From contig JAQBPO010000022.1 of the NCBI GenBank assembly GCA_028287465.1, forward strand, positions 1 through 64,000: DNA of 64,000 nucleotides, in the 5' to 3' direction. The translations under genes were made by a program, and so were the position numbers. The notes under the pieces were generated by a model, which worked only from the letters and a program-made list of their open reading frames with translations, ran no database searches and was not told the DNA's origin. How positions within the stretch are numbered: the stretch's first letter is position 1; the number at the start of each line of letters is the position of its first letter. The stretch is from Fibrobacterota bacterium. Its GTDB lineage: Bacteria; Fibrobacterota; Fibrobacteria; UBA11236. Shown here one piece after another: positions 1-64,000 of the stretch.

Positions 1-125
1 GAACGGACTGCGCTCGGCCGTCACGTCTTTTGCTTGCGCAAAAGCCGCGCCGGTGACACTCCGGGTCTGTCCTTCCCAGGCCAGCCCCTCCGTCCGCGCT
101 CGCCGCTCATCCACGCGTTATACGG
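1..125 (+). repeat. attC-like recombination site, left-truncated by window
   Basis: This is the right part of an attC-type site; its left arm is cut by the window edge. It contains the GTCAC...GTGAC-bounded internal hairpin region, the inner-arm block CGCTCATCC, and the right terminal box GTTATACGG at 117-125. The same architecture recurs at 1095, 2213, 3175, 4317, 5907, 7163 and 8194. By integron convention, recombination would cut within the GTT triplet, so the first complete cassette of the window runs from about 118 to 1229. Confidence 0.75.
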
Positions 126-165
126 ACCAAATTACAAATGAAGAAATTGAAGAGATCCGGAAAAG

Positions 166-290
166 ATAAAATGGCCTTCGGCTTGGCTAATCGGATAAAA
201 TCAAGAAAATGAAGATAACTTCACTTCATCGGTAGCCGAAAAGCGACTCTGATTCCAGTGACAGCCCAAATAGGCCTTCAGCTTGGTGAA
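166..290 (+). repeat. Two copies of a dispersed GGCCTTCGGCTTGGC repeat in non-coding cassette leader
   Basis: The leader between the attC site and the first gene carries two diverged copies of a second repeat family. Copy one (about 169-205) has GGCCTTCGGCTTGGCTAATC. Copy two (about 250-290) has GATTCCA followed by GGCCTTCAGCTTGGTGAATT. Related copies occur at 4537-4590 and 6599-6650, always in non-coding stretches of cassettes. I see no convincing ORF. The copies may be debris of an older element or a mobile non-coding cassette. Confidence 0.5.
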
Positions 291-340
291 TTAGGTGCCC
301 GAAGCGGGCAATGAAATCAAGAAAAATTGGACAAGAAAAA

Positions 341-1081
341 ATGAACGAAATCGAAGTCCTTAGCCTAAGAGTTGAGCAACTTCAAAATATGCTTTGCTCT
401 GTTGCCACAGGTGGGAGCGCCGATGACAAGGAATTTAAGGGTTTAAGGGAGCACTTGGTTGGAAGACGTGAAATCAAAGAAATGCTTCCGCGGTTCATCT
501 ATACTTGCCGTGATTTAGAGCAATTCTGGGCATTCATCAAACACAAATATCCGTCCTATAAGGAGAGAAAACAATTTCTTTGGGACGAATTCGGAAAAGT
601 AATTGTGCATTTAGAATCTCTACAAAATCCCTCTTCGAAAAATATCGAAACAGCCATAGTGAGCTTCAATGCTGAAGGAGTACACACAGCTTGGTCAAAG
701 GCACTCTCTCGAAGAGTTGAGGATCCTGCAGGAGCAATTACTTCAGCTCGCACGTTACTTGAAACAGTATGCAAGCATATTCTCGATGACTCGGAAATCT
801 CCTATGCCGAAGACGCGGATCTCCCTAAACTGTACCGGTTGTGCTCCGAAAGCTTGAAACTCGCACCAAGTCAACATACGGAAGAGATATTCAAACAAAT
901 ACTAGGAGGATGCACTTCAGTTGTTGTAGGCCTTGGAGCACTTCGAAATAAAATGGGTGATGCACATGGAAATGGAAGAAAAAATTCAAAACCATCGACT
1001 CGCCATGCTCATTTGGCAGTAAATTTGGCTGGGTCAATGGCTACTTTCATGATCGAATCCTGGGAAAATAAGCCAAAATAG
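341..1081 (+). CDS. Abortive infection (Abi C-terminus) family protein
   Basis: About 246 aa, cargo of the first complete cassette. The C-terminal 110 residues match the Abi C-terminal domain seen in abortive-infection proteins: DPAGAITSARTLLETVCKHI, then ADLPKLYRL, then PSQHTEEIFKQILGG, GLGALRNKMGDAHG and a final LAVNLAG helix. The N-terminal part (residues 1-120) is helical with no domain I can name. Family knowledge points to phage defence by growth arrest; a defence role here is inferred. An upstream in-frame ATG at 311 exists, but ATG 341 is preferred because the protein then starts MNEIEVL after a weak GGACAAG ribosome-binding site. Stop codon TAG lies 13 bp before the next attC. Confidence 0.82.
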   Translation: MNEIEVLSLRVEQLQNMLCSVATGGSADDKEFKGLREHLVGRREIKEMLPRFIYTCRDLEQFWAFIKHKYPSYKERKQFLWDEFGKVIVHLESLQNPSSKNIETAIVSFNAEGVHTAWSKALSRRVEDPAGAITSARTLLETVCKHILDDSEISYAEDADLPKLYRLCSESLKLAPSQHTEEIFKQILGGCTSVVVGLGALRNKMGDAHGNGRKNSKPSTRHAHLAVNLAGSMATFMIESWENKPK

Positions 1082-1094
1082 AAATGAAAAAAAT

Positions 1095-1237
1095 CCGTAT
1101 AACAAATCGATTCAACCTGCCGAGCCTCGGCCGACATGCCTTTCGCTTGCGCGAAAGCCACGCCGGTGACCCTCACCCCTTGTCCCTCCGGGCCAAGGGG
1201 TTCGGCCTCGTTCGCAGGTTAATCGGGCGTTATACGG
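1095..1237 (+). repeat. attC-like site, 143 bp
   Basis: The outer boxes CCGTATAAC (1095-1103) and GTTATACGG (1229-1237) are perfect complements over 9 bp. The inner arms AACCTGC and GCAGGTT pair over 7 bp, unlike the GATGAGC/GCTCATC arms of sibling sites, so the arms change together. The internal terminal structure has the hairpin CTTTCGCTTGCGCGAAAG and GCCGGTGACC. Confidence 0.8.
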
Positions 1238-1245
1238 ACTAAAAT

Positions 1246-1443
1246 ATGAATAAGAAAAAACCAACCCCGGAATTAATAAAATTGGCCAAAGAATATCCAA
1301 ATGGATGGATGTATGAACTTTTACCGGAATATGAAGGAAAAGCTGAGGTACCAATGGAAGGTATTGTCGGTGCATGGCAAGTCGATTCCAAGGGCAATAT
1401 TATCGGTGAGTTCATACCGAAAAAGGATTTCGACAAACATTAA
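1246..1443 (+). CDS. Small conserved hypothetical protein, cassette gene
   Basis: 65 aa, beginning only 9 bp after the attC right box, the compact layout typical of integron cassettes. The protein is soluble and acidic-basic mixed, with the motif NGWMYELLPEY followed by GIVGAWQVDSKGNIIGEFIP. This looks like a short beta-rich fold that I have seen as an unannotated conserved family. No function can be assigned. No clear Shine-Dalgarno is visible upstream; translation may rely on the attC leader. Confidence 0.7.
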   Translation: MNKKKPTPELIKLAKEYPNGWMYELLPEYEGKAEVPMEGIVGAWQVDSKGNIIGEFIPKKDFDKH

Positions 1444-1491
1444 AAGCGGCAAAATGGCTTCGAGCCTGCCCGCTTCCGAGACGTAATACGG
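1444..1491 (+). repeat. Degenerate attC remnant; 1492-1738 holds no convincing gene
   Basis: Directly after the preceding stop codon, a GC-rich fragment ends in GTAATACGGACTAA (1483-1496), one base away from the canonical right box GTTATACGGACTAA. The left arm and internal hairpin are gone. The following 1492-1738 stretch contains only a lysine-rich 63-codon ORF (1500-1691) with low-complexity sequence that I do not believe. It also contains a palindromic GTGGCCTACGGCCA segment near 1633. Confidence 0.4.
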
Positions 1492-1738
1492 ACTAATGAA
1501 TGAAGACGAAGGAGAAAAAGAAAGAATCGGACAAAGAAATGAATACGAAGAAAAACGCAAAGGAAAGACAAAATAAACGTCACAATGGCGACGTTCAAAA
1601 CGTGGCGCTGATTCGATGGCTAGGCTCAGTCGTGTGGCCTACGGCCATTGGGGGAAAAAAGCAAGGATTATTCTTTCCCTGGAATGAATAGATAAGCGTG
1701 AATTCTTTGAGAAATAAAACCAACCATAGAAAATCGAA

Positions 1739-2220
1739 ATGATCGAAATCGAAGCGAAAACATTATTCGAAGCTCCAATCGCGGTTGTTTTCGATGCCGA
1801 AAGAAACATCTCGCTTCATGCCGCGACACAAGGACACCGTGGGGAGATTGCAGTAGCGGGCGTCACTTCGGGTTTAATTGAAAAGGGGCAGGAAGTCGAA
1901 TGGGAGGCTACCCACTTCGGTATAAAACAGCGGCTTCGAGTCAAAATAACGCACATGGACAAACCAGGTTATTTCAGAGACGAGCAGGTTTTTGGGGCTT
2001 TTAAGACCTTTACTCACGAGCACCATTTCCTCGCACTCGGATCGGATCAAACGGAGAAAACGGATGTCATGCGAATCGAAGCTCCGCTGGGACCCTTGGA
2101 AAAATTGCAGAGGTCCTATTCTTGAGGCGGTATATGACCGTATTCTTACAGAAAAAGAATATGGAACTCAAAACACTCGTCGAAAATGAACAGAAAAACC
2201 AAAGAAGAAATGCCGTATAA
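1739..2220 (+). pseudogene. SRPBCC (START-like) family protein with a -1 frameshift
   Basis: Residues 1-120 match small ligand-binding SRPBCC proteins: an N-terminal FEAPIAVVFDAERNISLH strand, then GEVEWEATHFGI-like text (seen as QEVEWEATHFGIKQRLR), and AFKTFTHEHHF. The first frame stops at 2125 just after APLGPLEKL. The family's C-terminal helix continues in the next frame as RYMTVFLQKKNMELKTLVEN and ends at 2218-2220. Adding one A to the A5 run at 2100-2104 restores a continuous protein of about 160 aa. This is either a true inactivating frameshift or a homopolymer sequencing error. The restored stop codon TAA lies inside the left box of the next attC. Confidence 0.75.
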
Positions 2221-2354
2221 CAATCGGTTCAACCCGATGAGCCTCGGCCGTCACAGCCTTTGCTTACGCAAAGCCTGCGCCGGTGACCCTGCGCACCCGT
2301 CCTTCCCGGCCGGGCGCTCCGGCCTCGTTCGCCGCTCATCCGGTCGTTATACGG
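2213..2354 (+). repeat. attC-like site, 142 bp
   Basis: Left box CCGTATAAC 2213-2221, right box GTTATACGG 2346-2354, inner arms GATGAGC and GCTCATC. The internal part holds hairpin CTTTGCTTACGCAAAG bounded by GTCAC and GTGAC. It is one of the best preserved copies and close to those at 4317 and 8194. Confidence 0.82.
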
Positions 2355-2404
2355 ACTAAATCAGAAAATAGACCGGAAACAGGGATTCTTATCTAAATAA
2401 CGTA

Positions 2405-2442
2405 TTGCCGTATATACACGATTTACGTATAATAGAATCGTG
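2405..2442 (+). promoter_or_regulatory. Promoter with embedded operator for the toxin-antitoxin pair
   Basis: TTGCCG (2405-2410), a 17 bp spacer and TATAAT (2428-2433) form a strong sigma-70-type promoter. An inverted repeat CACGATT (2417-2423) / AATCGTG (2436-2442) brackets the -10 box, a good position for autorepression by the HTH antitoxin. The predicted start of transcription falls at about the GTG start codon (2440), so the mRNA would be leaderless. Confidence 0.6.
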
Positions 2443-2709
2443 AAATATGACTGGGATCCCCCTAAAAATCTCGAAAATATTAGAAAGCACGGAATCTCTT
2501 TCCCAGAGATTGTCAGCTTGATTGGACATGGCGGGTTTATCAAAGTCGTGATCAACAAAAGCGTCAAGTATCCAGACCAAAAGGTCCTTTTGGTAAGAAA
2601 AGGCAAAGCCATCTACATGGTCCCTTTCGAAAAGCGCGGAGATTTAAGGTGGATTATAACGGCATTCTATAGCCCAGCGTACACAAATAAATATCCGAGG
2701 AAAAAATGA
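2440..2709 (+). CDS. BrnT-like (DUF497) toxin
   Basis: 89 aa. The N-terminus KYDWDPPKNLENIRKHGISF is the hallmark of the BrnT/DUF497 family of RelE-fold ribonuclease toxins. It is followed by the beta strands VLLVRKGKAIYMVPF and RWIITAFYSPAYT. The start is GTG, chosen because family members begin with the equivalent of MKYEWDP. The gene sits right after an attC and overlaps the next gene by 4 bp (ATGA), so the two are co-translated. Classical BrnT partners with a ribbon-helix-helix BrnA; here the partner is an HTH protein. Toxicity is inferred from the family. Confidence 0.78.
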   Translation: MKYDWDPPKNLENIRKHGISFPEIVSLIGHGGFIKVVINKSVKYPDQKVLLVRKGKAIYMVPFEKRGDLRWIITAFYSPAYTNKYPRKK

Positions 2710-3182
2710 AATCGAAAAGTGATACGAAGGATTTAGAAGAATATTTGGAAGCGCATGCAAACGAACTCGTGGATGACGAAAGTGAAGATGCTGCTGATAT
2801 TGTAAGCAGCGCCAAAGCAGATGATAAAGAGAGAAAGGCTAGAGCCGCGCTTTTCCAACATCGCAGAAATGAGCTTAAGCTCTCTCAAAGCAAATTAGCG
2901 AAGGCGGTCGGGGCTAATGTAAGGACACTTCAAAATTGGGAACAAGGAAGACAAGATTTTCCTATGTCAGTTGCGATTTTATTGAACTTGATGAAGAATA
3001 TCCCTTCAGTTAAAAAATACTTAACAAGTAATTCGGTTAATGTTACCTCGGAGATTAAGATTGGACATCGTAAAACTGGGGTGGATCACAAGGTTCGTAG
3101 GAAGGTGCATGCCCCTATAAAACAAAAGCATGCGCCTTTGAAGTCTAGGGTTCATAAGCAAAGTACCGCCAAAGCCGTTTAA
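2706..3182 (+). CDS. HTH (XRE-type) antitoxin/autorepressor
   Basis: 158 aa. The acidic N-terminus (residues 1-45, rich in D/E) resembles a toxin-binding segment. An XRE-like helix-turn-helix spans about 50-100 with ELKLSQSKLAKAVGANVRTL and NWEQGRQDFP. The basic, lysine/histidine-rich tail (about 115-158) is low complexity and likely flexible. The 4 bp overlap with the BrnT-like gene and the palindrome over the promoter make this the expected antitoxin and repressor. The stop codon TAA overlaps the left box of the following attC. Confidence 0.75.
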   Translation: MKSKSDTKDLEEYLEAHANELVDDESEDAADIVSSAKADDKERKARAALFQHRRNELKLSQSKLAKAVGANVRTLQNWEQGRQDFPMSVAILLNLMKNIPSVKKYLTSNSVNVTSEIKIGHRKTGVDHKVRRKVHAPIKQKHAPLKSRVHKQSTAKAV

Positions 3183-3315
3183 CAATCGAGTCAAACGGAC
3201 TAACCTCGGCCGTCATGTCTTTCGCTTGCGCGAAAGCCACGCCGGTACCCTCAGTATTTGTCCCTACGGGCCAAAGCCTTCGGCCTCGTTCGCAGGTTAT
3301 CCGGGCGCTATACTG
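3175..3315 (+). repeat. attC-like site, 141 bp, mildly degenerate
   Basis: Left box CCGTTTAAC 3175-3183 and right box GCTATACTG 3307-3315 both deviate from the canonical sequence and pair imperfectly. The internal hairpin CTTTCGCTTGCGCGAAAG and the AACCT/AGGTT inner arms are kept. The next 240 bp (3316-3557) contain no ORF that I trust. Confidence 0.7.
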
Positions 3316-3557
3316 ACGAAATCAAACAACAAAAATTGGACAAACAAAATACAGAACGGTATTGATTCGTGGTCAAGTATTGCTCACATCATACCCAATA
3401 CGATTTAGATTCAATAGATTCTGCGAAGTCAAACTATGGTACAAAAATTGCTTTGAATTCAAGTGCCACGATGCTGTTTCCGAAAAGTAGTTAAGATTGG
3501 TTTGAGATAAAGTGTCAAGATATAAGAGTTTATTGAAAACCAGTAGCGAGAATTAAT

Positions 3558-4136
3558 ATGAGAATGCCTAAAATTACGTTGGTGTGCTTATTGTTTTTTG
3601 CGCAGGCATGTCAAAAGTTGGATTCTATTACTAGCAAAAAAGATGAAATTGTAAAAGAGACTAAAAGCAATGAGCCTGAAGGGGCTTTGCTATTCCTTCG
3701 GACGAATACCACCACCCAATCGCATGGTGTAGGGGGGGTTCAATGGTATGTGGGTGGTGGTCGGATGTATACCGGTGAGCATGCATTTGGTCAAGTACCA
3801 GATTCAGTAAAGAAAGATAGTGTCAGTCGCATCTCCCTCATGTTTTCTCTGGTTGATAGTAATCTTGTGAAAATAAATGCAGATACGATGAATCGTATTC
3901 TTGATTTAGTAAAAATGGTAGGGGATTCGGATGTGTATTGTAAATACCGAAGCGGACCTGCAATGGGCGACATAGAGAGTAGATACGTGTATAGATTGGA
4001 TAGTGCTAGCCAGAGGTATTCTAAGATACTGGCCGGCTTCGAAGACCCTTTTTGTTTTGGAGGCACGGGTTACAAATCTCCAGAATCCCAAGAGCTCGAT
4101 GATTTAGTACATAAAGCGATATTTCCAATTCGGTAA
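3558..4136 (+). CDS. Hypothetical lipoprotein, cassette gene
   Basis: 192 aa. A short signal peptide with lipobox FAQAC gives lipidation at the Cys near residue 18; ATG 3564 is an alternative start. The mature part has a Gly-rich stretch (HGVGGVQWYVGGGRMY), DSV/DSN-rich segments and four to five further cysteines that could form disulfides (VYCKYRSG, PFCFGG). No named domain is recognised. It is one of four lipoproteins in the array. The gap to the next attC (4137-4316) is non-coding. Confidence 0.7.
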   Translation: MRMPKITLVCLLFFAQACQKLDSITSKKDEIVKETKSNEPEGALLFLRTNTTTQSHGVGGVQWYVGGGRMYTGEHAFGQVPDSVKKDSVSRISLMFSLVDSNLVKINADTMNRILDLVKMVGDSDVYCKYRSGPAMGDIESRYVYRLDSASQRYSKILAGFEDPFCFGGTGYKSPESQELDDLVHKAIFPIR

Positions 4137-4316
4137 TTAATATTCCTAAATCTGAATTACAAATGCGTTTTCAGCCAGCCTGGCTTGACATTTGATGTAA
4201 GGGGCTTTCGGGGTCCATTTCCTGTCCGCCTAGTTCCGTTTAAGTACTTTTTGGCCGTACCCGGGAGTCGCATCCATAGAGTCAAAAACCTCGCCGCAAG
4301 GCGCCCTTTGGAGCCG

Positions 4317-4458
4317 CCGTATAACAATCTGTTCAACCCGATGAGCCTCGGCCGTCACAACCTTTGCTTACGCAAAGCCTGCGCCGGAGACGCTCCGGAC
4401 TTGTCCCTCCGGGCCAAGCCCTCAGGCCTCGTTCGCCGCTCATCCACGCGTTATACGG
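4317..4458 (+). repeat. attC-like site, 142 bp
   Basis: Left box CCGTATAAC 4317-4325, right box GTTATACGG 4450-4458, inner arms GATGAGC/GCTCATC, internal hairpin CTTTGCTTACGCAAAG. A longer ORF spanning this site (4185-4586) is an artefact of the open GC-rich palindrome. Confidence 0.82.
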
Positions 4459-4536
4459 ACGAAGTATTTGAAGAAATGGAAAGGCCAAATTACGGAAATG
4501 AAAACAAACTCTACCGAGACATCTTAAATGCAGTGT

Positions 4537-4590
4537 TGATTCCAAGGACGGCCGAAATAGGCCTTCGGCTTGGCGAGTCGGATTAAAAAA
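4537..4590 (+). repeat. Dispersed GGCCTTCGGCTTGGC repeat in non-coding leader
   Basis: Within the 237 bp leader between the attC and the next gene lies GATTCCA, then GGCCGAAATAGGCCTTCGGC, then TTGGCGAGTCGGATTAAAA. The core can fold as GCCGAA/TTCGGC. A related GCTGATTC fragment follows near 4644. This is the clearest copy of the family also seen at 166-290 and 6599-6650. Confidence 0.5.
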
Positions 4591-4695
4591 AGAAGATCGG
4601 GAGACAGGAAAATCCAGAAATCAGCGGTCTCCAAAGGGCCGTGCTGATTCAAAAGCCGGGAGTTAGAGTGAATGGACAGGAAAAAGGATAAAAAA

Positions 4696-5151
4696 ATGAA
4701 ATTTCGTTTGGTCGTGGGATCGATCTTATTGTTTGCCGCCTCGTCGTTTTCCGAAGACGAAAAATTGAAGGACAAAATATATTTAAGTCGCAACAACCAG
4801 ATTCAAACCCTTCAGTCCTCTACACTTTCTAATACAAAGTACCTGGTATTTAGGCTCAAAAAGAAACTGGATGGAAAGAATTCAAGAGGTAAGGGATACG
4901 ACGAGAAGTCTAATTATGGCGACTCGGCATCAACGTATTGCTACAAAAAGGAATCCGATTTAGCCGAATTGGAAAAGACAATGATAAGTGAATGGTTTAC
5001 CTCGAATGGGTCAATAAGTATCCAGTACACCTGTGGGGACTTGCAAGACGAGGAAAAGAGGAAAAGCTTTCTCGGATTTGCGGAAACGAATTGCCAATGC
5101 CTTGACATAACTTTCGAAAATATGAACAAAACAAAAAGCCCATGGAGATGA
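4696..5151 (+). CDS. Hypothetical secreted protein, cassette gene
   Basis: About 151 aa from ATG 4696, which follows AAGGA at 4684-4688. An upstream ATG at 4672 would place charged residues before the signal peptide and is less likely. The signal peptide (MKFRLVVGSILLFAASSFS) is followed by a charged mature domain with five cysteines, two of them in the pair NCQC near the C-terminus, suggesting disulfides. No known family is recognised. The stop lies 9 bp before a minimal attC. Confidence 0.68.
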   Translation: MKFRLVVGSILLFAASSFSEDEKLKDKIYLSRNNQIQTLQSSTLSNTKYLVFRLKKKLDGKNSRGKGYDEKSNYGDSASTYCYKKESDLAELEKTMISEWFTSNGSISIQYTCGDLQDEEKRKSFLGFAETNCQCLDITFENMNKTKSPWR

Positions 5152-5159
5152 AAAAATAG

Positions 5160-5226
5160 CCGTATAACAATCGGTTCAACCCGATGAGCTTCGGCATCGT
5201 TCGCCGCTCAATCGGGAGTTATACGG
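5160..5226 (+). repeat. Minimal attC-like site, 67 bp, lacking the terminal structure
   Basis: Same outer boxes as its siblings (CCGTATAAC 5160-5168 and GTTATACGG 5218-5226) and the same left arm, but the roughly 75 bp internal hairpin region is absent. The inner arms CCCGATGAGC and GCTCAATCGGG pair fully except for one extra A, which would be an extrahelical base of the kind integrases read. Confidence 0.8.
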
Positions 5227-5297
5227 AAAAAAAATCGAGAACAAATTCACAATCGCAATCGTCAAATTCAAATCGTCTCCTGTTTCGAAAAGGAAAA

Positions 5298-5717
5298 ATG
5301 AGAAAATTCAAACATTTATTGATCATTCTGACCATTCCAATTTCGTTCATGGGATGCTCGAAAAATGAATGTAACAGCGGACCTACTGCGGCTGGATCTT
5401 GGACATGGTACCTGGAGTTTAAAGGATTCGTGAACCAAGCAATTGATAGCGCGGCTGTTTCCGGTGCCGATGTCGTTATCAATCAAAAGTATTCCGGGAA
5501 GACAGACTCTAATGGGTATTATTTAATTCGAAATTTAAGCTGCAACGAAAATCAAATAAAAGCCATATCACAGATATCAATTACCGTCTCAAAGGATGGA
5601 TACGCTTTCTTTTCCAAAACCGTTTCAAGGGATAGTGTAGGCCAGTCTGCGCTAGGGAACGACTCACAATCATCAGGAACACAGTTCAAATTACCCACGG
5701 CTTCCCTTTCAAAGTAA
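5298..5717 (+). CDS. Lipoprotein with carboxypeptidase-regulatory-like fold
   Basis: 139 aa from ATG 5298, preceded by AGGA. The signal peptide ends in lipobox SFMGC. The mature part reads GFVNQAIDSAAVSGADVVIN, then GKTDSNGYYLIRNL, the pattern of a CarboxypepD_reg/Cna-B-like beta sandwich, often used in surface-exposed proteins. Further upstream ATGs in frame fall inside the attC site and are rejected. The region 5718-5906 after it is non-coding. Confidence 0.72.
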   Translation: MRKFKHLLIILTIPISFMGCSKNECNSGPTAAGSWTWYLEFKGFVNQAIDSAAVSGADVVINQKYSGKTDSNGYYLIRNLSCNENQIKAISQISITVSKDGYAFFSKTVSRDSVGQSALGNDSQSSGTQFKLPTASLSK

Positions 5718-5906
5718 TTCTAATTCGCATCCATCTTCGAATTGGGGCCCTACCGGCCTTGGTTAGGATTTTAATGACTCGTCTTCGACTTTGAAATGTG
5801 ACAAGACGACCGTTTTGAATAAGGTTAAAGGCCCGGAAATGAAGACATGGTAATTCAAAGCAAAGAGATCCAAAATCAAGATGGATCAAGAGATCGGAAA
5901 AAACCG

Positions 5907-6047
5907 CCGCATAACAAACGGATGAACCTGACCGGGCTCGGCCGTCACAGCCTTTGCTTGCGCAAAGCCTGCGCCGGTGACCCTACGCCCCTTCCCTCCA
6001 GGCTAAGCCCTCCGTCCTCGTTCGCAGGTTAATAGGTCGTTATACGG
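5907..6047 (+). repeat. attC-like site, 141 bp
   Basis: Left box CCGCATAAC 5907-5915, right box GTTATACGG 6039-6047. Inner arms AACCTG/CAGGTT match the arm type of the 1095 site rather than the GATGAGC type. Internal hairpin CTTTGCTTGCGCAAAG. Confidence 0.8.
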
Positions 6048-6064
6048 CCTGAGAAATCAAAAAA

Positions 6065-6265
6065 ATGCATAAATACCTATACGGAATCCTTGTCGTCGCA
6101 ATAGCCATTGGGTTACTGCTGAATATCAACGTGTTGTCAATGCTTGGCTTGGTTGGGTTACTATTTGTGGGCGTGCTTCACCTTTTTCCAACTCTGTTCC
6201 CACTTTCAAAAGAAGAAGTTGAGGAAGTAAAAAGGAACGGCGATACATCCGGTGGAGAATCATAG
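6065..6265 (+). CDS. Small membrane protein, cassette gene
   Basis: 66 aa starting 17 bp after the attC right box. Two hydrophobic segments (YGILVVAIAIGLLLN and MLGLVGLLFVGVLHLF) are followed by an acidic-basic tail KEEVEEVKRNG. It would sit in the inner membrane as a hairpin with a cytoplasmic tail. No family is recognised. Confidence 0.6.
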   Translation: MHKYLYGILVVAIAIGLLLNINVLSMLGLVGLLFVGVLHLFPTLFPLSKEEVEEVKRNGDTSGGES

Positions 6266-6317
6266 GTGTTTCAGTCGATCAGTTGCTATCCGGGCGGAAT
6301 AAGCAGATAAGGAAACT

Positions 6318-6521
6318 ATGATTGGCGGCCCCGTACACCTATTTTTTGCTCTGGTATTTGCGGTAAGCATCGGCCTCATGCTGCTTGGGCTGTACTCCAA
6401 AAAACACCCTATGGTTATTTATGGATTGATTGCATTGGTGCTTGCGCTTATCCTATTGAAAATTACATGCTCAAAAGAACCCGAAACCCCGGTCATTTTG
6501 CCTGCGCAGAGGGTTAAATAA
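6318..6521 (+). CDS. Small membrane protein, cassette gene
   Basis: 67 aa with two predicted membrane segments (HLFFALVFAVSIGLMLLGLY and MVIYGLIALVLALILLKI) and a short Pro-rich tail. It is preceded by AAGGAAACT 6-14 bases upstream, a usable ribosome-binding site. It lies 52 bp after the previous small membrane gene with no attC between, so the two may share one cassette and act together. Confidence 0.6.
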   Translation: MIGGPVHLFFALVFAVSIGLMLLGLYSKKHPMVIYGLIALVLALILLKITCSKEPETPVILPAQRVK

Positions 6522-6598
6522 ATTGTCAACCGGACTAAGAAATGAAGAGATCAGGAAATGAAGAAAAGGCCGTGGTAGAGGCTTCCGGAGGGTGGCTC

Positions 6599-6650
6599 GG
6601 ATTCCAGCAAGGGCCAAAATTGACCTTCGGCTTGGCAAATCGAAGGAAGA
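6599..6650 (+). repeat. Dispersed repeat copy in non-coding stretch 6522-6728
   Basis: GGATTCCAGCAAGGGCCAAA, then GACCTTCGGCTTGGCAAATC. It is aligned with copies at 166-290 and 4537-4590. The stretch opens at 6524-6539 with a CAACCGGACTAAG fragment resembling the end of an attC, suggesting a lost site. Confidence 0.45.
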
Positions 6651-6728
6651 TAACGGAAAGAGAAATCCACTCTTGGGAGGCTTTCTGAGGGCGTCCTTGA
6701 TTCAGATGGAAAAACGGAAATTCGGAAA

Positions 6729-7148
6729 ATGAGCCAAGAGCCAATCACTTCCTATATCAATTATTTCGTACTACGATATTTCTTGGGACTATTTTGGGGG
6801 ACAATATCATTCGGAGCGACATTTCTTGGATCTTTTGGTATCGGTACTACCGAAAATTGGAATTGGAAAATCGGGTTGTTGTTCGCCCTCCTTTCAATAC
6901 TTTGCCTTTATACTTTCCTCAGGTGTCGAATAGTAAGCTATCACCTAAACGATATATCGATTGGAAATAATACCTTTGCGATCCGAGATATCGAAAAGGT
7001 ATACGAACTGGGTTATTGGAAAATAACCTTGTGGATCAAAATTAGAGGGAGGTGGTATTTTACTCCCGTTGGTGGGGATAAGAGAAATGAAATCGAGATT
7101 TTAAGGAGGAAAGTGACTTGGACGGGAATAAATAAAAGACCAATATAG
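6729..7148 (+). CDS. Hypothetical membrane protein, cassette gene
   Basis: 139 aa. Two membrane helices (about residues 14-38 and 46-63, FGATFLGSFGIG and IGLLFALLSILCLYTFL) precede a C-terminal domain of alternating strands (SYHLNDISIGNNTFAIRDIE, KITLWIKIRGRWYFTPVGG) with a PH-like or bPH-like appearance. Such layouts occur in small envelope proteins of unknown function. It ends about 15 bp before the next attC. Confidence 0.65.
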   Translation: MSQEPITSYINYFVLRYFLGLFWGTISFGATFLGSFGIGTTENWNWKIGLLFALLSILCLYTFLRCRIVSYHLNDISIGNNTFAIRDIEKVYELGYWKITLWIKIRGRWYFTPVGGDKRNEIEILRRKVTWTGINKRPI

Positions 7149-7162
7149 AAGGCAAAATAATG

Positions 7163-7305
7163 GAGTATAAAAAAACGATGCAATCTGCAGAGCTTCGGCC
7201 GTCATGCCTTTCGCCTACGCTAAAGCCACGCCGGTGAACCTACGCACCCGTCCGTCCCGTCCGATCGCTCCGGCCTCGTTCGCCGCTCATCCGGTCGTTA
7301 TATGG
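7163..7305 (+). repeat. attC-like site, 143 bp, degenerate left box
   Basis: The left box is decayed (GAGTATAAA near 7163-7171); the right box is GTTATATGG 7297-7305. The inner right arm CGCTCATCC and the internal region with GCCGGTGAACC are recognisable. Confidence 0.7.
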
Positions 7306-7435
7306 ACAAACGAAAATTGAAAAATGAAAGATTATGAGAATCAATTCTAAACGGAAATTTCCGAAGCGCTCCTCTTACTCATAATTAAGGAACTAGAACA
7401 TTGTGGCATTGACCAATTTATATGGGCAAACGTAA

Positions 7436-8095
7436 ATGAGAAATCTAAAAATACTTCTTCTCAACTTATTTATAGCTGGGTGCGCCTACTTTGAAAATGG
7501 AGCGACGACAAAAATTCGGTTGGGTCGAGAAGGAAGCCAGAAAATCTATTTGAATGGGTCCGAATTACGTGATTCTACGAGTGAAATCGAAATATTGAAT
7601 CAAAATAAGTACCGTATAAAAATAGAGGATGGAGAAAATGTCAGGGAAGAAACCGTGGAGCAAAAAATCAATTCCACAGCATATCAAAGCTTGATTATTT
7701 GGCCATATATTTTCGTGGACCTTAATTTGGGAAGTCATTTGAAGGTTAACGATGGGAAGTATTATAAAGTAATAGGCAGAGGCCAAGAGCTTTCCGATGA
7801 TTGCGAGGAAAATGGACGGCAGGTTCTGGAAAAGAGCATAAAAAATACTTGGATATATTTTATGGGAGGATCCATGCTTGCCCTAGTTGGTGCCGGATAT
7901 GCAGAACAATCGCATCCAATGATCATGGTACAAATACCACTTTCCATTGGTGCTTTTGGTGGCCTTGTCGGTGCTGGCTACAGCGTATATAAAACAGGAT
8001 CAAAGACACGGGAAATTCGGAAATGCATTGAAGGCCGAATTGACCGGCAACATATTTTTGCTGCAAATGACACCGTGCCTCAGAAAAAGCAATAG
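7436..8095 (+). CDS. Lipoprotein with two Gly-rich membrane segments, cassette gene
   Basis: 219 aa. Signal peptide with lipobox FIAGC (Cys 16). The periplasmic part reads KIRLGREGSQKIYLNGSEL and so on. A central hydrophobic segment (YQSLIIWPYIFVDLNLG) and two Gly-rich helices near the C-terminus (FMGGSMLALVGAGYAEQ and IGAFGGLVGAGYSVYKTG) resemble glycine-zipper proteins that insert into membranes. No enzyme motif. The leader 7306-7435 holds no other gene. Confidence 0.7.
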   Translation: MRNLKILLLNLFIAGCAYFENGATTKIRLGREGSQKIYLNGSELRDSTSEIEILNQNKYRIKIEDGENVREETVEQKINSTAYQSLIIWPYIFVDLNLGSHLKVNDGKYYKVIGRGQELSDDCEENGRQVLEKSIKNTWIYFMGGSMLALVGAGYAEQSHPMIMVQIPLSIGAFGGLVGAGYSVYKTGSKTREIRKCIEGRIDRQHIFAANDTVPQKKQ

Positions 8096-8193
8096 CAAAG
8101 CAGAAACGATTTAAGTTCAAACCCGAACGATTTCGACATGCAAGTACACCAAAGTCCGCTTTCAGAAAACATATCAAATTGAAAATGGAAAAT

Positions 8194-8336
8194 TCGTATA
8201 ACAATCGGCGTACCCCGATGAGCCTCGGGCGTCACAGCCTTTGCTTGCGCAAAGGCCGCGCCGGTGACCCCTGCGCAACCGTCCGTCCCGGCCGAGCGCT
8301 CCGGCCTCGTTCGCCGCTCATCCGGTCGTTATACGG
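8194..8336 (+). repeat. attC-like site, 143 bp; last well-preserved copy
   Basis: Left box TCGTATAAC 8194-8202, right box GTTATACGG 8328-8336, inner arms GATGAGC/GCTCATC, internal hairpin CTTTGCTTGCGCAAAG. To the right of this point only fragments of sites remain. Confidence 0.82.
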
Positions 8337-8353
8337 ACTAAGAAATTGAAGAA

Positions 8354-8578
8354 ATGAAAACCCAATCCGAAAAAGATAAAAACCAAAAATACATTCGATA
8401 TTTATGGTTGATTTTAGCCGTCGCTTCGATCTGGTTTGCCATCGTTAAAATCTGGATCCCGATTAAAAACGGCGCGCCAACCGAAATTCCCGGTCTGTAC
8501 AGTAGAATTGTATCAGGCATATTATTTTTAATCTCCACAACGGCACTCTATTTACAGAGGAAGCGAAAGAAAAAATGA
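8354..8578 (+). CDS. Small membrane protein, cassette gene
   Basis: 74 aa starting 18 bp after the attC right box. The charged N-terminus is followed by helix LWLILAVASIWFAIVKIWI, a short loop NGAPTEIPG, helix IVSGILFLISTTALYL and a basic tail RKRKKK, predicting both ends in the cytoplasm. No family is recognised. Confidence 0.6.
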   Translation: MKTQSEKDKNQKYIRYLWLILAVASIWFAIVKIWIPIKNGAPTEIPGLYSRIVSGILFLISTTALYLQRKRKKK

Positions 8579-8640
8579 GGTTTGATTTTTGCCTTTGGGG
8601 GCGAAGGATAGTGTTCTCGGGTTATCCACATGTTATTCGG
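8579..8640 (+). repeat. Degenerate attC remnant
   Basis: After the previous stop codon a short segment ends in GTTATTCGGATTAAG (8632-8646), matching the canonical right box plus flank with one change. The left arm is unrecognisable. A DnaA-box-like TTATCCACA at 8622-8630 is probably fortuitous. The stretch up to 8761 shows no convincing gene start. Confidence 0.4.
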
Positions 8641-8761
8641 ATTAAGAAATCAAAGAAATGAATGGGATAAACGAGTGGCTAAATCACGGCTTGGATTCAT
8701 ATAACGAGTAAAGTCCAATTTATTTGGAAAGAGGTATTACCAAACCACCCTTCTTCCGCTC

Positions 8762-8932
8762 ATGGCACTCCATCGGTATGGATTCGAGCCGTTTTATTCC
8801 GAAGCGCAAATGAAATTCTCCGCTCAAGCCTTGGGACGAGAAGAATATTACGACGAAGAAATTGCCATTGCCCTCATAGGCCATTCAAAGGAAATGGCGG
8901 CTTTTCAAAAATATCGAGAGATCCGGGGTTAA
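8762..8932 (+). CDS. Possible short ORF, 56 aa
   Basis: ATG 8762 opens a 56-residue frame containing RYGFEPFYSEAQMKFSAQAL and ending KYREIRG. The same frame is open back to 8705 without a start codon, so this may be the tail of a broken gene. The composition is protein-like (acidic, amphipathic helices). The stop overlaps a degenerate attC end, as in intact cassettes. No family is recognised. Confidence 0.35.
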   Translation: MALHRYGFEPFYSEAQMKFSAQALGREEYYDEEIAIALIGHSKEMAAFQKYREIRG

Positions 8933-8947
8933 CCGGGCGTTATGCGG
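8921..8947 (+). repeat. Degenerate attC remnant
   Basis: GGTTAACCGGGCGTTATGCGG (8927-8947) keeps the right-hand end of a site, with GTTATGCGG instead of GTTATACGG. The remainder of the palindrome is missing. Confidence 0.4.
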
Positions 8948-8989
8948 ACGATGCGATGAATGTAAATGTTAAAATGAGCCGGTGAATAA

Positions 8990-9589
8990 ATGGAAATCGA
9001 TGAATATAAATCAATGCTTCAAAGGCAAGATTTCCAAAGCCTAAAGGGGATATTGTTATCTATTGACGCTGAGAAATTCCAAGAGAGATATAAAGCCGTT
9101 CTGGAAGAAGTTGAAGAGCGAAAAGCCCTGGTGAATGTACAAGAAACAGGTCGCCTAACTGATTCAGTACCCAGATGGAAGGTCCAAAAGGGTTGGCACA
9201 AAATCAATGCGATCATTGTCCTTGTGCTTTCAGCGGTTTCTTTTTACTCGACGTTTAGCGCAACCGAATCCGGTTATGTCTTGAAATTCGATGAGCTTTA
9301 TTTCGGAGTGATGGGCTTAATAGGCGTTATCTTTTATTTCCGGAAATTCAAAATAGGGCATAATCTTCTGCTTCTCTGGTGGCTGCCTCAACTTGCCGAA
9401 TTCGAAACGAGCACATTCAAATATTCGCTTTATTCCGGAATCAAATTTGGAGTTGATCTTCAGATTGGAACACTTGAACTCAGCACAAATCTTTTGGCGA
9501 TCATTTCATTTATGTGGCTTATCGCATTTAAGAAGTATTACGAAAAAAGGATACGGAAGGAAAAAGATGGGTATGTCGTTTTAACTTAA
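8990..9589 (+). CDS. Hypothetical multi-pass membrane protein
   Basis: 199 aa. The N-terminal 65 residues form a cytoplasmic helical, charged domain (QERYKAVLEEVEERKAL). About four hydrophobic segments follow: IIVLVLSAVSFYSTF, LYFGVMGLIGVIFYF, LLLLWWLPQL and LLAIISFMWLIAF. A basic tail ends the protein. The start follows GAGCCGGTG, a weak ribosome-binding site. No family is recognised. It lies among degenerate cassettes in the array's distal part. Confidence 0.65.
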   Translation: MEIDEYKSMLQRQDFQSLKGILLSIDAEKFQERYKAVLEEVEERKALVNVQETGRLTDSVPRWKVQKGWHKINAIIVLVLSAVSFYSTFSATESGYVLKFDELYFGVMGLIGVIFYFRKFKIGHNLLLLWWLPQLAEFETSTFKYSLYSGIKFGVDLQIGTLELSTNLLAIISFMWLIAFKKYYEKRIRKEKDGYVVLT

Positions 9590-9620
9590 ATATTTAGCGT
9601 AACCGGTCTTTATACGGACC
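9590..9620 (+). repeat. Degenerate attC remnant; 9621-9811 non-coding
   Basis: GCGTAACCGGTCTTTATACGG (9597-9617) appears to be both outer ends of a site fused together: TAACC on the left and TTATACGGACC on the right, with the middle deleted. The next 190 bp contain a GCGGATTC/GGCCTTTCG fragment like the dispersed repeat, and no gene. Confidence 0.4.
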
Positions 9621-9811
9621 AATGAAAAAAGGAGCGGCACAGAAGCCGGGATTAAAATGGCGATAGGGGGTTGGCTATTGAATGGATAATGAAGCGGTAT
9701 ACGGGCGGCGGCAGAGGTATCTATAGAAGGGCGCGGATTCAAAGGGACGGCCTTTCGCGTGGTCTGCGGTCAATGGCGAATTGAACGAGTGGAAGGAAGT
9801 GATACCCGAAA

Positions 9812-10108
9812 ATGAATCCAATCCAAAAAGCCGCTTTTCTCCTGGACCTTGCTGGTTTGAAAAGCCAACCCCTCTCCAAAGAAACGGTTGGCGGAGCGCT
9901 TGCCCAGGATAGAAAATCCCTATCCACCGCCCTCCATCGGGCCGTGACGCATACGGGAGCTCCCGGCACAAAGGACAAAGGGGAAGAAATCAAAGCTATT
10001 TTGAGGGCTCTGATCCAAAGCGGGGCGGATATCCGCATCAAAAACAAGATGGGGAAAATGCCCATCGAATACGTAAAAGACGAAGAAATCAAAAAGATTC
10101 CCACGTAA
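9812..10108 (+). CDS. Small ankyrin-repeat-like protein
   Basis: 98 aa. The C-terminal half reads LSTALHRAVTHTG, then EEIKAILRALIQSGADIRIK and NKMGKMPIEYV. This is one degenerate ankyrin repeat pair (the TPLH and GADIN...G.TP..Y signatures). Such a short piece may be a binding module or a fragment of a longer ankyrin protein. It ends 15 bp before the next gene and may be co-transcribed with it. Confidence 0.6.
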   Translation: MNPIQKAAFLLDLAGLKSQPLSKETVGGALAQDRKSLSTALHRAVTHTGAPGTKDKGEEIKAILRALIQSGADIRIKNKMGKMPIEYVKDEEIKKIPT

Positions 10109-10123
10109 AGGCTACGAGAAAAA

Positions 10124-10897
10124 ATGAAAGTACGAATTTACTTGATATCCCTCCTGGCAATTGGCTGTACGAATATGCCACGCGTTAATCCAACTAACGA
10201 AATCAACCAACCTGTGTTCTTTAGTGGCCACTACATGTCCGCAGGAGCGACATTTGGAGTCCAATCCGTCAACAATGAGCTCGATTCTACCTACCAAATC
10301 GGACCGTTGATCGAGCCATTGCTTGCCATAAGCGGTAACGTTAACTCATGGGCAAGCTATTTGTTTTGGCCCCTGTTTTGGAACTTCTTGTTAACGGGTG
10401 AACAGTACTCGACCATTGGAGTACTCAAAACAGGCAAAGTAAATTTGGCTGTATTCGGGGGAATGAATTCAATCGCCTACTCTCAGAGGGACGAATGGGA
10501 GTTTGGTGTTGGAACCGGGATCCGGGCCAAGATTCTATTTTCCAACACGATTTATTCAGAAATCACAACGGCACTTCAGCTAAGTGATTTTAGAAGGCTC
10601 GAGAGAGGATATCTGTCAACCCATCTTACCAATGGCTTTCAATTTTCGCCGAAGAATTCGGTTGCCCTGGATTGGACTTCAACTCTTTACAAAATCGAGG
10701 AGCGGCGGTATTTCGGTGCCCATGGGCTGGCATTCTACAACCAGGATGTTAACAACGAAATTCGCGCGAGGCTTACAACCTATTTCACCGCAAACCATGT
10801 GCTTGGGCCTGAAATAGGGTATGGGTTCCTGAACCTACGTGGTGGTCGGGATGATTACTACTTGATTGGCGTGACATATAGGTATGTGTGGAGATAA
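10124..10897 (+). CDS. Lipoprotein, outer-membrane beta-barrel-like
   Basis: 257 aa. Lipobox LAIGC (Cys 15). The mature part has alternating amphipathic strands (GKVNLAVFGGMNSIAYSQRD, EFGVGTGIRAKILF, VLGPEIGYGFLNLRGG) and ends YLIGVTYRYVW with a C-terminal aromatic residue, resembling outer-membrane porin-like barrels. ATG 10124 follows ACGAGAAAAA. It is the largest cargo gene of the distal array. No specific family can be named. Confidence 0.65.
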   Translation: MKVRIYLISLLAIGCTNMPRVNPTNEINQPVFFSGHYMSAGATFGVQSVNNELDSTYQIGPLIEPLLAISGNVNSWASYLFWPLFWNFLLTGEQYSTIGVLKTGKVNLAVFGGMNSIAYSQRDEWEFGVGTGIRAKILFSNTIYSEITTALQLSDFRRLERGYLSTHLTNGFQFSPKNSVALDWTSTLYKIEERRYFGAHGLAFYNQDVNNEIRARLTTYFTANHVLGPEIGYGFLNLRGGRDDYYLIGVTYRYVWR

Positions 10898-10973
10898 GAC
10901 CTTGCGAGTGAAAAAGAGGTGCCACGCCAGTTCCTTCCGGGCCTTCCTCGCGGCCCATTCTTGCGTTATAGGG
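10898..10973 (+). repeat. Degenerate attC remnant, last in array
   Basis: The segment keeps GTGCCACGCC, GGGCCTTCCTCG and CATTCTTGCGTTATAGGG, which parallel the internal and right parts of canonical sites (GCGTTATACGG). The left box is lost. No further site-like sequence is seen to the right. Confidence 0.45.
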
Positions 10974-11007
10974 AAGAAATTGGACAAGAAAAACAGGATA
11001 GGTAAAA

Positions 11008-11634
11008 ATGCATAATTGGAGAAAGGAAAAATTCGAAGGGCTTAGACAGGTCATCGAATACCTAAGCGACAAGGCGCAATTCCATAAATACATGGAGTAT
11101 TGCGACTTTCGCGGACAGGGTCTTCGGAAAGAGGCATTCAAGGCGCTAAATGGATTTCTGGGTCAAGCGACTTTGTGGGATTTCAACGAAAGAAAAGAAT
11201 TCGTCGATTGGATATTGTGGGTTCACAATGGATTACCCGATGTCACTGATTTGTTGCCTGATCCCATGTACCAAAAACTGATTGAACCGACTCTCTTGGA
11301 GTGGCAAGTAAAGGAACCGGGAACAAGCGCGGCATTTCGATGGAGTGGCGGTGTCGACAACCTTCGAAAGGCGCTTAAGATAGATGAAAATGACGATATC
11401 GCTAAAATCAAATTCGCCAAAGCCATATTGAATCATTCGAACTATTCGATTCATGAATTGCCGTCTGGATATCTCGGCGATCCGCATGAGGATTTAAGCG
11501 ATGTCGCGGAAGCGATTCAATATCTTGTCAAACCATTCCCGGATCCAAGTCGGGACAGTATCTTATCCAATTTGACTTCGAACTACGAAACGATTGAAAA
11601 ATGGATATTGGAAATCGAAAATCGTGAATCATAA
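11008..11634 (+). CDS. Hypothetical soluble protein
   Basis: 208 aa, helical and acidic, without signal peptide or membrane segment. Readable stretches include WRKEKFEGLRQVIEYLSDKA, DFNERKEFVDWILWVHNGLP and DPHEDLSDVAEAIQYL. ATG 11008 follows AGGATAGGTAAAA, a reasonable ribosome-binding site. Immediately downstream of the last attC remnant, it could be the last cassette gene. No family is recognised. Confidence 0.62.
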   Translation: MHNWRKEKFEGLRQVIEYLSDKAQFHKYMEYCDFRGQGLRKEAFKALNGFLGQATLWDFNERKEFVDWILWVHNGLPDVTDLLPDPMYQKLIEPTLLEWQVKEPGTSAAFRWSGGVDNLRKALKIDENDDIAKIKFAKAILNHSNYSIHELPSGYLGDPHEDLSDVAEAIQYLVKPFPDPSRDSILSNLTSNYETIEKWILEIENRES

Positions 11635-11700
11635 AACAATCGTCGATCCCGGTTATTTCAGGGACGCCGTCTAGCAAAGGCATGGGGAGCGAATACGAAA

Positions 11701-12057
11701 TTGAAGAAAAAACATCCTCAATTCGAGCATTTTCAACAGCCACTTCTTCCAAGGCGGACATTTTTATTTCGGTTAGCCCGGCATGGGGGGTATGCTTCGG
11801 TTTTCCTTTTTTTCTCCTTGGCTATGGGCATGGTCGGATACCACTTCTTTGCCCAACAAATCTGGATCGATTCCTTTTTGAATGCGAGCATGATTTTGAC
11901 TGGAATGGGACCCGTCGGTGAAATGGTTACTCCCCTTTCCAAAATATTCTCCGGTCTATATGCGCTTTACAGCGGAATCGCTTTCTTGAGCGCGGTTGGG
12001 CTATTTTTTGCACCGATCGTCCATCGGGTCATCCACAAATTCCATCTTGGCCAATAA
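11701..12057 (+). CDS. Conserved small membrane protein
   Basis: 118 aa from TTG 11701. Three hydrophobic segments: YASVFLFFSLAMGMVGYHFF, WIDSFLNASMILTGMGPVGE and LYALYSGIAFLSAVGLFF. The motif around ILTGMGPVGEM followed by KIFSGLYALYSG is one I recognise from a widespread uncharacterised membrane family. It probably belongs to the host chromosome or is an old insert, since it carries no attC. Function unknown. Confidence 0.65.
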   Translation: MKKKHPQFEHFQQPLLPRRTFLFRLARHGGYASVFLFFSLAMGMVGYHFFAQQIWIDSFLNASMILTGMGPVGEMVTPLSKIFSGLYALYSGIAFLSAVGLFFAPIVHRVIHKFHLGQ

Positions 12058-12140
12058 CCCTGGGAACCAATAAAGTCATGCCACCGGAAAAATTCCAAGA
12101 ATGGGAAATTATGTCGCAATTCGGAATACAAAACCGAGTG

Positions 12141-12407
12141 AGCCAACCCTAAGGTTGCGCCTGCGACGGCTGCCTGGTCGATCTCCGTCTGCTGGAGAAT
12201 ACGGCCTCCCTAACCGACCTTTACCGATTGCCCGACAGCTACCCCGCCATGAACATGCCCGCCGACGTGAAAATCGCCTTGCTCACCAACCCCGGCCACA
12301 AGGACCGGGACGCGACCCGCTTCTACGAAACCATCTGCGTCAATCGCGGCTGGAGCGTGATGACGACCTTCGATAGGGATGCGGGACTCCTCTGGCTCGG
12401 GAAATGA
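12141..12407 (+). pseudogene. 5'-truncated STAS/SpoIIAA-like protein remnant
   Basis: The frame from 12141 to the TGA at 12405-12407 reads LRLLENTASLTDLYRLPDSY, then ADVKIALLTNP, then RFYETICVNRGWSV and a final LLWLG. This matches the C-terminal two thirds of the STAS-like family (typical signature: FLETVxxNRGxxVxxFxDxxxALxWL). The N-terminal 40-50 residues are missing and sequence composition changes at about 12,150. The remnant marks the boundary between accessory array and GC-rich chromosome. Confidence 0.55.
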
Positions 12408-12450
12408 AAAAATCTACCTTCCTTACCCATATCCCATCCTCGGAGGTTCC

Positions 12451-12837
12451 ATGAAGCGGGTCACAGGCATCGGCGGCATCTTTTTCAAAGCCAAAGACGC
12501 ACCGGCGCTACAGGCCTGGTACAAGCGTCACCTGGGAATCGATGTCCAGGCATGGGGCGGCACGGCGTTCCCCTGGACCGATGGTGAAGGCAAGCCGATC
12601 GCGGGTTCCACAATCTGGTCCATCGGTTCGGCGCAGGGAGACCCCTTCGCCCCCGGCACCTCGGCTTTCATGGTCAATTACCGGGTGGAGGATCTCCACG
12701 CCTTGGTCAAGGTCCTGCGCGAAGAAGGCTGCAATGTCCTCGATAAGATGGACGATTCCGAGTACGGGAAGTTCGCCTGGGCCATCGATCCGGAGGGAAA
12801 CAAGGTGGAACTCTGGCAACCCCCTGCCGGCCAATGA
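12451..12837 (+). CDS. VOC (glyoxalase/bleomycin-resistance) family protein
   Basis: 128 aa. ATG 12451 follows GGAGG at 12442-12446. Single vicinal-oxygen-chelate fold: first beta-alpha unit TGIGGIFFKAKDAPALQAWY, HLGIDVQAWGGTAFPW, then the second unit FMVNYRVEDLHALVKVLREE and the ending AIDPEGNKVELWQP with the metal-ligand-type Glu. Substrate is unknown; members of this subgroup are usually annotated only as VOC. It sits 4 bp before rtcA, so the two are probably one transcript. Confidence 0.85.
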   Translation: MKRVTGIGGIFFKAKDAPALQAWYKRHLGIDVQAWGGTAFPWTDGEGKPIAGSTIWSIGSAQGDPFAPGTSAFMVNYRVEDLHALVKVLREEGCNVLDKMDDSEYGKFAWAIDPEGNKVELWQPPAGQ

Positions 12838-12841
12838 TCCG

Positions 12842-13876
12842 ATGATGAGCGGAGAAATCATCTTGGATGGATCGCGGGGCGAGGGCGGTGGCCAAATCCT
12901 CCGCTCTTCCCTGGCCCTGTCCATGGCCACCGGAAGGCCGTTCCGGATCCATCGCATCCGGGCCGGACGCAAGAAGCCGGGCCTGATGCGCCAGCACTTG
13001 ACCTGCGTCAAGGCCGCGGCAAGGGTCTGCTCCGCCCGGGTGGAAGGGGATGAGCTCGGATCCCTGGCGCTGACCTTCCGGCCCGGTCCGATGATCCCGG
13101 GCCGCTATTCGTTCTCCGTGGGCAGCGCGGGCAGTTCCACCCTGGTCTTCCAGACCCTGATGCCGGCGCTCCTCACTACGGGCAGCGCCTTCGAAATGAC
13201 CTTGGAAGGCGGCACCCATAATCCGGCCGCTCCTCCTCTGGACTTCCTGGATCGGGTCTATCTGGCCGCCCTCAGGCGCATGGGAGTAAGCGCAGCCATT
13301 TCAGTGGAGCGCCGCGGCTTCTTCCCCAACGGCGGGGGCAAGTGGACCGTTGCGGTCTCTCCCTCGAACGCGCTGGTGCCCTTGCACCTTCCCGAGCGCG
13401 GGCGGATGCTCTCGCAAAAGGCCAAGGTGCTTTGGAACCGCATTCCGCCCCAGGAGCCCGAACGCGCACGGGCGCACTTGTCGGGCAGCCTGGGATGGGA
13501 TCCCGCCGATATCGAAACCGAAGAGGCCGTCGATTCACCGGGCCCGGCCAACGTCATCCTGGCGGAATTGCGCTATGAGCATATCACCGAGATGGTTACC
13601 GCCTTCAATCCGTTCGGCGCGACGCCGGAAGCGTTGTGCGAGGGATTGATGGCGGATGTCCGCCGCTACCGGGAGAGCGGGGCTCCGGTCGGGTGGCGGC
13701 TGGCGGACCAATTGTTGTTGCCTATGGCCTTGGGGGCGGGGGGATCGTTCAGGACCATGCCCTTGAGCAACCATACCCGGACCAATATCGAAACGATCGG
13801 GTTGTTCCTGGAGCGGAGGATCGAGGCGCGGGAGGCGGATGGCGGGTCGGTCGACATAACCGTACCCGCGGGGTGA
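12842..13876 (+). CDS. rtcA: RNA 3'-terminal phosphate cyclase
   Basis: 344 aa. RtcA converts RNA 3'-phosphate ends to 2',3'-cyclic phosphates using ATP. The family signatures are present: GSRGEGGGQILRSSLALS at the N-terminus, GSAGSSTLVFQTLMPAL, LEGGTHNPAAPP, and the active-site motif SNHTRTNIETI with the nucleotidylated His at 311. Length is normal for the family. The start ATGATG at 12842 follows the VOC stop codon. The usual partner RtcB ligase and the RtcR regulator are not seen in this window. RtcA activity is well established for the family. Confidence 0.93.
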   Translation: MMSGEIILDGSRGEGGGQILRSSLALSMATGRPFRIHRIRAGRKKPGLMRQHLTCVKAAARVCSARVEGDELGSLALTFRPGPMIPGRYSFSVGSAGSSTLVFQTLMPALLTTGSAFEMTLEGGTHNPAAPPLDFLDRVYLAALRRMGVSAAISVERRGFFPNGGGKWTVAVSPSNALVPLHLPERGRMLSQKAKVLWNRIPPQEPERARAHLSGSLGWDPADIETEEAVDSPGPANVILAELRYEHITEMVTAFNPFGATPEALCEGLMADVRRYRESGAPVGWRLADQLLLPMALGAGGSFRTMPLSNHTRTNIETIGLFLERRIEAREADGGSVDITVPAG

Positions 13877-13916
13877 CTATCCCCGTTTTCCGATCGTCCG
13901 CATGGGAGTGGGCCGG

Positions 13917-15398
13917 TTACAGATCGTAATTGGCCTTGGCGCGGCCGCGTTTATCCATGCGCGCGCGCAAGGCCAGGAGAGAAGGGCTTTCGGGCGCGAG
14001 GCTGTCCGCGACCTTCATGGCCGAATAGACGGCCGCTTCCTGGAGATCCATGCCGGTCGTATGCTGTCCCGAGAAGTACAGGCCATTCCGGCCCTGGAAG
14101 CTACGGATGGTCCGTGAAGCGCGGATGGCTTCCGGAGTGATGAGCGGATGGAGGAACCGGCGCTCGTACAGGATATTGACGGGATCCGCGTAACGACGCT
14201 GGGCCCAGGACTTGAAAACGTCGACGGTCCCGCCCGAGGGGAGCTTCTGATGGATGCCGCCGTACCATACGCTGCCTTCGCAGGTATTGCCGTCGATCAA
14301 GCCGTTATAGACGGCCCAGAGGTTCCGGTCGCGGTGGACGTACTTGGGGTCCGTATGGATCAGGACGCGGGAATCGAAGTATTCGAACTTGTCGAGGACG
14401 GGGTGGATGTCCGCGGCCCAGGGCAGGGGCTTCAATAGGGCCTTGCTGACCCGGGGCGGCGCGTTCATCACCACGGCCTTGTATGGTCCCTGGGCGCCGG
14501 AGGCGGTTTGCACGCTCCAATTCCCGTTATCGTAAGCCAGCCCTTTTACGGCCGAGTCCAGGTGGACCTGGGCTCCGGGGCTGCGATCCAGCATGCGCTT
14601 GAGGTTGCCTTCCAGCCCTAGCTTGGAGTTGAAGGTGCTCGCGCCTTTGAAGATGTTCGCCGGGAAGGCGAGCGCGAAAGTCTGCAGGATGGAGCGCGCC
14701 GAGGTGCGCTTCGCCGTTTCGAGGGTCGTACCGATCGCGGCCGAGAGCCAGGGATAAAGCAGGGTGTCCTTGAAGCGCTGGGAAACCGACAAGGTCCCGA
14801 CCCACTCCTCGAGGGTCATTTCCCAGGACTGGTTCCCGAGCACGGCATTGCGCGCCTGCTGGGAGTAGATCGCGAAGTCGACGGCGATCAAGGGATTTAG
14901 GTAGGGATGGGTGGACGAGAAGACCGGCCATATCCCGGTTTTCGGGAGGAAGCAGATGCTCCCCGGCGCTTCCAGGGTTTCGTCCGCGTCGCCATCCTCC
15001 GGATTGTACAGCCCGAGTTCCTCGAGCAAGGTGACGTAGATGGGATGGGTGTCGGGGTGGAAGAACTGCGCGCCGAGGTCGACCTTGATCTGGGTGCCTT
15101 TATAGTCGACGACCTGGGAATCGCAGTGGCCGCCTATTTTCGGACGGGCTTCGAAAACGTCGACGTCATAATCCTTGGACAGGAAATAGGCGGCGGCGAT
15201 GCCGCCCGCCCCGCCGCCGATGATCGCGATCCGGCTCCGTCCCGATCCCGAATCGCCGGCCGACCTTCCCTGGGGGGAGACCGGGGCCGCCCCTTCCGAT
15301 CGATCGCAACCGAGCAGGGTCGCCCCATAGAGGGCGGCCGCGCTCTTGAGCACGGTACGACGGGTGATACGGGTCCGGGGCGATTCAGGCTTTTCCAT
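13917..15398 (-). CDS. Tat-exported FAD-dependent amine-oxidase-like oxidoreductase
   Basis: 493 aa. A twin-arginine signal (RITRRTVLKSAA) with a possible lipobox ATLLGC precedes a dinucleotide-binding motif IAIIGGGAGGIAAAYFL and the conserved EARPKIGGHCDS. The C-terminal FAD motif GLYFSGQHTTGMDLQEAAV closes the fold. The family includes flavin amine oxidases and NAD(P)-binding desaturase-like proteins. The substrate cannot be told from sequence. It would act in the periplasm. It is convergent with rtcA (40 bp apart) and stands alone. Confidence 0.85.
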   Translation of the reverse strand: MEKPESPRTRITRRTVLKSAAALYGATLLGCDRSEGAAPVSPQGRSAGDSGSGRSRIAIIGGGAGGIAAAYFLSKDYDVDVFEARPKIGGHCDSQVVDYKGTQIKVDLGAQFFHPDTHPIYVTLLEELGLYNPEDGDADETLEAPGSICFLPKTGIWPVFSSTHPYLNPLIAVDFAIYSQQARNAVLGNQSWEMTLEEWVGTLSVSQRFKDTLLYPWLSAAIGTTLETAKRTSARSILQTFALAFPANIFKGASTFNSKLGLEGNLKRMLDRSPGAQVHLDSAVKGLAYDNGNWSVQTASGAQGPYKAVVMNAPPRVSKALLKPLPWAADIHPVLDKFEYFDSRVLIHTDPKYVHRDRNLWAVYNGLIDGNTCEGSVWYGGIHQKLPSGGTVDVFKSWAQRRYADPVNILYERRFLHPLITPEAIRASRTIRSFQGRNGLYFSGQHTTGMDLQEAAVYSAMKVADSLAPESPSLLALRARMDKRGRAKANYDL

Positions 15399-15545
15399 AC
15401 GGGTCCATTTCCGGATACCCGGCGATACGTAATCAACCGGGGAATCCAGGGTCTCCGAAAGGTAAAGAAACGGCGGAGAGGGGACAAGGCCGAAAACGGC
15501 ACCAGGAAGGTTTCCCTCAAGGTCCTGGAAAAGTGGGAACCAGGT

Positions 15546-16004
15546 TCAATTCCAGTTATCGATCTTCAGATCACGGGGCGATGGCCTTCCCTTTCCCGTT
15601 TCCACCAGCTCCCGGAGGCTTAGGAGGAAGGTGGCCCACTTCATGCTGCAGTGGGCGGTCGATTCCGTGGCCTCGCTCCAGTTCCGGTGGCCGAAGAGCA
15701 GGATGGTCTGGTTGTCCTGGAAGGAGAGTTGGAAGGTGAAGTCCGTTCCGATCCAATCGGGGGGACCGTCCACGCAGCGCCACTTCACCTCTTTGTCCGG
15801 GTTCAGGGCTTCCACCTGCATGACCATTTTGCCGATGAGATCCCCGGTCCCGGATTTGAAGAGGAATTCGATCTTTCCCCCGACCCGGGCATCTCCCAGG
15901 GTTTCCTCGGTCCACCAGCCGGCCAGGCCTTCTATGGTCGCCAATGCTTTGAAGACCTTCGGGGCAGGGGCCTTGATACCGATACGATGGATGATGTCGG
16001 CCAT
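15546..16004 (-). CDS. SRPBCC/AHSA1-type protein
   Basis: 152 aa. ATG at 16004 follows GGAG at 16014-16011. Bet v1-like fold with IGIKAPAPKVFKALATIEGL, WWTEETLGDARVGGKIEF and a late TFLLSLRELVETGKG helix, as in the AHSA1 (activator of Hsp90) domain proteins. It is divergent from a HxlR regulator with a shared 83 bp promoter region, a pairing that usually means the regulator controls this gene. The ligand is unknown. Confidence 0.85.
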   Translation of the reverse strand: MADIIHRIGIKAPAPKVFKALATIEGLAGWWTEETLGDARVGGKIEFLFKSGTGDLIGKMVMQVEALNPDKEVKWRCVDGPPDWIGTDFTFQLSFQDNQTILLFGHRNWSEATESTAHCSMKWATFLLSLRELVETGKGRPSPRDLKIDNWN

Positions 16005-16047
16005 TTGAACCTCCGGAAATGGGGAAAGGAAAAACATATCCAATTAG

Positions 16048-16077
16048 CTTGCAAAATGCAAGTGAAAACCTTACTAT
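16048..16077 (+). promoter_or_regulatory. Shared divergent promoter with palindromic operator
   Basis: The perfect inverted repeat CTTGCAAAATGCAAG (16048-16062) lies between two divergent promoters. On the + strand TTGCAA (16049-16054), 17 bp and TACTAT (16072-16077) drive the HxlR gene. On the - strand TTGCAT, 17 bp and TATGTT drive the SRPBCC gene. The repeat is the obvious binding site for the HxlR regulator. Confidence 0.55.
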
Positions 16078-16087
16078 GGTTTACCAT

Positions 16088-16537
16088 ATGAAAAAGGTCA
16101 AATCCGCGCTTCGATCCCATTGCCCGGTCAACTTCGGCCTGGAGGCCATCGGAGACCGCTGGGCTTTGCTTATCCTGCGGGATATGGTTTTCCGGGGAAA
16201 GCGGTCTTACGGAGAATTCCTCAAATCGGAAGAGGGTTTCGCCACCAATATCCTGGCATCCCGCCTGGAACACCTTATCGAGGCCGGGATCCTGCGGCGC
16301 GAAGGAGATGGGATGGATGGACGGAAGGCCGTCTATTCCCTTACGGAAAAGGGCCTGGATCTCATTCCCCTGCTTTTCGAGTTGGTCTTATGGAGCGCCA
16401 AGCATGACGGCAAATCCGAAGCCAAACGGATCCCCCGCCTCGTGGACCTTATCCGGAAAGACAACCGGGGAATCAGCCGGGAGGTGAGGGAGAAGGTGAA
16501 GCGGGGCGAAGGGATCGCCCCGGACTACCTGGCGTAA
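16088..16537 (+). CDS. HxlR-family winged-helix transcriptional regulator
   Basis: 149 aa from ATG 16088, chosen because the predicted -10 box covers earlier in-frame starts. HxlR signatures: HCPVNFGLEAIGDRWALLIL, RDMVFRGKRSYGEF, GFATNILASRLEHLIEAGI and KAVYSLTEKGLDLIPLL. The usual Cys of HxlR proteins is present near the N-terminus (SHCP), often redox or aldehyde sensing. It probably represses itself and the divergent SRPBCC gene via the palindrome at 16048-16062. Confidence 0.88.
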   Translation: MKKVKSALRSHCPVNFGLEAIGDRWALLILRDMVFRGKRSYGEFLKSEEGFATNILASRLEHLIEAGILRREGDGMDGRKAVYSLTEKGLDLIPLLFELVLWSAKHDGKSEAKRIPRLVDLIRKDNRGISREVREKVKRGEGIAPDYLA

Positions 16538-16649
16538 TTTCCTTTCCCTGGTCCGTCCCGATTTCCATTTTACCGGAATCATCAGGCGGACGTTCCGGGA
16601 TTCCTTTGTCCGGCCATGGTCGTCCGCCCGGCCCACCAAGGATGCCTCA

Positions 16650-17819
16650 ATGCCCGCTCGGCAAAAACGGACCTTATGGATCCTCCTTGGCCTGGCCGTA
16701 TTGATCCTCCTCGCCCTGCCTAAACTCCTCCCTCTCTTCCATGGCGGGAAATCCGCCACCGCTTCCGGCGCGGGCTCCGGCTCCCAAGGCGGCGGCCCCG
16801 GCCGCTTCAAGGTCCAGGTCACCGCCCATATCGTCCAGCCTGCCCGCCTGGAAGCGCGGGTGCTCGGCACCGGCACCCTCCGGGCGGGCGACGCCATCCA
16901 GCTCAAGAGCGAAACCGCCGGCCGCATCGTGCAGCTGCCCTTCAAGGAAGGCTCCCATGTTCCCAAGGGCAAGCTGTTGGTGAAAATCAACGATGCCGAA
17001 CTGCGGGCCCAGCTGATCAAGGCCCGCGCCGCCCTGGGCTTGGCCCGGGCGACGGAAGAGCGGCAACGTCAACTGGTCGGCCGCGGGTTCATCAGCAGGC
17101 AGGAATACGACGAGGCCCGGCAGTCCGTGCTTTCCGCGCAGGGGGATATGGAACTGCTCCGGGCGCAAATCGCCAAGACCGAGATCCGCGCGCCGTTCGA
17201 CGGGGTGGTGGGCCTGGCTTCGGTGAGCGTGGGGAATATCATCGCCCAGGGGACGCCCATCGCCAACTTCGTCAGCGATGCGCCCCTCAAGGTGGACTTC
17301 TCGGTGCCGGAACAATACTTCGATTCCGTCTCTCCCGGTAAACGGGTCGCCTTCACCGTCCAGGGCGGGGACCGGATCCATAACGCCAAGGTCTTCGCGG
17401 TGGATCCCCTGGTCGACGAGGCCACGCGCACCGTGAACGTGCGGGCCATTTGCGACAGCGTCGATCCGTCCCTGGCCCCGGGGGCCTTCGCGCGCCTCAC
17501 CCTGGTGATCCGGGAGAAGCCCGACGCCCTGGCGTTGCCGAGCCAGGCCCTGGTGCCCGGGGATACGGTCCAGCAGGTCTATGTCCTGCAGGGGGGCAAG
17601 GCGGTCCCGCGCAAGGTGCGGATAGGATTGCGCACGGAGGCGGACGTGGAAATCCTGGAAGGCATAAAGGCCGGGGATACCGTGATCACCACGGGGCTGA
17701 CCTTGATCCGGCCGGGGGCCCAGGTGGATCTGAAAAGCGTGGACAATGCGGATGCCGCGAAAACGGGCCGGGCTCCCGCGCCCGAGCGGGTCTCCCAGGC
17801 CGAGGATTCCTTGCGGTGA
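16650..17819 (+). CDS. RND efflux periplasmic adaptor (membrane fusion protein)
   Basis: 389 aa. One N-terminal anchor (LWILLGLAVLILLALPKL), a Gly/Ser linker, a lipoyl/barrel-sandwich half IVQLPFKEGSHVPKGKLLVK, an alpha hairpin (about 115-165), the second lipoyl half RAPFDGVVGLASVSVGNIIA, then beta-barrel and membrane-proximal domains. HlyD/AcrA-type. It overlaps the permease gene by 4 bp (GTGA), giving a two-gene efflux operon. No outer-membrane TolC partner is nearby. Exported substrates are unknown. Confidence 0.9.
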   Translation: MPARQKRTLWILLGLAVLILLALPKLLPLFHGGKSATASGAGSGSQGGGPGRFKVQVTAHIVQPARLEARVLGTGTLRAGDAIQLKSETAGRIVQLPFKEGSHVPKGKLLVKINDAELRAQLIKARAALGLARATEERQRQLVGRGFISRQEYDEARQSVLSAQGDMELLRAQIAKTEIRAPFDGVVGLASVSVGNIIAQGTPIANFVSDAPLKVDFSVPEQYFDSVSPGKRVAFTVQGGDRIHNAKVFAVDPLVDEATRTVNVRAICDSVDPSLAPGAFARLTLVIREKPDALALPSQALVPGDTVQQVYVLQGGKAVPRKVRIGLRTEADVEILEGIKAGDTVITTGLTLIRPGAQVDLKSVDNADAAKTGRAPAPERVSQAEDSLR

Positions 17820-20800
17820 ATTTCTCTTCCTTGTTCATCAAGCGCCCGGTGCTGGGACTGGTGCTGAACCTCATCATCGTGCTGATGGGGCTGGTTTCGT
17901 TCGAGTTCCTGGGGGTGCGGGATTATCCCTCCGTGGATCCGCCCGTGGTAACCGTCAGCACGACCTATACCGGCGCCGCGCCGGAGGTGATGGAGGCCCA
18001 GGTGACCGAGCCGCTCGAGAGCTCCATCAACGGCATCGCCGGCATCCGCACCCTCACGTCCACCAGCGCGCGCGGCACCAGCACCATCACGGTGGAATTC
18101 AACCTGGGGGCGGATATCGAGGCCGCCGCCAACGACGTGCGCGACCGGGTATCGCGGGCCACGCGGCAATTGCCGTCGGACCTCACCTCCCCGCCGGTCA
18201 TCTCCAAGGCGGACGCGAACGCGGCTCCCATCCTCATCGTCACCGTGCAGAGCGATACCCGCAGCCCGTTGGACCTCAGCGAGTACGCCTCGGACGTGAT
18301 CACCGAGCGGGTGCAGACCGTCCCCGGCGTCAGCGAAGTGCGGATTTTCGGGGAGCAGCGCTACGCCATCCGCCTCATCATGTCCGCGGGGCTGATGACC
18401 GCGCGCGGGGTCATCCCCCAGGACGTGCAGGACGCCCTGAACCGCGAGAACGTGGAACTGCCGGCAGGCTATATCCAGGGGAACCGCACCGAGCTGACGG
18501 TGCGATCCATGAGCCGGTTGCAGCACCCCGAGGAGTTCGGGAACCTGGTCCTCAGGAGCGATAGCGGGAGGGTGGTGCGCTTCAGGGATATCGGTACGGT
18601 GGTGGAGGGGCCGGAGAACGACCGCACCATGATGAAGCGGGACGGGCAGCGGATGATCGGCGTGGCCGTGATCCCGCAGCCCGGGGCCAACCATATCGCC
18701 ATCGCGGACGAGTTCTACAAGCGCCTGGACCGGCTCATCGCGGAGGCCCCCAAGGACATGCGCATCTCCATGCTGCTGGACTATACCGTGAACGTGCGGC
18801 ATTCCATCACCGAGGTGCTCGAGACCCTGGGCGCGGCCTTCCTGCTGGTGGTCCTGGTCATCTTCGTGTTCCTGCGGGACTGGCGGGCCACCCTCATCCC
18901 CGTCATCGCCTTGCCCATCTCCCTGCTTGGGGCGTTCTTCCTCATGTACGTGAGCGGATTCTCCATCAATATCCTTTCCCTCCTGGCCATCGTGCTGGCC
19001 ACGGGCCTGGTGGTGGACGACGCCATCGTGGTGCTGGAGAACATCTACAAGAAGATCGAAGCGGGGGAGGATCCGGAATCCGCCGGGCATCGGGGCTCCA
19101 AGGAGATATTCTTCGCGGTTCTGTCCACCACCTTGACCCTGGCGGCGGTGTTCCTCCCCATCGTATTCCTGCAGGGCATAGTGGGCAGGCTGTTCCGGGA
19201 GTTCGCGGTGGTGGTGGCCGGAGCGGTGCTGCTTTCCGCCTTCGTATCCCTGACCATCACCCCCATGCTGTGCACGCGCTTCCTCAAACGCCGCGAGCAT
19301 GGTCCCCGGTCCTTCTACGCGCGCAGCGAGGCATTCTTCGAAAACCTGATCAACGGCTACCACCGGATGCTGGAAGGATTCCTTGTCCGGCGTTGGGTGG
19401 GCTTCCTGATCATGATCCTTTCCATGGTCCTGATCGCCGTTTTTTTCAGGTCCCTGCCCCGCGAGCTGGCGCCCACGGAAGATCGCTCGCGGCTCAACGT
19501 CAGCGCGACCGCACCGGAGGGCACGTCCTTCACGGCCATGAACGAATACATGGACGCCCTGTACGCCTTGATCGCGAAGCAGGTTCCGGAAAAGGCGGCC
19601 ATCCAGACCCTGACCGCCCCGGGTTTCGGCGGAACGGGCGGGGTCAACAACGGCACCGGACGCATCATCCTCAAGGATCCCGGGGAACGGAAAAGGACCC
19701 AGCAGCAGATCGCGGACGATCTGTCCAGGGCGGTGCGCCAGCTGAGCTTCGCCCGCGCCATCGTATCCCAGGAGCAGACGATAAGCACCGATCGCCGGGG
19801 AGGCTTGGCCTTGCAATACGTGATCCAGGCGCCGGACCTGGAGCGCCTCGCCGCCAGGCTGCCGGCCTTCCTGCAGGAAGCGAACGCCAGCCCGGCCTTC
19901 CAGGTGGTGGACGCCAACCTGAAGTTCAACAGCCCGGAGATCCGCCTGCAGATCGATCGGCCGCGGGCCCGGGACCTGGGAGTCTCGCCCCTGGACATCG
20001 ATCAGACCCTGCAATTGGGCCTGAGCGGATCGAGATACGCCTATATCGTCCGCGGGGGAAAGCAATACCAGGTGATCGGCCAATTGGAATTGCGGGATAG
20101 GGATCAGCCCACGGTGCTGCGTTCCCTGTACGTGCGCGGATCGGGAGGCCGCCTGGTGCAGTTGGACAACGTGCTGGACCTGCAGGAAGGCGGCAGCACG
20201 CCTCAGCGTTACCGCTTCAACCGTTTCTCCTCGGCCACGGTGAGCGCGGGGCTGGCGCCCGGGGTGACCATGGGGGCCGGCATCGACGCCATGGACGCCA
20301 TCGCCGCCAAGGTGCTCGACCCGTCCTTCACCACCTCCCTAACGGGTCCGGCCCGGGACTATGCCGAAAGCTCCTCCAGCCTCGTCTTCGCCTTCCTGTT
20401 CGCCCTGGTGCTCATCTACCTGGTGCTGGCCGCCCAATTCGAAAGCTTCAAGGATCCGCTCATCATCATGTTCACCGTGCCCCTGGCCCTGGCCGGCGCC
20501 TTCCTTTCCCTGTGGTATTTCAACCAGACCCTGAACATCTTCGGGGAAATAGGGATCATCATGCTCATCGGCCTGGTGACCAAGAACGGCATCCTCATCG
20601 TGGAATTCGGGAACCAGCGCAAGGCCGAAGGATTGTCCCTGCATCAGGCCATCGTCGAGTCCGCGGTATCGCGCTTCAGGCCGATCGTGATGACGAGCCT
20701 GACGGCCATCCTCGGGACCCTGCCCATCGCCTTGGCCCTGGGAGCCGGGGCCAGGAGCCGCATGTCCATGGGGATCGTGGTGATCGGGGGACTCTTGTTC

Positions 20801-20926
20801 AGCCTGGCGTTGACCTTGTTCGTGGTGCCGGCGTTCTATACCTACCTGTCCTCGGCGCCCCGCGCCATCCGGAAGGAAAACCCGGCGGAAGACGCGATCC
20901 TGCCCGGCCGGTTGAGCCCGGGATGA
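17816..20926 (+). CDS. RND efflux pump inner-membrane permease
   Basis: 1036 aa from GTG 17816. AcrB/HAE-1-type proton-driven exporter: N-terminal IKRPVLGLVLNLIIVLMGLV, two large periplasmic loops, and the TM4 motif GLVVDDAIVVLENIYKK with proton-relay Asp401 and Asp402. A second half repeats the fold with FGEIGIIMLIGLVTKNGILI. Length and duplicate topology are normal for the family. The start is set by the 4 bp overlap with the adaptor gene and the MMPL-like N-terminus. A longer upstream frame is antisense-like GC-rich sequence and is rejected. Confidence 0.93.
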   Translation: MNFSSLFIKRPVLGLVLNLIIVLMGLVSFEFLGVRDYPSVDPPVVTVSTTYTGAAPEVMEAQVTEPLESSINGIAGIRTLTSTSARGTSTITVEFNLGADIEAAANDVRDRVSRATRQLPSDLTSPPVISKADANAAPILIVTVQSDTRSPLDLSEYASDVITERVQTVPGVSEVRIFGEQRYAIRLIMSAGLMTARGVIPQDVQDALNRENVELPAGYIQGNRTELTVRSMSRLQHPEEFGNLVLRSDSGRVVRFRDIGTVVEGPENDRTMMKRDGQRMIGVAVIPQPGANHIAIADEFYKRLDRLIAEAPKDMRISMLLDYTVNVRHSITEVLETLGAAFLLVVLVIFVFLRDWRATLIPVIALPISLLGAFFLMYVSGFSINILSLLAIVLATGLVVDDAIVVLENIYKKIEAGEDPESAGHRGSKEIFFAVLSTTLTLAAVFLPIVFLQGIVGRLFREFAVVVAGAVLLSAFVSLTITPMLCTRFLKRREHGPRSFYARSEAFFENLINGYHRMLEGFLVRRWVGFLIMILSMVLIAVFFRSLPRELAPTEDRSRLNVSATAPEGTSFTAMNEYMDALYALIAKQVPEKAAIQTLTAPGFGGTGGVNNGTGRIILKDPGERKRTQQQIADDLSRAVRQLSFARAIVSQEQTISTDRRGGLALQYVIQAPDLERLAARLPAFLQEANASPAFQVVDANLKFNSPEIRLQIDRPRARDLGVSPLDIDQTLQLGLSGSRYAYIVRGGKQYQVIGQLELRDRDQPTVLRSLYVRGSGGRLVQLDNVLDLQEGGSTPQRYRFNRFSSATVSAGLAPGVTMGAGIDAMDAIAAKVLDPSFTTSLTGPARDYAESSSSLVFAFLFALVLIYLVLAAQFESFKDPLIIMFTVPLALAGAFLSLWYFNQTLNIFGEIGIIMLIGLVTKNGILIVEFGNQRKAEGLSLHQAIVESAVSRFRPIVMTSLTAILGTLPIALALGAGARSRMSMGIVVIGGLLFSLALTLFVVPAFYTYLSSAPRAIRKENPAEDAILPGRLSPG

Positions 20927-20996
20927 ATCCGCCTCGAGGGCCTGGGCGTCGGCCGTCTTGAAACGGCACCACCGGTCTTTTTCCTAGATTTCGGCC

Positions 20997-21569
20997 ATGA
21001 AAACCCTGCTGTCCGTTTCCGCCCTCTGCCTGGTTTCCTGCGCCCCGAACTACATGATGTATACCCAGGAGAAATTCCCGCCGCTCGGGATCCCGGCCAC
21101 CGTGGGTTCGGTCCGCATCCTCGATACCCGCCAAGGCTGGAAGGACATCCAGGTCGGCTTCATGCATCCCGATTCCCCCGTGGAATTCAAGAGCCGGATC
21201 GATTCCCTGGATTCCGCCGCCATCCTGGAGCAGGTCGAGAGGAATACCGGCGCGGGTAGCGGCCTGGTGACCCTGGTCCTCAGGATCCAAGAGGCGGAGA
21301 TCGGCTATGGATCGTCCTTCATGCGCGCTTCGGAAACCGGGAAGGCGAAGATTTCCATCGAGGTCCTGTCCGCGGCGGCCAAGATCGCGGAATGCTCAGG
21401 CAAGGCCCAATTGGAAAAACGCTCCGGTAAGGCCACGGTCGCCTCCATGAAGAAGGTGTTCCGGGAGACCCTGATCCTCAGCACCTATCAATGCCTGGAA
21501 TCCCTCCAGGACGAAATCAAAAAAGGAACGATACGCATCCCCGCCGGTCCCGGGCGATTGGGGATTTAG
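20997..21569 (+). CDS. Hypothetical lipoprotein
   Basis: 190 aa. Signal peptide with lipobox CLVSC (Cys 15). The mature domain has DTRQGWKDIQVGFMHPDSPV, LVTLVLRIQEAEIGYGSS and GKAKISIEVLSAAAKIAECS. It looks like the family of small outer-membrane lipoproteins with a conserved strand-helix fold, but I cannot name it. A TAGATT box at 20985-20990 lies 6 bp before the ATG, so the mRNA could be leaderless. Confidence 0.7.
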   Translation: MKTLLSVSALCLVSCAPNYMMYTQEKFPPLGIPATVGSVRILDTRQGWKDIQVGFMHPDSPVEFKSRIDSLDSAAILEQVERNTGAGSGLVTLVLRIQEAEIGYGSSFMRASETGKAKISIEVLSAAAKIAECSGKAQLEKRSGKATVASMKKVFRETLILSTYQCLESLQDEIKKGTIRIPAGPGRLGI

Positions 21570-21714
21570 GGATCGAAAGCCCGCGATCCCCCATGGTTAC
21601 GGCCTTCCGGGCCGCTCAGGCCTTCCGCGGGTAACAATCGGCCATGGTCCAAACGTCTCGAAGCTACCGGAAGGGGGATCCCGCTCCGGAAAACATCCGC
21701 CTAGAGGTCTACCG

Positions 21715-22731
21715 ATGCCCAGAAAACTGCCCGCCGCGAAATGGTTGAAGACGATCCGGTGCTGGGCCGACAATTCGATCCGCGGCGTCCGCCATCCCTT
21801 CTATGCCTCCTTCAAGGTCACCAACCGTTGCCAGTTCACGTGCTCCTTCTGCAATATCTGGAAGATGGACAAGAGCGATCTCGATACGGAGGTGATGATC
21901 CGCATCCTCCGCAACCTGGGCCGCTCATCCGTGCTGATGGTCAGCTTCGAGGGCGGCGAGCCCTTGCTGCGTAAGGACATCCTGCAACTGCTTCAGGAAG
22001 CGCGCAGGCAACCCTTCTATGTCATGTTCACCACCAGCCAGAAGACCATCCTGAAGTACCCCTGGGGCGTGTACGCGCCGTATATCGACTTCCTGGAAAT
22101 CTCCATCGACGAGGGGCATAAGAACCTGGAGCTCTTCGATACGCTGCCGGATATGTGCTCCCTGGGGATGGACGTGACCGTGCAGACCGTGGTGCGGGAC
22201 CAGGACCTGCCCCAGATGGAGGCCAAGGTGGCGGCCAGCCTGCGGGCGGGCGCGCGCATCCTGTTGATGCCGGCGGTGGAGCTGGAGCAGGCCATCCATG
22301 CCTACCCGCCTTTCCAACGGTTCGAGGCGGAAGTCCGGCGGCTCAAGAAGGAATATCCCGCCACCATCATCACCCCCAACGGATACTTCCGCCGCGTGCG
22401 CCTCAAGCGCGGCGGCTGCCAGCCGGACAGCCTGGTGATCAATGCGGACGCGACCCTGGCCTATCCCTGCCGCCCCCGCGAGGATCACGGCATGCGCATG
22501 GACCAGGTGGATTTGACGGAATACCTCGCGAGCCCCCAAGCAAAGGAAGCCCGCAAGGTGATGTCCGGCTGCGAAAGGCAATGCGGCTGGTACCAGTATT
22601 TCGCCACGCCCGCCTTCAGCAGCATCCGCGATTTCCCCGATGCGATCTCCCCCTACGTCCACAGTTTTTTCGGATTGGGCCGTTCCGCGTCCCGGCGCGC
22701 CGCCATGGCCGCCCAATCGGCAAAACGATAA
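21715..22731 (+). CDS. Radical SAM protein with C-terminal Cys cluster
   Basis: 338 aa. The motif NRCQFTCSFCNIW holds the CxxxCxxC ligands (Cys39, 43, 46) of the SAM-binding [4Fe-4S] cluster. FEGGEPLLRKDI is the GGE motif, and EISIDEGHKNL follows the expected barrel. The C-terminus has CQPDSLVINADATLAYPC and SGCERQCGWYQY, a SPASM-like auxiliary cluster region. Related proteins act in sugar, lipid or peptide modification; the substrate is not evident. It precedes a secreted membrane protein by 10 bp and is probably co-transcribed. Confidence 0.85.
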   Translation: MPRKLPAAKWLKTIRCWADNSIRGVRHPFYASFKVTNRCQFTCSFCNIWKMDKSDLDTEVMIRILRNLGRSSVLMVSFEGGEPLLRKDILQLLQEARRQPFYVMFTTSQKTILKYPWGVYAPYIDFLEISIDEGHKNLELFDTLPDMCSLGMDVTVQTVVRDQDLPQMEAKVAASLRAGARILLMPAVELEQAIHAYPPFQRFEAEVRRLKKEYPATIITPNGYFRRVRLKRGGCQPDSLVINADATLAYPCRPREDHGMRMDQVDLTEYLASPQAKEARKVMSGCERQCGWYQYFATPAFSSIRDFPDAISPYVHSFFGLGRSASRRAAMAAQSAKR

Positions 22732-22741
22732 AAGGAGAAAC

Positions 22742-23242
22742 ATGCGCTCAATCCAGGTCCGTATAACCGCCTTGGCCGCCGGCCTGTTGCTCGCCTTCCA
22801 CGCCCCGGCAGGAGCCGCCTCCAATGGAATGGGCGCGCCGGCCCGATCGGATATCGTCCTGGAATCCCTATCGGGTTTCGGAACCGGAGCCCTATGCGCC
22901 TATGGATTCGGAGCGGCGGGATCCTATTTTGCGAAACGCTCCAAGCCCCTGGACCAGTCCGGATTCGTGGGAGGCGCCATAGTAGGGTACTCCTTGGGCA
23001 CGCCCCTCGGCATCTGGTCTTATGCCAGGTTGCGCGGGTTGGAAAGGAACGCCTGGAGCGCCGGCTTGGCTTCCTTCGCCTCGGCAATGGCGGCCTGGTA
23101 CCTGCTCGGGAAAACCTATGACGCGAACCAGCAATTGGGCCCGACGGTATTGCTCCTGCTTCCGAACGCCGCCGGGGTCCTGGGAACCAATATCGGCTTG
23201 ATCGCGGGACCGCGCCAGGCTTCCCTCATGCTGCGATTTTGA
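22742..23242 (+). CDS. Hypothetical exported/membrane protein
   Basis: 166 aa, start ATG 22742 after AAGGAG at 22732. A cleavable signal (LAAGLLLAFHAPAGAA) is followed by Gly/Ala-rich hydrophobic segments (LSGFGTGALCAYGFGAAG, GGAIVGYSLGTPLGIWSY, GLASFASAMAAWYLLG, NAAGVLGTNIGLIAG). The pattern fits a small Gly-rich envelope protein. It follows the radical SAM gene closely, so it could be its partner or substrate. No family is recognised. Confidence 0.65.
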   Translation: MRSIQVRITALAAGLLLAFHAPAGAASNGMGAPARSDIVLESLSGFGTGALCAYGFGAAGSYFAKRSKPLDQSGFVGGAIVGYSLGTPLGIWSYARLRGLERNAWSAGLASFASAMAAWYLLGKTYDANQQLGPTVLLLLPNAAGVLGTNIGLIAGPRQASLMLRF

Positions 23243-23303
23243 TCGGTGCGAGTGCCGGACGGCGACGGGCGGAATTAGATTTCAGGCCTCCTGCGCAAGG
23301 TAA

Positions 23304-23858
23304 ATGGCGCCGCCGAGGAACCGCATCGATATGGGCATCCAGAAAGACAAACTGAGCGAAGCGCAGAAGCAGGAGATCGAACGCCTGCGCCAGTTCGTGG
23401 CCCGCAACCGCTTGGACGCCCGCATGAACGGGACCAAGTGGCGCGCCGCCATCGATACGGTGATGGCCCTCGAGGGTTACAACCCCTCCTTCCGCGTCAA
23501 GGCGGTCACCGATGCGGTCGAACCTCCGCCGGGCCAATGGAACGGGGCCTTTCCCGAGGCCATCCCGTTGTACAATTCCATCGAATGGCTGGAGCTGAAT
23601 CCCTTCGCGGAGGTTCCTTACGGCGCGGCGGGATCCTCACGACCTCCAGGAGCGGCAGGGGCCGCAGCTACCACAGGGGCCGCCGAGGCGGCGGGTTCGG
23701 TCGCGGGCTTCGGCAAGGACCATAAAGGAAAACCGAAAAGGCCGGATTTCCGCGAGGCCCTGAAAGGCGCCCTTTCCGCGGCGGGCATCCCCATCGAGGA
23801 GACCCCCACCGGGATCCGCATCATCGGGTATTCCCGGAGCGGCGCCGGGCGGAAATGA
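23304..23858 (+). CDS. Hypothetical protein, DUF6678-like N-terminal region
   Basis: 184 aa. The segment RMNGTKWRAAIDTVMALEGY...FRVKAV and the later NSIEWLEL resemble the DUF6678 family (MNxTKWRxLxxAL, IEWLEI). A low-complexity Ala/Gly linker (residues about 110-135) separates it from a C-terminal piece ALSAAGIPIEETPTGIRIIG. ATG 23304 follows AAGG; ATG 23331 is an alternative. Function unknown. Confidence 0.6.
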   Translation: MAPPRNRIDMGIQKDKLSEAQKQEIERLRQFVARNRLDARMNGTKWRAAIDTVMALEGYNPSFRVKAVTDAVEPPPGQWNGAFPEAIPLYNSIEWLELNPFAEVPYGAAGSSRPPGAAGAAATTGAAEAAGSVAGFGKDHKGKPKRPDFREALKGALSAAGIPIEETPTGIRIIGYSRSGAGRK

Positions 23859-23904
23859 AAACCGCCCCGGCAGGCATGCCGAGGGGAATGCTATTTTCGG
23901 TACC

Positions 23905-24336
23905 ATGAAAACCCTGAAATGGATCCTCATCGTCTATCTGGCCGGATGGTTCTGCGTCTGGGCCTTGTCCAAAGCCATGGGCAGGGAACGGCTCCCCATC
24001 CCCGGCGTCACCCGTAAGACGAGCGAACTCGACTTCCGCCCGCTCTCCTCCTCGGAGGCCCTGGTCGCGCGCACGGCCAAGGTGCGGTACAACCTGATCG
24101 TATCGGCCGAGTTCCCCTGGTTCCTGCCCAAGAGCCATTCCGTCCGTTGCGGTTACGACAATATCGCGGACAACCGCGGGCTGCGCGTCTCCAGGGAAGG
24201 CGAATCGGATCTGCGCGTCTCCTGCCAGGGTCCCGGACGGGCGAGCCTCGCCTGCGCCGATTCCCGCTGGGTCATCACCTGCGACGGGAACGGGGAAATG
24301 CGGATGCGGGAGGAAGCCCCGGCAGGGGCCAGGTAA
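23905..24336 (+). CDS. Hypothetical membrane-anchored protein
   Basis: 143 aa. The N-terminal helix (LKWILIVYLAGWFCVWAL) serves as signal anchor. The rest is a periplasmic domain with four cysteines (RCGYDN, SCQGPG, LACADS, ITCDGN) that could form two disulfides. A TATTTT box 7 bp before ATG 23905 suggests a very short leader. No domain is recognised. Confidence 0.6.
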   Translation: MKTLKWILIVYLAGWFCVWALSKAMGRERLPIPGVTRKTSELDFRPLSSSEALVARTAKVRYNLIVSAEFPWFLPKSHSVRCGYDNIADNRGLRVSREGESDLRVSCQGPGRASLACADSRWVITCDGNGEMRMREEAPAGAR

Positions 24337-24351
24337 CCCGCAGGATCCCTT

Positions 24352-24389
24352 CCGCCCGCTTCGGGCGGCGTTCCGCCCGCTTCGGGCGG
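24352..24389. repeat. Tandem hairpins, 21 bp period
   Basis: CCGCCCGCTTCGGGCGG occurs twice in tandem (24352-24368 and 24373-24389). Each copy folds as a perfect 7 bp stem with a 3 nt loop. No T-run follows, so it is not a classical terminator. It could block exonucleases at the end of the upstream transcript or be a small palindromic repeat element. Confidence 0.6.
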
Positions 24390-24480
24390 CGGGCGCCGAT
24401 CGGTATTTTGGAAGTTTGCCCTGCTTCATTTTCTGAAGCAGCGGGTTAAATTCCTCCCGCGTAATATCGACCCGTTTCCA

Positions 24481-24539
24481 TGTTATAATCGGGGGGAAAG
24501 CCCGATAGTTTTTGGGCTTTCGGCGCGACTTCCGTCGCG
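24481..24539 (+). promoter_or_regulatory. Extended -10 promoter and structured 5' leader
   Basis: TGTTATAAT (24481-24489) is an extended -10 element. The predicted leader of about 90 nt then carries two perfect stem-loops: GAAAGCCC/GGGCTTTC (24496-24521) and CGCGAC/GTCGCG (24524-24539). The start codon follows at 24587. The hairpins may stabilise the mRNA or respond to a signal; I do not recognise a known riboswitch. Confidence 0.5.
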
Positions 24540-24586
24540 ATCAAGCTTATCTTTCCAATGGTTCGATACTTGTCGGTGGGGGAAAA

Positions 24587-26368
24587 ATGTCCTTTTCATA
24601 TCCGCGATCCGTCGCGTGCGCATCCTTGGCATCCATTCTGATCCTGTCCGCGTCCTTGAGCGCGCAATCGCCCGGCGATCGCGATCATCTCAAGGCCGTC
24701 CATCCGGGCTATACGCTTTCCAGCGTCATGCCCCCGGGCCTTAATCCCGGGGTCTCGGGAATGGATTTCCTCGCGGACGGACGGCTGGTGATCTCCACCT
24801 GGGGCGGGGACCACAAGATCCTGGTGCCGCCGTCCCAGAAGGGCGAGGTATACGTCCTCTCGAACGTGGGGCAGGATGATTCGACCAAGATGACCTATAA
24901 GAAGCTCATAGGCGGCCTGCAGGAACCCCTCGGGCTCAAGGTGATCAACGACACCATCTATCTCGCCGAGCGGCAGGCCCTTTCCGCGCTCACGGACAAG
25001 AACGGCAATGGCGTGGTGGATACGGGCGCCGCCGCGGGCGAATACCGCAAGCTGGCGTCCTATGCCACCGGCGGGCAGCGGCATGAATTCTTCTTCGGCC
25101 TGGTCTACAAGGACGGGTTCTTCTACGGCGCCCATTCCCTGTCCCTGGCCAACGGCGGCACCGCCGCCTTGCCCCAGCCCAACCCCAACCGCGGCACCTA
25201 CGTCAAGATCGAGAAGGCCACGGGCAAGACCGAGTTCATCGCCGGCGGCAATCGCGAACCTTTCGGCTTCGTCATGAATCCGGCCGGGGAGATCTTCTCC
25301 ACCGAGGTGCAAGGCACCTGGAACCCCGCCTGCGCCTTTACCCAGGTCCGCGCCGGCCGCTTCTACGGACATCCGCAGATCGGCCAGGATCCTCCCAATG
25401 TCTGGGACACCAAGCCCTATAACGCGCCCGCCGTGCTGCTTCCGGAAACGGAAATCGCGAACGCGCCGGGCGAGCCCGTCTACGTGGACAAGGGCCAGTT
25501 CCAGGGGCAGTACCTTTACGGGGACGTGACCTATGGCGGCATCCAGCGCATCTACCTGGAGAAGATCGGCCAGGACTACCAGGGCGGCGTGGTGCGCTTC
25601 TCCGCGGGATTCATGGGCGGGGTGAGCCGGCTCAAGTTCGCGCCCAACGGGGATCTGATCGTGGGCCAGATCGGCGACGCGGACGGCAACTGGAACGAGC
25701 CCGGCCGCAAGCTTTACGGCCTGCAGAAGCTCAAGGCCAACGGCAAGACCGCCTTCGAGATGAACACCGTGCGGTCCCGCCCCCAGGGCATGGAAATAGA
25801 ATTCACCGAACCCGTGGCCCTGGACGCGGACCAGATAGCCAAGTACGAGGTGAAGAGCTGGACCTATACCCGCACGGCTACCTATGGCGGGCCGGCGATC
25901 AATAAGAAGACCCTGACGGTGACCAAGGTGCAGGTGGACGCCTCCCGCAAGAAGGTCTACCTGGAGGTGAACGGCCTGACCGCCGGGTACCTGGTCTATA
26001 TCCGCCTGGTGGGCCTGAAGTCCGCTACGGGAGGCGCTCCCTGGTCCACCGAGACCTGGTATACCCTGAATGCCTTCGGCTCGGGCGAACCCTTCGATCC
26101 ATCCGTATCGGTTTCCCCGGTCCCCGGACGATTGGCTTCCAATGCCTTCGCCATCAGCCGCGTGGGCGGCCGGGTGGGCTTCCGCGTCGAAACCAAGGAG
26201 GCATATGTCCTGCGGGTGACCGATGCGCGGGGCGCCTTGGTTACGGAACTCCGCGGCAAGGAATCCGGCAATCGCCTACTGCCCTTGGGCAGCCTGGCTC
26301 CCGGCTTGTACGTGGCCACCTTGGTATCCGGGGGATCCAGCCTGGCCAAGTCCTTCGCGAGCTTCTGA
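24587..26368 (+). CDS. Secreted beta-propeller (sorbosone dehydrogenase-like) protein with C-terminal sorting-type domain
   Basis: 593 aa from ATG 24587 after GGGGG. Signal peptide (SLASILILSASLSAQ) is followed by a six-bladed propeller of the glucose/sorbosone dehydrogenase type: GMDFLADGRLVISTWGG, LGLKVINDTIYLAERQALS, GFVMNPAGEIFSTEVQG, LKFAPNGDLIVGQIGDADG. A beta-sandwich (residues about 390-510) follows. The last 80 residues (VLRVTDARGALVTEL, SLAPGLYVATLVSGG) resemble type IX secretion C-terminal sorting domains. Enzymatic activity is not certain since PQQ ligands cannot be confirmed by eye. Confidence 0.75.
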   Translation: MSFSYPRSVACASLASILILSASLSAQSPGDRDHLKAVHPGYTLSSVMPPGLNPGVSGMDFLADGRLVISTWGGDHKILVPPSQKGEVYVLSNVGQDDSTKMTYKKLIGGLQEPLGLKVINDTIYLAERQALSALTDKNGNGVVDTGAAAGEYRKLASYATGGQRHEFFFGLVYKDGFFYGAHSLSLANGGTAALPQPNPNRGTYVKIEKATGKTEFIAGGNREPFGFVMNPAGEIFSTEVQGTWNPACAFTQVRAGRFYGHPQIGQDPPNVWDTKPYNAPAVLLPETEIANAPGEPVYVDKGQFQGQYLYGDVTYGGIQRIYLEKIGQDYQGGVVRFSAGFMGGVSRLKFAPNGDLIVGQIGDADGNWNEPGRKLYGLQKLKANGKTAFEMNTVRSRPQGMEIEFTEPVALDADQIAKYEVKSWTYTRTATYGGPAINKKTLTVTKVQVDASRKKVYLEVNGLTAGYLVYIRLVGLKSATGGAPWSTETWYTLNAFGSGEPFDPSVSVSPVPGRLASNAFAISRVGGRVGFRVETKEAYVLRVTDARGALVTELRGKESGNRLLPLGSLAPGLYVATLVSGGSSLAKSFASF

Positions 26369-26377
26369 ACCCGCCAC

Positions 26378-26400
26378 GCCGGCCGGACCGTAAGGCCGGC
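26378..26400. terminator. GC hairpin between convergent genes
   Basis: GCCGGCC (26378-26384) and GGCCGGC (26394-26400) form a perfect 7 bp stem with a 9 nt loop, just after the stop codon of the propeller gene. No T-run is seen. It may work as a weak bidirectional terminator in the 115 bp gap between converging genes. Confidence 0.3.
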
Positions 26401-26483
26401 TTCGGATGCGCCGGAGCGGCTTCGCCGGCCGGCTTACCGCCATCGGAGCGCCTTGCTCGCTCCCTATCTTCCCAGCGCCCGTC

Positions 26484-27653
26484 TCAACGCCCGGAACGCG
26501 GCAGGGAACGGCTCTTACCCAAGGCATCGAACCTGAACGGGGAACCCGCGGCCTGGCCCGGGAACAGCAGGCCGTAAGCGGGGCTCCAGGTAAAGGCCTT
26601 GCGCGCGGAAGCCTGCGCACGGGAGCGGGGACGCAACGCCACGGGCGGTTCCGAGAGAACGGCCTTGAGGCCGACGTCGATGTATTGACCGCCGTCGGTC
26701 TGATGGCAATACACGGCGATGACGTTCTCCCCGGGATGGATGGCGTCCTTGGCGACCGCGCTGATGTCCACGTCCGTATAATCGGTCGTATAGCCGACCA
26801 CCTGCAGTACGGTCACGCCGTTGATCGCCACCACCGCGTTCTCATCATGGTGGATGCTCAGGTAATAGTGCTGGTAGGGGAGCGCGTCCACGTTGAAGGT
26901 CTTGCGCAGCCAGATGTCGCCGGTGCTCCACATGGTGCCGACCACGCCGCCGGGGGTCTCGAGGGCCCCGAAGCCCGCGGTTCCCGAAGGCCATGAATCG
27001 TCGTTGAATCCCGCGGTCACCCAATTGGAGGTGCCGGGCTCCTCGGTGGTGAACTTCCACTCTTCCGATTTGTCCCGCGCATCCGCGACCAGGACGGTGG
27101 CCGATCCGGAGATGACGGATTCCACGCCCACGTCGATGAACTGCCCGCCTTCGGTCTGGTGGCAATGGACGGCGATGAGGTTGTCCCCGGTCACGAAGGC
27201 GTTGCGCGCCTCAAGGTCCAGGACGGAGGAGTAGTAATCCCTGCTGTAGCCCGTATCCTGCAGGACCAGGGTTCCGTTGACGTAGATTTCCACCGCCTCG
27301 TCGTGGTGGACGATGAGCCCCAGGCCGTCCAGGGTCGCGATATCCGGGAGGGTGACCACCTTGCGGATCCAGATGTCGGAGGTGGTCCACTCGGTTCCCA
27401 CCACCGCGGAGGGCGTGATGCGGGAGCCGAAGCCGCCGGGGCCGGATTCCCAATCGCCGTCCAGGAAGTCCGAGGTCTGCCAATCCAGGCCCGGGTCCAC
27501 CGTGGTGTATTTCCAGATCGTCTGTTGCGTTACGGCGGTGGGGACAACGGTGTTCTTGAAGGCCTGCTGGGCCCGGACGGAGGCCGTCGCGCCCAAGGCG
27601 AAAAGGGCCATGGCCGCCAGGCCGATGCTACGCTGCGAAATGCGATACGTCAT
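26484..27653 (-). CDS. Secreted protein with two tandem jelly-roll domains
   Basis: 390 aa from ATG 27653, preceded by AGGGGGG. Signal peptide (GLAAMALFALGATASVRAQ). Two homologous domains of about 150 residues follow, each with WKYTT or WKFTT, a SDIWIRK or GDIWLRK strand, HHDEAVEIYVNG or HHDENAVVAING, and AVHCHQTEGGQFIDVG or AVYCHQTDGGQYIDVG. These are galactose-binding-like domains of the sort found next to glycoside hydrolases. No catalytic domain is present. The basic Ser/Arg-rich tail could anchor or be processed. The 337 bp upstream gap (27654-27990) shows only a small GCCCC/GGGGC hairpin at 27721-27736. Confidence 0.75.
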   Translation of the reverse strand: MTYRISQRSIGLAAMALFALGATASVRAQQAFKNTVVPTAVTQQTIWKYTTVDPGLDWQTSDFLDGDWESGPGGFGSRITPSAVVGTEWTTSDIWIRKVVTLPDIATLDGLGLIVHHDEAVEIYVNGTLVLQDTGYSRDYYSSVLDLEARNAFVTGDNLIAVHCHQTEGGQFIDVGVESVISGSATVLVADARDKSEEWKFTTEEPGTSNWVTAGFNDDSWPSGTAGFGALETPGGVVGTMWSTGDIWLRKTFNVDALPYQHYYLSIHHDENAVVAINGVTVLQVVGYTTDYTDVDISAVAKDAIHPGENVIAVYCHQTDGGQYIDVGLKAVLSEPPVALRPRSRAQASARKAFTWSPAYGLLFPGQAAGSPFRFDALGKSRSLPRSGR

Positions 27654-27990
27654 GTAAATCCCCCTGTAATGCATAAGCGTACGCCCTATGGGCGCCGCGA
27701 TCCACTCCCAATCTAGCCCTGCCCCCTGAAAGGGGCTAGGAAAATGCCGTTTCCGATGATGCGAAAACCGACATGGGGACGCGTCCAGGATCCGGGCAAC
27801 CGTCCACGCCATGGTCAATACCCGCTTTACGATACGCCCCGGAAGCATGGGCGGGATCCCGTTTCCGCAAGGCAAAAGCCGACGGCCAGGGGGAAACCGC
27901 TTCCGCAAAATCCGGCAACGCTTTTGCTTTACCCCCGATGGAAGGCCATCGCGATCGAACCGGTCCGGGCCCGCGCATGAAAGGCGAACC

Positions 27991-28506
27991 ATGAATTCCC
28001 CAAACCACTCCCACGGCAAATCCCTCCTGCTCCTCTCCGGTCTGCTCTACCTGGCGGGTTGCGCCGCCCTGTTCCCGCCCAACTACCGGCCGTATTCCGA
28101 CCAGGTCGGGTTCTCGGACGTCCAGGTGGCCAGGAACACGTGGGAGGTGAGTTACGTGGGCCCGGCGGATTTCACGGAGATCCAGGCCAAGAAGATGGCC
28201 CTCCTCCGCGCCGCGGAATTGACGCGCATCGCCGGGGCGCGCTGGTTCCGCATCGTATCGGAGGATACCCATTCCCGCAAGACCCGCCTCACCTCCCGGG
28301 AGGTCACCAGCAAGCCCGTCAAGGATACGGCGTTCGCGCGCGAGGACGCCCCCAAGGTGGTCCATGAGACGACCACCAGCCAGGACGCCTGGATCCCGAT
28401 GGTCACCTTGGTGATTGCGGTGGAGAAGGCCGAATCGGCCGAGACCCTGGACGCGGAGGTCCTGGTCCGCGACGGCAAGGCAAGCGGCCTGTTGCCCAAG
28501 GGCTAG
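27991..28506 (+). CDS. CC0125/CC1285-type lipoprotein
   Basis: 171 aa. Lipobox YLAGC. The mature domain starts FPPNYRPYSDQVGFSDVQVA and continues NTWEVSYVGPADFTEIQAKK, MALLRAAELTRIAGARWFRI. That is the signature of the CC0125/CC1285 family of outer-membrane lipoproteins, in which LLRAAELTxxxGxxxF is conserved. Function unknown. It is convergent with the TatD-type hydrolase gene. Confidence 0.75.
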   Translation: MNSPNHSHGKSLLLLSGLLYLAGCAALFPPNYRPYSDQVGFSDVQVARNTWEVSYVGPADFTEIQAKKMALLRAAELTRIAGARWFRIVSEDTHSRKTRLTSREVTSKPVKDTAFAREDAPKVVHETTTSQDAWIPMVTLVIAVEKAESAETLDAEVLVRDGKASGLLPKG

Positions 28507-28569
28507 CCGTTGGGAAAGGATGGAAGGAAGGCTAAGGTCCGCAGGGACCCGGGGCCCGCAGCCCGGAGG

Positions 28570-29496
28570 CTATACGATGAGGCGGGAGTCCTCCGGGGCC
28601 TCGGGGCCTCCGCCGCGCAGGAGGCTGTTGCCTTCGAACTCGCGCTTGGGATCGATGACGGCCGCGTCCAGCCAGTCCGATTCCTTCATCTGGCCGCTCT
28701 GGCCGTAGGCCAGAAGGGCGTTGCCGTAGCACATGGCGTCCACGGCGGCCTCGGAAATGCCGCTCGTGATCATCAGGTTCGCGGTCTTGGGAACCGCCAG
28801 GGCGTCGCTGTTGCCCCAGTCCGCGCTGGAGTCCACGATCACGCGGTCGGATCCGTAGCGCTTGGCGATGTCGACCATCCTCTGATTGCCCATCTTGGTC
28901 TTGGGATAGATGGTGAAGGCGGCCCAGAAGCCGCGGTCCAGCACCTCCTTGCAGGTCTCCTCGTTGTTGTGATCGATGACGACCTTGGAGGGGGGGATGC
29001 CGTGTTCCATGCACACGTCCATGCTGCGGGAGGTGCCCACCTTCTTGTTGCGGTGCGGCGTATGGATCATGACGGGAAGGTCCATCTCCTTGGCCAGTTC
29101 CAGCTGGATGCGGAAGAACTTCTCCTCCGCCTTGGTCATCTCGTCGTACCCTATCTCGCCGATGGCCACCACGCCTTCCTTGCCCGCGAACCGCGGGAGG
29201 AGTTCGATGACCTCTTCCGCCAGGGCCTCGTTGTTGGCCTCCTTGGAGTTGAGGCCGATGGTGCAATAGTGCTTGATGCCGAATTGGGAGGCGCGGAAAC
29301 GCTCGAAGCCCACCAGGCATGAGAAGTAGTCCTTGAAGGTGCCGATCTCGGTCCTGGGCTGGCCGGTCCAGAAGGCCGGTTCTATCACCGCCACCACGCC
29401 GGCGTTCGCCATGGCCTGGTAGTCATCGGTCGTGCGCGAGACCATGTGGATGTGCGGATCGATGAGGCGGCGCTTGCGGAGGGGTGTTTCGGCCAT
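28570..29496 (-). CDS. TatD-like metal-dependent hydrolase, ebo-associated
   Basis: 308 aa from ATG 29496, one base after the eboA stop codon. Amidohydrolase-fold ligands are visible: DPHIHM, GEIGYDE, MIHTPH, VIDHNNEE and VDSSADWG. A longer start at 29526 would overlap eboA and is less likely. TatD-type hydrolases next to EboA occur in several phyla. The role is presumably in the metabolite-trafficking or processing pathway of the ebo locus. Nuclease activity should not be assumed. Confidence 0.8.
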   Translation of the reverse strand: MAETPLRKRRLIDPHIHMVSRTTDDYQAMANAGVVAVIEPAFWTGQPRTEIGTFKDYFSCLVGFERFRASQFGIKHYCTIGLNSKEANNEALAEEVIELLPRFAGKEGVVAIGEIGYDEMTKAEEKFFRIQLELAKEMDLPVMIHTPHRNKKVGTSRSMDVCMEHGIPPSKVVIDHNNEETCKEVLDRGFWAAFTIYPKTKMGNQRMVDIAKRYGSDRVIVDSSADWGNSDALAVPKTANLMITSGISEAAVDAMCYGNALLAYGQSGQMKESDWLDAAVIDPKREFEGNSLLRGGGPEAPEDSRLIV

Positions 29497-29497
29497 G

Positions 29498-30343
29498 TCA
29501 GAGGTTCTCCCAGGTGAGGCTTCCATCGCGCGCGGCGGCCGCGAGGGCGGGGTCCGCCTCCAGGATCGTCGCCGCCCGCGGATCGGGGCATGATTTCAGG
29601 GCCAGGGCGGCGGCGCGCTTTTCCGTGGGCGCGGCGGAGCCGAGGAGTTTCTTCAGGTCTTCGAGCGCGCGCTCGTCCGCGCAGGGACCGACGCAACGCC
29701 AAAGCTGGGGGCTGAACGCGCGGCCCGCGGCCCAGCGTTCATGGGCCAGATCCGCGAGCATGCGCGCGAGGGGCGGGTTGACGCGCCGATCCAGGCCTTC
29801 GATCTCATGCATCGGGGAATCGACGAAGAAGGTCTTCACCACCATCTGGTTCCAGCCCACGTTGTCGAAATGGAGGGCGGGATAGGGATTGCGCAAGGTG
29901 ATGGCCTCGAAGACCGCCTTTATGTTGCTGCGGATGGCTTCGCGCGCCCACGGCATCTGGCCTTCCGGATTCGCCAGGACGGCCAGGGACTTTTGCAGGG
30001 CCACGGCCTCCCCGACGTCGGCGGTTTGCCATAGGCGCCCGAGGGTCGCGGCCGACCCGGGACCGGGCGGCAGGCTCGTCAGGAGGAAGGCCCGGGCGGC
30101 TTGATCGCAGGTCCAGTCCGAGGGGTTCCAACCGGGAACTTCCGAGCCGGCGGCCTTGAGGGCGGCGCTCTCCAGATTCAACGGGGCCTTTCCGGAGTAC
30201 CGGATGCAGGAACTGAACGTTGTGAAAACGGTTTTTTCCGGCGCGCCGGTCGCGATCAGGGCGGCTTTTTCCTCCAACCAGGCCAAAGCCTCGGGAGTCA
30301 AGCGCGCTTTCAACCAATCCAGAAGCAGGGTTTGGGCCGACAA
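29498..30343 (-). CDS. eboA: EboA-family protein
   Basis: 281 aa from TTG 30343, preceded by GGAAAGG. The EboA pattern is clear: WTCDQAARAFLLTSLP, ITLRNPYPALHFDNVGWNQM, VVKTFFVDSPMHEIEGLDRR, NPPLARMLADLAHERWAAGR and PQLWRCVGPCADERAL. HEAT-like helical protein. In cyanobacteria and other bacteria the ebo cluster is linked to moving isoprenoid or pigment precursors to the periplasm. Only eboA and the hydrolase are here; eboB to eboF are absent from the window. It is the first gene of the two-gene operon. Confidence 0.85.
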   Translation of the reverse strand: MSAQTLLLDWLKARLTPEALAWLEEKAALIATGAPEKTVFTTFSSCIRYSGKAPLNLESAALKAAGSEVPGWNPSDWTCDQAARAFLLTSLPPGPGSAATLGRLWQTADVGEAVALQKSLAVLANPEGQMPWAREAIRSNIKAVFEAITLRNPYPALHFDNVGWNQMVVKTFFVDSPMHEIEGLDRRVNPPLARMLADLAHERWAAGRAFSPQLWRCVGPCADERALEDLKKLLGSAAPTEKRAAALALKSCPDPRAATILEADPALAAAARDGSLTWENL

Positions 30344-30676
30344 GGGGGCCTTTCCATTAAAGTGGTTTAAAGATACTAATATGGCTTTTCCCTATTTTTC
30401 GGAAGCCAGGAATTTCTGCCAAATTGTCCCGATTCCGGGGATTCGGTGAATCTACAGGTGACATCGGTTGGGGAGGGCGATACAATTTCTGAAACGATCC
30501 GAAGGTGAAAATGACCTGATCCGGGCCGCGGGATGGAAAAGGGGAGGGACGCACGCCGGTACCAATCCCTCAAGGAGGGGGACCCCGGGACCGGTGGGCC
30601 AGGCGTGCGTTCCCAGGCTCTAAAGATGATTACGGCGGGTCCGATCCCGCCGGCAAAAGTTTTTCATAAATTTCAT

Positions 30677-30688
30677 TTTGCATGCAAA
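30677..30688. promoter_or_regulatory. Perfect 12 bp palindrome, candidate operator
   Basis: TTTGCATGCAAA sits in an AT-rich patch 24 bp before the preferred start codon of the downstream regulator, in a 369 bp intergenic region (30344-30712) otherwise without genes. Position and symmetry suggest autoregulation by the GntR/LacI-like protein. Confidence 0.45.
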
Positions 30689-30712
30689 GATACGGGTGGG
30701 TTGGAGGTCTTT

Positions 30713-32398
30713 TTGAGTAATCCCGGACGCAGCAGGGTTCTGGAGGAAACCGTCGAAGCCGTAAAGGCCTTGATCGCGGATCCCGCCTGGAAGGGCCGCG
30801 GGTATCTTCCCGGATTGCGCGACATGGCGCGCCTCGCGGGCTGCTCCCATTACACCATGTGGAAGGCCGTGAAGGTCCTGGAGGCCCAGGAACTCCTTGA
30901 AGTCCGGCCCGGCCGGCGCATCCGCATCCCCCGGCCCAATGAGGAATCCGAACAGGAACCGGAAAACGCGGAAGCCGATCCGTCCCAGGCCGGGGTGCAA
31001 TACAAATGGGAACGTCTCCGCCGGCAGATCGAAATGGACATCCTATCGGGCACCTTCCGCCCCGGGGAGAACCTGCCGACCTTGAAGGAATTGGGCGCGC
31101 GCTACGGCGCGAGCTTCCTGACCCTGAAAAAGGCCCTGCGCGCCCTGGAGGGCGGCGTCATCCTGCATGGCGGTCCCGGGGCCTACTCCGTAGCGTCGCT
31201 GCGGCCGCCGCCCCGCAGCACCTTGGTGTACCTGGCCTGGGGCGACGAGAACGGCCAGCTCAAGTTCGGCACCCCCTTCGACCACGAAATCATCGGCGCG
31301 CTCGGCAACGAATGCGCCCGCGCGGGCATCCGCCTGGAGAAGCTGCTTTATGTCCCGCAGGGGGACCGCCTGCTCTTCTGGCACGGGCGCAAATCGACGA
31401 CCACCCTTCCGGACTGGTGCCGCGAGGCCTTCGGGTTCCTGGTGCGCACGGTCTGCTCCCGGGACGTGGTGCAGGAACTGGTTCCCCGGCTGGCCTCCCT
31501 GGGAAAGCCGGTGGCGGTCCTGGATGAGATGGGCAGCCCGCATTTCCCCAAGTTGCACGGACGTTACCCGAACCTGGCCGTGTTCCGCCATACCATCAGC
31601 GGGACCCCCGCCCGGCAGATGGGCGCGTACCTGGCCGGGCTCGGCCATCGCGAGGTGGCCTTCATCTCGCCCTTCCATGATACGGTCTGGTCCGCCAACC
31701 GCCTCTCGAGCCTGCAGGAATGCTTCCGCGGCCTGGGACCGGGCTATCGCGTGCATCCCTATACCCTGAACCTGGGCTACCAGCTGCCTTTCGAAGAAGA
31801 GGACAGCAGCGCCGTGGATGCCATGTACCAGGCCCTGGAGAAGGCCAAGAAGGGTTGGAAAGAGGAGTTCCCGCCCTTGACGGGCATCATCGATAAGCTG
31901 CGGTCGCACATGCGTTCCGTGGTTTGGCGCGAATGGGTGCTGGAACAGCTGATGCCCACCCTGGAGGTGGCGCTGCGGCGCAAGGAGACCACGGCCTGGG
32001 TCTGCGCCGACGATGATACGGCCCTATTGTGTCTGGAGTTCCTGCGTCGGAAGGGCCTGCGGCCCCCGCGGGATCTGACCCTGGCCGGATTCGACGATAC
32101 GGGCGAAGGCGCGCGCGTGGACCTGACGTCCTACAACTTCGACTTCCCGAAATTCTTCCACGGGGTGGTGCTGCGCCTCCTGGATCCGCCTTCGCTCTCC
32201 CTGGCCCGGAGCAGGCAGCCCATCGAGATCGAAGGGCGCATCGTCGAGCGGGGATCCTCGGGTCCCCCTCCGGGAGGCAAGCCCCCGGCGCCCGCGACCG
32301 GGTTCGCGGCCCTTACAGGTGGCAGCCGGGCATCCCCCGCTTCGCCAGGTAACGCTGGTGATACTCCTCCGCCCGGTAGAAGGCGGAAGCGGGCGTAA
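30713..32398 (+). CDS. Two-wHTH GntR-like / LacI-type sensor transcriptional regulator
   Basis: 561 aa from TTG 30713, which has GGAGG at 30703-30707. ATG 30533 and 30626 lie in the regulatory region and are less likely. A first winged helix ([20 protein letters not shown]) and a second GntR-type wHTH ([40 protein letters not shown]) are followed by a periplasmic-binding-protein-like sensor, ending [20 protein letters not shown] and [20 protein letters not shown]. Tandem wHTHs are unusual. The Pro/Arg-rich last 30 residues are encoded over the antisense of msrA. Confidence 0.75.
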
Positions 32399-32837
32399 CC
32401 TCGGTGACGATGGGGCGGCGGTGCTTTCCGGAAGCCTGCCGCCGTTCCTTCGAAGCCAGCGCCTCGGCCTTCTGGGCCTCATCGTGGAAATACACCGCGG
32501 ATCGGTATTGGGTGCCCACGTCCGGACCTTGGCGGTTCAGGGTGGTCGGGTCATGGTTTTCCCAGAAGATGTCCAAGAGTCGCGAATAGGAAACCCGGGC
32601 GGGATCGAATTCCACGCGCACCGCTTCGGCATGGCCGGTGTCCCCGTTGCAAACCGCCCGGTAGTCCGGGTCGAGGGTCTTGCCGCCGCAGTACCCTACC
32701 TGGGTGTCCAGCACCCCCGGGGTGCGCCGGAAGGTTTCTTCCACGCCCCAGAAGCATCCGGCCGCGAAAGTCGCCACCTGGGTGTTCCCGGTTTCGGATC
32801 CACGGGTGGTTTCGCCGGATGGCGTCGCGTTTTCCAT
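32313..32837 (-). CDS. msrA: Peptide methionine sulfoxide reductase A
   Basis: 174 aa from ATG 32837, with AGGAG 6 bp upstream. The catalytic motif [10 protein letters not shown] places the active Cys at residue 28. [44 protein letters not shown] and YRSAVYF are all typical. A resolving Cys is in the C-terminal MPGCHL. Reduces methionine-S-sulfoxide using thioredoxin. Its 3' end overlaps the converging regulator gene by 86 bp. Confidence 0.93.
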
Positions 32838-32953
32838 TTTCGTCTCCTTTCGCCTTTCCCTCAATTTACCAAGTGCCCCGCTTCCCGTCTGCCGGAATCC
32901 GGGGGCCGGATACGGGGATTAGTCTGCCTCCGGGCGCGCGCGTGACATTCCCA

Positions 32954-32982
32954 TTGCCCCCCGGCCCGCAAAGTGGTACTTG
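32954..32982 (+). promoter_or_regulatory. Promoter giving a near-leaderless transcript
   Basis: TTGCCC (32954-32959), 17 bp spacer, TACTTG (32977-32982). The ATG of the next gene follows 6 bp after the -10 box, the same geometry as the toxin-antitoxin promoter at 2405. No ribosome-binding site is present. Confidence 0.4.
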
Positions 32983-32988
32983 TAGAAG

Positions 32989-33819
32989 ATGCAACCCGAT
33001 CCCCGGCATATCCTGACCATCCGTTCCTTCCAGATCGCCGAAGGCATCGATATCAAACGATGCCGTAACGAATTCCCCGGGGAACTTGTCACCGCCGCGC
33101 CGGGCGAACTGTTCTACCGCCGCAAGGCGGCTTCGCCGGAAGGCACGGGCGAACGCGAGGATGGGTACGTCTACGTGCTGGATTACGGCGTGGTCACCTT
33201 CGCCGGGCACGGCGAGGCGGAGATGAGCGCTCTGTTGGACAAGCTTCAGGAGTTTTGCGAAACCCCGCTGGCCACGCGCATGGGCGAGGACTTCCGCGTG
33301 CACGCGGACGTGCAGGAGCTGGCATTCACCTTCAACGATATCCATCTGCCCGCCTTCAACTCGGACGTGATCCGGATCATCATGCTGTACGTGGGGCAAT
33401 CGGCGGCCCTGGACCATTACGAGGCCGTGGTGGACCGGATGCTGGCGGAAGCGGGCAAGATCGCCCAGGAACTCGAACGCTTCGGGAGGCTCAAGACCTC
33501 GCGGGGCAACGTCCAGCGCTTCATCGGCAGGACCCTGTCCATCCGGAGCCGGCTGGTGGACAATCTGTATATCATGGACGCCCCGGACATCACGTGGGAG
33601 AGCGAGTACCTGGACAAGATCGATCGCGGGATGAAGAAGATCTTCGATATCGCCGAACGCTTCCGTTCCCTGGACTACCAGTTGCGGGAGAACAAGGAGA
33701 ACCTCGAGCTCTTCGCCGAACTGCTCCAATTCCGGCAGAGCAATATGCTGGAATGGATCATCATCGCCCTCTTCCTGATCGAAACCGTCAATCTCATCCG
33801 GACCGCGCTCAGCCGTTAG
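32989..33819 (+). CDS. RMD1/YagE (DUF155) family protein
   Basis: 276 aa. Family pattern: N-terminal strand region (YVYVLDYGVVTFAGH), the helical middle AFNSDVIRIIMLYVGQSAAL, DHYEAVVDRMLAEAGKIAQEL and RLVDNLYIMDAPDITWES. The conserved ending ENLELFAELLQFRQSNMLEW runs into a C-terminal membrane helix IIIALFLIETVNLI. Yeast and human relatives act in mitochondrial translation. The bacterial role is unknown. Monocistronic, divergent from msrA. Confidence 0.85.
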   Translation: MQPDPRHILTIRSFQIAEGIDIKRCRNEFPGELVTAAPGELFYRRKAASPEGTGEREDGYVYVLDYGVVTFAGHGEAEMSALLDKLQEFCETPLATRMGEDFRVHADVQELAFTFNDIHLPAFNSDVIRIIMLYVGQSAALDHYEAVVDRMLAEAGKIAQELERFGRLKTSRGNVQRFIGRTLSIRSRLVDNLYIMDAPDITWESEYLDKIDRGMKKIFDIAERFRSLDYQLRENKENLELFAELLQFRQSNMLEWIIIALFLIETVNLIRTALSR

Positions 33820-33860
33820 GCCCGGGCGGCGTCCGGAGCGGCAACCCCCTTTTTGCGGGG

Positions 33861-34184
33861 TCAGGCCATCATATCGTGGGTCTTCTCCCAGGCATGGCGT
33901 TCGCGGATGGCCCGATGCAGGGAATCCAGATTGCGGAAAGCCTGATCGTCCAACTGTATCACCAGATCATGCAGTTCGGCGGCGCGGGCCTCGCCGTGGC
34001 TGAAGGCCTCGATGGCCAGATGGCGCGCCACGGCCTCCTTGGAAGCCGGGAATGGAAACCCGGCCAGGATGCGGTCCAGGGCGGTGGTTTCCGGTTCCGT
34101 CCGGCGGCCTGACCGGGACCAGTCTCCCGAGCCGTTCGAGTGCTTCCCGTCCGATTCGTATTTATCCTGTTTGCGATCCGTCAT
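33861..34184 (-). CDS. Small hypothetical protein, DUF2795-like
   Basis: 107 aa from ATG 34184, preceded by GGAGG. A polar low-complexity N-terminus (residues 1-35) is followed by ALDRILAGFPFPASKEAVAR, which resembles the DUF2795 motif of a short helical repeat, and a helix FRNLDSLHRAIRERHAWEK. No membrane segment. Convergent with the RMD1 gene. Function unknown. Confidence 0.6.
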   Translation of the reverse strand: MTDRKQDKYESDGKHSNGSGDWSRSGRRTEPETTALDRILAGFPFPASKEAVARHLAIEAFSHGEARAAELHDLVIQLDDQAFRNLDSLHRAIRERHAWEKTHDMMA

Positions 34185-34413
34185 GAATCCTCCCCCTAAA
34201 TCTGCCTGGAGACCAAAACCGGCGGCCGGACCGTTTCGGCGGCCGCTCCGGGGGGGGCCCCAGGTTGGGACTCTTCCTTGAAAATAAAAGCCTGAGGGCG
34301 CCCGGGGAGGAAAAATAGGGGCGAATGTACCGTTTGGTACTGCCAAATCCGGCTGTTTTCGGGCCCGCCCTGTGATACAATATCCAGGGCACCGCCAGGA
34401 GGATTTTTTCCGA

Positions 34414-36468
34414 ATGATTAGTAAGAAAGCCGCGGTCGAAAGCGGAGTCGGAGCCGTCGATTCCGGCGAAACCGCCCTCCTTCGCCGACGGGTGGCGGAA
34501 CTTGAAGCGGAGCTCCTGGGCCTGCGCCAATCCCTATCCGGCGTGGACGGAGCCCTGCCCGCGCGCGAAGCCCTCCTGGTCGAAGCCGAAAAAGTGGCCC
34601 ACTTGGGAAGCTGGTTCCTCAATCCCGCGACCAGCGAAGTGAAATGGTCCGACGAACTGTTCCGCATCCTCGGTTACGATCCCGCGAAGGATTCCGCTTC
34701 CACGGAAAATTTCTTCGGCGCCCTCCATCCCGAAGACCTGCCCCGCTCCCTCAAGGCCATGGAGGCGATCCAGGCCACGGGGAAAATGATCCCGACGGAA
34801 CTGCGGGTGGTCTGGAAGGACGGGACCGTCCGCGAAGTCCGTTGCGACGGAGCGGTGATCCCGGACGAGGACGGAAAGATGTTCCGCATCGTGGGAACCG
34901 TCCTGGACGTGACCGAACCGCGCCGGGATAGGCGCGAAGCGAACCGCGTCGCCCGTTTCCTCCAGGAGGCCCAGAGCGTCGCCAGGGTGGGAAGCTGGGT
35001 ATGGGACGGCGTTTCCGGCATGCTCGATTGGTCTTCCGCGCTCCGGGAAATCTTCGGCGTGCCCGCGGATGGGACCATCACCCTCGATACCTTCAAGAAC
35101 CACGTCCATCCGGATGACCGCGCGCTGATGACGCGCCAGAACGAAATCCTCCGCGAGACCGGCAGATGCGGCCCGGTGGAAATCCGCGTCCTCCGCCCGG
35201 ACGGCTCCCTGTGCCATACCCTGATGCAGGCCAAACGCCTGGACGAGGAGCCCGGAGCCGCCCAAAGGATGATCGGCACCATGTGGGACATCACCGAGCG
35301 AAAGCAATTGGAAGAACAGCTGCGCCAGTCCCAGAAGATGGAAGTGGTGGGGCGCGTCGCCGGCGGCGTGGCCCACGATTTCAACAACCTCCTCACGGTC
35401 ATCTCCGGGAACGCGGACCTGCTGATGGAGGACATGATCGACGACCGCCTGAACCGCATCCGCGATGCCGCGGAAGTGGGGGCGGCCCTGACCCGGCAGC
35501 TGCTGGCGTTCTCCCGCCAGGCCGTGGTCAAGCCCGCCGCCTTGGATTTGAATGCGGCCGTCCGGGACATGGCGCGTATCGTGGAGCGCCTCATCGGCGA
35601 GGACATCGCCATCCGCTTCGAGCTGTCGGCCTCGCCCGCCGTCATCCTGGCCGATCGCGGGCAAGTGCAGCAAATCCTCCTCAATCTGGCCGTGAACGCC
35701 CGGGACGCCATGGCCAAAGGGGGCGAACTGATCTTCTCCACCAGGGAAGCGCCGGGCAACCCGCTCAATATGGGCATGGAACCCGCCCGATGGGTGGAGC
35801 TCAAGGTGCGCGACACCGGCAAGGGCATGGATGCGATCACCCAACGACGCGCCTTCGAGCCCTTCTTCACCACCAAGGAGCCCGGCAAGGGTACGGGCCT
35901 TGGTCTTTCGACCATAGCCGATATCGTTTCCCATATGAAAGGGACAATCGCCATCGCTTCGGAGCCCAACCGAGGGACGACGGTGACCATCCGGTTCCCC
36001 CATAGCTCCCTGAAGGTGGATGCGCCCGCCCAGGCGCCGACGGCGTCCCGCAACGGCGGCCACGAATCCATCCTGCTGGTGGAGGACAATTCCGAGCTCC
36101 GCGAGCTGGTGAGCCTGTTCCTGACCTCGGGAGGCTACCGGGTCCAGGCCGTGGGCCGTCCCGGCGAGGCCGAACGCCTATGGAAGACGGAAAAGGATTC
36201 CTTCGACCTGCTGATTACGGACATGGTGATGCCGGAAAAGAGCGGCAAGGAATTGTCGAAGTCCCTGCTCGCCATGAAGCCGGGTCTCAAGACCCTTTTC
36301 ATCTCCGGATACTCCCCCAGCCGGAGCGGCTTCGGGGAATGGGGCTTCCTGCAGAAACCGTTCACCCGCAATGAATTGCTGGACGCGGTCCGCGCGATTT
36401 GCGATCGCAAGCCCGCTTCCGCCGGCCAGGCCGGTTCCGGCAACGGGGCCAGCGGGACCGGGCACTAA
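34414..36468 (+). CDS. PAS-PAS hybrid sensor histidine kinase with receiver
   Basis: 684 aa from ATG 34414, with AGGAGGA at 34397-34403. Order: coiled coil (RRRVAELEAELLGLRQSL), PAS domain about 52-165 (GSWFLNPATSEVKWSDELF), PAS about 178-300, HisKA with phospho-His321 in GGVAHDFNNLLTVI, and HATPase with NLAVNARDAM (N box), DTGKGM and GKGTGLGLST. It ends in a C-terminal receiver with phospho-acceptor Asp603 in LLITDMVMPEKSG. No transmembrane segment, so a cytoplasmic sensor. The output partner is unknown. Monocistronic, upstream of nuoA. Confidence 0.9.
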   Translation: MISKKAAVESGVGAVDSGETALLRRRVAELEAELLGLRQSLSGVDGALPAREALLVEAEKVAHLGSWFLNPATSEVKWSDELFRILGYDPAKDSASTENFFGALHPEDLPRSLKAMEAIQATGKMIPTELRVVWKDGTVREVRCDGAVIPDEDGKMFRIVGTVLDVTEPRRDRREANRVARFLQEAQSVARVGSWVWDGVSGMLDWSSALREIFGVPADGTITLDTFKNHVHPDDRALMTRQNEILRETGRCGPVEIRVLRPDGSLCHTLMQAKRLDEEPGAAQRMIGTMWDITERKQLEEQLRQSQKMEVVGRVAGGVAHDFNNLLTVISGNADLLMEDMIDDRLNRIRDAAEVGAALTRQLLAFSRQAVVKPAALDLNAAVRDMARIVERLIGEDIAIRFELSASPAVILADRGQVQQILLNLAVNARDAMAKGGELIFSTREAPGNPLNMGMEPARWVELKVRDTGKGMDAITQRRAFEPFFTTKEPGKGTGLGLSTIADIVSHMKGTIAIASEPNRGTTVTIRFPHSSLKVDAPAQAPTASRNGGHESILLVEDNSELRELVSLFLTSGGYRVQAVGRPGEAERLWKTEKDSFDLLITDMVMPEKSGKELSKSLLAMKPGLKTLFISGYSPSRSGFGEWGFLQKPFTRNELLDAVRAICDRKPASAGQAGSGNGASGTGH

Positions 36469-36586
36469 AGACCGGGCAAGCCGGAACCGGACACTAAAGA
36501 CCGGGCCGCCCGCTGCCTCCCCTTCCAAAAGCCCCGTCCAGCCTGCTCCCACGGGCGATTTGACCTTTCCCAGAACCCCCGATTCC

Positions 36587-36615
36587 TTGCCGAAAACGGC
36601 CTGTTTTCCTAGCTT
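36587..36615 (+). promoter_or_regulatory. Candidate promoter for nuoA-I
   Basis: TTGCCG (36587-36592), 17 bp spacer, TAGCTT (36610-36615), 78 bp before nuoA. The -35 hexamer is identical to that of the toxin-antitoxin promoter. The -10 is a poor match, so this is tentative. Confidence 0.3.
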
Positions 36616-36692
36616 TAGACCCCTGAAAACGGACTGAATCCACCCCTTTTCCGACCCGGTCGGCCTCGCGCCCGGGGGAAGCGGAAACTGCC

Positions 36693-37055
36693 ATGCTAAG
36701 CGAATACCTGCCCTTTCTACTCTACGGATTCCTCGTCGTCGCCACCGGCGTCGGCGCCATCGCGGTCTCGTCCTTCCTCGGCCCCAAGAAGACCTACAGC
36801 AAGGTCAAGTTCGAGCCCTATGAGTGCGGCGTGGACCAGGTCGACAATCCCCATAAGCCCTTCGCGCTGAAGTTCTACACCTTCGCGCTCCTCTTCATCC
36901 TGTTCGACATCGAAACCATCTTCCTGCTTCCCTGGGCCCTCGGCTTCAAGCGGCTGCTGCATACAGGCACCCTCCCCGCCGTGCTCTTCTTCCTGGCCAT
37001 CCTGGGTTTGGGGCTTTTTTACATTATTAAAACCAAGGCGCTGGAGTGGGAATGA
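36693..37055 (+). CDS. nuoA: NADH-quinone oxidoreductase subunit A
   Basis: 120 aa, three membrane helices. Conserved KFEPYECGVDQVDNPHKPFA loop and FILFDIETIFLLPWAL match NuoA/ND3. First gene of the nuoABCDEFGHI cluster, 35 bp before nuoB. NuoA is part of the membrane arm near the quinone site; the conserved Cys in YECG is present. Confidence 0.95.
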   Translation: MLSEYLPFLLYGFLVVATGVGAIAVSSFLGPKKTYSKVKFEPYECGVDQVDNPHKPFALKFYTFALLFILFDIETIFLLPWALGFKRLLHTGTLPAVLFFLAILGLGLFYIIKTKALEWE

Positions 37056-37090
37056 CCCGCTCGGCGACCCTGAGAAAGGGCCGGTAGGAC

Positions 37091-37678
37091 ATGAACGGCT
37101 CCACCAACGACTGGGCGACGACCACCCTGGAAACCGCCGTGAACTGGGCCCGGGCGAACAGCCTCTGGCCCATGCCGTTCGGCACGGCCTGTTGCGGCAT
37201 CGAGATGATGGCCGCCTTCATGGCCAAGTACGATACCGCGCGCTTCGGCTCGGAAGTGATGAAGTTCAGCCCCCGCCAATCGGATCTGCTGATCGTTTCC
37301 GGGCGCATCTCCCTGAAGATGATGCCGGTGCTGCAGCGCATCTGGGAACAGATGCCGGAGCCCAAGTGGTGCATTTCCATGGGCGCATGCGCCAGCAGCG
37401 GCGGCGTATTCGACACCTATACCCTCATCCAGGGCGTGGATCAGTTCATTCCCGTGGATGCCTACATGCCCGGCTGCCCGCCCCGACCCGAGGCCTTCCT
37501 GGATGCGCTGATGATGGTGCAGGAGAAGGCCAAGAAGGGCCAGGCGAAATCGCAGGAATACGTCTCCGCGGACCATTCCTCGGATCCGGCCAAATCCGTT
37601 TCGTTCCGCACCCCGGACGCGCACTACCGCCACAATGTGGATCGCAGCGGTCCCGCCAACGGGAAGGCCGGCGGCTGA
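37091..37678 (+). CDS. nuoB: NADH-quinone oxidoreductase subunit B
   Basis: 195 aa. Carries the N2 [4Fe-4S] ligands: the tandem Cys of [11 protein letters not shown], the Cys of [11 protein letters not shown] and the Cys of [16 protein letters not shown]. It transfers electrons to quinone next to NuoD. The last 30 residues form a polar extension. 31 bp before nuoC. Confidence 0.95.
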
Positions 37679-37709
37679 AGCGCCCCGGCCCCAAAGACGA
37701 CGAGAAACC

Positions 37710-38267
37710 ATGGAAACCATGATCGCCTACAAGCCTGAGAACCATTTGACCTTGATCGCCAAGGTGGAGGCCTTCGCCGGTGACCGCCTGCTGGGCCGCG
37801 AGGAGAAGTCCCATTACCACCAGTTCAAGGTGAAGGGCCAGGACGCCAAAGGCCTGATCCAGTTCCTGCGGGACGACCCGGAATTGGGCTTCGCCTACTT
37901 CATCGACCTGACGGCCGTGGACTACCTGCGCTATCCCGCCCCGCAGCCGGAACGGTTCGGAGTCATCACCACCTTGCTTTCGCCCCTCCTGGGCATCCGG
38001 GTCCAGGTCAAGGCCTTCGTGGCCGACGGCGATCCGCGCCTTCCCTCCCTCACCGACCTGTTCGCCGGCGCGAACTGGACCGAACGCGAAGTCTGGGACC
38101 TGTACGGCATCGAGTTCATGGGCCATCCCGATCTCAAGCGGATCCTGATGCCGGACGATTACGAGGGGCATCCCCTCCGCAAGGATTACCCCCTGCGCGG
38201 GCGCGGCGAGCGGGGCAACTTCCCCGTCTACCACGCCACCACCCAGAAGACCCAGGGAGGCGGCTAG
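37710..38267 (+). CDS. nuoC: NADH-quinone oxidoreductase subunit C
   Basis: 185 aa from ATG 37710 (ATG 37719 possible). 30-kDa subunit pattern: [13 protein letters not shown], then [20 protein letters not shown] and [20 protein letters not shown]. Part of the peripheral arm. Separate from nuoD, not fused as in Escherichia coli. One base before nuoD. Confidence 0.95.
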
Positions 38268-38268
38268 C

Positions 38269-39480
38269 ATGTATTCCTACGAGAAGGAAATCGTCGAGCG
38301 CGACGAGAACACCGTCCACATGAACGTCGGTCCCTCGCATCCCGCCATGCACGGGACCCTGCGGGTCAAGATGGAAGTCAAGGGCGAGCGCATCATGAAC
38401 ACGGAGCAGGAGATCGGATTCCTGCACACGGGCTTCGAGAAGCTCGGCGAGCACCGCAGCTATAACCAGTTCATCACCCTGACGGACCGGCTCAACTACT
38501 TTTCGCCGCTGTCCAACAATATCGGCTTCGCCCTGGCCTCGGAAGAACTGCTCGGCATCACGGTGCCGCGCCGCTGCCAGGTGATCCGCACCATACTCGC
38601 GGAGATGTCCCGCCTGGCCGATCACAGCCTGTGCGTCGGCGCCATGACCATGGATCTCGGCGCCTTCAGCTCCATCCTGTGGACCTTCGTGGAGCGCGAG
38701 AAGCTGTACGACGTGTTCGAAGCGGTCACGGGCACGCGCCTCACCAGCAGCTATACGCGCGTCGGCGGCCTGGCCTTCGACCTGCCCGCCGATTTCGAGA
38801 AGCGCGTCACCGCCATCCTGGACTCCATGGACAAGACCCTGGACAACCTGCGCGACAGCTTCTACCAGAACCGCATCTTCCTGGATCGCACCGAGGGCAT
38901 CGGCGTGATCACCAAGGAGGACGCCATGGCCTACGGCATCACGGGCCCCATGGCCCGCGCCAGCGGCGTGCCTTACGATATCCGCAAGTTCCGCCCCTAC
39001 CTGTGCTACAACGAGCTCAAGTTCGAGGTCCCGTTGTACAAGGAAGGCGATACCCTGGCCCGCTACAAGATCCGCATCGACGAGATGGCCGAGTCCATCT
39101 CCCTGGTGCGCCAGGCCATGAAGCTGCTGGAGCCGGGCCCGATCAATTTCGAGGATCAGAAGCGCACCCTGCCGGACAAGACCTCGACCTACGGGGACAT
39201 GGAATCCCTGATCCACCATTTCAAGCTGGTCATGCCCGGCAACGATCACGGCATCCACCCGCCCGTGAGCGATATCTATTCGTCCACCGAGGCGCCCAAT
39301 GGCGAGCTCGGCTTCCATCTGGTTTCGGATGGGACCTCCAATCCCTACCGGGTGCGCATCCGCGGTTGCTCCTTCATCAACTACCCCATCCTGGGCAAGC
39401 TGCTCAAGGGGTCCATGCTGGCCGATCTCGTGGCCATCCTGGGTTCGTTCAACATCATCGCCGGGGAGCTCGATCGATGA
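38269..39480 (+). CDS. nuoD: NADH-quinone oxidoreductase subunit D
   Basis: 403 aa, 49-kDa subunit. Conserved NVGPSHPAMHGTLR with quinone-site His, EIGFLHTGFEKL, DRLNYFSPLSNN, and the C-terminal INYPILGKLLKGSMLADLVA, IAGELDR. Normal length. Forms the quinone pocket with NuoB. Overlaps nuoE by ATGA. Confidence 0.96.
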   Translation: MYSYEKEIVERDENTVHMNVGPSHPAMHGTLRVKMEVKGERIMNTEQEIGFLHTGFEKLGEHRSYNQFITLTDRLNYFSPLSNNIGFALASEELLGITVPRRCQVIRTILAEMSRLADHSLCVGAMTMDLGAFSSILWTFVEREKLYDVFEAVTGTRLTSSYTRVGGLAFDLPADFEKRVTAILDSMDKTLDNLRDSFYQNRIFLDRTEGIGVITKEDAMAYGITGPMARASGVPYDIRKFRPYLCYNELKFEVPLYKEGDTLARYKIRIDEMAESISLVRQAMKLLEPGPINFEDQKRTLPDKTSTYGDMESLIHHFKLVMPGNDHGIHPPVSDIYSSTEAPNGELGFHLVSDGTSNPYRVRIRGCSFINYPILGKLLKGSMLADLVAILGSFNIIAGELDR

Positions 39481-40346
39481 GCCCGACTTCACACACGCCG
39501 AACGGCGCTTCGCCGGCATCCGGCCAAGCGGCCGCTTCGGCCGCCGCCCCCCGCCGTACCGAGTTCTCGCCCGAACGCATGGCGAAGTTCCACGATTACG
39601 CGGAAGAGTATCCCAACAAGCGTTCGGCCCTGATGATGGTCCTGCGGCTCGCGGAAGAGGAATTCGGATCCATCACCGACGAGGCCATGGAAATCACCGC
39701 GGACCTGTGCGACGTGAGCGTGGCCCACGTGCAGGGCATGGTGACCTTCTATACCCACTTCAAGCGCCCGTTCCACGGCAAGCACCGCTTCATGGTCTGC
39801 GCCACCTTGATGTGCGCGCTCGAGAACAATACCGATGCGGCCTTGATCCAGATCAAGGACCGGCTCGGCATCGCCCCTGGCGAGCGCACGGCGGACGGGC
39901 TGTTTTCCTGCGAGAAGGTCGAATGCCTGGCCGATTGCGACAAGCCCCCAGTGGTCCAGTGCGACAACGAGCATTTCTGCTCCATGAAGGGCCCGGTCCT
40001 GGAAGCCTATCTCGATAAGCTCCTGAAGGATGAAGGCAAGCCCGCGGACGCGTACAAGGGGAAGGCTCCGGTGGAAATGGATCCGCGCGTGCCGACCCTG
40101 CCGGTCCATTACAATTTCGAAGGCGAGACCGAACAGGGCGCCCGGCGATTCGACGACAAGGACCCCTACCTGAAGGCCGGCGAAGGCGCCTTGACCACGG
40201 ATGTGCCCGGTCCCCTGGCCACGCCCCTCACGGTTCCCGTGGCCGACGGCGTGAACGGCAAGGGCTCGACGTCGAACGGCCGCAACGGCCATGACCGCGC
40301 CGGCGGAAACCAAGTGAACGGTAAAAACGGAGCGAAACATGTCTGA
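39477..40346 (+). CDS. nuoE: NADH-quinone oxidoreductase subunit E, C-terminally extended
   Basis: 289 aa, start at the ATGA overlap with nuoD. Thioredoxin-like 24-kDa subunit with [2Fe-2S] ligands in VCATLMC and ECLADC. Core ends near residue 185. About 100 further residues (KAPVEMDPRVPTL, and a Gly/Asn-rich tail near SNGRNGHDRAGGNQVNG) exceed the usual 160-180 aa. The tail looks disordered. Overlaps nuoF by 8 bp. Confidence 0.92.
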   Translation: MSPTSHTPNGASPASGQAAASAAAPRRTEFSPERMAKFHDYAEEYPNKRSALMMVLRLAEEEFGSITDEAMEITADLCDVSVAHVQGMVTFYTHFKRPFHGKHRFMVCATLMCALENNTDAALIQIKDRLGIAPGERTADGLFSCEKVECLADCDKPPVVQCDNEHFCSMKGPVLEAYLDKLLKDEGKPADAYKGKAPVEMDPRVPTLPVHYNFEGETEQGARRFDDKDPYLKAGEGALTTDVPGPLATPLTVPVADGVNGKGSTSNGRNGHDRAGGNQVNGKNGAKHV

Positions 40347-41940
40347 CGCGAACAAGCCAAACCCGGCCGGTTCCGGGGACGTTCCGCCCCAGAAGAAAGC
40401 GGACGAGTCCGCGGCCCAGAAGGCGGCCGGATCGCCCCAGCCCGCACCCGTGGCCGCAGGCGCCGCCAATGCCGCCGCGACCCCGCCCTCGGCGGCAGCT
40501 CCGGCTCCCGCCGCGGCCCCCGCGGATCCAAAACCGAAGGTACCCTTCAGCCCCATCCTGACCAAGCATATCAACGAGCCCGACTCGCATACCCTGGCCC
40601 ATTACCAGGCGCGCGGCGGCTATGAGACCGCCAAGGCCCATATCGGGGTCACGGATCCCGGCGCCCTCATCAAGCTCGTGGACGATTCCGGCCTGCGCGG
40701 CCGCGGCGGCGCGGGCTTCCCCACGGGCAAGAAGTGGAGCTTCCTTGCCAAGGGCACGGGCAAGCCCATCTACCTCGCCGTCAACGGCGACGAGAGCGAG
40801 CCCGGCACCTTCAAGGATCGCTATATCCTGGAGAAGGATCCGCATCAGCTGGTCGAGGGCGTCATCCTCACCTGCTTCGCCATCGGCTCCAAGCACGCCT
40901 TCATCTACCTGCGCGGCGAGTTCATCCTGGGCTTCCAGCGCCTGGACGCGGCGGTTCAGGAGGCCAAGGCCAAGGGATTCGTCGGCAAGAAGATCTTCGG
41001 CAAGGACGTGGACCTCACCATCACCGTGGTGCGCGGCGCCGGCGCCTACATTTGCGGCGAAGAGACCGGCATGCTCTCTTCCATCGAGGGCGGCCGCGGC
41101 TATCCCAAGATCAAGCCGCCCTTCCCCGCGGTCTCGGGCCTGTTCGGCTGCCCGACCATCGTCAACAACGTGGAGACCATCAGCGCGGTCACCCATATCG
41201 TCAAGAACGGCGCGGCCTGGCACAAGCAATGGGGCACGGAGAAGAGCCCGGGCTTCAAGATTTTCTGCCTCTCGGGCGCGGTCAAGAAGCCGGGCGTGTA
41301 CGAGGTCCCGCTCGGCATCACCATGCGGGAGATGATCGACCAGTACGGCGGCGGCCTCAAGGACGGCCGCAAGCTGAAGGCCGTGATCCCCGGGGGCCTT
41401 TCCGCCCCCGTGCTCACCCCCGAGATGGTGGAGAAGTGCACCCTGGATTACGAAAGCCTCGCTTCGCTCGGCTCCATGCTCGGGTCCGGCGGCATCACCG
41501 TGCTCGACGAGCAGGTGGATATGATTTCCGCCATCTACAATACCATGCGCTTCTACCACCACGAATCCTGCGGCCAGTGCACGCCCTGCCGCGAGGGCAC
41601 GGGCTGGCTGGAGAAGGTGGCCCACCGCTTCCACCACAACGAAGGCCACCAGGGCGACGTTGAGTTGCTGGGGGACATCGCCAAGAACATGCGCGGGCGC
41701 ACCATCTGCGTGCTCGCGGACGCGGCGGCCATGCCCATGCAGAGCTACCTGCAGCATTTCAAGAAGGACTTCGAGGCCAAGGTCAAGGAGACCGCCTTCG
41801 TGGAGAAGCAACGCACCTATCGCGACGAAATCACGCCCACCGCCAAGACCATCACGGCGACCGGCGCGGGCCCCAGCGCCCTCGAGGTGGGCTCCAACCA
41901 GGGCACGCAGCGGTCCGGTGAAAACAAGGATCGGGGTTGA
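40339..41940 (+). CDS. nuoF: NADH-quinone oxidoreductase subunit F, N-terminally extended
   Basis: 533 aa. 51-kDa subunit: FMN/NADH motif GRGGAGFPTGKKWSF, NGDESEPGTFKDR, GAYICGEETGM and the N3 [4Fe-4S] motif ESCGQCTPCREGTGW. Core begins at about residue 65. The preceding 60 residues are Ala/Pro-rich (AAATPPSAAAPAPAAAPADP) and not found in standard NuoF. Site of NADH oxidation. Confidence 0.95.
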   Translation: MSDANKPNPAGSGDVPPQKKADESAAQKAAGSPQPAPVAAGAANAAATPPSAAAPAPAAAPADPKPKVPFSPILTKHINEPDSHTLAHYQARGGYETAKAHIGVTDPGALIKLVDDSGLRGRGGAGFPTGKKWSFLAKGTGKPIYLAVNGDESEPGTFKDRYILEKDPHQLVEGVILTCFAIGSKHAFIYLRGEFILGFQRLDAAVQEAKAKGFVGKKIFGKDVDLTITVVRGAGAYICGEETGMLSSIEGGRGYPKIKPPFPAVSGLFGCPTIVNNVETISAVTHIVKNGAAWHKQWGTEKSPGFKIFCLSGAVKKPGVYEVPLGITMREMIDQYGGGLKDGRKLKAVIPGGLSAPVLTPEMVEKCTLDYESLASLGSMLGSGGITVLDEQVDMISAIYNTMRFYHHESCGQCTPCREGTGWLEKVAHRFHHNEGHQGDVELLGDIAKNMRGRTICVLADAAAMPMQSYLQHFKKDFEAKVKETAFVEKQRTYRDEITPTAKTITATGAGPSALEVGSNQGTQRSGENKDRG

Positions 41941-41944
41941 TCAG

Positions 41945-43438
41945 ATGAGCGTCAAGGAAGTAAAAATCAAGATCGACGACAAGGAAGTCACCGTCCCGAG
42001 CAATTGGACCGTGATCAAGGCCTGCCACGAGAACGGCGTCGACGTTCCGCATTACTGCTATCATCCGGATCTGTCCATCGCCGGCAATTGCCGCATCTGC
42101 ATGGTGGGCGTCAAGGGCGCGCCGCGCCCCGTGGTGGCCTGCGCCCAGCCCATCACCGAGAACATGGAAGTCACCACCAAGGGCAAGGACATCGAGGAGG
42201 CCCGCAAGTCGGTGATGGAGTTCCTCCTCATCAACCATCCCTTGGACTGCCCCGAATGCGATCAGGCAGGCGAGTGCCGCCTGCAGAACTACAGCTATAC
42301 CTACGGCCGCGACCATGGCCGCTTCCACGAAGAGAAGGTGGTCAAGTCCAAGGCCACCATGGGCCCCCACGTCAAGTACTGGGGCTCCCGTTGCATCGTC
42401 TGCACCCGCTGCGTGCGCTTCACGGACGAGGTTTCCGGCACCGGCGAGCTGGGCGTCATCTACCGCGGGGACAAGAGCGAAATCGCCCTGTTCCCCGGCC
42501 AGACCCTGGACAATCCGCTCTCCCTGAACACGGTGGACATCTGCCCGGTGGGCGCTTTGGTGTCTTCGGACTTCCTGTTCCAGACGCGCGTGTGGAACCT
42601 GCATTCCCGCCCTTCCATGTGCTCCGATTGCGCCGTGGGCTGCAATACCCGCGTGGACATGGACGCCAAGGACAATATCAAGCGCATCGTGCCCCGACGC
42701 AACGACCAGGTGAACAAGGAGTGGATGTGCGACTACGGCCGCCTGTCCTTCCCATACGTGCGCGAAAACCGGCTCATGAAGCCCATGGTCGACGGCCAGG
42801 ACGCGCCCTACAAGGACGCCCGCAAGGCCGCGCTCGCCCTCCTCAAGAAGAAGAACACCGTGATCCTGGTCAGCGCCTGGAATTCCAACGAGGCCTTCGC
42901 CGCAATCAAGGAGTTCGTGGAGCAGAACCTCCCTTCCGCGAGCATCGCCGGCTACGCCAATACGGGCCGCGCGGACGAGGTCTTCCCCGGATTCACCATC
43001 AGCGGGGACAAGAATCCCAACCGCAAGGGCATGCAGGAGGTCCTCGGCATCGACGCCGACGCCTCCCTGAAGGAACTGGCGGCCGACAAGGAACGAATCG
43101 GGACCCTGCTCCTGGTGCACAATATCCCCGGTTACGCGATTACGCCCGAGATGAAGGCCGTGCTGGATCGGACCGAAAGCGTCATCCTGATGGATCTCGC
43201 CAAATCGGACCTGCTCAAGTACGGCAACGTGGCCGTGGCCCTGCCCACGCTCACGACCTTCGAGAAGAGCGGGACCTTCGTGAACAAGGACGGCATCCAC
43301 CAGAAGTTCCTGCCCGTGATGGAGCCGGTGAATTTCGGCCGCCACGAGGTGGAAATGTTCAACAATATGGCCCATGATATCAAAGCCGAATCCGCCGCGG
43401 TGGCGGCCGGCAACGGCGCCGTGAAGGTGAAGGCCTGA
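41945..43438 (+). CDS. nuoG: NADH-quinone oxidoreductase subunit G, short form
   Basis: 497 aa from ATG 41945. [2Fe-2S] ferredoxin-type domain (HYCYHPDLSIAGNCRICMVG, VACAQP), His-Cys cluster (LDCPECDQAGECRLQNYS), two [4Fe-4S] motifs (CIVCTRCVRF, VDICPVGAL) and the extra cluster motif CSDCAVGCNTRV. The molybdopterin-oxidoreductase-like region is reduced to about 230 residues, so the protein is far shorter than the roughly 900 aa of Escherichia coli. Frame appears intact. Confidence 0.94.
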   Translation: MSVKEVKIKIDDKEVTVPSNWTVIKACHENGVDVPHYCYHPDLSIAGNCRICMVGVKGAPRPVVACAQPITENMEVTTKGKDIEEARKSVMEFLLINHPLDCPECDQAGECRLQNYSYTYGRDHGRFHEEKVVKSKATMGPHVKYWGSRCIVCTRCVRFTDEVSGTGELGVIYRGDKSEIALFPGQTLDNPLSLNTVDICPVGALVSSDFLFQTRVWNLHSRPSMCSDCAVGCNTRVDMDAKDNIKRIVPRRNDQVNKEWMCDYGRLSFPYVRENRLMKPMVDGQDAPYKDARKAALALLKKKNTVILVSAWNSNEAFAAIKEFVEQNLPSASIAGYANTGRADEVFPGFTISGDKNPNRKGMQEVLGIDADASLKELAADKERIGTLLLVHNIPGYAITPEMKAVLDRTESVILMDLAKSDLLKYGNVAVALPTLTTFEKSGTFVNKDGIHQKFLPVMEPVNFGRHEVEMFNNMAHDIKAESAAVAAGNGAVKVKA

Positions 43439-43439
43439 T

Positions 43440-44570
43440 ATGGATCTCGTCCTGTCCCTCCTGAAGAATCCCTGGGTCATCATGGGGATCAAGATCGCGG
43501 TCGGCCTGGGTCTTGTGATGGGCATGGTGCCGATGATGGTATGGATGGAACGCAAGGTGAGCGCGCGCTTCCAATTGCGCCGCGGCCCTAACCGCGTCGG
43601 ACCTTTCGGCCTGTTCCAGCTCCTGGCCGATGCCCTCAAGCTCGCGTTCAAGGAGGATTTCCTTCCGCGCAATACGGATCGGATCGTCTTCTTGGCCGCG
43701 CCCATCATGGCCTTCCTGCCGGGCGTGCTCTCCTTCGCCCTCATCCCCATCGGGGTGGCGGGCGGCAACGAATTGCTGGGACCGGGCGGCGTCATGGCCG
43801 TTTCCTATATCAGCATGGGACTGCTGGTGATCATGGCCGTATCCTCGGTGGCGGCCTACGGCATCGCCTTCGCGGGCTGGGCGTCCAACAACCAATACTC
43901 CCTGCTCGGCGGCATCCGCTCTTCCGCCCAGCTCATCAGCTACGAAATCGTCATGGGCATGGCCGTGGTCGCGCTCCTGATGATGACCGGCACCCTTAAC
44001 CTGGGCGAGATCGTGCAGCAGCAGACCGTGCCGCTGTTCGGGGACTTCCCCCTTATCCCTTCCTGGAACATCATACGCCAACCCCTCACCTTCATCCTGT
44101 TCCTGGTCGCCGCCTTCGCGGAAACCAACCGGGCCCCGTTCGATCTTCCGGAAGCGGAACAGGAACTCGTGGGCGGCTACCATACCGAATACACCGGCAT
44201 GCGCTATGCTTGGTTCATGAACGGCGAATACGCCGCCATGTTCACCATGTGCGCCTTGCTCACCACCCTGTTCCTGGGCGGTTGGTCCTTCCCCGGCCTC
44301 AACTGGCTGTCGGATCATCTGCATCTCACCGTGGCCGGGCACGACATCCAATGGATGCTGGTCGGCCTGATCACCTTCGGCGCCTTCTTCACCAAGGTCG
44401 CCCTGCTCGTCTTCTTCTTCATGTGGGTCCGTTGGACCTTGCCGCGTTTCCGCTGGGATCAGCTCATGAAGCTGGGATGGAACGTCCTCATCCCCCTGGC
44501 GCTCGCAAACATCATCGGCACCGCGTTGTTCCTGGAATACGTGGCGTCCCGTTTCGGATTCGGAGGTTGA
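43440..44570 (+). CDS. nuoH: NADH-quinone oxidoreductase subunit H
   Basis: 376 aa, about eight membrane helices. Conserved MVWMERKVSARFQLRRGPNR, ADALKLAFKED and ETNRAPFDLPEAEQELVGGY, the ND1 signatures linking the quinone pocket to the membrane arm. One base from both neighbours nuoG and nuoI. Confidence 0.96.
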   Translation: MDLVLSLLKNPWVIMGIKIAVGLGLVMGMVPMMVWMERKVSARFQLRRGPNRVGPFGLFQLLADALKLAFKEDFLPRNTDRIVFLAAPIMAFLPGVLSFALIPIGVAGGNELLGPGGVMAVSYISMGLLVIMAVSSVAAYGIAFAGWASNNQYSLLGGIRSSAQLISYEIVMGMAVVALLMMTGTLNLGEIVQQQTVPLFGDFPLIPSWNIIRQPLTFILFLVAAFAETNRAPFDLPEAEQELVGGYHTEYTGMRYAWFMNGEYAAMFTMCALLTTLFLGGWSFPGLNWLSDHLHLTVAGHDIQWMLVGLITFGAFFTKVALLVFFFMWVRWTLPRFRWDQLMKLGWNVLIPLALANIIGTALFLEYVASRFGFGG

Positions 44571-44571
44571 T

Positions 44572-45069
44572 ATGAGCGCAGTCAAGACCGCTCCCGCCCG
44601 CGATAGCAATAGCCGTGAAGACCTGCCCGGCAGCCGCCTGGCCTGGTTCACGCGCCTGTACCTGCCGACCATCGCCAAGGGCATGATGGTCTCCATGCGG
44701 CATTTCTTCAAGAAGCCCGTGACCATCCAGTACCCGGAGCAGAAGGCGAAGATCAGCGAACGGTTCCGCGGGGAACATCGCCTGACCAAGGACGCGGAAG
44801 GGAACATGAAGTGCGTTGCATGCTACATGTGCGCCACCGCATGCCCGGCGCAATGCATCCATATCGAGGCCCAGGCCGCGCCGCCGGAATGGGAGAACCG
44901 GGACAAGATCCCCAAGGTGTTCGAGATCGATATGCTGAAGTGCATCTACTGCGGCTATTGCGTGGAGGCCTGCCCCAAGGAGGCCATCGAAATGACGAAC
45001 AAGATCCCGCAGGTGTATGACAACCGGCAGGCTTTCATTTACGGGATTGATAAGCTGCTTAATAATTGA
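44572..45069 (+). CDS. nuoI: NADH-quinone oxidoreductase subunit I
   Basis: 165 aa. Two ferredoxin-type [4Fe-4S] motifs, CVACYMCATACPAQCI and CIYCGYCVEACPKEAI. The N-terminal 40 residues are polar. Last gene of the first nuo cluster; nuoJ is found 7.7 kb downstream. Confidence 0.96.
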   Translation: MSAVKTAPARDSNSREDLPGSRLAWFTRLYLPTIAKGMMVSMRHFFKKPVTIQYPEQKAKISERFRGEHRLTKDAEGNMKCVACYMCATACPAQCIHIEAQAAPPEWENRDKIPKVFEIDMLKCIYCGYCVEACPKEAIEMTNKIPQVYDNRQAFIYGIDKLLNN

Positions 45070-45210
45070 GTTACCCGACTCCTCGTCATCCCCTGATTTT
45101 GGGTTTTTGGGTCCGTAAGTGTAACCGGCGGTTTGTCGGGATATCTTACAAGGCCATCGGGGTGATAGGGTTTGATAGGCTCTTTTCCTCAGTAAGTGGC
45201 GGGTCGGAAG

Positions 45211-45225
45211 TGGCATGTCAATTGC
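45211..45225 (+). promoter_or_regulatory. Sigma-54 (-24/-12) promoter
   Basis: TGGCATG-TCAA-TTGC fits the RpoN consensus TGGCACG-N4-TTGC at all but one position, with the invariant GG (45212-45213) and GC (45224-45225) correctly spaced. It lies immediately before a PEP-CTERM gene; such genes are known to be RpoN-dependent in other bacteria. Transcription would start at about 45237. Confidence 0.65.
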
Positions 45226-45238
45226 GTTATAGGATTGT

Positions 45239-45679
45239 ATGACCAATAATAAACTCGTGAAAAACGCTCTGATACTAGCCGCCCTTGTGACCGGCGCGGC
45301 CCAAGCCACTCCCCTTTCAAATGAAGGTTGCGGCAACGCGCCCGGGGGCAAAGGCGCTTCCGGCCCGGCCAATCCCTGCACCTTGTATCTTTGGGCGAAT
45401 TCCGGACCCGTGGTCTCCACCGTGCATTCCATGAACACCTTGCTGGATGGCGGCCCCGGGGTGAACGGTCAGCAGTTCCAATTCGGCTTTTTCAACCCCG
45501 GACCCTTTACCGGCGACACCTGGTTCGACACGCAAAGCGGTGCGGCCGGTCACTTCGATAATGGCCGTAATAACGATCACCAGCCGCTTCCGGAAGCCGT
45601 GCCCGAACCGGGCTCATTCGTATTGATGGGACTCGGCCTGATGGGTCTCGCCGCGGGCCTCCGCCGCCGCAAGGCATAG
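45239..45679 (+). CDS. PEP-CTERM sorting-domain protein
   Basis: 146 aa. Signal peptide (LVKNALILAALVTGAAQA), a small Gly/Asn-rich mature part with two Cys, and a textbook PEP-CTERM tail at residues 121-146: VPEPGSFVLMGLGLMGLAAG then RRRKA. Exosortase should cut at the PEP motif and release the protein to the surface or matrix. No exosortase gene is in this window. ATG 45239 is nearly at the predicted transcription start; GTG 45257 is an alternative start. Confidence 0.88.
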   Translation: MTNNKLVKNALILAALVTGAAQATPLSNEGCGNAPGGKGASGPANPCTLYLWANSGPVVSTVHSMNTLLDGGPGVNGQQFQFGFFNPGPFTGDTWFDTQSGAAGHFDNGRNNDHQPLPEAVPEPGSFVLMGLGLMGLAAGLRRRKA

Positions 45680-45739
45680 TCGGGAAAGGTTCCGGTCTTT
45701 TACGGGGAGGGTTTCCCCGGTTTCATCCGCATAGGGGGC

Positions 45740-45786
45740 GCACCGGGCATTTCGCCAGGACCGCCTTCCCGGTGCGGATTTTTTTT
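45740..45786 (+). terminator. Rho-independent terminator
   Basis: GCACCGGG (45740-45747) and CCCGGTGC (45768-45775) form an 8 bp stem, followed by GGA and eight T (45779-45786). It ends the PEP-CTERM transcript on the + strand. Confidence 0.7.
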
Positions 45787-45882
45787 GCTCCCCGCCGACG
45801 GACCATTCGATGGTGGATGCGGACCGTGCGCTCGCAGAACCCACGCTCAAACTTCCAATCAAGGACGACCCGCAGGCAGGCC

Positions 45883-47214
45883 CTACAGGTTCGGGAGGCT
45901 GTCGTTGATAAGGACGTATTTCTCTTCGACCATGCGGCTATGGTTCATCCCGGGCACGGTGGCCACGGCCTTCAGGGTGGCCGAAGCGCGCAGGACGAAA
46001 GGGTGCGTATAGAGCGCGCTCGAGTCCGCCGGGGCGGTTCCGTCCAGGGTATAACGGATGAGGGAGCCCTGGGATCGGGCGGTCAGGGAGATGACGAGGG
46101 AGTCCCGGAAGGATTGGCCCGGAGGCGAGGCGACGGGTTGGGCCGGGACCAGCTCGTAATTGTTCGCGGTGATGTCGCTGTGGTCCCGTCCTTTCATGTA
46201 GGCGACGGCCTTGACGGTATAGCTGGCGCCGCGCAATCGCACAGGTCCCGTATAGAGCGTGGAGTTGTTGTCCGGGGTCGATCCGTCCAGGCTGTAATAG
46301 ATGACGGCGCCGGGCTCGCCGGTGAGGGTCACGGCCACGGAGTCGGTGAAGGCGTATACGCCGGGCGGATTCGCGCCAGGGGCCTTCACGCGCTGGATGG
46401 GATCGGGCAGGGGGATGGAATCGATGCGGGCGCCCGGTTTCAGGGGTCCGGTCCAGAGGCCTCCCAGGGAGTCCGCCATCTCGTGGACGATGCCGTTCGC
46501 CGAGACGCAGCGCAGGGGGAATCTGCCTTCGGGCAGATGGTTGAACTCGAAACTGTTGTCCCTTTTCACCTGGGCATAGAACAGGGTGCCGGGAACGAAA
46601 AGCGCCAGGGGCCTGCCCGCTGGAGTGGTCGTGTCCACCGTTCCGGTATACCCCCGCTCCCGGCTTATCCGCAAGGTCAGGGATCCGCCGCCGGGGCCCG
46701 CGTCCGGCATGCTGAATCCACCCGTGGCCGAGTCCGCATGGATGCCGGTCAGGACCGCCACCTTGTCGGAATCCACGAACAGGATGACATTGAAATCGGG
46801 GATGGGAGCGGCCAAGGAGGCTGAGGCCGAGGCGGTCTTGCGCAATTCCAGGTAGGCGTTCTTATGCAAGGCCAATTCCAGATCGGCCCTGGATATGGTA
46901 TAGGTCTTTTCGCCGTCCAGATAGAAGGCGTCGATGCGGGGCCGCAGGCTCAGCTCCAAAGTGGTCCGCGCGAAGGTGCCGTCATCGGGATCGCGATTGT
47001 AGAATTCCGGATTGGAGTTCTGGACGAAGAGTTGCAGGGATCCCGTGACGGCCACGCTTTGCCCGCCATCGCGGAAATCAAGGGTGAGCCCGGGATTGCC
47101 CGCTTCGGTGGTGGTGCCGCCCAGGCAACCGGAAAGGCTCGAAAGAAAGGCGGCCGAGACAGCGAAGAGGACCGCCAGCAAAGGCTTGGCCCGGCGTACT
47201 CCGTCGGTTCTCAT
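45883..47214 (-). CDS. Lipoprotein with two chitobiase/HEX C-terminal-type domains
   Basis: 443 aa. Signal peptide with lipobox SLSGC. The N-terminal half is a beta-rich domain (DFRDGGQSVAVTGSLQLFV). The C-terminal half has two CHB_HEX_C/fn3-like repeats: VIYYSLDGSTPDNNSTLYTG with TVKAVAYMKGRDHS, and LIRYTLDGTAPADSSALYTH with TLKAVATVPGMNHS. Such domains occur in extracellular carbohydrate-linked proteins. It overlaps the upstream TIGR02147 gene by 4 bp (ATGA), so the two form an operon. Confidence 0.82.
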   Translation of the reverse strand: MRTDGVRRAKPLLAVLFAVSAAFLSSLSGCLGGTTTEAGNPGLTLDFRDGGQSVAVTGSLQLFVQNSNPEFYNRDPDDGTFARTTLELSLRPRIDAFYLDGEKTYTISRADLELALHKNAYLELRKTASASASLAAPIPDFNVILFVDSDKVAVLTGIHADSATGGFSMPDAGPGGGSLTLRISRERGYTGTVDTTTPAGRPLALFVPGTLFYAQVKRDNSFEFNHLPEGRFPLRCVSANGIVHEMADSLGGLWTGPLKPGARIDSIPLPDPIQRVKAPGANPPGVYAFTDSVAVTLTGEPGAVIYYSLDGSTPDNNSTLYTGPVRLRGASYTVKAVAYMKGRDHSDITANNYELVPAQPVASPPGQSFRDSLVISLTARSQGSLIRYTLDGTAPADSSALYTHPFVLRASATLKAVATVPGMNHSRMVEEKYVLINDSLPNL

Positions 47215-48044
47215 GGAATGCGGGCCCCCGGGAACAGCTGGATATTGAGGACGTTCACCTGGTTCATGTCCTCGTCGCGGTCCACGATCTCGCGCACTTC
47301 CTGCAGGAAGGCGTCAATCCTCTGTTTGACGGACGCGAAGCCCTTATCGGAAACCGAAAAGGCCAGCACGTTGAATTGCCGCCTCTCTGGCCCGAACCGA
47401 TCGAGGGCGATGGAGGCCAGGCGCAGGAATTCCCGGTGGTATTCCTTGGCCACCTGGCCCTGGAAGACCTTTCCCGTGACCAGGTGCCGCTCGGTGACGC
47501 CGTAACCGTTCGCGGTCTTCTTGATCAGGCCCATATCCAAAAGCAATTCCAGGGACTCCTGCACTTCAGGGGCGGATAGGTTTTCGGCCAGATGCTTGGC
47601 GATCCGCGCCGGCGAGGCATCCGCCTTATCCAACCCCAGGTAGTTATAAATAACACTATGATGCCATTTCGCGAAAAAGGCGTACTGTTTTTCCAGGAGG
47701 ATCTTGGCCTGGGAGCCCCGGTATTTGGACAGATGGGAGAAGAAGTAATTCTTCTCATCGATGGTCTTGGCCTGATTGAATTGGACCAGGAAGTCGAAAT
47801 ATTCCGCCCCGGCCCCTTCCAGGCGCAAGGCCTTGATGAATTGGAGGCGCTGGCGCTGGGTCAGGTTACGGGTGCCCTTGAGCAGATTGGTCATGTAGCT
47901 GGTGCTGGAAATCCCCAAGGCGGGATTGCTGGCGAAGGTGCGCATGGAATAGCCGGGCTGGATTTCCTTGCGATACCGGAACCAATCCTTCAGGAAACTG
48001 CGGAAATCCAGGTAATCGGGCACGGAGGGGGGGGCAGGCTTCAT
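47211..48044 (-). CDS. TIGR02147-family protein (putative regulator)
   Basis: 277 aa. Pattern of the family: DYLDFRSFLKDWFRYRKE, the HTH-like FASNPALGISSTSYMTNLLK, RNLTQRQRLQFIKALRLEG, EYFDFLVQFNQAKTIDEKN, then FAKWHHSVIYNYLGL and GYGVTERHLVTG. This family is strongly expanded in Fibrobacter. Its structure suggests a DNA-binding HTH with a C-terminal sensory part. Co-transcribed with the overlapping lipoprotein, as is the second copy at 49063. Role as a regulator is inferred. Confidence 0.85.
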   Translation of the reverse strand: MKPAPPSVPDYLDFRSFLKDWFRYRKEIQPGYSMRTFASNPALGISSTSYMTNLLKGTRNLTQRQRLQFIKALRLEGAGAEYFDFLVQFNQAKTIDEKNYFFSHLSKYRGSQAKILLEKQYAFFAKWHHSVIYNYLGLDKADASPARIAKHLAENLSAPEVQESLELLLDMGLIKKTANGYGVTERHLVTGKVFQGQVAKEYHREFLRLASIALDRFGPERRQFNVLAFSVSDKGFASVKQRIDAFLQEVREIVDRDEDMNQVNVLNIQLFPGARIP

Positions 48045-48066
48045 CGCTCTCTTAAGATAGCATGCG

Positions 48067-48267
48067 GCCCTCGCCAGGATCCGGGAATTCCAGGGAGGGC
48101 GCTCTCAAATAGAGAGCAGAATCGCAGAGCAGGCCATGCCCGCCCGTTGCGGGGCGGATTACCTTATGCACATACCCGCGTGACGGAACATGTCCCGCGC
48201 ATCGGAGTTGTCCACCGATGCGCCATAGCCCCGGCCGAGCCCTTCGGTCGGGGCTCCTCTTTTTATC
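48067..48267 (+). ncRNA. Candidate structured small RNA with terminator
   Basis: In the 256 bp gap between two - strand genes lie five consecutive stem-loops: GCCCTC/GAGGGC (48067-48100), GCTCTC/GAGAGC (48101-48117), CCGCCC/GGGCGG (48140-48157), GCGCATCGG/CCGATGCGC (48197-48223, 9 bp), and a strong 12 bp stem AGCCCCGGCCGA/TCGGTCGGGGCT (48227-48255). A T-rich tail follows at 48258-48264. The T-run is on the + strand, where no protein gene ends, so an independent + strand RNA is the simplest reading. No known family is recognised. Confidence 0.35.
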
Positions 48268-48300
48268 CGGAAATGGATTGGGTGCGTCCGCGTCCGCCGG

Positions 48301-48816
48301 TCAGGAAGCGGAGTATTCCAGGTAGTCCGGATCCCGGGGCGGGGCCAGAAGATCGTCCAGGTCCTGGAAAAGGGACCAGATGCCGGGCTCGTCCGTATAG
48401 CATTTGCCCGCGCGCAGCGGCAGGCTGCGGTAGAACCTGCCCTCAGCGGTTTCCACCATGTAGAAACGCATGTCCTTGCCGAAGCAGGTTCCGAAGGCGG
48501 GATGCCGCGGAAGATCCCCAAGCACTCCATGCAAGGCCCTGCGGCGCTGGCCGTTGAGGAGGATGGACTTCCTGCTTTCGATCGGCGCGGAGTCGGGATG
48601 GTAGCTGGTTTCGGTGTAGTGGAGGGAATCGCCCACGATGCGGAGGTGGACCTTGGATCCGTTCCGGGTATCGCCCTTCATGAAGGACATTTCAACCGGG
48701 CCCTGGGCGACCGCGGCGGAATCGGCGGGGACCGGAACGACCGCGAAAGCGGGAGCCAAGGCCAGTAGGCAAAAGGAAATGAAAGTGCGATTGGCGTAGC
48801 GCGAGTTCCACCGCAT
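48301..48816 (-). CDS. Hypothetical secreted protein
   Basis: 171 aa from ATG 48816. Signal peptide (FISFCLLALAPAFAVVP). The mature domain has VEMSFMKGDTRNGSKVHLRI, LHYTETSYHP and a Cys pair (FGTCFGKD and AGKCYTDE) likely bonded. C-terminus LFQDLDDLLAPPRDPDYLEY. A longer frame extending to 49056 runs through repeat DNA and is rejected. No family is recognised. Confidence 0.65.
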   Translation of the reverse strand: MRWNSRYANRTFISFCLLALAPAFAVVPVPADSAAVAQGPVEMSFMKGDTRNGSKVHLRIVGDSLHYTETSYHPDSAPIESRKSILLNGQRRRALHGVLGDLPRHPAFGTCFGKDMRFYMVETAEGRFYRSLPLRAGKCYTDEPGIWSLFQDLDDLLAPPRDPDYLEYSAS

Positions 48817-48883
48817 GGGAAAAGGATAGTTTTCAATTTCAGTCAGGTAAAGGAATTTAAAGTCCGTTTGCGTTCCGCTATTC

Positions 48884-48977
48884 GTCCGGATACGCTCCGC
48901 TCTCCGCCCGGAATCACTTTGATTCCGTCCGGATGCGCTTCGCTCTCCGCCCGGAAGCGCTTCGCTCTCCGGCCGGG
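48884..48977. repeat. Tandem 30 bp repeats, partly palindromic
   Basis: GTCCGGATACGCTCCGCTCT begins copy one (48884-48913). Copy two at 48927-48956 begins GTCCGGATGCGCTTCGCTCT. A third truncated copy runs 48957-48977 with GCGCTTCGCTCTCCGGCCGG. They lie in the divergent gap between the secreted protein gene and the second TIGR02147 gene. They could be REP-type elements or regulator binding sites. Confidence 0.55.
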
Positions 48978-49062
48978 AGCGTGTTTTTCCCCCGCCTACC
49001 CCCTCAGCCCGCCGGCTTAGGGTATACTTTAAGGGACCCCACCGGTTGCGGGCCAACCTTAT

Positions 49063-49902
49063 ATGCCAGATTTATTCGCCTACATAGACTACCGCAAATT
49101 CCTCAAGGATTATTACGAGGAACAGAAGGCGAAGGACGCCAAGTTCTCCCACCGTTATTTCACCATGAAGGTGGGGTTCAGCTCTTCCGGCTACTTCTCC
49201 GACGTGCTCTCGGGGAAGAAGAACCTGTCGGGCGCGTTCATGCTGAAGTTCGCCAAAGCGCTGAAGCTGTCGAAGGAGGAAGAGGAGTACTTCCTGAACC
49301 TGGTCAGTTTCAATCAGGCGAAGACCCTGGAGGAAAAGAACCGGTACTACGAAAAGATGATGACGAGCGGCAAGGTCAAGGTGGACGTGCTGGAGGCGGA
49401 CAAGTACGAGTACTTCAGCAAATGGCATTATGCCGCGGTCCGCGAGATCCTGCACTATGCCGCCTGCAAGGACGACTACAAGGCCCTTGCCAAGAGCCTG
49501 GATCCTCCCATCACTCCCAAGGATGCGCGCAAGGCGATCGACCTGCTGGCGGCGATGGGATTGATCGCGCGCGATGACCAAGGCTTCTGGCGTCCCGCCT
49601 CGGCGAACCTGACCACGGGCGGGAATTTCAACGGCCTCAACGTCGCGAATTTCCACCGCAACACCCTCGAGCTGGCCATCCGCGCCCTGGATGCTTTTCC
49701 CGGGGATCAAAAAGGTTTTTCGACTTTGACGCTCCCCCTTACGGGGGACAAAATCCGCAAGGCCAAGCTGGCGATCAAGAATCTCCGGATGTACCTTTTG
49801 GCCCTCGCGGAAAACGGCACCAAGGCGGACCGCGTCTATCAATTCAACTTCCAGTTGTTTCCCGTAACCCGGATCGAAAAGGCGGAGGGGGATGGAGCTT
49901 AG
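49063..49902 (+). CDS. TIGR02147-family protein (putative regulator), second copy
   Basis: 279 aa. Starts PDLFAYIDYRKFLKDYYEEQ, followed by FTMKVGFSSSGYFSDVLSG, KKNLSGAFMLKFAKALKLSK, EEYFLNLVSFNQAKTLEEKN, FSKWHYAAVREILHY and NLTTGGNFNGLNVANFHRNT. Closely parallel to the copy at 47211 but diverged, so an old paralogue. It is directly followed by a lipoprotein gene, repeating the regulator-lipoprotein module. ATG 49063 has no clear ribosome-binding site. Confidence 0.87.
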   Translation: MPDLFAYIDYRKFLKDYYEEQKAKDAKFSHRYFTMKVGFSSSGYFSDVLSGKKNLSGAFMLKFAKALKLSKEEEEYFLNLVSFNQAKTLEEKNRYYEKMMTSGKVKVDVLEADKYEYFSKWHYAAVREILHYAACKDDYKALAKSLDPPITPKDARKAIDLLAAMGLIARDDQGFWRPASANLTTGGNFNGLNVANFHRNTLELAIRALDAFPGDQKGFSTLTLPLTGDKIRKAKLAIKNLRMYLLALAENGTKADRVYQFNFQLFPVTRIEKAEGDGA

Positions 49903-49915
49903 GGGATCGGACCCC

Positions 49916-51220
49916 ATGAAAACGGTATTGCGCGGCGGGCTGGTCCTGGCCGCGTTTTCCGCGTTCCTGGTTTCGGCCATCGGATGCATGGGATCCGTAG
50001 CGGGCACGTTCTGCGGTACCGAGGTCCAGGATCCGTATGAAGTGGCCGGGTGCGTGGAACAGGAGAACGGCGAGCCCGCAATCGGGGTCAGGGTGGTCGC
50101 GATCGCTTCCGGGCCTTTGACCAAGGTTTCCGGATCAGGGGGCCTGGAGGCGTCCGGTTCGGACACGGCCATCACGGATCGGGAAGGGTTCTTCCTGTTC
50201 AAATCCCTGCCCCATGGGAACTACAATCTCATCTATGAGGACGTATCCAGGGACAGTTCGGGAAAGCTGAGGGCGGCCCTCAGGTCCAATGTGAACACTT
50301 TGATTGAACCGCAATTCGTTCAGAAGGTAAAGCTGCAGCGCTCCAATTTCCTGTTCGTGGTCGTCAAGGATAAGACGGCGGACCAGCTTCTGGGCGATGT
50401 CGAATGCCATTTGGAAGGTACCCCCTACTACGCGACGACGAGTCCTAATGGGGTGGCCGTTTTCGAGGTGCCCCAGGGTTCCTATAATATCCTTTGCTAC
50501 AAGGTCAATTACACGCCGGTGCAATTCCAAACCGAGTTCTACAAGGATGTAACCAAGAAAGATGGAAACAAGACGGTCGACATCCAGCTTTCGCAGGGGG
50601 AAGACGTCAAAATCCCCAGCCCCATCAATCTGATCGTGACCCAGGATCCGGCGACGTCCAACGTCAATCTCTCGTGGGGCAAGCCGGTTTCCACCCAGGC
50701 CCTGAAATACAGGGTGAAGCGGAACGTGACGGAAATGCCGGCCCAATCCAAGTCCTTCGACGTCGGATACGATCTCTTCTATTTCGACGCGGTCTTCGGC
50801 GGCGAACCGGATACGGTTACGGCAAAGACCCTGGTCTATTCGGTGGCATGCGTGCGCGGGGACGGGATTACCGGGCTTTATGCCACTAAGCAATTTACCG
50901 CCGTGCGGGGTCCCTCGGTGACCTTGGCAATCCTGGATTCCGCCGGTACCGGCTTCCGGACGGGCGATACGGCCAGGATCGTGGCGACGTATTCGAGCCG
51001 GTTTTTCCGGAACGATACCCTGACCTGGAAGGTCCGGAACGCGCCGGACAGCGTACGCATCCTCCGGACGATTCCGTTACCCGAACGGGCCGGTTCGGAT
51101 ACCCTCTTATACCCGTGCGCCGCCAGGGGTGAACCGGAACTCGAATTGAGGGTGAAGGACGAAACCGGAATCACTTCGGTTTCCCGTCTGGTTCTGCATA
51201 TCCAGGATGCGCCTCCCTGA
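49916..51220 (+). CDS. Large lipoprotein with Cna-B/carboxypeptidase-regulatory-like domains
   Basis: 434 aa from ATG 49916; ATG 49892, overlapping the upstream gene, is possible. Lipobox SAIGC. Two beta-sandwich regions look like Cna-B/CarboxypepD_reg folds: GEPAIGVRVVAIASG with TDREGFFLFKSLPHGNYNL, and GDVECHLEGTPYYATTSPNG with VFEVPQGSYNILCY. An fn3-like domain (INLIVTQDPATSNVNLSWGK) and a C-terminal Ig-like part follow. A surface-exposed role is likely. It lies 13 bp after the TIGR02147 gene and is probably controlled with it. Confidence 0.78.
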   Translation: MKTVLRGGLVLAAFSAFLVSAIGCMGSVAGTFCGTEVQDPYEVAGCVEQENGEPAIGVRVVAIASGPLTKVSGSGGLEASGSDTAITDREGFFLFKSLPHGNYNLIYEDVSRDSSGKLRAALRSNVNTLIEPQFVQKVKLQRSNFLFVVVKDKTADQLLGDVECHLEGTPYYATTSPNGVAVFEVPQGSYNILCYKVNYTPVQFQTEFYKDVTKKDGNKTVDIQLSQGEDVKIPSPINLIVTQDPATSNVNLSWGKPVSTQALKYRVKRNVTEMPAQSKSFDVGYDLFYFDAVFGGEPDTVTAKTLVYSVACVRGDGITGLYATKQFTAVRGPSVTLAILDSAGTGFRTGDTARIVATYSSRFFRNDTLTWKVRNAPDSVRILRTIPLPERAGSDTLLYPCAARGEPELELRVKDETGITSVSRLVLHIQDAPP

Positions 51221-51545
51221 CCTCCGGCGACCCGTAATCCTCCGATTGCCCAGGCCGCCCCTCCAAAATCTGACCGCGAGCGGGACTCCAGTCCCACATT
51301 CGGGAGGCCTTGCTTCGACCGGGCCTCTATTCCGGTTCAAAAAAGGCATTTGCCCCTTACCTCCTGGCTTCCTACAACCTGGTCTTTTTTTTGCTCAATA
51401 AATAGTCGGCGATTTCCGCCTCTAAGACGTCTTACCAGGCGAGGGCGTATGGCGGCGACCGGCCCGGGTCCCGATCGCTCTGGAAAGAAGAGCGGGAACC
51501 CGTGACCTGGGACAGTAATGGACCGAGCGAAGGAATAGATTTCCA
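51221..51545 (+). other. Intergenic region with hairpins, leader of sensor kinase
   Basis: No gene is seen in this 325 bp gap. It holds GGGACTCCAGTCCC (51282-51295), an eight-T run near 51384-51391, the palindrome AAGACGTCTT (51424-51433) and a composite hairpin GGGT...CGCTCT/AGAGCG...ACCC (51466-51501). The last is about 45 bp before the kinase start and may be a regulated leader. Confidence 0.35.
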
Positions 51546-52577
51546 ATGATGACTATGGAAAAGACGATGACCGGCCTGACCTACATCGCCCTCGGCGCCT
51601 TCGCGGCCTATCTCGGATTCTGGTGGACCGAGGCGGGTCGCCAGACCCATGTTCTCCCGGTCCTGTTCTCCCTGGGAATGGCCGCGACCGGCCTGGCCAT
51701 GGTTTCGCGATCCGGTCGGCGCCAAGCGCGTCCGGAATCCGATGGCGGGCGCGGCCGTTCGACCGGAGGCCGCTTGGAGGCGGGTTCCCCCATGGAGGCC
51801 GTCAACAGGCGTCTGGAGCCTGCCCCCTTGGCGGACCGCGGCGGAGACGCGGCCCTGCTGGGCCACGAAATGAAGAATTACCTGTGCACGCTGAAGGGCA
51901 ATGCCCGGCTTCTCCGCCAACGGGTGAAAGGCGGCGATAGCGACATCATCGATCGCATCGATCGGGTGGTGGAAAAGCTGGAGTCATTTACGCAAACCAT
52001 GGCCTCGCCGGCCAACGCCGTCGCTACGGGCCGGCTTTGGCACCTGCGCCTCGCCGATGCCGCCAAAGCCTGCGTCAAGACCCACTTCCATACGGGGGCC
52101 CGCGGCTTCCGGTGGGATTGCCTCCCGGATGCCCCGGCGGTTCTGGGGGATCCCGATCGGATGGAACAGGTCTTTCTCAACCTGTATGCCAACGCCCTGG
52201 AGGCCGGCGCGACGAAGGTCACTACCTCGGTGCGCTCGGAGGGCGGTCGCATCCAAGTGCGCATCGAAGACGATGGCCGCGGGTGCGCCAGGGAGGATCT
52301 GGAACGGATATTCGAACCCTTCTTCACCACCAAGCAAGGGCCGGCCCGCCGCGGCCTTGGGATGTTCATCGTCCAGTCCATCGTCGAAAACCACGGCGGC
52401 CGCATCCAGGTGAAGACCAAGAACGGATCCGGCGCGGGACAGCACGGCCTCGTTTTCGCCCTAGATTTTCCTTCCGCTTTACCGGCGACCGGCGAAATCA
52501 GGGGTTTGCGGCCGGTTCCCCTCACGGAGGGGAAATCCTCCCCCAGGTGGCTCTTGGCGCTTCCGGAACCCATCTGA
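51546..52577 (+). CDS. Membrane-anchored sensor histidine kinase
   Basis: 343 aa. Two N-terminal helices (TYIALGAFAAYLGFWW and HVLPVLFSLGMAATGLAM), an Arg/Gly linker, then the phosphoacceptor His107 in LLGHEMKNYLCTLKGNARLL. HATPase: LNLYANALEAGATKVTTSVR (N box), IEDDGRGCAREDLERIFEPF and RRGLGMFIVQSIVENHGG. No receiver or PAS domain. The His motif resembles kinases that pair with RpoN-dependent response regulators, but no regulator gene is adjacent. ATG 51546 is the first of two ATGs in frame. Confidence 0.85.
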   Translation: MMTMEKTMTGLTYIALGAFAAYLGFWWTEAGRQTHVLPVLFSLGMAATGLAMVSRSGRRQARPESDGGRGRSTGGRLEAGSPMEAVNRRLEPAPLADRGGDAALLGHEMKNYLCTLKGNARLLRQRVKGGDSDIIDRIDRVVEKLESFTQTMASPANAVATGRLWHLRLADAAKACVKTHFHTGARGFRWDCLPDAPAVLGDPDRMEQVFLNLYANALEAGATKVTTSVRSEGGRIQVRIEDDGRGCAREDLERIFEPFFTTKQGPARRGLGMFIVQSIVENHGGRIQVKTKNGSGAGQHGLVFALDFPSALPATGEIRGLRPVPLTEGKSSPRWLLALPEPI

Positions 52578-52684
52578 AGTCCGACCTCGCGGCGGCCCCG
52601 GCTCCCATGGGAATTACCCGATTCCGTCCAGCCTGAAGGTCGCCGCGAACCGGGCTCCCTCTATCCGCCCGTAGGCCCTCCGCC

Positions 52685-52713
52685 TTTATTTTCCCGGGGA
52701 TTCTTTCTAAATT
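52685..52713 (+). promoter_or_regulatory. Candidate promoter for nuoJ-N
   Basis: TTTATT (52685-52690), 17 bp spacer, TAAATT (52708-52713), 80 bp before nuoJ in the 216 bp gap. A GGGAAC/GTTCCC hairpin (52728-52745) follows in the leader. This would let the second nuo cluster be expressed independently. Confidence 0.35.
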
Positions 52714-52793
52714 CCAGCCGGAATTGAGGGAACTTCGAGGTTCCCTTCCTGTTTTCCAGCCCCAACCCCATAATCCTTCAAGGTCAGGGACAA

Positions 52794-53435
52794 GTGCCAG
52801 TTTCACCCGTCGTCGAGATCACCTTCGCCCTTTCCGCCGCGCTTATCCTGCTCAGCTCCATCGCCGTGGTCCTGATCAAGAATCCGGTGCGGGCGACCTT
52901 GATGCTCATCCTTTCCTTCCTGCCCACCTCCCTGGTGTACATCCTGCTTCAGGCGTCCTTCGTCGGGATCCTGCAGATCCTGGTGTATGCCGGAGCCATC
53001 ATGATGCTCTTCACCTTCGTGATCATGATGATCAACCCGTCCCCGAAAGAAGGCGAGTCCCCCGCGGGCGGTTCCGAAAACGCCTTTTCCGGCCTGCGCG
53101 GCGGCCTCATCGGCCTGGCCGTGGTGGGCCTTGCGGGCGCCTTGGTCCTCCCTCAGGTCTATCACGCGGCCTCCCAGGTGTCCGTCCAGCCGGTCAGCAA
53201 GCCCGGCTTCGGGGAACTCTCCTCCATTGCCGCCCTGCTCTTCGAAGATCCATCCAACAATCCCCTTACCGTGTCCTTCGAGCTGATCTCCTTCCTCATC
53301 CTGGTGGGCGTCATCGCGGCCCTGAACTTCTCGCGGCGCAAGGGCAGCGCGCCGGCCAAGGAAGATTCCATCACCACCCGTCCCACCGAGGCCCTGCCTT
53401 TGCTCAAGCGCGAGCCCGCCCTGGACAGGAAATAA
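52794..53435 (+). CDS. nuoJ: NADH-quinone oxidoreductase subunit J
   Basis: 213 aa from GTG 52794 with AGGGA upstream. Five helices, ND6-type: FALSAALILLSSIAVVLIKN, VYILLQASFVGILQILVYAG and AIMMLFTFVIMM. First gene of the second nuo cluster. Confidence 0.94.
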   Translation: MPVSPVVEITFALSAALILLSSIAVVLIKNPVRATLMLILSFLPTSLVYILLQASFVGILQILVYAGAIMMLFTFVIMMINPSPKEGESPAGGSENAFSGLRGGLIGLAVVGLAGALVLPQVYHAASQVSVQPVSKPGFGELSSIAALLFEDPSNNPLTVSFELISFLILVGVIAALNFSRRKGSAPAKEDSITTRPTEALPLLKREPALDRK

Positions 53436-53437
53436 GC

Positions 53438-53773
53438 ATGTCCCTTTTCAACCTGCCCTTATTCAGCCTTCCCAACTGCCTGGCCCTTTCCCTGCTTCTC
53501 GTCCTCATCGGCAGCTATGGCGTGTTCCGCCGGCATAGCCTCATCATGATCCTCCTTTCCGTGGAAGTGATGCTGAACGGCGTGAACCTGTCCCTCGTCT
53601 CCTTCAATTTCTTCCGTTGGGGCACGACCGAGGCCAGCCATTATCTCTATATGCTTTCCATCGGCGTGGCCGCGGTGGAAGCGGCCGTGGGGCTCTCCAT
53701 GATCATCGTGCTGTTCAAGAACTACAACGACATTTCGCGCGAGCGGGTGGCCCACCTGGGGGAGCGCCCCTGA
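53438..53773 (+). CDS. nuoK: NADH-quinone oxidoreductase subunit K
   Basis: 111 aa, three helices, ND4L-type: LIGSYGVFRRHSLIMILLSV, EVMLNGVNLSLVSF with the conserved membrane Glu, and SIGVAAVEAAVGLSMIIVLF. Its stop codon overlaps the nuoL start (ATGTCG at 53773). Confidence 0.95.
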   Translation: MSLFNLPLFSLPNCLALSLLLVLIGSYGVFRRHSLIMILLSVEVMLNGVNLSLVSFNFFRWGTTEASHYLYMLSIGVAAVEAAVGLSMIIVLFKNYNDISRERVAHLGERP

Positions 53774-55752
53774 TGTCGCCCTGGATGGTCCTGCTCATCC
53801 CGCTGATTCCCGGAGTTTCCGCCGCCTTGCTCGGCCTGTTCGGCACCCGGCTTCCCTACAACCTCATCGGCGGCGTCGCCAGCCTGGCCGTGGCCGCCTC
53901 CCTGGGAATCACCCTTTCCTTCACGGGAGCCGGCGTGTTCGGCAACGGTCAACCGGTCGATTTCGACACCGGGCCCTGGATCGCCACCCAGGCCTTCCAG
54001 GCCGGCTTGCACCTGCATCTTGATTCCATTTCGCTCTGCATGTGCCTGCTGGTCACCTTCTTCGGCTTCCTCATCACGGTGTATTCGGTCGGCTACATGC
54101 GCCATGATTCGGAGCAGGGGCGCTTCTTCGCCAGCCTGAACCTCTTCGTCGCCTCCATGCTGACCCTGGTCCTCGCGGACAACCTGGTGCTCATCTTCCT
54201 GGGCTGGGAAGGGGTGGGCCTCTGCTCCTACCTGCTCATCGGCCATTATTGGAAGCAGGAGGACGTCCCCTTGGCCGCCTTCCGCGCCTTCTTCGTGAAC
54301 CGCATCGGGGACGTGTTCTTCGTCCTGGGCGTCTTCTCGATGTTCTCCCTGTTCGGCACGGTTTCCCTTTCCGAATTGGCCCAGCATGGCCCCGCCCTCG
54401 CCGGGATCCATTCCGGCAAGGCCGCGATGGCGGCCCTGTTCCTGCTCGGCGGCGCCTTCGCAAAATCCGCCCAGGCTCCGCTGCACGTTTGGCTCGCCGA
54501 CGCCATGGCCGGCCCCACCCCCGTTTCGGCCCTCATCCACGCCGCCACCATGGTCACGGCCGGCATCTACCTCCTGGCCCGCCTGGATTGGCTTTACGCC
54601 GTTTCCCCGGAGGCCCGTCTCATCGTTTGCGTCTGCGCCCTGGTGACCCTGGTCCTGGGCGCGGTGATGGCCCTGGTCCAGACGGACATCAAGAAAATCC
54701 TCGCGTACTCCACCCTGTCCAATCTCGCCCTGATGTTCCTGGCCTTGGCCGCCGGGGCCACGGGCGCGGGCATGCTGCATCTCTTCGGCCACGCCTTCTT
54801 CAAGGCCCTGCTGTTCCTCGCGGCGGGCAGCGTCATCGTGGCGGCCCATCACGAGCAGGACGTGCGCAACCTGCGGGGCGTCCTCAAGAAGCTTCCGGTC
54901 ACCAACATCGCCTTCCTGGACGGGTGCATCGGCGGCGCGGGCCTCATCCCCTTTCTGGCCGCTGGCTTCTTCAGCAAGGAAGCCGTGCTCGGCGCCTTGG
55001 AGCATGCGGAGTTCGAGGGCTTCGGGTACCGGCTTCCCGGCCCTATCGTGCATGCCATCGTGGTCGGCGTGGAAACCCTGTCGGTCCTGTACCTGTTCCG
55101 GCTCTACGGCTATCTGCGAAGCGATGCCACCGAGCCCGCCGCGAAAGCGCATGCCAAGGATTCCCATGGCCATGCCGTGCATGACCATCAGGGGCATCAC
55201 GGGCATGCGGGCGACATCAAGGAAAAGAGCCCGGCCATCCTCGCCGTGCTCGGCATCCTGATCGTGGCCGCTCCCCTCTTCGGCTGGCTCAGCGCCTCGC
55301 CTTCCTTCGGAGGCAAGGGCATGATCTGGTCCGCCATCACCAACGGGGCGGCGGAACCGGAAGGCGTCCATCTCGAGCATGCGCTCCCGTTCCTGATCGT
55401 CAACCTGATCCTCGCGGTACTCTGCTTCCTGGCCTTCTCGAACACCAAGCGCCGCGAAGCCCTGCTGGGACGCTTGCGCGGGTTGAGCCTGGGCGCCCAT
55501 GGACCCCTCGCCCGCAAGTTCTATTTCGACGACCTCTACGCCGCCGTCATCGTGGTGCCCCTCAAGGGCGCCGCCTACCTGAGCCGGCTGATCTTCGAGA
55601 ATATCTTCACCGGCCTCCTGACCATCGCGGGATGGCTGGGCCAGGGCTTCTCCTTGGCCCTGCGCCGCCTCCAGACCGGCAAGGCCCACCAATACGCCAT
55701 CGGCGTGCTGTTGGCGATCTTCCTGCTCGCCTATTACCTGGGAGGGCATTGA
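53773..55752 (+). CDS. nuoL: NADH-quinone oxidoreductase subunit L with His-rich loop
   Basis: 659 aa. Antiporter-like subunit with about 16 helices. Conserved WEGVGLCSYLLIGHYW, QAPLHVWLADAMAGPTPVSA, LIHAATMVTAGIYLLAR and a long C-terminal lateral helix. Residues about 457-481 form a His-rich loop (AHAKDSHGHAVHDHQGHHGH) not part of the standard subunit; it could bind metal. Pumping is inferred from the family. Confidence 0.95.
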   Translation: MSPWMVLLIPLIPGVSAALLGLFGTRLPYNLIGGVASLAVAASLGITLSFTGAGVFGNGQPVDFDTGPWIATQAFQAGLHLHLDSISLCMCLLVTFFGFLITVYSVGYMRHDSEQGRFFASLNLFVASMLTLVLADNLVLIFLGWEGVGLCSYLLIGHYWKQEDVPLAAFRAFFVNRIGDVFFVLGVFSMFSLFGTVSLSELAQHGPALAGIHSGKAAMAALFLLGGAFAKSAQAPLHVWLADAMAGPTPVSALIHAATMVTAGIYLLARLDWLYAVSPEARLIVCVCALVTLVLGAVMALVQTDIKKILAYSTLSNLALMFLALAAGATGAGMLHLFGHAFFKALLFLAAGSVIVAAHHEQDVRNLRGVLKKLPVTNIAFLDGCIGGAGLIPFLAAGFFSKEAVLGALEHAEFEGFGYRLPGPIVHAIVVGVETLSVLYLFRLYGYLRSDATEPAAKAHAKDSHGHAVHDHQGHHGHAGDIKEKSPAILAVLGILIVAAPLFGWLSASPSFGGKGMIWSAITNGAAEPEGVHLEHALPFLIVNLILAVLCFLAFSNTKRREALLGRLRGLSLGAHGPLARKFYFDDLYAAVIVVPLKGAAYLSRLIFENIFTGLLTIAGWLGQGFSLALRRLQTGKAHQYAIGVLLAIFLLAYYLGGH

Positions 55753-55755
55753 GCC

Positions 55756-57306
55756 ATGCATACGTTCGCCGGTTTCCTCCCGCTCGCCATCCTTCTGCCC
55801 CTGGGAGCCTTGATCCTGCACGGGGCGGCTCCCGTCCGCAACGGCGGATCCAAGTCCCGCAACCAGACCCAGGCCCGGGCGGCCCTGATTTTCCAATGGG
55901 TCTACGGCGCCTTCCTGGTCTGGATCTCCCTGATGGCCATGTCCGTCCCGGAAGGCCTGGTCCTGCACGGCCGGGGCGTTCCCCTCGGAGTCACCAGCCT
56001 GATCATCGAACCCACCCTGTACCTGGACGGCCGAAACGCCCCCTTCCTCCTGCTGATGGGGATTTGCCTTCCGCTCATCTTCACGTGGCTGCGCGATAGG
56101 GACGGCCGCTATGGGCCCTCCTACTATGTCTCCGCCAACCTCCTGACCCTGAGCCTCGCGGGCGTGTTCATTTCCGACAGCCTGCTCCTCTTCTACCTGT
56201 TCTGGGAAACCGCCCTTTTGGGCGCGTACTTCTGGATCGGCATGCACGGGCGCGCCAATATCCACTCCGGTTCGGTTTACGGCGCCCTGGTCCGCTTCTT
56301 CCTGTTCACCCTGGTAGGCAGCCTGCCCATGCTCATCTCCATCGTGGCCCTCTGCGCGGTGGCGGGCAAGGACCCCGGCGTCAACGGCATCGCCGCCATC
56401 GTTTCGGAAATGGCGCCGACCCAACGCTGGTGGGTGTTCTCGGGATTCGCCCTGGCTTTCGCCGTCAAGCTCCCGCTGCTCGGGTTCCACGGCTGGCTGC
56501 GCGATACCTATAACGTTTCGGCGCCCGCCTGCCGGGCCGTGCTTTCCGCCCTGATGTCCAAGATGGGCGCCTACGGCCTGATCCTCGTATTGGCCCCGGG
56601 CTTCTCCCGCGAACTGGTCCACCTGGCCCCGTACCTCCAGACCCTCTGCGTGATGGGAGCCATCTACGGCGCCCTTCTCTGCCTGGCTCAGGATCGACTC
56701 ATCGACATCCTCGTCTATTCCTCCCTCTCGCATCTGAGCCTGGTGGCCCTGGGCGTGTTCGCCGCCGCCGGGGACGTGACCACCACCGGTCTCACCGGCG
56801 CCATCTTCCAGGTCTTCAACCACGGCCTCATCATGGCGGCCCTCTTCGCCTTCGACGCGCGCATCTCCATTTCCGGCGAAAGCCCTCTGCTCTCGTCCAC
56901 CGGGGGCCTGCGCACGGGCCAGCGCCGCCTCGCCGCCGTGCTCCTTACCGCCATCTTCGCTTCCGCCAGCCTGCCGGGCTTCAGCAACTTCGCCGGGGAG
57001 ATCCTGGTGCTGTTCACGGCCTTCCGCTCCTCGCCCTGGATGACCTTCCTGGCTTCGGTGGGCGCCTTGCTTGGCGCGGCCGCCCTGGTGCGGGCCTTCC
57101 ACCGGATCTTCCTCGGGACCCCCAAGGGATCGGACGCACCGGGCTTCACCCAGGCGGCGGATCTTTCCCGGGGTGAAACGGGATTGGCCGTTTGCCTCAT
57201 CGGCCTCTGGCTGGTCCTAGGGCTCTATCCCATGCTCTTCATCGGGCCCGTGGAAAAGACCATCCTCAACCTCGGGGCCGTCCGCGCCCTGGCGGGCCTG
57301 CCATGA
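55756..57306 (+). CDS. nuoM: NADH-quinone oxidoreductase subunit M
   Basis: 516 aa, about 14 helices. LFYLFWETALLGAYFWIGMH carries the conserved Glu; AVKLPLLGFHGWLRDTYNVS and VYSSLSHLSLVALGVFAAAG follow. Distinctive changes from typical NuoM (for instance LLGFHGWLRDTYNVSAPA instead of the P-H-TWLPDAHxEAPT form) show divergence, but the fold is clear. It overlaps nuoN by ATGA. Confidence 0.92.
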   Translation: MHTFAGFLPLAILLPLGALILHGAAPVRNGGSKSRNQTQARAALIFQWVYGAFLVWISLMAMSVPEGLVLHGRGVPLGVTSLIIEPTLYLDGRNAPFLLLMGICLPLIFTWLRDRDGRYGPSYYVSANLLTLSLAGVFISDSLLLFYLFWETALLGAYFWIGMHGRANIHSGSVYGALVRFFLFTLVGSLPMLISIVALCAVAGKDPGVNGIAAIVSEMAPTQRWWVFSGFALAFAVKLPLLGFHGWLRDTYNVSAPACRAVLSALMSKMGAYGLILVLAPGFSRELVHLAPYLQTLCVMGAIYGALLCLAQDRLIDILVYSSLSHLSLVALGVFAAAGDVTTTGLTGAIFQVFNHGLIMAALFAFDARISISGESPLLSSTGGLRTGQRRLAAVLLTAIFASASLPGFSNFAGEILVLFTAFRSSPWMTFLASVGALLGAAALVRAFHRIFLGTPKGSDAPGFTQAADLSRGETGLAVCLIGLWLVLGLYPMLFIGPVEKTILNLGAVRALAGLP

Positions 57307-58739
57307 ACCCCTATCTCCTGTCGCAATCGCCCCTCATCCTGGGCTTCGTATTCCTGCTGATCCTGGCTTCCGTGCGGCCGAACCAGAAGGAAAGCCTCTC
57401 CTCCATCATCAGCATCCTGGCCCTGGTCAGCTCGGCCGTGGCCATCTGGCTGTTCCTGCCGGACGGGGCCCAGTATTTCGGCGGCGCGATCCGGGTCACC
57501 TCGGTCGGCAAGGTGGTAGCCTACCTCTGCCTGGGCCTCACCGCCATCGGCATGATGCTTTCCGAGGACTACCTGGACAAGGTCCACGTCACCGCAGTCG
57601 ATTGGCGCATGATCGTACTGGCCCTGGCCCTGGGCATGGTCAACCTGTGCCTGGCCGGCGACATCGCCACCCTCTTCATCGCCTACGAACTGGTTTCCAT
57701 CCCATCCTACGTGCTGGCCGGGTTCAGCCATAAGGATCCGCGCTCCAACGAGGCGGGCATGAAGTACCTGCTCCTGGGCGTGTTCACCAGCGTGCTGTTC
57801 CTGCTCGGACTTTCCTTCATCTACGGGGCCACCGGGGAAATCCACCTGCTGGCCATCCATGACAAGCTCGCGCGCGCCGTGGAAGCGGGCGCCACCGCGG
57901 ACCTGACCCTCGCCAAGATCGGCCTGGCCTTCCTGATGGGCGCCGTGCTCTTCAAGGTGGCCGTCGCGCCCTTCCACAGCTGGCTGCCGGACGTCTACCA
58001 GGGCACCAACCTGGCCTCCCTCGCCATCATCTCCTCGCCCGTCAAGGTCGCCGTCTTCGGCATGCTGGGCATGCTCCTGTGGGGTTGCTTCGAGCCCTTG
58101 GCCGACGTTTGGAAACCGGTGCTCCTGATCGGCGCGGGCCTGTCCGCCATCATGGGGAACCTGCAGGCCATCGTGCAGACCAATCTCAAGCGGCTGGTGG
58201 CCTACTCCGCCGTCGTCAACGGCGGATTCATCCTGCTCGGCATCCTGGTCAACTCCGTGCCCATCGTGGTCTTCTACCTGGGTTCCTACGGCATCATGAC
58301 CTTGGGTTCCTGGGCCGCCTTCATGGCCATGGGCAGCAAGAAGGCGGACGTGGACACCCTTTCGGACCTGGCCGGCATGGGCAAGAGCAACCGTTGGCTG
58401 GCCTTGGCCCTGACCATCATCCTCCTGAGCTATGCCGGGATCCCGCTTACGGCCGGTTTCGCGGCCAAGTTCGGCGTTGTGCTCGAGGCCTTGCGTCCCG
58501 GGACGGACCTGCCGCGCATGACCTTGCCGGTCATCATCCTGTCGGTGTGCGGCGGATTGGTGTCCTTCTACTTCTATTTCCAGATCATCCGCGCCATGTG
58601 GCTGCAATCGGCCTCGGCCGAAGCCGCCGAGCGCCGGGCGGGCGGAACGGACCTGCGCTGGAACTACGCCTTCGTGCTCATCCTGAGCGTCGTGGTCATC
58701 CTCTCCCTGGGGATGTTCGTCCGCTTGCCGGGCATGTAG
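57303..58739 (+). CDS. nuoN: NADH-quinone oxidoreductase subunit N
   Basis: 478 aa from ATG 57303. ND2-type antiporter-like subunit: TLFIAYELVSIPSYVLAGFS with the conserved Glu, KVAVAPFHSWLPDVYQGTN and AYSAVVNGGFILLGILVNSV. Last gene of the second nuo cluster. Confidence 0.95.
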   Translation: MNPYLLSQSPLILGFVFLLILASVRPNQKESLSSIISILALVSSAVAIWLFLPDGAQYFGGAIRVTSVGKVVAYLCLGLTAIGMMLSEDYLDKVHVTAVDWRMIVLALALGMVNLCLAGDIATLFIAYELVSIPSYVLAGFSHKDPRSNEAGMKYLLLGVFTSVLFLLGLSFIYGATGEIHLLAIHDKLARAVEAGATADLTLAKIGLAFLMGAVLFKVAVAPFHSWLPDVYQGTNLASLAIISSPVKVAVFGMLGMLLWGCFEPLADVWKPVLLIGAGLSAIMGNLQAIVQTNLKRLVAYSAVVNGGFILLGILVNSVPIVVFYLGSYGIMTLGSWAAFMAMGSKKADVDTLSDLAGMGKSNRWLALALTIILLSYAGIPLTAGFAAKFGVVLEALRPGTDLPRMTLPVIILSVCGGLVSFYFYFQIIRAMWLQSASAEAAERRAGGTDLRWNYAFVLILSVVVILSLGMFVRLPGM

Positions 58740-58749
58740 GAGCCCGTTC

Positions 58750-58770
58750 AAGCCCGGTCAATCCGGGCTT
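58750..58770. terminator. Hairpin after nuoN
   Basis: AAGCCCGG (58750-58757) and CCGGGCTT (58763-58770) form a perfect 8 bp stem with a 5 nt loop, 11 bp after the nuoN stop codon. No T-run follows, so it may stabilise the 3' end rather than end transcription. The next gene converges. Confidence 0.45.
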
Positions 58771-58784
58771 CGGGCCCTCCGCCG

Positions 58785-59213
58785 CTAGCCGGGTCCCCGG
58801 CTCTCCTTTTTGCCGTTCCCCTTCTTCTTCTTCTTCTCCTTGGTCTCCTGAACGAAAACGATCCGTTCGTGCAGGCTGCGGAATTCCTTTTCCAGCTTTT
58901 CGATTTCGAAATCGGACAGTTCCTCCAGGTCGACCAGGCTGTTGCGGGCCGCATGGGTCGCGCGGATGAGTTCGTCGAGCTTGAGGTGGATGACCCGCGC
59001 ATCGCGGTTCTGGGTATTCTGGATGAGGAAGACCATGAGGAAGGTGATTATGGTCGTGCCCGTATTGATGACCAGCTGCCAGGTGTCCGAGAAGTGGAAC
59101 AACGGGCCGCTCACGCCCCAGGCGGCGATGATGAGGATGGCCAGGAAAAAGGAGATCGGCGAGCCGACCCCGTTGGAAACCTTGACCGAGAGTTTGTGGA
59201 AGAAGTCTTTCAT
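58785..59213 (-). CDS. Low-affinity iron permease-like membrane protein
   Basis: 142 aa from ATG 59213, with AGGA upstream. VSNGVGSPISFFLAILIIAA and TWQLVINTGTTIITFLMVFL are followed by IQNTQNRDARVIHLKLDELI, the pattern of the low-affinity iron permease/DUF family. Cytoplasmic coiled coil and a Lys-rich tail at the C-terminus. Iron transport itself is not shown for the bacterial members. Convergent with nuoN. Confidence 0.82.
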   Translation of the reverse strand: MKDFFHKLSVKVSNGVGSPISFFLAILIIAAWGVSGPLFHFSDTWQLVINTGTTIITFLMVFLIQNTQNRDARVIHLKLDELIRATHAARNSLVDLEELSDFEIEKLEKEFRSLHERIVFVQETKEKKKKKGNGKKESRGPG

Positions 59214-59370
59214 CGGATGCGTCCTTTTGAATCGGCCATTCACCGGCCGAATGATGGCGAGTGCAACGAAACGCCAGACCTAAACCAATTAATGAACCGA
59301 GCCTCCGGACTTCAATTGATTCCTGCAGCCCTCCGCGTTCCGGAGGGCGTCGTACGGGGTCGCCAAGCGG

Positions 59371-59784
59371 TCAATCCGCCCGGGTCTTACCACGGACCGG
59401 CTTCCCGCTCACGCTCCACAGCACAAGCCCGATCAGGACGAACTGCAGGGGCAGACGCAGCCAAAGGACGAGGGGCTTGAACGCCGGGAACGCTTCCGGC
59501 CGCGCGGCCATGTAGGCATTGGCCGGGAAGACCGCGAGCAAAAGGGCGGCGAGGCCCCAACCCGCTTTGCGTTCCAGGCGGGAGGACAGCAAGGCCAGGC
59601 CCAGGGCCGTTTCCAGGGCCCCGCTGAGGTAGACCAGGATCAGGGGATAGGGCAGGATCGGGGGCATGATCTTGAGGTACCAGGCGGGCCGGTAGAAATG
59701 GTTCGCGCCCGCCAGAGCGAAAAAGGCGGCGAAGGCGTATTTGAGGATGGTTCTCAAGGCCGTTCCGGGAGGTTTCCCGACCAT
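59371..59784 (-). CDS. DoxX-like membrane protein
   Basis: 137 aa, four helices. YAFAAFFALAGANHFYRPAW, LKIMPPILPYPLILVYLSGA and LETALGLALLSSRLERKAGW match the DoxX-like membrane family. PANAYMAARPE follows. Role unknown in most bacteria. It lies 19 bp after the upstream gene at 59804 and may be co-transcribed. Confidence 0.82.
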   Translation of the reverse strand: MVGKPPGTALRTILKYAFAAFFALAGANHFYRPAWYLKIMPPILPYPLILVYLSGALETALGLALLSSRLERKAGWGLAALLLAVFPANAYMAARPEAFPAFKPLVLWLRLPLQFVLIGLVLWSVSGKPVRGKTRAD

Positions 59785-59803
59785 GGGGCGCGGCGCGCCC
59801 AGG

Positions 59804-60232
59804 CTAGGTCTTGTCTTTTTCGAACTGGTTCTTCAGCTCGGCGATCTTGGTATGGCCGGTGCCCATCTTGATCAGTTCCCGGGAGAAGTGCTCGATGGCC
59901 GCCGGCTCCAGGTAGTCGATGGGGAAGAACGCCTCGGCGCTCTGGCCCGCCTCCTCGTGGAGGCCCTTGATGCGGACCCAACATTCGCATAGCCCGGTAC
60001 TGGCGACGGTCTGGAAGGAGAATTCGGCCCGGCCCATGCCGGCGCCGATTGAGAACTCCTCTTTTTCGCCCAGAGTGCCGGGAAAGCCTTTGATGGCCTT
60101 GCCGAATTCCACCAGGTTCTTGCTCAGGCAATTGAAGCTGGTCACGGCGGAGTAGGAGGGACTTTTGGCCAAGGCCTGGAGATAGCATTGGTCCTTGTCC
60201 TGCGAGACGATGTTCAAGACGACTTTACCCAT
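59804..60232 (-). CDS. Hypothetical soluble protein
   Basis: 142 aa. Alternating strands and helices: VVLNIVSQDKDQCYLQALAK, AEFSFQTVASTGLCECWVRI, LEPAAIEHFSRELIKMGTGH. Three to four cysteines. No signal or membrane segment. The sequence has the look of a small one-domain stress or cell-surface accessory protein, but no family is recognised. It is between the DoxX-like gene and a transposase-like gene, all on the - strand. Confidence 0.6.
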   Translation of the reverse strand: MGKVVLNIVSQDKDQCYLQALAKSPSYSAVTSFNCLSKNLVEFGKAIKGFPGTLGEKEEFSIGAGMGRAEFSFQTVASTGLCECWVRIKGLHEEAGQSAEAFFPIDYLEPAAIEHFSRELIKMGTGHTKIAELKNQFEKDKT

Positions 60233-60243
60233 TGTTTAGCGGA

Positions 60244-60777
60244 TTACCTGACCTGAAGGCCCGTGAGGGCCTTGCGCGTTTCCGCCAATTCGGCGGAACC
60301 GGAAATGGGTTTTTCGACGAATCCCTTCTTCCACAGGGCGGAAGGGGCCTTTCCGTTCGCTCCGCCGGCGAGGGCGCCGGAAGGGGTAACCGAAGGGCTA
60401 CGTGCGATTTCCGCGGTCTTGCCCAATTGGGCAAGGCGCAGGGAGGAAAGGACTTTGAAAAGCTTGATGGCGTCCGACAGGGTCACCGAATCGGGCCCTT
60501 TCGGCTTGAAGAGCAGCAGGCCATGGAGACGGCGGGGTCCGATGACCAGGGCGTCCGGTTCCAGGCTGGGGCGCAAGGAGGCGAGCTCGCGCCAGCTGGC
60601 GGCAAGGGCCTTACCGCGGGCATTGAGCACGGTTTCGCCGCCGCGCAGGGATCCGAAGGGCTTGGCCTCGTCCTTGGCGGAGAGGGTGATCAGGTACACT
60701 TCGCGCCGGAGGGAATCGGATTTGCTCCGGATCCCCGTTCGCTTTCCCTTGGGCTGGGAAGGATTGGAAGTGTCCAT
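60244..60777 (-). CDS. Degenerate IS200/REP-type (Y1) transposase-like protein
   Basis: 177 aa from ATG 60777. Parts align by eye with REP-associated tyrosine transposases: REVYLITLSAKD (strand 1), GSLRGGETVLNARGKALAAS, then VIGPRRLHGLLLF at the place of the VMPNHxHGII motif, a later DAIKLFKVLSSLRL (FK helix) and LWKKGFVEKPISGSAELAET (equivalent of LWQRxFxDxxI). The HUH metal motif is reduced to RRLH, with the first His lost, so catalysis is unlikely. It may be a decaying or repurposed transposase. A longer upstream start is possible but unsupported. Confidence 0.55.
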   Translation of the reverse strand: MDTSNPSQPKGKRTGIRSKSDSLRREVYLITLSAKDEAKPFGSLRGGETVLNARGKALAASWRELASLRPSLEPDALVIGPRRLHGLLLFKPKGPDSVTLSDAIKLFKVLSSLRLAQLGKTAEIARSPSVTPSGALAGGANGKAPSALWKKGFVEKPISGSAELAETRKALTGLQVR

Positions 60778-60889
60778 GGTGCTCCTTGGGATGCCGCCGG
60801 TACCTTTAAGGCCATTCAGGCCGGGGCCGTACGTCACCGTATTCACAAAATAGCACAATCGGGCCGGAAATCCCCGGTGAATTTCCGGG

Positions 60890-62452
60890 TCAGAGGGCGT
60901 AGGCCTGCTTAAGGAAGGTATGCAGCTCTTCCACCACCTCATGGCGCAGGGCCGAGCGGCCCCGATACAAGGTTTTCATCTCGGAGAAGGGGATGATGGA
61001 AGGATGGATCAGGCAGCGCAGCAGGGAATTGGAGATGGAGACCTGGCTGCGCAGGAGGGCCACGGGCACCCGGCCGTTGACCGATCCGGCGTGCAGTTCG
61101 CGCCGCGTGGCGATCTTGTTGTGGACCAGGGCCGAGCGGCTGCCTTCCACGATGGCTTCGATGAGCCCGGGGGTCCCGTAGACTTTCGGGTTGTCGAGCA
61201 TCTTCATGATGATGTTGTCGCGATGGAGGTTGCCCAGGACGAGGCTTTTCAGGTCCGGGGCGATCCGGTCAGGATTGGAGCTGCGGTACGGCCGGGTGAG
61301 GCCGTCCCGGGCGATCCAGGATGAATACGGATTCTCGCCGAAATTACCGAGCACGAGGGTGCCTTCCCGTTCGACCCGGGCCTCCGTCAGGAGGGCTTCC
61401 ACGGCGGGCAGGCCTCCCGCCACGTCCAGGCGGAAATGGCCGCGGTCGTAGGACTCCAGGGCCATGCGCACCCATTCCAGAGGGCCCGCCGGGGCGCCGC
61501 GGGCCTCCATGAGCCAGCGCGAGAGCGTGGACAGGGCGATAAGGTCACGGGTGGGCACGCGCTTGGACTGCTGCAATTCCAGGGCCTGCTTGAGGCCGGC
61601 CAGGGAGGGCAGTTTGCCGAGGCACTCCTTGAGATGGTTGAAGAAGAACGGCCCCATCGCGTCTTCCAGGCCCATGGGCCCGTCCTGGATGGGACCATAG
61701 GAGCCGAGGCGCTGGGCCAGTTCCTGGGCCTTGTGCATGCGGTCTTCCAAAAGCTTCAGGTGGGGCGACAGCCGCGCCACCGTATCCGGTTCGCCGGTGG
61801 CGAGATCATTCTCGAGCCAGTTCTTGCGTTCGCCCATGGCCGCGCACTCGGAGCGGATCAGGTAGACGAGCAGCCCCAGGTCGCCCGAGACCGGGATGCG
61901 CCCGGCCTGCATGGCCTTGAAGGTTTCCGCGGCATGGCGGCAGAAGGGCTCGAAGTCCTGGAAGCGCGAGAGCGAAAGCGCATTGATGAGTTCGCGGGCC
62001 AGGCCGGACTCTACGGCGTTCAGGGGCTTCTTGCGCTCCACCCGCAGCAGCAGGCGCTTGAGATGGCGGAACTGCAGGGCATAGGCGGCGGTCTGCCAAT
62101 CCGTGGCCTGGACCTCGAGCAGGATGAAGAGGAATCGTTCCATCCAGACCCGCGGGAAACGCGTCTGCAGGGTCTGCAGCAGAACGTTCTCGAGAGGGTG
62201 TTGCCCGCACAGTTTCTTCAGGAACTCGCCGAGCGCCTTGCAACTGCCGGGATATTCCTCATGCGAATCCACTAGTGTGAAGAGCGCGCTCAGGGGATAG
62301 GGAAGGCTGGGCTTGACGAAGGGATCCGCCACCGGAGCGGCCAGGGAGGCGGGTGCCGTCCAGGAAGCGGGCTCAACGGCCTTATTGCCGGCGGCGTCCC
62401 CGGAGGTCGGGCGCTTTCGCGATTGGAGGTAGCTTAAAAGGACGTCTTCCAT
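60890..62452 (-). CDS. Large helical protein of unknown function
   Basis: 520 aa. No signal or membrane segment. Mostly amphipathic helices, for example FILLEVQATDWQTAAYALQF, RELINALSLSRFQDFEPFCR and LVLGNLHRDNIIMKMLDNPK. This suggests an alpha-solenoid (HEAT/armadillo-like) scaffold; the C-terminal third VALLRSQVSISNSLLRCLIH resembles a repeat. Ala/Pro-rich linker at residues 20-45. It is 112 bp from the transposase-like gene, and its upstream gap contains DnaA boxes. I do not recognise a family. Confidence 0.65.
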   Translation of the reverse strand: MEDVLLSYLQSRKRPTSGDAAGNKAVEPASWTAPASLAAPVADPFVKPSLPYPLSALFTLVDSHEEYPGSCKALGEFLKKLCGQHPLENVLLQTLQTRFPRVWMERFLFILLEVQATDWQTAAYALQFRHLKRLLLRVERKKPLNAVESGLARELINALSLSRFQDFEPFCRHAAETFKAMQAGRIPVSGDLGLLVYLIRSECAAMGERKNWLENDLATGEPDTVARLSPHLKLLEDRMHKAQELAQRLGSYGPIQDGPMGLEDAMGPFFFNHLKECLGKLPSLAGLKQALELQQSKRVPTRDLIALSTLSRWLMEARGAPAGPLEWVRMALESYDRGHFRLDVAGGLPAVEALLTEARVEREGTLVLGNFGENPYSSWIARDGLTRPYRSSNPDRIAPDLKSLVLGNLHRDNIIMKMLDNPKVYGTPGLIEAIVEGSRSALVHNKIATRRELHAGSVNGRVPVALLRSQVSISNSLLRCLIHPSIIPFSEMKTLYRGRSALRHEVVEELHTFLKQAYAL

Positions 62453-62768
62453 GGGGTTATCTATCCATTATCTTACCATTCCCGAAAAACCGGATCACCA
62501 CAAGAAAATCGGATTTGCCTCAGGAAAATTCAGTGAATCCCTATCAACAGGGTATTGAAAAGGTCTATCAACGTGTGGATAACCGGGGGTCCGCGCTCTT
62601 AAATTTGAAAGAATTCGAGAAAAATCAAATCGGTCAATTGTGGATAACCTATTGAGACCGAAGAATCTGTCCCCGCTCGATTAGGGATAACTTTTAAGGG
62701 TTTTGCCTAAGCCGGGATCGCCCCATAGGGAAAAAACCTCCCGGAAAAGGGAAGACCGGGACCCCGTT
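62453..62768. promoter_or_regulatory. AT-rich intergenic region with two perfect DnaA boxes
   Basis: A 316 bp gap with no credible gene. It contains two perfect DnaA boxes TGTGGATAA in the same orientation (62574-62582 and 62639-62647), and a related AGGGATAA near 62684-62691. The surrounding 200 bp is clearly richer in A+T than flanking genes. This could be part of a replication origin or a DnaA-titrating/regulated promoter. No dnaA, dnaN or par genes are adjacent. Confidence 0.4.
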
Positions 62769-63371
62769 TTACGGATTTGCCGGGAAGTGTCCCTCGAAAG
62801 CCACTTCGGCGACGGGCTTGCGGCCGTTCGGTTTTTCCTTTTCACGGAGGTCTTCCGGAAGGACCTCGGGAGAACCGGGGTGGCCGACCGCGCACATGGC
62901 TTCCACGGAGTAACCGTCAGGTAACCCCACCAGTTCCCCTGCCATGCCGTAATCGAAGCCCTGCATGCCGTGGGCGACCAGTCCCAGCAGGCTTGCCTGC
63001 AGGGCCAGGCTCATCCAGGCCGATCCGGCGTCGAAGGAATGGGTAAGGGAAGGCTTACCATTGTGGTCGAAGGTATTCTTGGAAACGATCAGGATCAAGG
63101 CGCCCGCGTGCGCGCACCAAAGCTGGTTCCTTGGCGTGAGCAAGGCGAGGAAGCGCGGCCAGGCTTCCCCGCCGCGCAGGGCGTAGACGAAGCGCCAAGG
63201 CTGGTTGTTGAATGCGGAAGGCGCCCAACGGGCCGCTTCGAACAAGGTCGCCAGGGTTTCGCGGGAAAGGTGGGCGCCGCTCATGGCGCGCGGGGACCAG
63301 CGGTTCGGGAAGATCGGATCGACAGGATGTCCGGGGTTGCGGAAAGGCGCGGTCTTCAGTTTCTCGTCCAT
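62769..63371 (-). CDS. Nitroreductase-family protein
   Basis: 200 aa. FMN-dependent nitroreductase fold: NRWSPRAMSGAHLSRETLAT, LFEAARWAPSAFNNQPWRFV, AHAGALILIVSKN, AGSAWMSLALQASLLGLVAH and SVEAMCAVGHPG. The first block carries the R-S-P-R residues binding FMN phosphate. Typical length. The substrate is unknown. ATG 63371 has a plausible GGAGG-like ribosome-binding site (GGGAGGATCCG). Confidence 0.88.
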   Translation of the reverse strand: MDEKLKTAPFRNPGHPVDPIFPNRWSPRAMSGAHLSRETLATLFEAARWAPSAFNNQPWRFVYALRGGEAWPRFLALLTPRNQLWCAHAGALILIVSKNTFDHNGKPSLTHSFDAGSAWMSLALQASLLGLVAHGMQGFDYGMAGELVGLPDGYSVEAMCAVGHPGSPEVLPEDLREKEKPNGRKPVAEVAFEGHFPANP

Positions 63372-63477
63372 CGGATCCTCCCAGCGGGCGGCCGCTTCGG
63401 CGGTCTATTCGTATACGGCGCGGCAAAAGGAATAAAGGTACTTCATCGCGGCAATGGGCAAGGAGGCAAGGCGCGCG

Positions 63478-64000
63478 TCAGCGCGAGCGCTGGGGCGCGG
63501 CGCTCAGGACTTCCCGCAGGATCTTGGTCAGTTTGTCCGGCATGAAGGGCTTCTGGATGAAACTGGTATTGGCGTCGAAGAAGCCGTGGCGGACGATGGC
63601 GTCGTCGGTATAGCCGGACATGAAGATGACCCGCAACCCCGGGCGGGCGGCCATCAGCCGCTGCACCATGTGGGGGCCGTCGAGGCGAGGCATCACCACG
63701 TCGGTCAGGACCAGATGGATGGGCCCCATGCAGGCTTCGCTGATTTCCAATCCTTCCTTGCCGTCGCAAGCCTCCAGAACCCGATAGCCGGACCGTTCCA
63801 GGACCAGGCGGGCGAACCTGCGCACCGTGGCCTCGTCCTCCACCAGAAGGATGGTTTCGTCCCCTTGCGAAGCCGGGGCCGGAACGGAGGGCGGGGGCGG
63901 CTGCCGTTCGCTCTCGGCCTGGGGCAGGTAGACCTTGAAGGTGGATCCTATCCCGGGCTCGCTCTGGACGATGATATGGCCTCCGGTCTGGGCCACGATT
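63478..64000 (-). CDS. Hybrid sensor histidine kinase, C-terminal part (runs off window)
   Basis: At least 173 aa; open to base 64000, so the N-terminus lies outside. The visible part begins with the end of the HATPase domain (TGGHIIVQSEPGIGSTFKVY) and a Pro-rich linker. Then comes a complete receiver domain: ETILLVEDEATVRRFARLVL, phospho-Asp in LVLTDVVMPRLDG, FMSGYTDDAIVRHG and QKPFMPDKLTKILREVL. Similar in plan to the kinase at 34414. Its start, sensor domain and targets cannot be seen. Confidence 0.9.
   Translation of the reverse strand, partial: IVAQTGGHIIVQSEPGIGSTFKVYLPQAESERQPPPPSVPAPASQGDETILLVEDEATVRRFARLVLERSGYRVLEACDGKEGLEISEACMGPIHLVLTDVVMPRLDGPHMVQRLMAARPGLRVIFMSGYTDDAIVRHGFFDANTSFIQKPFMPDKLTKILREVLSAAPQRSR

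Follow-up and report, generated by a model that had tools for sequence, protein, structure and literature searches.

Positions 1–10,973 of contig C81, from an uncultured Fibrobacterota species, consist of long palindromes alternating with small genes. The question raised by this locus is what kind of element they form and whether an integrase serves it. The window analysed here is the whole stretch of 64,000 nucleotides to which these positions belong. We hold it almost certain that these positions are the distal portion of the species' sedentary chromosomal integron, the proximal part of which (intI, attI and cassettes) lies at the end of a second contig, C13.

The attC Sites of the Window

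Repeat search and alignment located eight two-sided attC sites, a ninth site truncated at the contig end, and five remnants with one side only. All of them are on the + strand, and they bound 13 small AT-rich units. The first-pass annotation, which had proposed an integron cassette array, had counted nine well-preserved and at least five degenerate sites, in agreement with this result. The R'' boxes of the two-sided sites started at positions 1095, 2213, 3175, 4317, 5160, 5907, 7163 and 8194, and the R' boxes of the remnants were found at 1483, 8632, 8939, 9609 and 10,965. The complementary boxes CCGTATAAC/GTTATACGG and the 142-nt length first given for the unit were exact for several copies. 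Scanned with a position-weight model built on the right half of the site, positions 1–11,700 gave 13 sites on the + strand and zero on the - strand, for a chance rate of about 0.01 sites per Markov-simulated array; the remaining 51 kb of the window gave none on either strand. An Rfam scan of positions 1–14,000 at E-values up to 1 gave no match.

The site at 1–125 had lost its 5' part, as base 1 of the window is the terminus of contig C81 and the assembly cut the site there; the R1 covariance model matched it with 101.5 bits (positions 22–154, flagged as 5' cut off). The site at 1095–1237 (143 nt), with L boxes AACCTGC/GCAGGTT and an extrahelical G, was recognised by alignment, model and fold, and the one at 2213–2354 (142 nt), with L boxes GATGAGC/GCTCATC, had a bottom-strand fold z of -6.1. 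The sites at 3175–3315 (slightly degenerate R boxes), 4317–4458, 5907–6047, 7163–7305 (degenerate R'', GAGTATAAA) and 8194–8336 were identified by alignment and model. The minimal site at 5160–5226, 67 nt long and scoring 74.6 bits, kept the R and L stems without the branched middle. Among the remnants, the one at 1470–1491 retained the R' box GTAATACGG only; it was found by repeat search and fell under the threshold of the position-weight scan. The right-half model gave 18.2 bits to 8618–8640 (L'-R' only), 25.8 bits to 8925–8947 (L' GGTTAACCGG, R' GTTATGCGG) and 23.5 bits to 9595–9617. The final recognisable remnant, at 10,918–10,973, scored 9.1 bits, with GCCACGCC...GGGCC...GCGTTATAGGG readable by eye.

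Between sites the G+C content was 42%; it rose to 59% within the attC sites and to 63% in the flank. Every plausible cassette ORF was on the + strand. The AT-rich cargo in a GC-rich chromosome and the same-strand small genes described earlier were thus both recovered. The array possibly extends slightly, with an end near 11.64 kb. The ORF at 11,008–11,634 (+ strand, 208 aa, low G+C, no Pfam match), which is either a last cassette without attC or part of the flank, had no homologue at the relatives' loci examined, and the next one, at 11,701–12,057, was 69% identical to a homologue from the chromosomal flank in a sister species.

Cassette Genes

The first cassette ORF (311–1081, 256 aa) encodes a predicted abortive-infection protein with an Abi_C/AbiJ-like C-terminus (Pfam PF14355, 79.8 bits for a cut-off of 24; PADLOC AbiJ, 2e-21), and no homologue of it was found among 40 relatives. 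The ORFs at 1246–1443 (65 aa) and 1739–2125 (128 aa) had no Pfam match. They were followed by a BrnT-like ORF at 2440–2709, a weak assignment at 32.3 bits for a PF04365 cut-off of 34.5, and by an MqsA/NadS-like HTH partner at 2706–3182, above the cut-off for HTH_3 and below it for TIGR03830 and NF041265. Judged from these domains, 2440–3182 is likely a toxin-antitoxin pair. Of the promoter-like sites in the array, the best one, TTGCCG-17-TATAAT at 2405–2433 (+ strand, a consensus match only), was located ahead of this cassette; sigma-70 and terminator scans returned sites no more numerous than in shuffled sequences.

Several of the subsequent ORFs looked exported by eye: 3558–4136 (192 aa, a hydrophobic N-terminus with Cys, lipoprotein-like), 4672–5151 (159 aa, secreted-like), 7436–8095 (219 aa, lipoprotein-like) and 10,124–10,897 (257 aa, outer-membrane/lipoprotein-like). 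The ORF at 5298–5717 (139 aa) was lipoprotein-like with a weak match to a CarboxypepD_reg-like domain. The cassette at 6065–7148 held three small membrane-protein-like ORFs (6065–6265, 6318–6521 and 6729–7148) with no family above cut-off. The ORFs at 8354–8578 (74 aa) and 8990–9589 (199 aa) were membrane-like; between them, a short ORF of 56 aa (8762–8932) ran into the following remnant. A weak ankyrin-like match was seen at 9812–10,108 (98 aa). The cargo would, as far as domains and signals tell, include abortive-infection, toxin-antitoxin and several lipoprotein-like functions.

An Integrase and a Candidate attI Site on Contig C13

No intI was found on C81. In the same genome (G000, 5.8 Mb), the end of C13 carries intI, an attI-like site and two or more cassettes, as well as a single attC (C13:110–263, 161 bits) that belongs to the family seen in the window and lies on the strand that the array requires. 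The C13 integrase is a tyrosine recombinase of 430 aa, which matched TIGR02249 with 376.7 bits (cut-off 265, E 1.7e-112); no match over the cut-off was obtained in 14 control genomes. It aligned with VchIntIA (2A3V) over 309 residues (E 3.6e-74), and kept R247, H378, R381, H404 and Y413 together with the IntI-type segment. Its sequence is intact, and it is probably active. In the integrase tree the genus formed a supported clade (100/100), and the grouping of this clade with G154, which belongs to the same order, was moderately supported (89/82).

An attI-like core, GGTTAATAWTATTGTTATACGGA, was kept upstream of intI in G000, G159 and G158 while the surrounding DNA had otherwise diverged, and we regard it as the putative attI. 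A LexA-type box, TGCNCNNNNGTGCA, had no match near intI, so SOS control is not supported.

Both the IntI and the further copy of the site that the first-pass annotation had called for were thus found, together and in a fitting orientation. The annotation had also guessed a Fibrobacterota host, and the closest IntI records indeed bore the names Fibrobacteres and Fibrobacteria and belonged to the same genus. It had set against its own reading a genome devoid of IntI, with sites scattered between core genes; here the IntI is present and the attC family is confined to the C13 and C81 ends, with a single partial 35-bit match elsewhere.

Long imperfect palindromes of similar sequence could in principle be interspersed repeats of the REP or MITE kind, lying by chance between small genes. 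This is exceedingly improbable, since the sites have a single orientation with nothing above the 35-bit match in the rest of the genome, the array adjoins a bona fide IntI and attI, and the right-half boundaries separate non-homologous ORFs. The repeat reading is refuted by the integrase, the attI and the restricted distribution of the sites.

The R' Box and the Folding of the Sites

The R''/R' boxes are complementary with an AAC/GTT core, as in integrons. The textbook R' heptamer is GTTRRRY, which is a consensus and not a requirement. That GTTATAC differs from it had been remarked at the outset; the difference is at one position, the fifth base. This heptamer was present in 24 of the 33 long sites, and R'' ended in AAC in 27 of them; the off-consensus GTTATAC is thus general among members of this genus. 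A survey of R' heptamers near other IntI genes, based on exact complementarity of the 7-mer, detected almost no arrays and was uninformative on the frequency of GTTATAC; it was probably too strict, or the arrays were located beyond the fetched flanks.

Covariation amounted to 122 double-changed cells as compared to 38.6 +/- 6.7 after shuffling, a value reached by none of 500 shuffles, and slid controls gave 13–34. In the predicted folds the bottom strand was the more stable in 32 of the 33 long sites, and a bulged (protruding) G, a known trait of attC sites, was seen in 18. The attC sites covary as folded hairpins, in which the modelled energies favour the bottom strand.

The Locus in the Genus

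Five of the six genus members had R1-type attC sites; 35 other genomes had none. The same RND efflux operon stood beside intI in four of the six members, AcrB adjoining intI in G000, G159 and G155 and the IntI C-terminus in G156. In G158, the neighbour of intI was DNA homologous to the window at 24.6 kb instead of the RND operon, which shows that the locus has been rearranged there. A tblastn search at 1e-3 against the relatives revealed no clearly shared cassette protein, with one partial match of 27 aa only. These comparisons point to a conserved platform with changing cassettes, as defines a sedentary chromosomal integron.

C13 joins intI to two cassettes and one attC, whereas the array of the window is on a separate contig, and the junction was spanned by no read or contig. 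One might therefore see in the window a stand-alone attC cluster without integrase (CALIN), the intI of C13 belonging to a second array. Such clusters may occur in the genus, as the sister species G159 has attC clusters on C29, C103, C114, C126, C46 and C85 besides its intI contig. We nevertheless consider this improbable. C13 and C81 both terminate inside one attC family with matching orientations, and in G000 this family occurs at these two contig ends only. In G159, contig C103 resembles C81, beginning with an array followed by DNA syntenic to the window at 13.9–33.4 kb. In G158, a single contig holds intI, array and a piece of the C81 flank; G159 also has intI and array on the same contig. 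We infer that C13 is physically joined to C81 in a single integron, and that the assembly broke inside the array, most likely because the attC repeats are near-identical. In each of the six genus members the RND operon was at the end of its contig. Arrays of this kind thus break assemblies, and metagenome-assembled genomes may often show an integron only as fragments.

One-Sided Boundaries

At six boundaries, five in the window and one on C13, the left half was missing, and these are not expected to fold. Beyond 8.6 kb every boundary (four in all) was of this one-sided type, which is what ageing of the distal array would produce. Cassettes with attI-derived ends (delta-attI type) are known from class 1 and 2 integrons (PMC12901181), and the one-sided L'-R' boundaries, which retain R' without a folding partner, might be such ends instead of decayed attC sites. 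The boundary at C13:1064 is the second in the array and has a somewhat attI-like AT-rich spacer. This origin is unlikely overall: the sequence before R' at 8939 (GGTTAACCGGGC), 9609 and 8632 agrees with the L' box of attC, not with the attI core TTAATAATATT, which rules it out for these three, and distal ageing would account for one-sidedness past 8.6 kb. It is more doubtful still that the boundaries at 8632, 8939, 9609 and C13:1064 are working double-stranded attI-like cassette ends and not mere decay. Were this so, the lineage would use two kinds of boundary, and some cassettes would be locked in place.

Discussion

By homology to the integrons already studied, the C13 integrase would bind the attC of a circular cassette in its folded bottom-strand form and, in the R' box (GTT), exchange a single strand with double-stranded attI. 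New cassettes would enter beside intI in a single orientation, pushing the older ones outward, and IntI would also excise cassettes through attC x attC recombination.

As in the Vibrio cholerae superintegron and the integron at the ilvD locus of Xanthomonas, an IntI of the VchIntIA family, an attI beside intI, a one-orientation array and closely similar attC sites are found together. The chromosomal place is conserved and the cassettes change, as in Xanthomonas (PMC12444791). The differences from these two are the Fibrobacterota host, the platform beside an RND efflux operon and the GTTATAC R' box; moreover, the C13 IntI has about 115 N-terminal residues more than VchIntIA. The sites recall the long attC of VCR type (PMC2727003) by their length (here 140–180 nt), R and L stems, L'' protruding G, branched terminus and stabler bottom strand. 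Their sequence is unrelated save for the AAC/GTT core, and about half of them (those with the L box GATGAGC/GCTCATC and the degenerate ones) are without a bulged G in the predicted fold. The chromosomal integrons of Treponema (PMC3607928) are likewise genus-level, outside Proteobacteria and equipped with lineage-specific attC sites, although in another phylum and with another attC family.

This is a genuine but fairly ordinary integron, of a kind already known, in a little-studied phylum. A search of the accessible literature found no published description of an integron for Fibrobacterota, to which the locus adds a clear chromosomal one; its integrase is intact, its attI conserved and its attC family lineage-specific. 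With the attC model of the genus one could follow the movement of cassettes between these bacteria and others. Recent work, as cited in PMC12444791, presents integron cassettes as phage-defence stores, and the predicted abortive-infection gene and the likely toxin-antitoxin pair in the cargo are consistent with that view as reported there.

An integron probably split into two pieces

The array of the window and the end of another contig of the same genome, C13, very probably make up one genuine chromosomal integron. Reading and a repeat search of the first 11.5 kb revealed eight palindromic, two-sided sites and a ninth at the window start, truncated because position 1 coincides with a terminus of contig C81 (118,812 bp). 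All window sites are on the + strand, at a spacing of 0.7 to 1.3 kb with small + strand ORFs in the gaps, and the aligned sites share the boxes R'' CCGTATAAC and R' GTTATACGG. The right-half model placed 13 + strand boundaries in positions 1–11700, with none on the - strand of this segment and none on either strand across the remaining 51 kb. The G+C content was 42% between the sites compared to 63% in the flank. The numbers and coordinates of the cassette array described in the first-pass annotation were borne out by the repeat search, the alignment, the right-half model and the G+C content.

Five boundaries in the window and one on C13 kept the right half only. The bases preceding the boundaries at 8632, 8939 and 9609 corresponded to the attC L' box, not to attI. 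Past 8.6 kb all four boundaries were one-sided and most of the closer ones were complete, a split drawn post hoc and therefore descriptive rather than a test. The simplest reading is that of old sites decayed at the distal end.

One cassette encodes an abortive-infection-like protein (PF14355, 79.8 bits; AbiJ, 2e-21). Another candidate, slightly below the cut-off and with an HTH partner, is likely a BrnT-type toxin; among the promoter-like sites of the array, the best one belongs to this pair. By eye, the other cargo comprised several lipoprotein-like and small membrane proteins, the rest having no assigned function.

The integron integrase model TIGR02249 gave a single match above cut-off in the 5.8-Mb genome (C13:1950-2882, 376.7 bits), and reached the cut-off in none of 14 control genomes. 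The intI ORF (C13:1596-2888) encodes 430 aa, of which residues 120–428 align to the V. cholerae IntI (PDB 2A3V, E 3.6e-74); the protein retains its catalytic residues as well as the IntI-type segment and is presumably active. At the N-terminus, about 115 residues (1–115) have no counterpart in VchIntIA; IntI relatives from Planctomycetota, Nitrospirota and Desulfobacterota align across this part as well. Moving outwards from intI along C13, an attI-like site comes first, then two small cassettes and a complete attC of the window family (C13:110-263), after which the contig stops. This is the orientation needed for joining C13 (reverse) to C81 (forward), and we infer that the two are physically joined. 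Elsewhere in the genome, the only match to the window family was a partial one of 35 bits on contig C18. Both items that the first-pass annotation had proposed to look for, an IntI and further copies of the site, were found at C13.

The attI core GGTTAATAWTATTGTTATACGGA is identical in this genome and in two relatives of the same genus, G159 and G158; it is correctly placed upstream of intI, and the surrounding DNA has diverged. Between intI and attI, the stretch ATAAATAGAAT/ACAAATAGAAT (L006:1490-1510 on C13, with matching places in loci L134 and L135) is conserved in three species and may act as a promoter element, either of intI or of the cassettes.

Structure of the attC sites

Among 42 genus matches, in an alignment fitted to the model's own structure and thus biased towards the hairpin, 89.8% of the cells were paired and 122 were changed on both sides, compared to 38.6 ± 6.7 in shuffled controls (0 of 500) and to 13 to 34 when the partner was slid. 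Compensatory changes were present at 10 pairs even in the raw alignment restricted to the eight sites of the window. The L-boxes fall into two classes, GATGAGC/GCTCATC and AACCTGC/GCAGGTT, and the pairing of each with its own partner constitutes further covariation.

Of 33 long sites, 32 folded into a more stable structure on the bottom strand than on the top, as did every one of the eight two-sided sites in the window. The predicted fold of 18 of the 33 long sites showed a single bulged G in the bottom strand of the L'' arm, typically GGTT(G)AAYCG, preceded by a spacer of 2–3 unpaired nt; in the GATGAGC/GCTCATC class, a G-G mismatch replaced the clean bulge. Such features are those of known attC sites, which possess a protruding G, an unpaired central spacer and a terminal structure that may be branched (PMC2727003). 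The first-pass annotation had remarked that the R box departs from the textbook GTTRRRY, which is true of the R' GTTATAC in 24 of the 33 long genus sites and makes this departure a property of the lineage.

In several attC sites of relatives (L138:699-880, L135:124-303, L137:10282-10464 and L140:3119-3314), the GCAAAG hairpin loop contains an insert of about 30 nt. The inserts are related in sequence (GGTC...GGTCT) and could be a second-level repeat inside attC.

Platform and cargo among relatives

No description of an integron for Fibrobacter, Fibrobacteres or Fibrobacterota was found in the open-access papers searched; genome-wide surveys may include it undiscussed. In the phylum, 14 of the 168 genomes searched had an IntI above cut-off, and the closest records by name, both of the same genus, were Fibrobacteres bacterium RYN_348 (61%) and Fibrobacteria bacterium 336R_metabinner_36 (60%). 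Sites of the window family (model R1) occurred in five of six genus members versus none of 35 other relatives.

Two further observations concern the relatives' arrays. In the sister species G159, at least five further contigs, C29, C114, C126, C46 and C85 (L137, L139, L140, L144 and L145), bear attC sites, singly or in clusters, with no above-cut-off IntI nearby, indicating either CALINs or a far larger array that is fragmented. Inside the array of the sister species G158 (contig C17), an IS91-like transposase gene (Zn_Tnp_IS91, Y2_Tnp; L135:1654-2979, - strand) has a frame crossing the attC at 1691–1845, as if it were cassette cargo.

The same RND efflux operon adjoins intI in the window's genome, in G159 (AcrB 91%) and in G155 (80%), and adjoins the IntI C-terminus in G156; in each of the six genus genomes, AcrB is terminal on its contig. 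A further RND efflux pump gene, only distantly related (27% to the C13 AcrB), lies in the flank within the window (17831–20842). In G158, intI is close to DNA homologous to window position 24.6 kb, so the locus is rearranged there. On contig C103 of G159, the array is followed by DNA syntenic to window 13.9–33.4 kb. Among the cassette proteins, none was clearly shared with the relatives' loci, the one match being partial (27 aa), and the Abi_C protein had no homologue in 40 relatives. With intI beside the RND operon, a syntenic far flank and no clearly shared cassettes, the locus combines an old platform with young cargo, as expected of a sedentary chromosomal integron.

What the first reader, a model, noticed from the sequence alone, without database searches (positions are those of the whole stretch)
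45883..51220. Two TIGR02147-lipoprotein modules
Both TIGR02147 genes here have a lipoprotein gene immediately downstream (ATGA overlap at 47211-47214; 13 bp gap at 49902-49916), though the lipoproteins are different in sequence and domain. This repeated pairing suggests that TIGR02147 proteins regulate or sense through the adjacent surface lipoprotein, a possible uncharacterised signalling pair.
Basis: partly seen in the sequence, partly recalled or inferred. Interest (0 to 1): 0.6.

Follow-up and report, generated by a model that had tools for sequence, protein, structure and literature searches.

The report
Regulator paired with motif-tagged surface lipoprotein
The two gene pairs here belong to a family of about 50 two-gene units in this genome, each joining a DNA-binding regulator of unknown function to an exported protein that carries a short shared tag just after its export signal, and the same pairing recurs in at least two bacterial phyla, so it is probably a widespread and undescribed way of controlling cell-surface proteins.

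Summary
The genome holds 53 TIGR02147 hits. Of 50 scoreable ones, all 50 have a same-strand gene downstream, 33 within 10 bp; the partner is a strict-lipobox lipoprotein in 26 of 50, against 20 of 565 for other genes (p=6e-20). Upstream genes show no pattern. Most partners share a mature N-terminal motif, roughly C-x(3-15)-[A]GGx[TS][ED][TVI][GT]N, on otherwise dissimilar bodies. A profile of these N-termini hits almost only genes directly downstream of TIGR02147 (110 of 119 hits, nine Fibrobacterota genomes) and nothing at E<1e-6 in seven genomes without TIGR02147. The pairing and a related motif (GTxTGNP, GGVxVGNG) recur in Bdellovibrionota, where partners may be non-lipidated. Orthologous loci keep the regulators at 81-91% identity while the window lipoproteins fall to 30-51%, yet the motif stays. 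Conserved inverted repeats lie upstream of both regulators. Most likely each pair is an autoregulated operon in which a cytoplasmic HTH regulator controls one variable envelope protein; the tag may be what the regulator reads before export (inferred, untested). I found no literature on the pairing or motif.

The parts
47211..48044 (-). Regulator 1 (TIGR02147 / DUF4423), 277 aa, predicted cytoplasmic; N-terminal Cro/C1-type helix-turn-helix, central winged-helix-like part, conserved C-terminus
   Evidence: TIGR02147 223.5 bits; DUF4423 102.4 bits; HTH_3 found in 12 of 80 family members and winged-helix families in others; no hydrophobic segment
45883..47214 (-). Lipoprotein 1, 443 aa, lipid Cys30, C-terminal Fn3_assoc/CHB_HEX_C_1 repeats; ATGA overlap with regulator 1
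   Evidence: orthologues 48-51% identical
47092..47121 (-). Post-cysteine motif of lipoprotein 1, GGTTTEAGNP (residues 32-41)
   Evidence: GTSTGADNP in orthologues, 67% of motif columns invariant against 39% in the rest
48101..48117 (-). Candidate operator of module 1: GCTCTC-TATTT-GAGAGC, perfect inverted repeat, 73 bp upstream of the regulator 1 start
   Evidence: its arms and flanks are invariant in four orthologous loci within a poorly conserved spacer; no such match expected by chance in the window
48051..48062 (-). -10-like element TGCTATCTTAAG of module 1
   Evidence: TGCTAnnTTA kept in four orthologous loci; position
49063..49902 (+). Regulator 2 (TIGR02147 / DUF4423), 279 aa
   Evidence: TIGR02147 278.2 bits; orthologues 81-91% identical
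49892..51220 (+). Lipoprotein 2, 442 aa, lipid Cys32, CarboxypepD_reg domain; start overlaps regulator 2 by 11 bp
   Evidence: orthologues only 30-33% identical
50015..50035 (+). Post-cysteine motif of lipoprotein 2, GTEVQDP (residues 42-48)
   Evidence: 86% of motif columns invariant in four orthologues against 15% in the rest of the protein
48964..48980 (+). Candidate operator of module 2: GCTCTC-CGGCC-GGGAGC, inside a conserved block GAAGCGCTTCGCTCTCYGNCCGGGAGCG
   Evidence: conserved in four orthologous loci; same arm and spacer geometry as operator 1; could also be read as a terminator-like hairpin
49020..49031 (+). -10-like element GGGTATACTTTA of module 2
   Evidence: GGnTATACTT kept in four orthologous loci; position

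Best explanation
Each pair is a self-contained two-gene operon. A cytoplasmic one-component DNA-binding regulator (TIGR02147: Cro/C1-type HTH plus the winged-helix-like DUF4423 region) binds an inverted repeat in its own promoter and sets the expression of the one exported protein encoded directly behind it. Transcription of both genes together, and translational coupling through the ATGA-type overlaps, keep the two products in proportion. The exported protein is a fast-diverging envelope protein; in Fibrobacterota it is a lipoprotein, often with beta-sandwich or lectin-like parts. The genome carries about 50 such units, each with its own regulator and probably its own operator, which gives a repertoire of separately switched surface proteins. 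The tag just behind the signal peptide is the constant part of the exported partner and ties it to the system. My preferred, unproven sub-model is that the not-yet-exported precursor binds its own regulator through this tag, so the regulator reads export state or amount and feeds back. SHOWN by computation: the pairing, its statistics, the motif, co-absence, wide occurrence, faster divergence of the lipoprotein body, promoter footprints. INFERRED: DNA binding, autoregulation, surface location, and above all what reads the tag.
For: All 50 scoreable regulators have a same-strand downstream gene, mostly overlapping or within 10 bp, with strong lipoprotein enrichment; 48/51 have at least 100 bp of upstream spacer, so the unit has its own promoter. 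Pairs duplicate as units: Mantel r=0.36, p=0.001, nearest regulator and nearest lipoprotein agree in 17/50. Motif-lipoproteins lie directly behind a TIGR02147 gene in 110 of 119 profile hits over nine genomes and are absent at E<1e-6 from seven genomes lacking TIGR02147; counts correlate over 17 genomes (rho 0.96). Same pairing in Bdellovibrionota: 22/39 partners against 5/196 other genes carry the motif, and 14/29 loci fetched after the pattern was fixed match it. Motif codons follow genome GC, so the protein is conserved, not the DNA. In six orthologous sets the regulators are 81-92% identical in the close orthologues and the lipoproteins 30-74%, with the motif almost unchanged. Invariant inverted repeats lie upstream of both window regulators. 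HTH_3 and winged-helix family matches. No membrane segment in any of 53 regulators.
Against: No DNA binding, expression or localisation data. The HTH and winged-helix calls are weak for single sequences (12 of 80 members for HTH_3), and PDB profile matches are below significance. The GCTCTC-N5-GRGAGC repeat is not upstream of the other regulators and occurs at six further intergenic places without a clear link; in module 2 it can be read as a terminator-like hairpin. The tag is nearly the same in about 50 paralogues, so as a ligand it would give little specificity. Nine motif-lipoproteins have no adjacent regulator, and some regulators, notably a Bdellovibrionota subgroup, have no exported partner.
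Confidence: 0.55

Rival explanations
1. The regulator is an ordinary autoregulator that senses something else (a small molecule or stress), and the tag works outside the cytoplasm: it is a sorting or docking sequence by which the exported protein is placed on the surface or plugged into a common envelope partner.
For: The tag sits at the mature N-terminus, where the Bacteroidetes lipoprotein export signal also sits (PMC5080379). The bodies look like surface binding parts (CarboxypepD_reg, Laminin_G, Fn3_assoc, serpin). One clear orphan in the own genome keeps the motif without an adjacent regulator (C7:62274).
Against: A general sorting signal should occur on many exported proteins; 92% of the profile hits are behind a TIGR02147 gene, and other lipoproteins of this genome almost never have the motif. 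Bdellovibrionota partners include proteins with a signal-peptidase-I-type sequence rather than a lipobox, so a purely lipoprotein-sorting role does not fit. The position relative to Cys varies (mostly 7-14 residues), unlike the position-critical export signal.
Confidence: 0.3
2. The tag is only the first strand or cap of a common fold (a CarboxypepD_reg-like beta sandwich), and the pairs are simply many duplicates of one ancestral operon; nothing beyond common descent links tag and regulator.
For: 42 of 52 partners in the own genome are connected by sequence similarity, and pairs duplicate together.
Against: The tag is kept on partners without that domain: lipoprotein 1 of the window, a serpin behind a TIGR02147 gene in a Polyangiaceae record, and 130-160 aa proteins of Bdellovibrionota. 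Within orthologous sets the tag is far more conserved than the fold next to it.
Confidence: 0.12
3. A peptide-signalling pair of RRNPP type: the exported partner is a precursor from which a peptide is cut and re-imported to bind the cytoplasmic regulator.
For: An HTH regulator of 250-500 aa directly beside a gene for an exported product is the RRNPP layout (PMC10075063).
Against: No TPR family is a consistent match in the 80 regulators scanned. Partners are 130-900 aa proteins, not small propeptides. The conserved stretch is almost the same in all paralogues, the opposite of a specific pheromone. The hosts are diderm, and a re-import route was not looked for.
Confidence: 0.03

Closest known systems
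TIGR02147 / PF14394 DUF4423 (NCBIfam 'Fsuc_second', type paralog)
   Same: Both window regulators are clear members; the family is multi-copy in Fibrobacterota, found in 157 of 168 genomes searched.
   Different: The model describes only the regulator. I found no description of the partner gene, the tag or a function: 0 papers hold TIGR02147 and one paper mentions DUF4423, as a protein up-regulated in Bdellovibrio (PMC12546842).
RRNPP quorum-sensing pairs (Rgg, PlcR, PrgX, ComR and others)
   Same: Cytoplasmic HTH regulator gene directly adjacent to a gene for an exported product (PMC10075063).
   Different: No consistent TPR match; the partner is a large lipoprotein or secreted protein; the motif is shared, not pair-specific.
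Bacteroidetes lipoprotein export signal (LES)
   Same: A short conserved stretch behind the lipid cysteine of a class of lipoproteins.
   Different: LES is C-X-K-(D/E)2-X with critical position (PMC5080379); here the stretch is glycine-rich with TE[TV]xN, at variable distance, confined to regulator-paired genes, and present on proteins without a lipobox in Bdellovibrionota.
Fibrobacter major paralogous domain (TIGR02145, FISUMP)
   Same: A large paralogous family of lipoproteins in the same phylum (from memory; one such protein is listed in the membrane proteome of PMC4619616).
   Different: Neither window lipoprotein nor any of ten other partners matched a TIGR02145 model in NCBIfam.

Membership tests
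TIGR02147 paralog family | Score above the curated cut-off (50 bits) over the full model | tested here: met
   223.5 and 278.2 bits, positions 3-269 and 1-271 of 272
TIGR02147 paralog family | DUF4423 C-terminal domain | tested here: met
   102.4 and 119 bits; 80 of 80 relatives
Cro/C1-type (XRE-like) transcription regulator | N-terminal HTH recognised by a profile | tested here: inconclusive
   HTH_3 matched in 12 of 80 members, best 4.9e-5; not in the two window proteins
Cro/C1-type (XRE-like) transcription regulator | Binds DNA at its own promoter | not testable with these tools
   Only conserved inverted repeats upstream
Bacterial lipoprotein (both partners) | Signal peptide with lipobox and cysteine | tested here: met
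   LSGC and AIGC with charged n-region and hydrophobic h-region (pattern-based, no SignalP available)
RRNPP | TPR domain in the regulator | tested here: not met
   No consistent TPR match among 80 members; one spurious single hit
RRNPP | Small (10-100 aa) secreted propeptide as neighbour | tested here: not met
   Partners of 443 and 442 aa here, 130-920 aa elsewhere
Bacteroidetes LES | K-(D/E)2 at positions +3 to +5 after the cysteine | tested here: not met
   Post-cysteine sequences are CLGGTTTEAGNP and CMGSVAGTFCGTEVQDP
Anti-phage defence system | Match to a PADLOC model | tested here: not met
   No relevant match; only a chance-level DUF499 hit on the Fn3_assoc repeats

The most novel reading that the evidence does not exclude
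The conserved tag behind the signal peptide is the ligand of the paired cytoplasmic regulator: the unexported precursor binds it and reports export or demand, making a self-monitoring operon type for surface proteins, used in tens of copies per genome and in more than one phylum.
Probability: 0.28. Interest if true: 0.88.

Novelty: new variant of a known kind. Interest (0 to 1): 0.68.

Why it matters
TIGR02147 has been known only as a paralogous family without function, although it is found in most Fibrobacterota genomes (157 of 168) and in 59 of 60 sampled genomes of the class of Bdellovibrio sp. qaytius, often in tens of copies. Linking it to one class of partner, recognisable by a short N-terminal tag, makes its function directly testable: which operon each regulator controls, what the tag does, and whether the fast-changing surface proteins of cellulose degraders and bacterial predators are switched one by one. 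It also gives a simple rule to annotate hundreds of exported proteins that are now hypothetical.

Tried and rejected
2) A shared operator for all modules: GCTCTC-N5-GAGAGC is strong only in the two window promoters; footprints of other modules look different, so operators, if real, are specific to each module or small group. The six other genome sites are intergenic but not clearly linked. 3) The tag as a DNA site rather than a protein motif: rejected, codons follow genome GC. 4) Defence system: no match. 5) The first alignment was too diverse for the collection scan; a five-sequence alignment worked. 6) Gene calling for genome G164 first failed because the model trained on a wrong frame; redone with models seeded from the regulator genes. 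7) Simple regular expressions for the motif are leaky (21 of 52 and 27 of 52 partners, against 4 and 13 of 515 other genes), so I rely on the profile search. 9) One regex (third set) picked the wrong stretch; ignored. 10) Literature searches for the motif letters returned only unrelated text.
Full report
WHAT IS THERE. The window carries two modules between nuoI-like (ends 45069) and nuoJ-like (starts 52794) genes of an NADH dehydrogenase operon. Module 1 (minus strand) is regulator 48044-47211 followed by lipoprotein 47214-45883 with an ATGA overlap. Module 2 (plus strand) is regulator 49063-49902 followed by lipoprotein 49892-51220. Both regulators are full-length TIGR02147/DUF4423 proteins.

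THE PAIRING IS GENOME-WIDE. The genome has 53 TIGR02147 hits. I fetched all surroundings, wrote a gene caller and tabulated neighbours. Of 50 scoreable regulators all have a same-strand downstream gene (362 of 565 for other genes), 33 lie within 10 bp (90 of 565), and 26 partners have a strict lipobox (20 of 565; p=6e-20); more partners have a relaxed lipobox or another start. Upstream genes show no such pattern, and 48 of 51 regulators have at least 100 bp of free upstream DNA. The unit is thus a bicistronic operon with its own promoter. Pairs duplicate together (Mantel r=0.36, p=0.001).

THE HIDDEN COMMON FEATURE. The lipoprotein bodies differ (CarboxypepD_reg, Fn3_assoc/CHB_HEX_C_1, Laminin_G plus DUF2341, or nothing known), but most partners carry a glycine-rich tag a few residues after the lipid cysteine, consensus about [VL]-A-G-G-x-x-[TS]-[ED]-[TVI]-[GT]-N. 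About half have the N form; another group reads GGGSETV without the N. In the window: CLGGTTTEAGNP (lipoprotein 1) and CMGSVAGTFCGTEVQDP (lipoprotein 2). Among 41 other lipoproteins in the sampled part of the genome one clear tag was seen, a paralogue without adjacent regulator (C7:62274).

SPECIFICITY AND CO-ABSENCE. A profile of 26 partner N-termini (A4) gave 39 hits at E<1e-6 in the whole genome; 36 lie directly behind a TIGR02147 gene. The profile was trained on this genome, so I repeated it elsewhere: G106 10/11, G167 7/8, G031 19/22, G017 20/20, G004 11/12, G026 5/5, G160 1/1, G163 1/1; together 110 of 119. Seven Fibrobacterota genomes without TIGR02147 had no hit at E<1e-6, and those at weaker E mostly covered only the CarboxypepD-like part. 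Counts of regulators and tagged lipoproteins correlate (rho=0.96 over 17 genomes).

PHYLOGENETIC SPREAD. TIGR02147 occurs in 157 of 168 Fibrobacterota genomes. Neighbour tables for loci from other families, up to the most distant one sampled (G167), and for 80 named loci show the same pairing and tag. In the class of Bdellovibrio sp. qaytius 59 of 60 sampled genomes have the family, up to 45 copies. There the partners often begin, just behind the signal peptide, with GTxTGNP (after a lipid Cys) or GGVTVGNG, GGEIGNA, xVGNGGD (after what looks like a signal-peptidase-I site). With a pattern defined after seeing the first set, 22 of 39 partners against 5 of 196 other genes matched; on 29 loci fetched afterwards 14 matched the fixed pattern, with four near-matches by eye, and most of the rest have no exported partner at all. 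A plasmid of Bdellovibrio sp. HAGR004 has the same pair, with the tag AKVIGNGGN. A Polyangiaceae record has the tag (CAGTGTGNP) on a serpin behind a TIGR02147 gene.

EVOLUTION OF THE WINDOW LOCUS. Three other genomes (L211-L213) keep the same gene order, with nuoJ and nuoK on the right. Identities to the window: regulators 81-91%, nuoJ 79-82%, lipoprotein 1 48-51%, lipoprotein 2 30-33%. In lipoprotein 2 only 15% of columns outside the tag are invariant, against 86% inside. Four further orthologous sets show the lipoprotein below the regulator every time. This is what a fast-changing exposed protein with one constrained attachment or recognition element would look like; surface exposure itself is inference.

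PROMOTERS. In module 1 the spacer has an invariant block CTGCTCTCTAnTTGAGAGC (perfect repeat GCTCTC-N5-GAGAGC, 48101-48117) and a -10-like TGCTATCTTA. In module 2 the invariant block contains GCTCTC-N5-GGGAGC (48964-48980), followed by GGTATACTTT. Only eight places in 5.8 Mb match this pattern, two of them these promoters. Other modules do not share it. I read these as candidate operators; for module 2 a hairpin with a T run is an alternative.

MECHANISM. The regulators have no signal or membrane segment, HTH_3 and winged-helix families match some members, so a DNA-binding one-component regulator of its own operon is the most economical reading. What it senses is open. The tight link of the tag to the regulator, across unrelated bodies and both lipidated and apparently non-lipidated partners, suggests that the tag is read by something that belongs to the system. 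The regulator itself, contacting the precursor before export, is the simplest candidate, but a docking partner in the envelope fits nearly as well. The near-constancy of the tag in about 50 paralogues is the main argument against it being a pair-specific ligand.

COMPARISON WITH KNOWN SYSTEMS. The layout resembles RRNPP pairs (PMC10075063), but the TPR and small-propeptide features are not met. The tag resembles the Bacteroidetes lipoprotein export signal in position only (PMC5080379). Fibrobacter envelope proteomics lists several lipoproteins with carboxypeptidase regulatory-like domains (PMC6851124), possibly such partners; I could not map them. No paper in the library holds TIGR02147.

LIMITS. 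Gene calls and lipoprotein calls are my own pattern-based ones. Motif patterns were refined on the data before the last test. Subscription literature was not searchable.

Noticed in passing
window 45070-52793: The whole block (PEP-CTERM protein, both modules, a small exported protein and a membrane-anchored histidine-kinase-like protein) sits inside the nuo operon between nuoI-like and nuoJ-like genes; the module order and the nuoJ/nuoK side are the same in three related genomes (L211-L213).
   Followed up: partly
window 48301-48816 (-): A 171-aa exported protein of no known family lies between the two divergent modules and is 61-71% identical in three related genomes, better conserved than either lipoprotein.
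   Followed up: partly
window 45239-45679 (+): A short PEP-CTERM protein between nuoI and module 1.
   Followed up: no
window 51546-52577 (+): A membrane-anchored histidine-kinase-like protein between lipoprotein 2 and nuoJ, 54-59% identical in relatives; possible link to the modules not examined.
   Followed up: no
G000:C7:62274-62531 (L086), G000:C13:161765, G000:C73:212858 (L082): Tag-like lipoproteins without an adjacent TIGR02147 gene; the first is a clear paralogue of the partner at C10:46421 and keeps the tag.
   Followed up: partly
L415-L421 (class of Bdellovibrio sp. qaytius): A TIGR02147 subgroup that recurs in many of these genomes (model positions 6-271, often in open frames of 380 aa or more) has no exported same-strand partner; it may act alone or in trans.
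   Followed up: no
G000 C7:5777, C12:34983, C27:11116, C78:19341, C4:8136, C81:82299: Six further intergenic sites with the GCTCTC-N5-GRGAGC repeat of the two window promoters; possible further targets or hairpins (one lies 142 bp upstream of a lipoprotein gene at C78).
   Followed up: partly
L223 (titled Sedimentisphaerales) and L240 (titled Nitrospira sp.): These records carry TIGR02147 genes of Fibrobacterota type; the bins may be mislabelled or contaminated.
   Followed up: no
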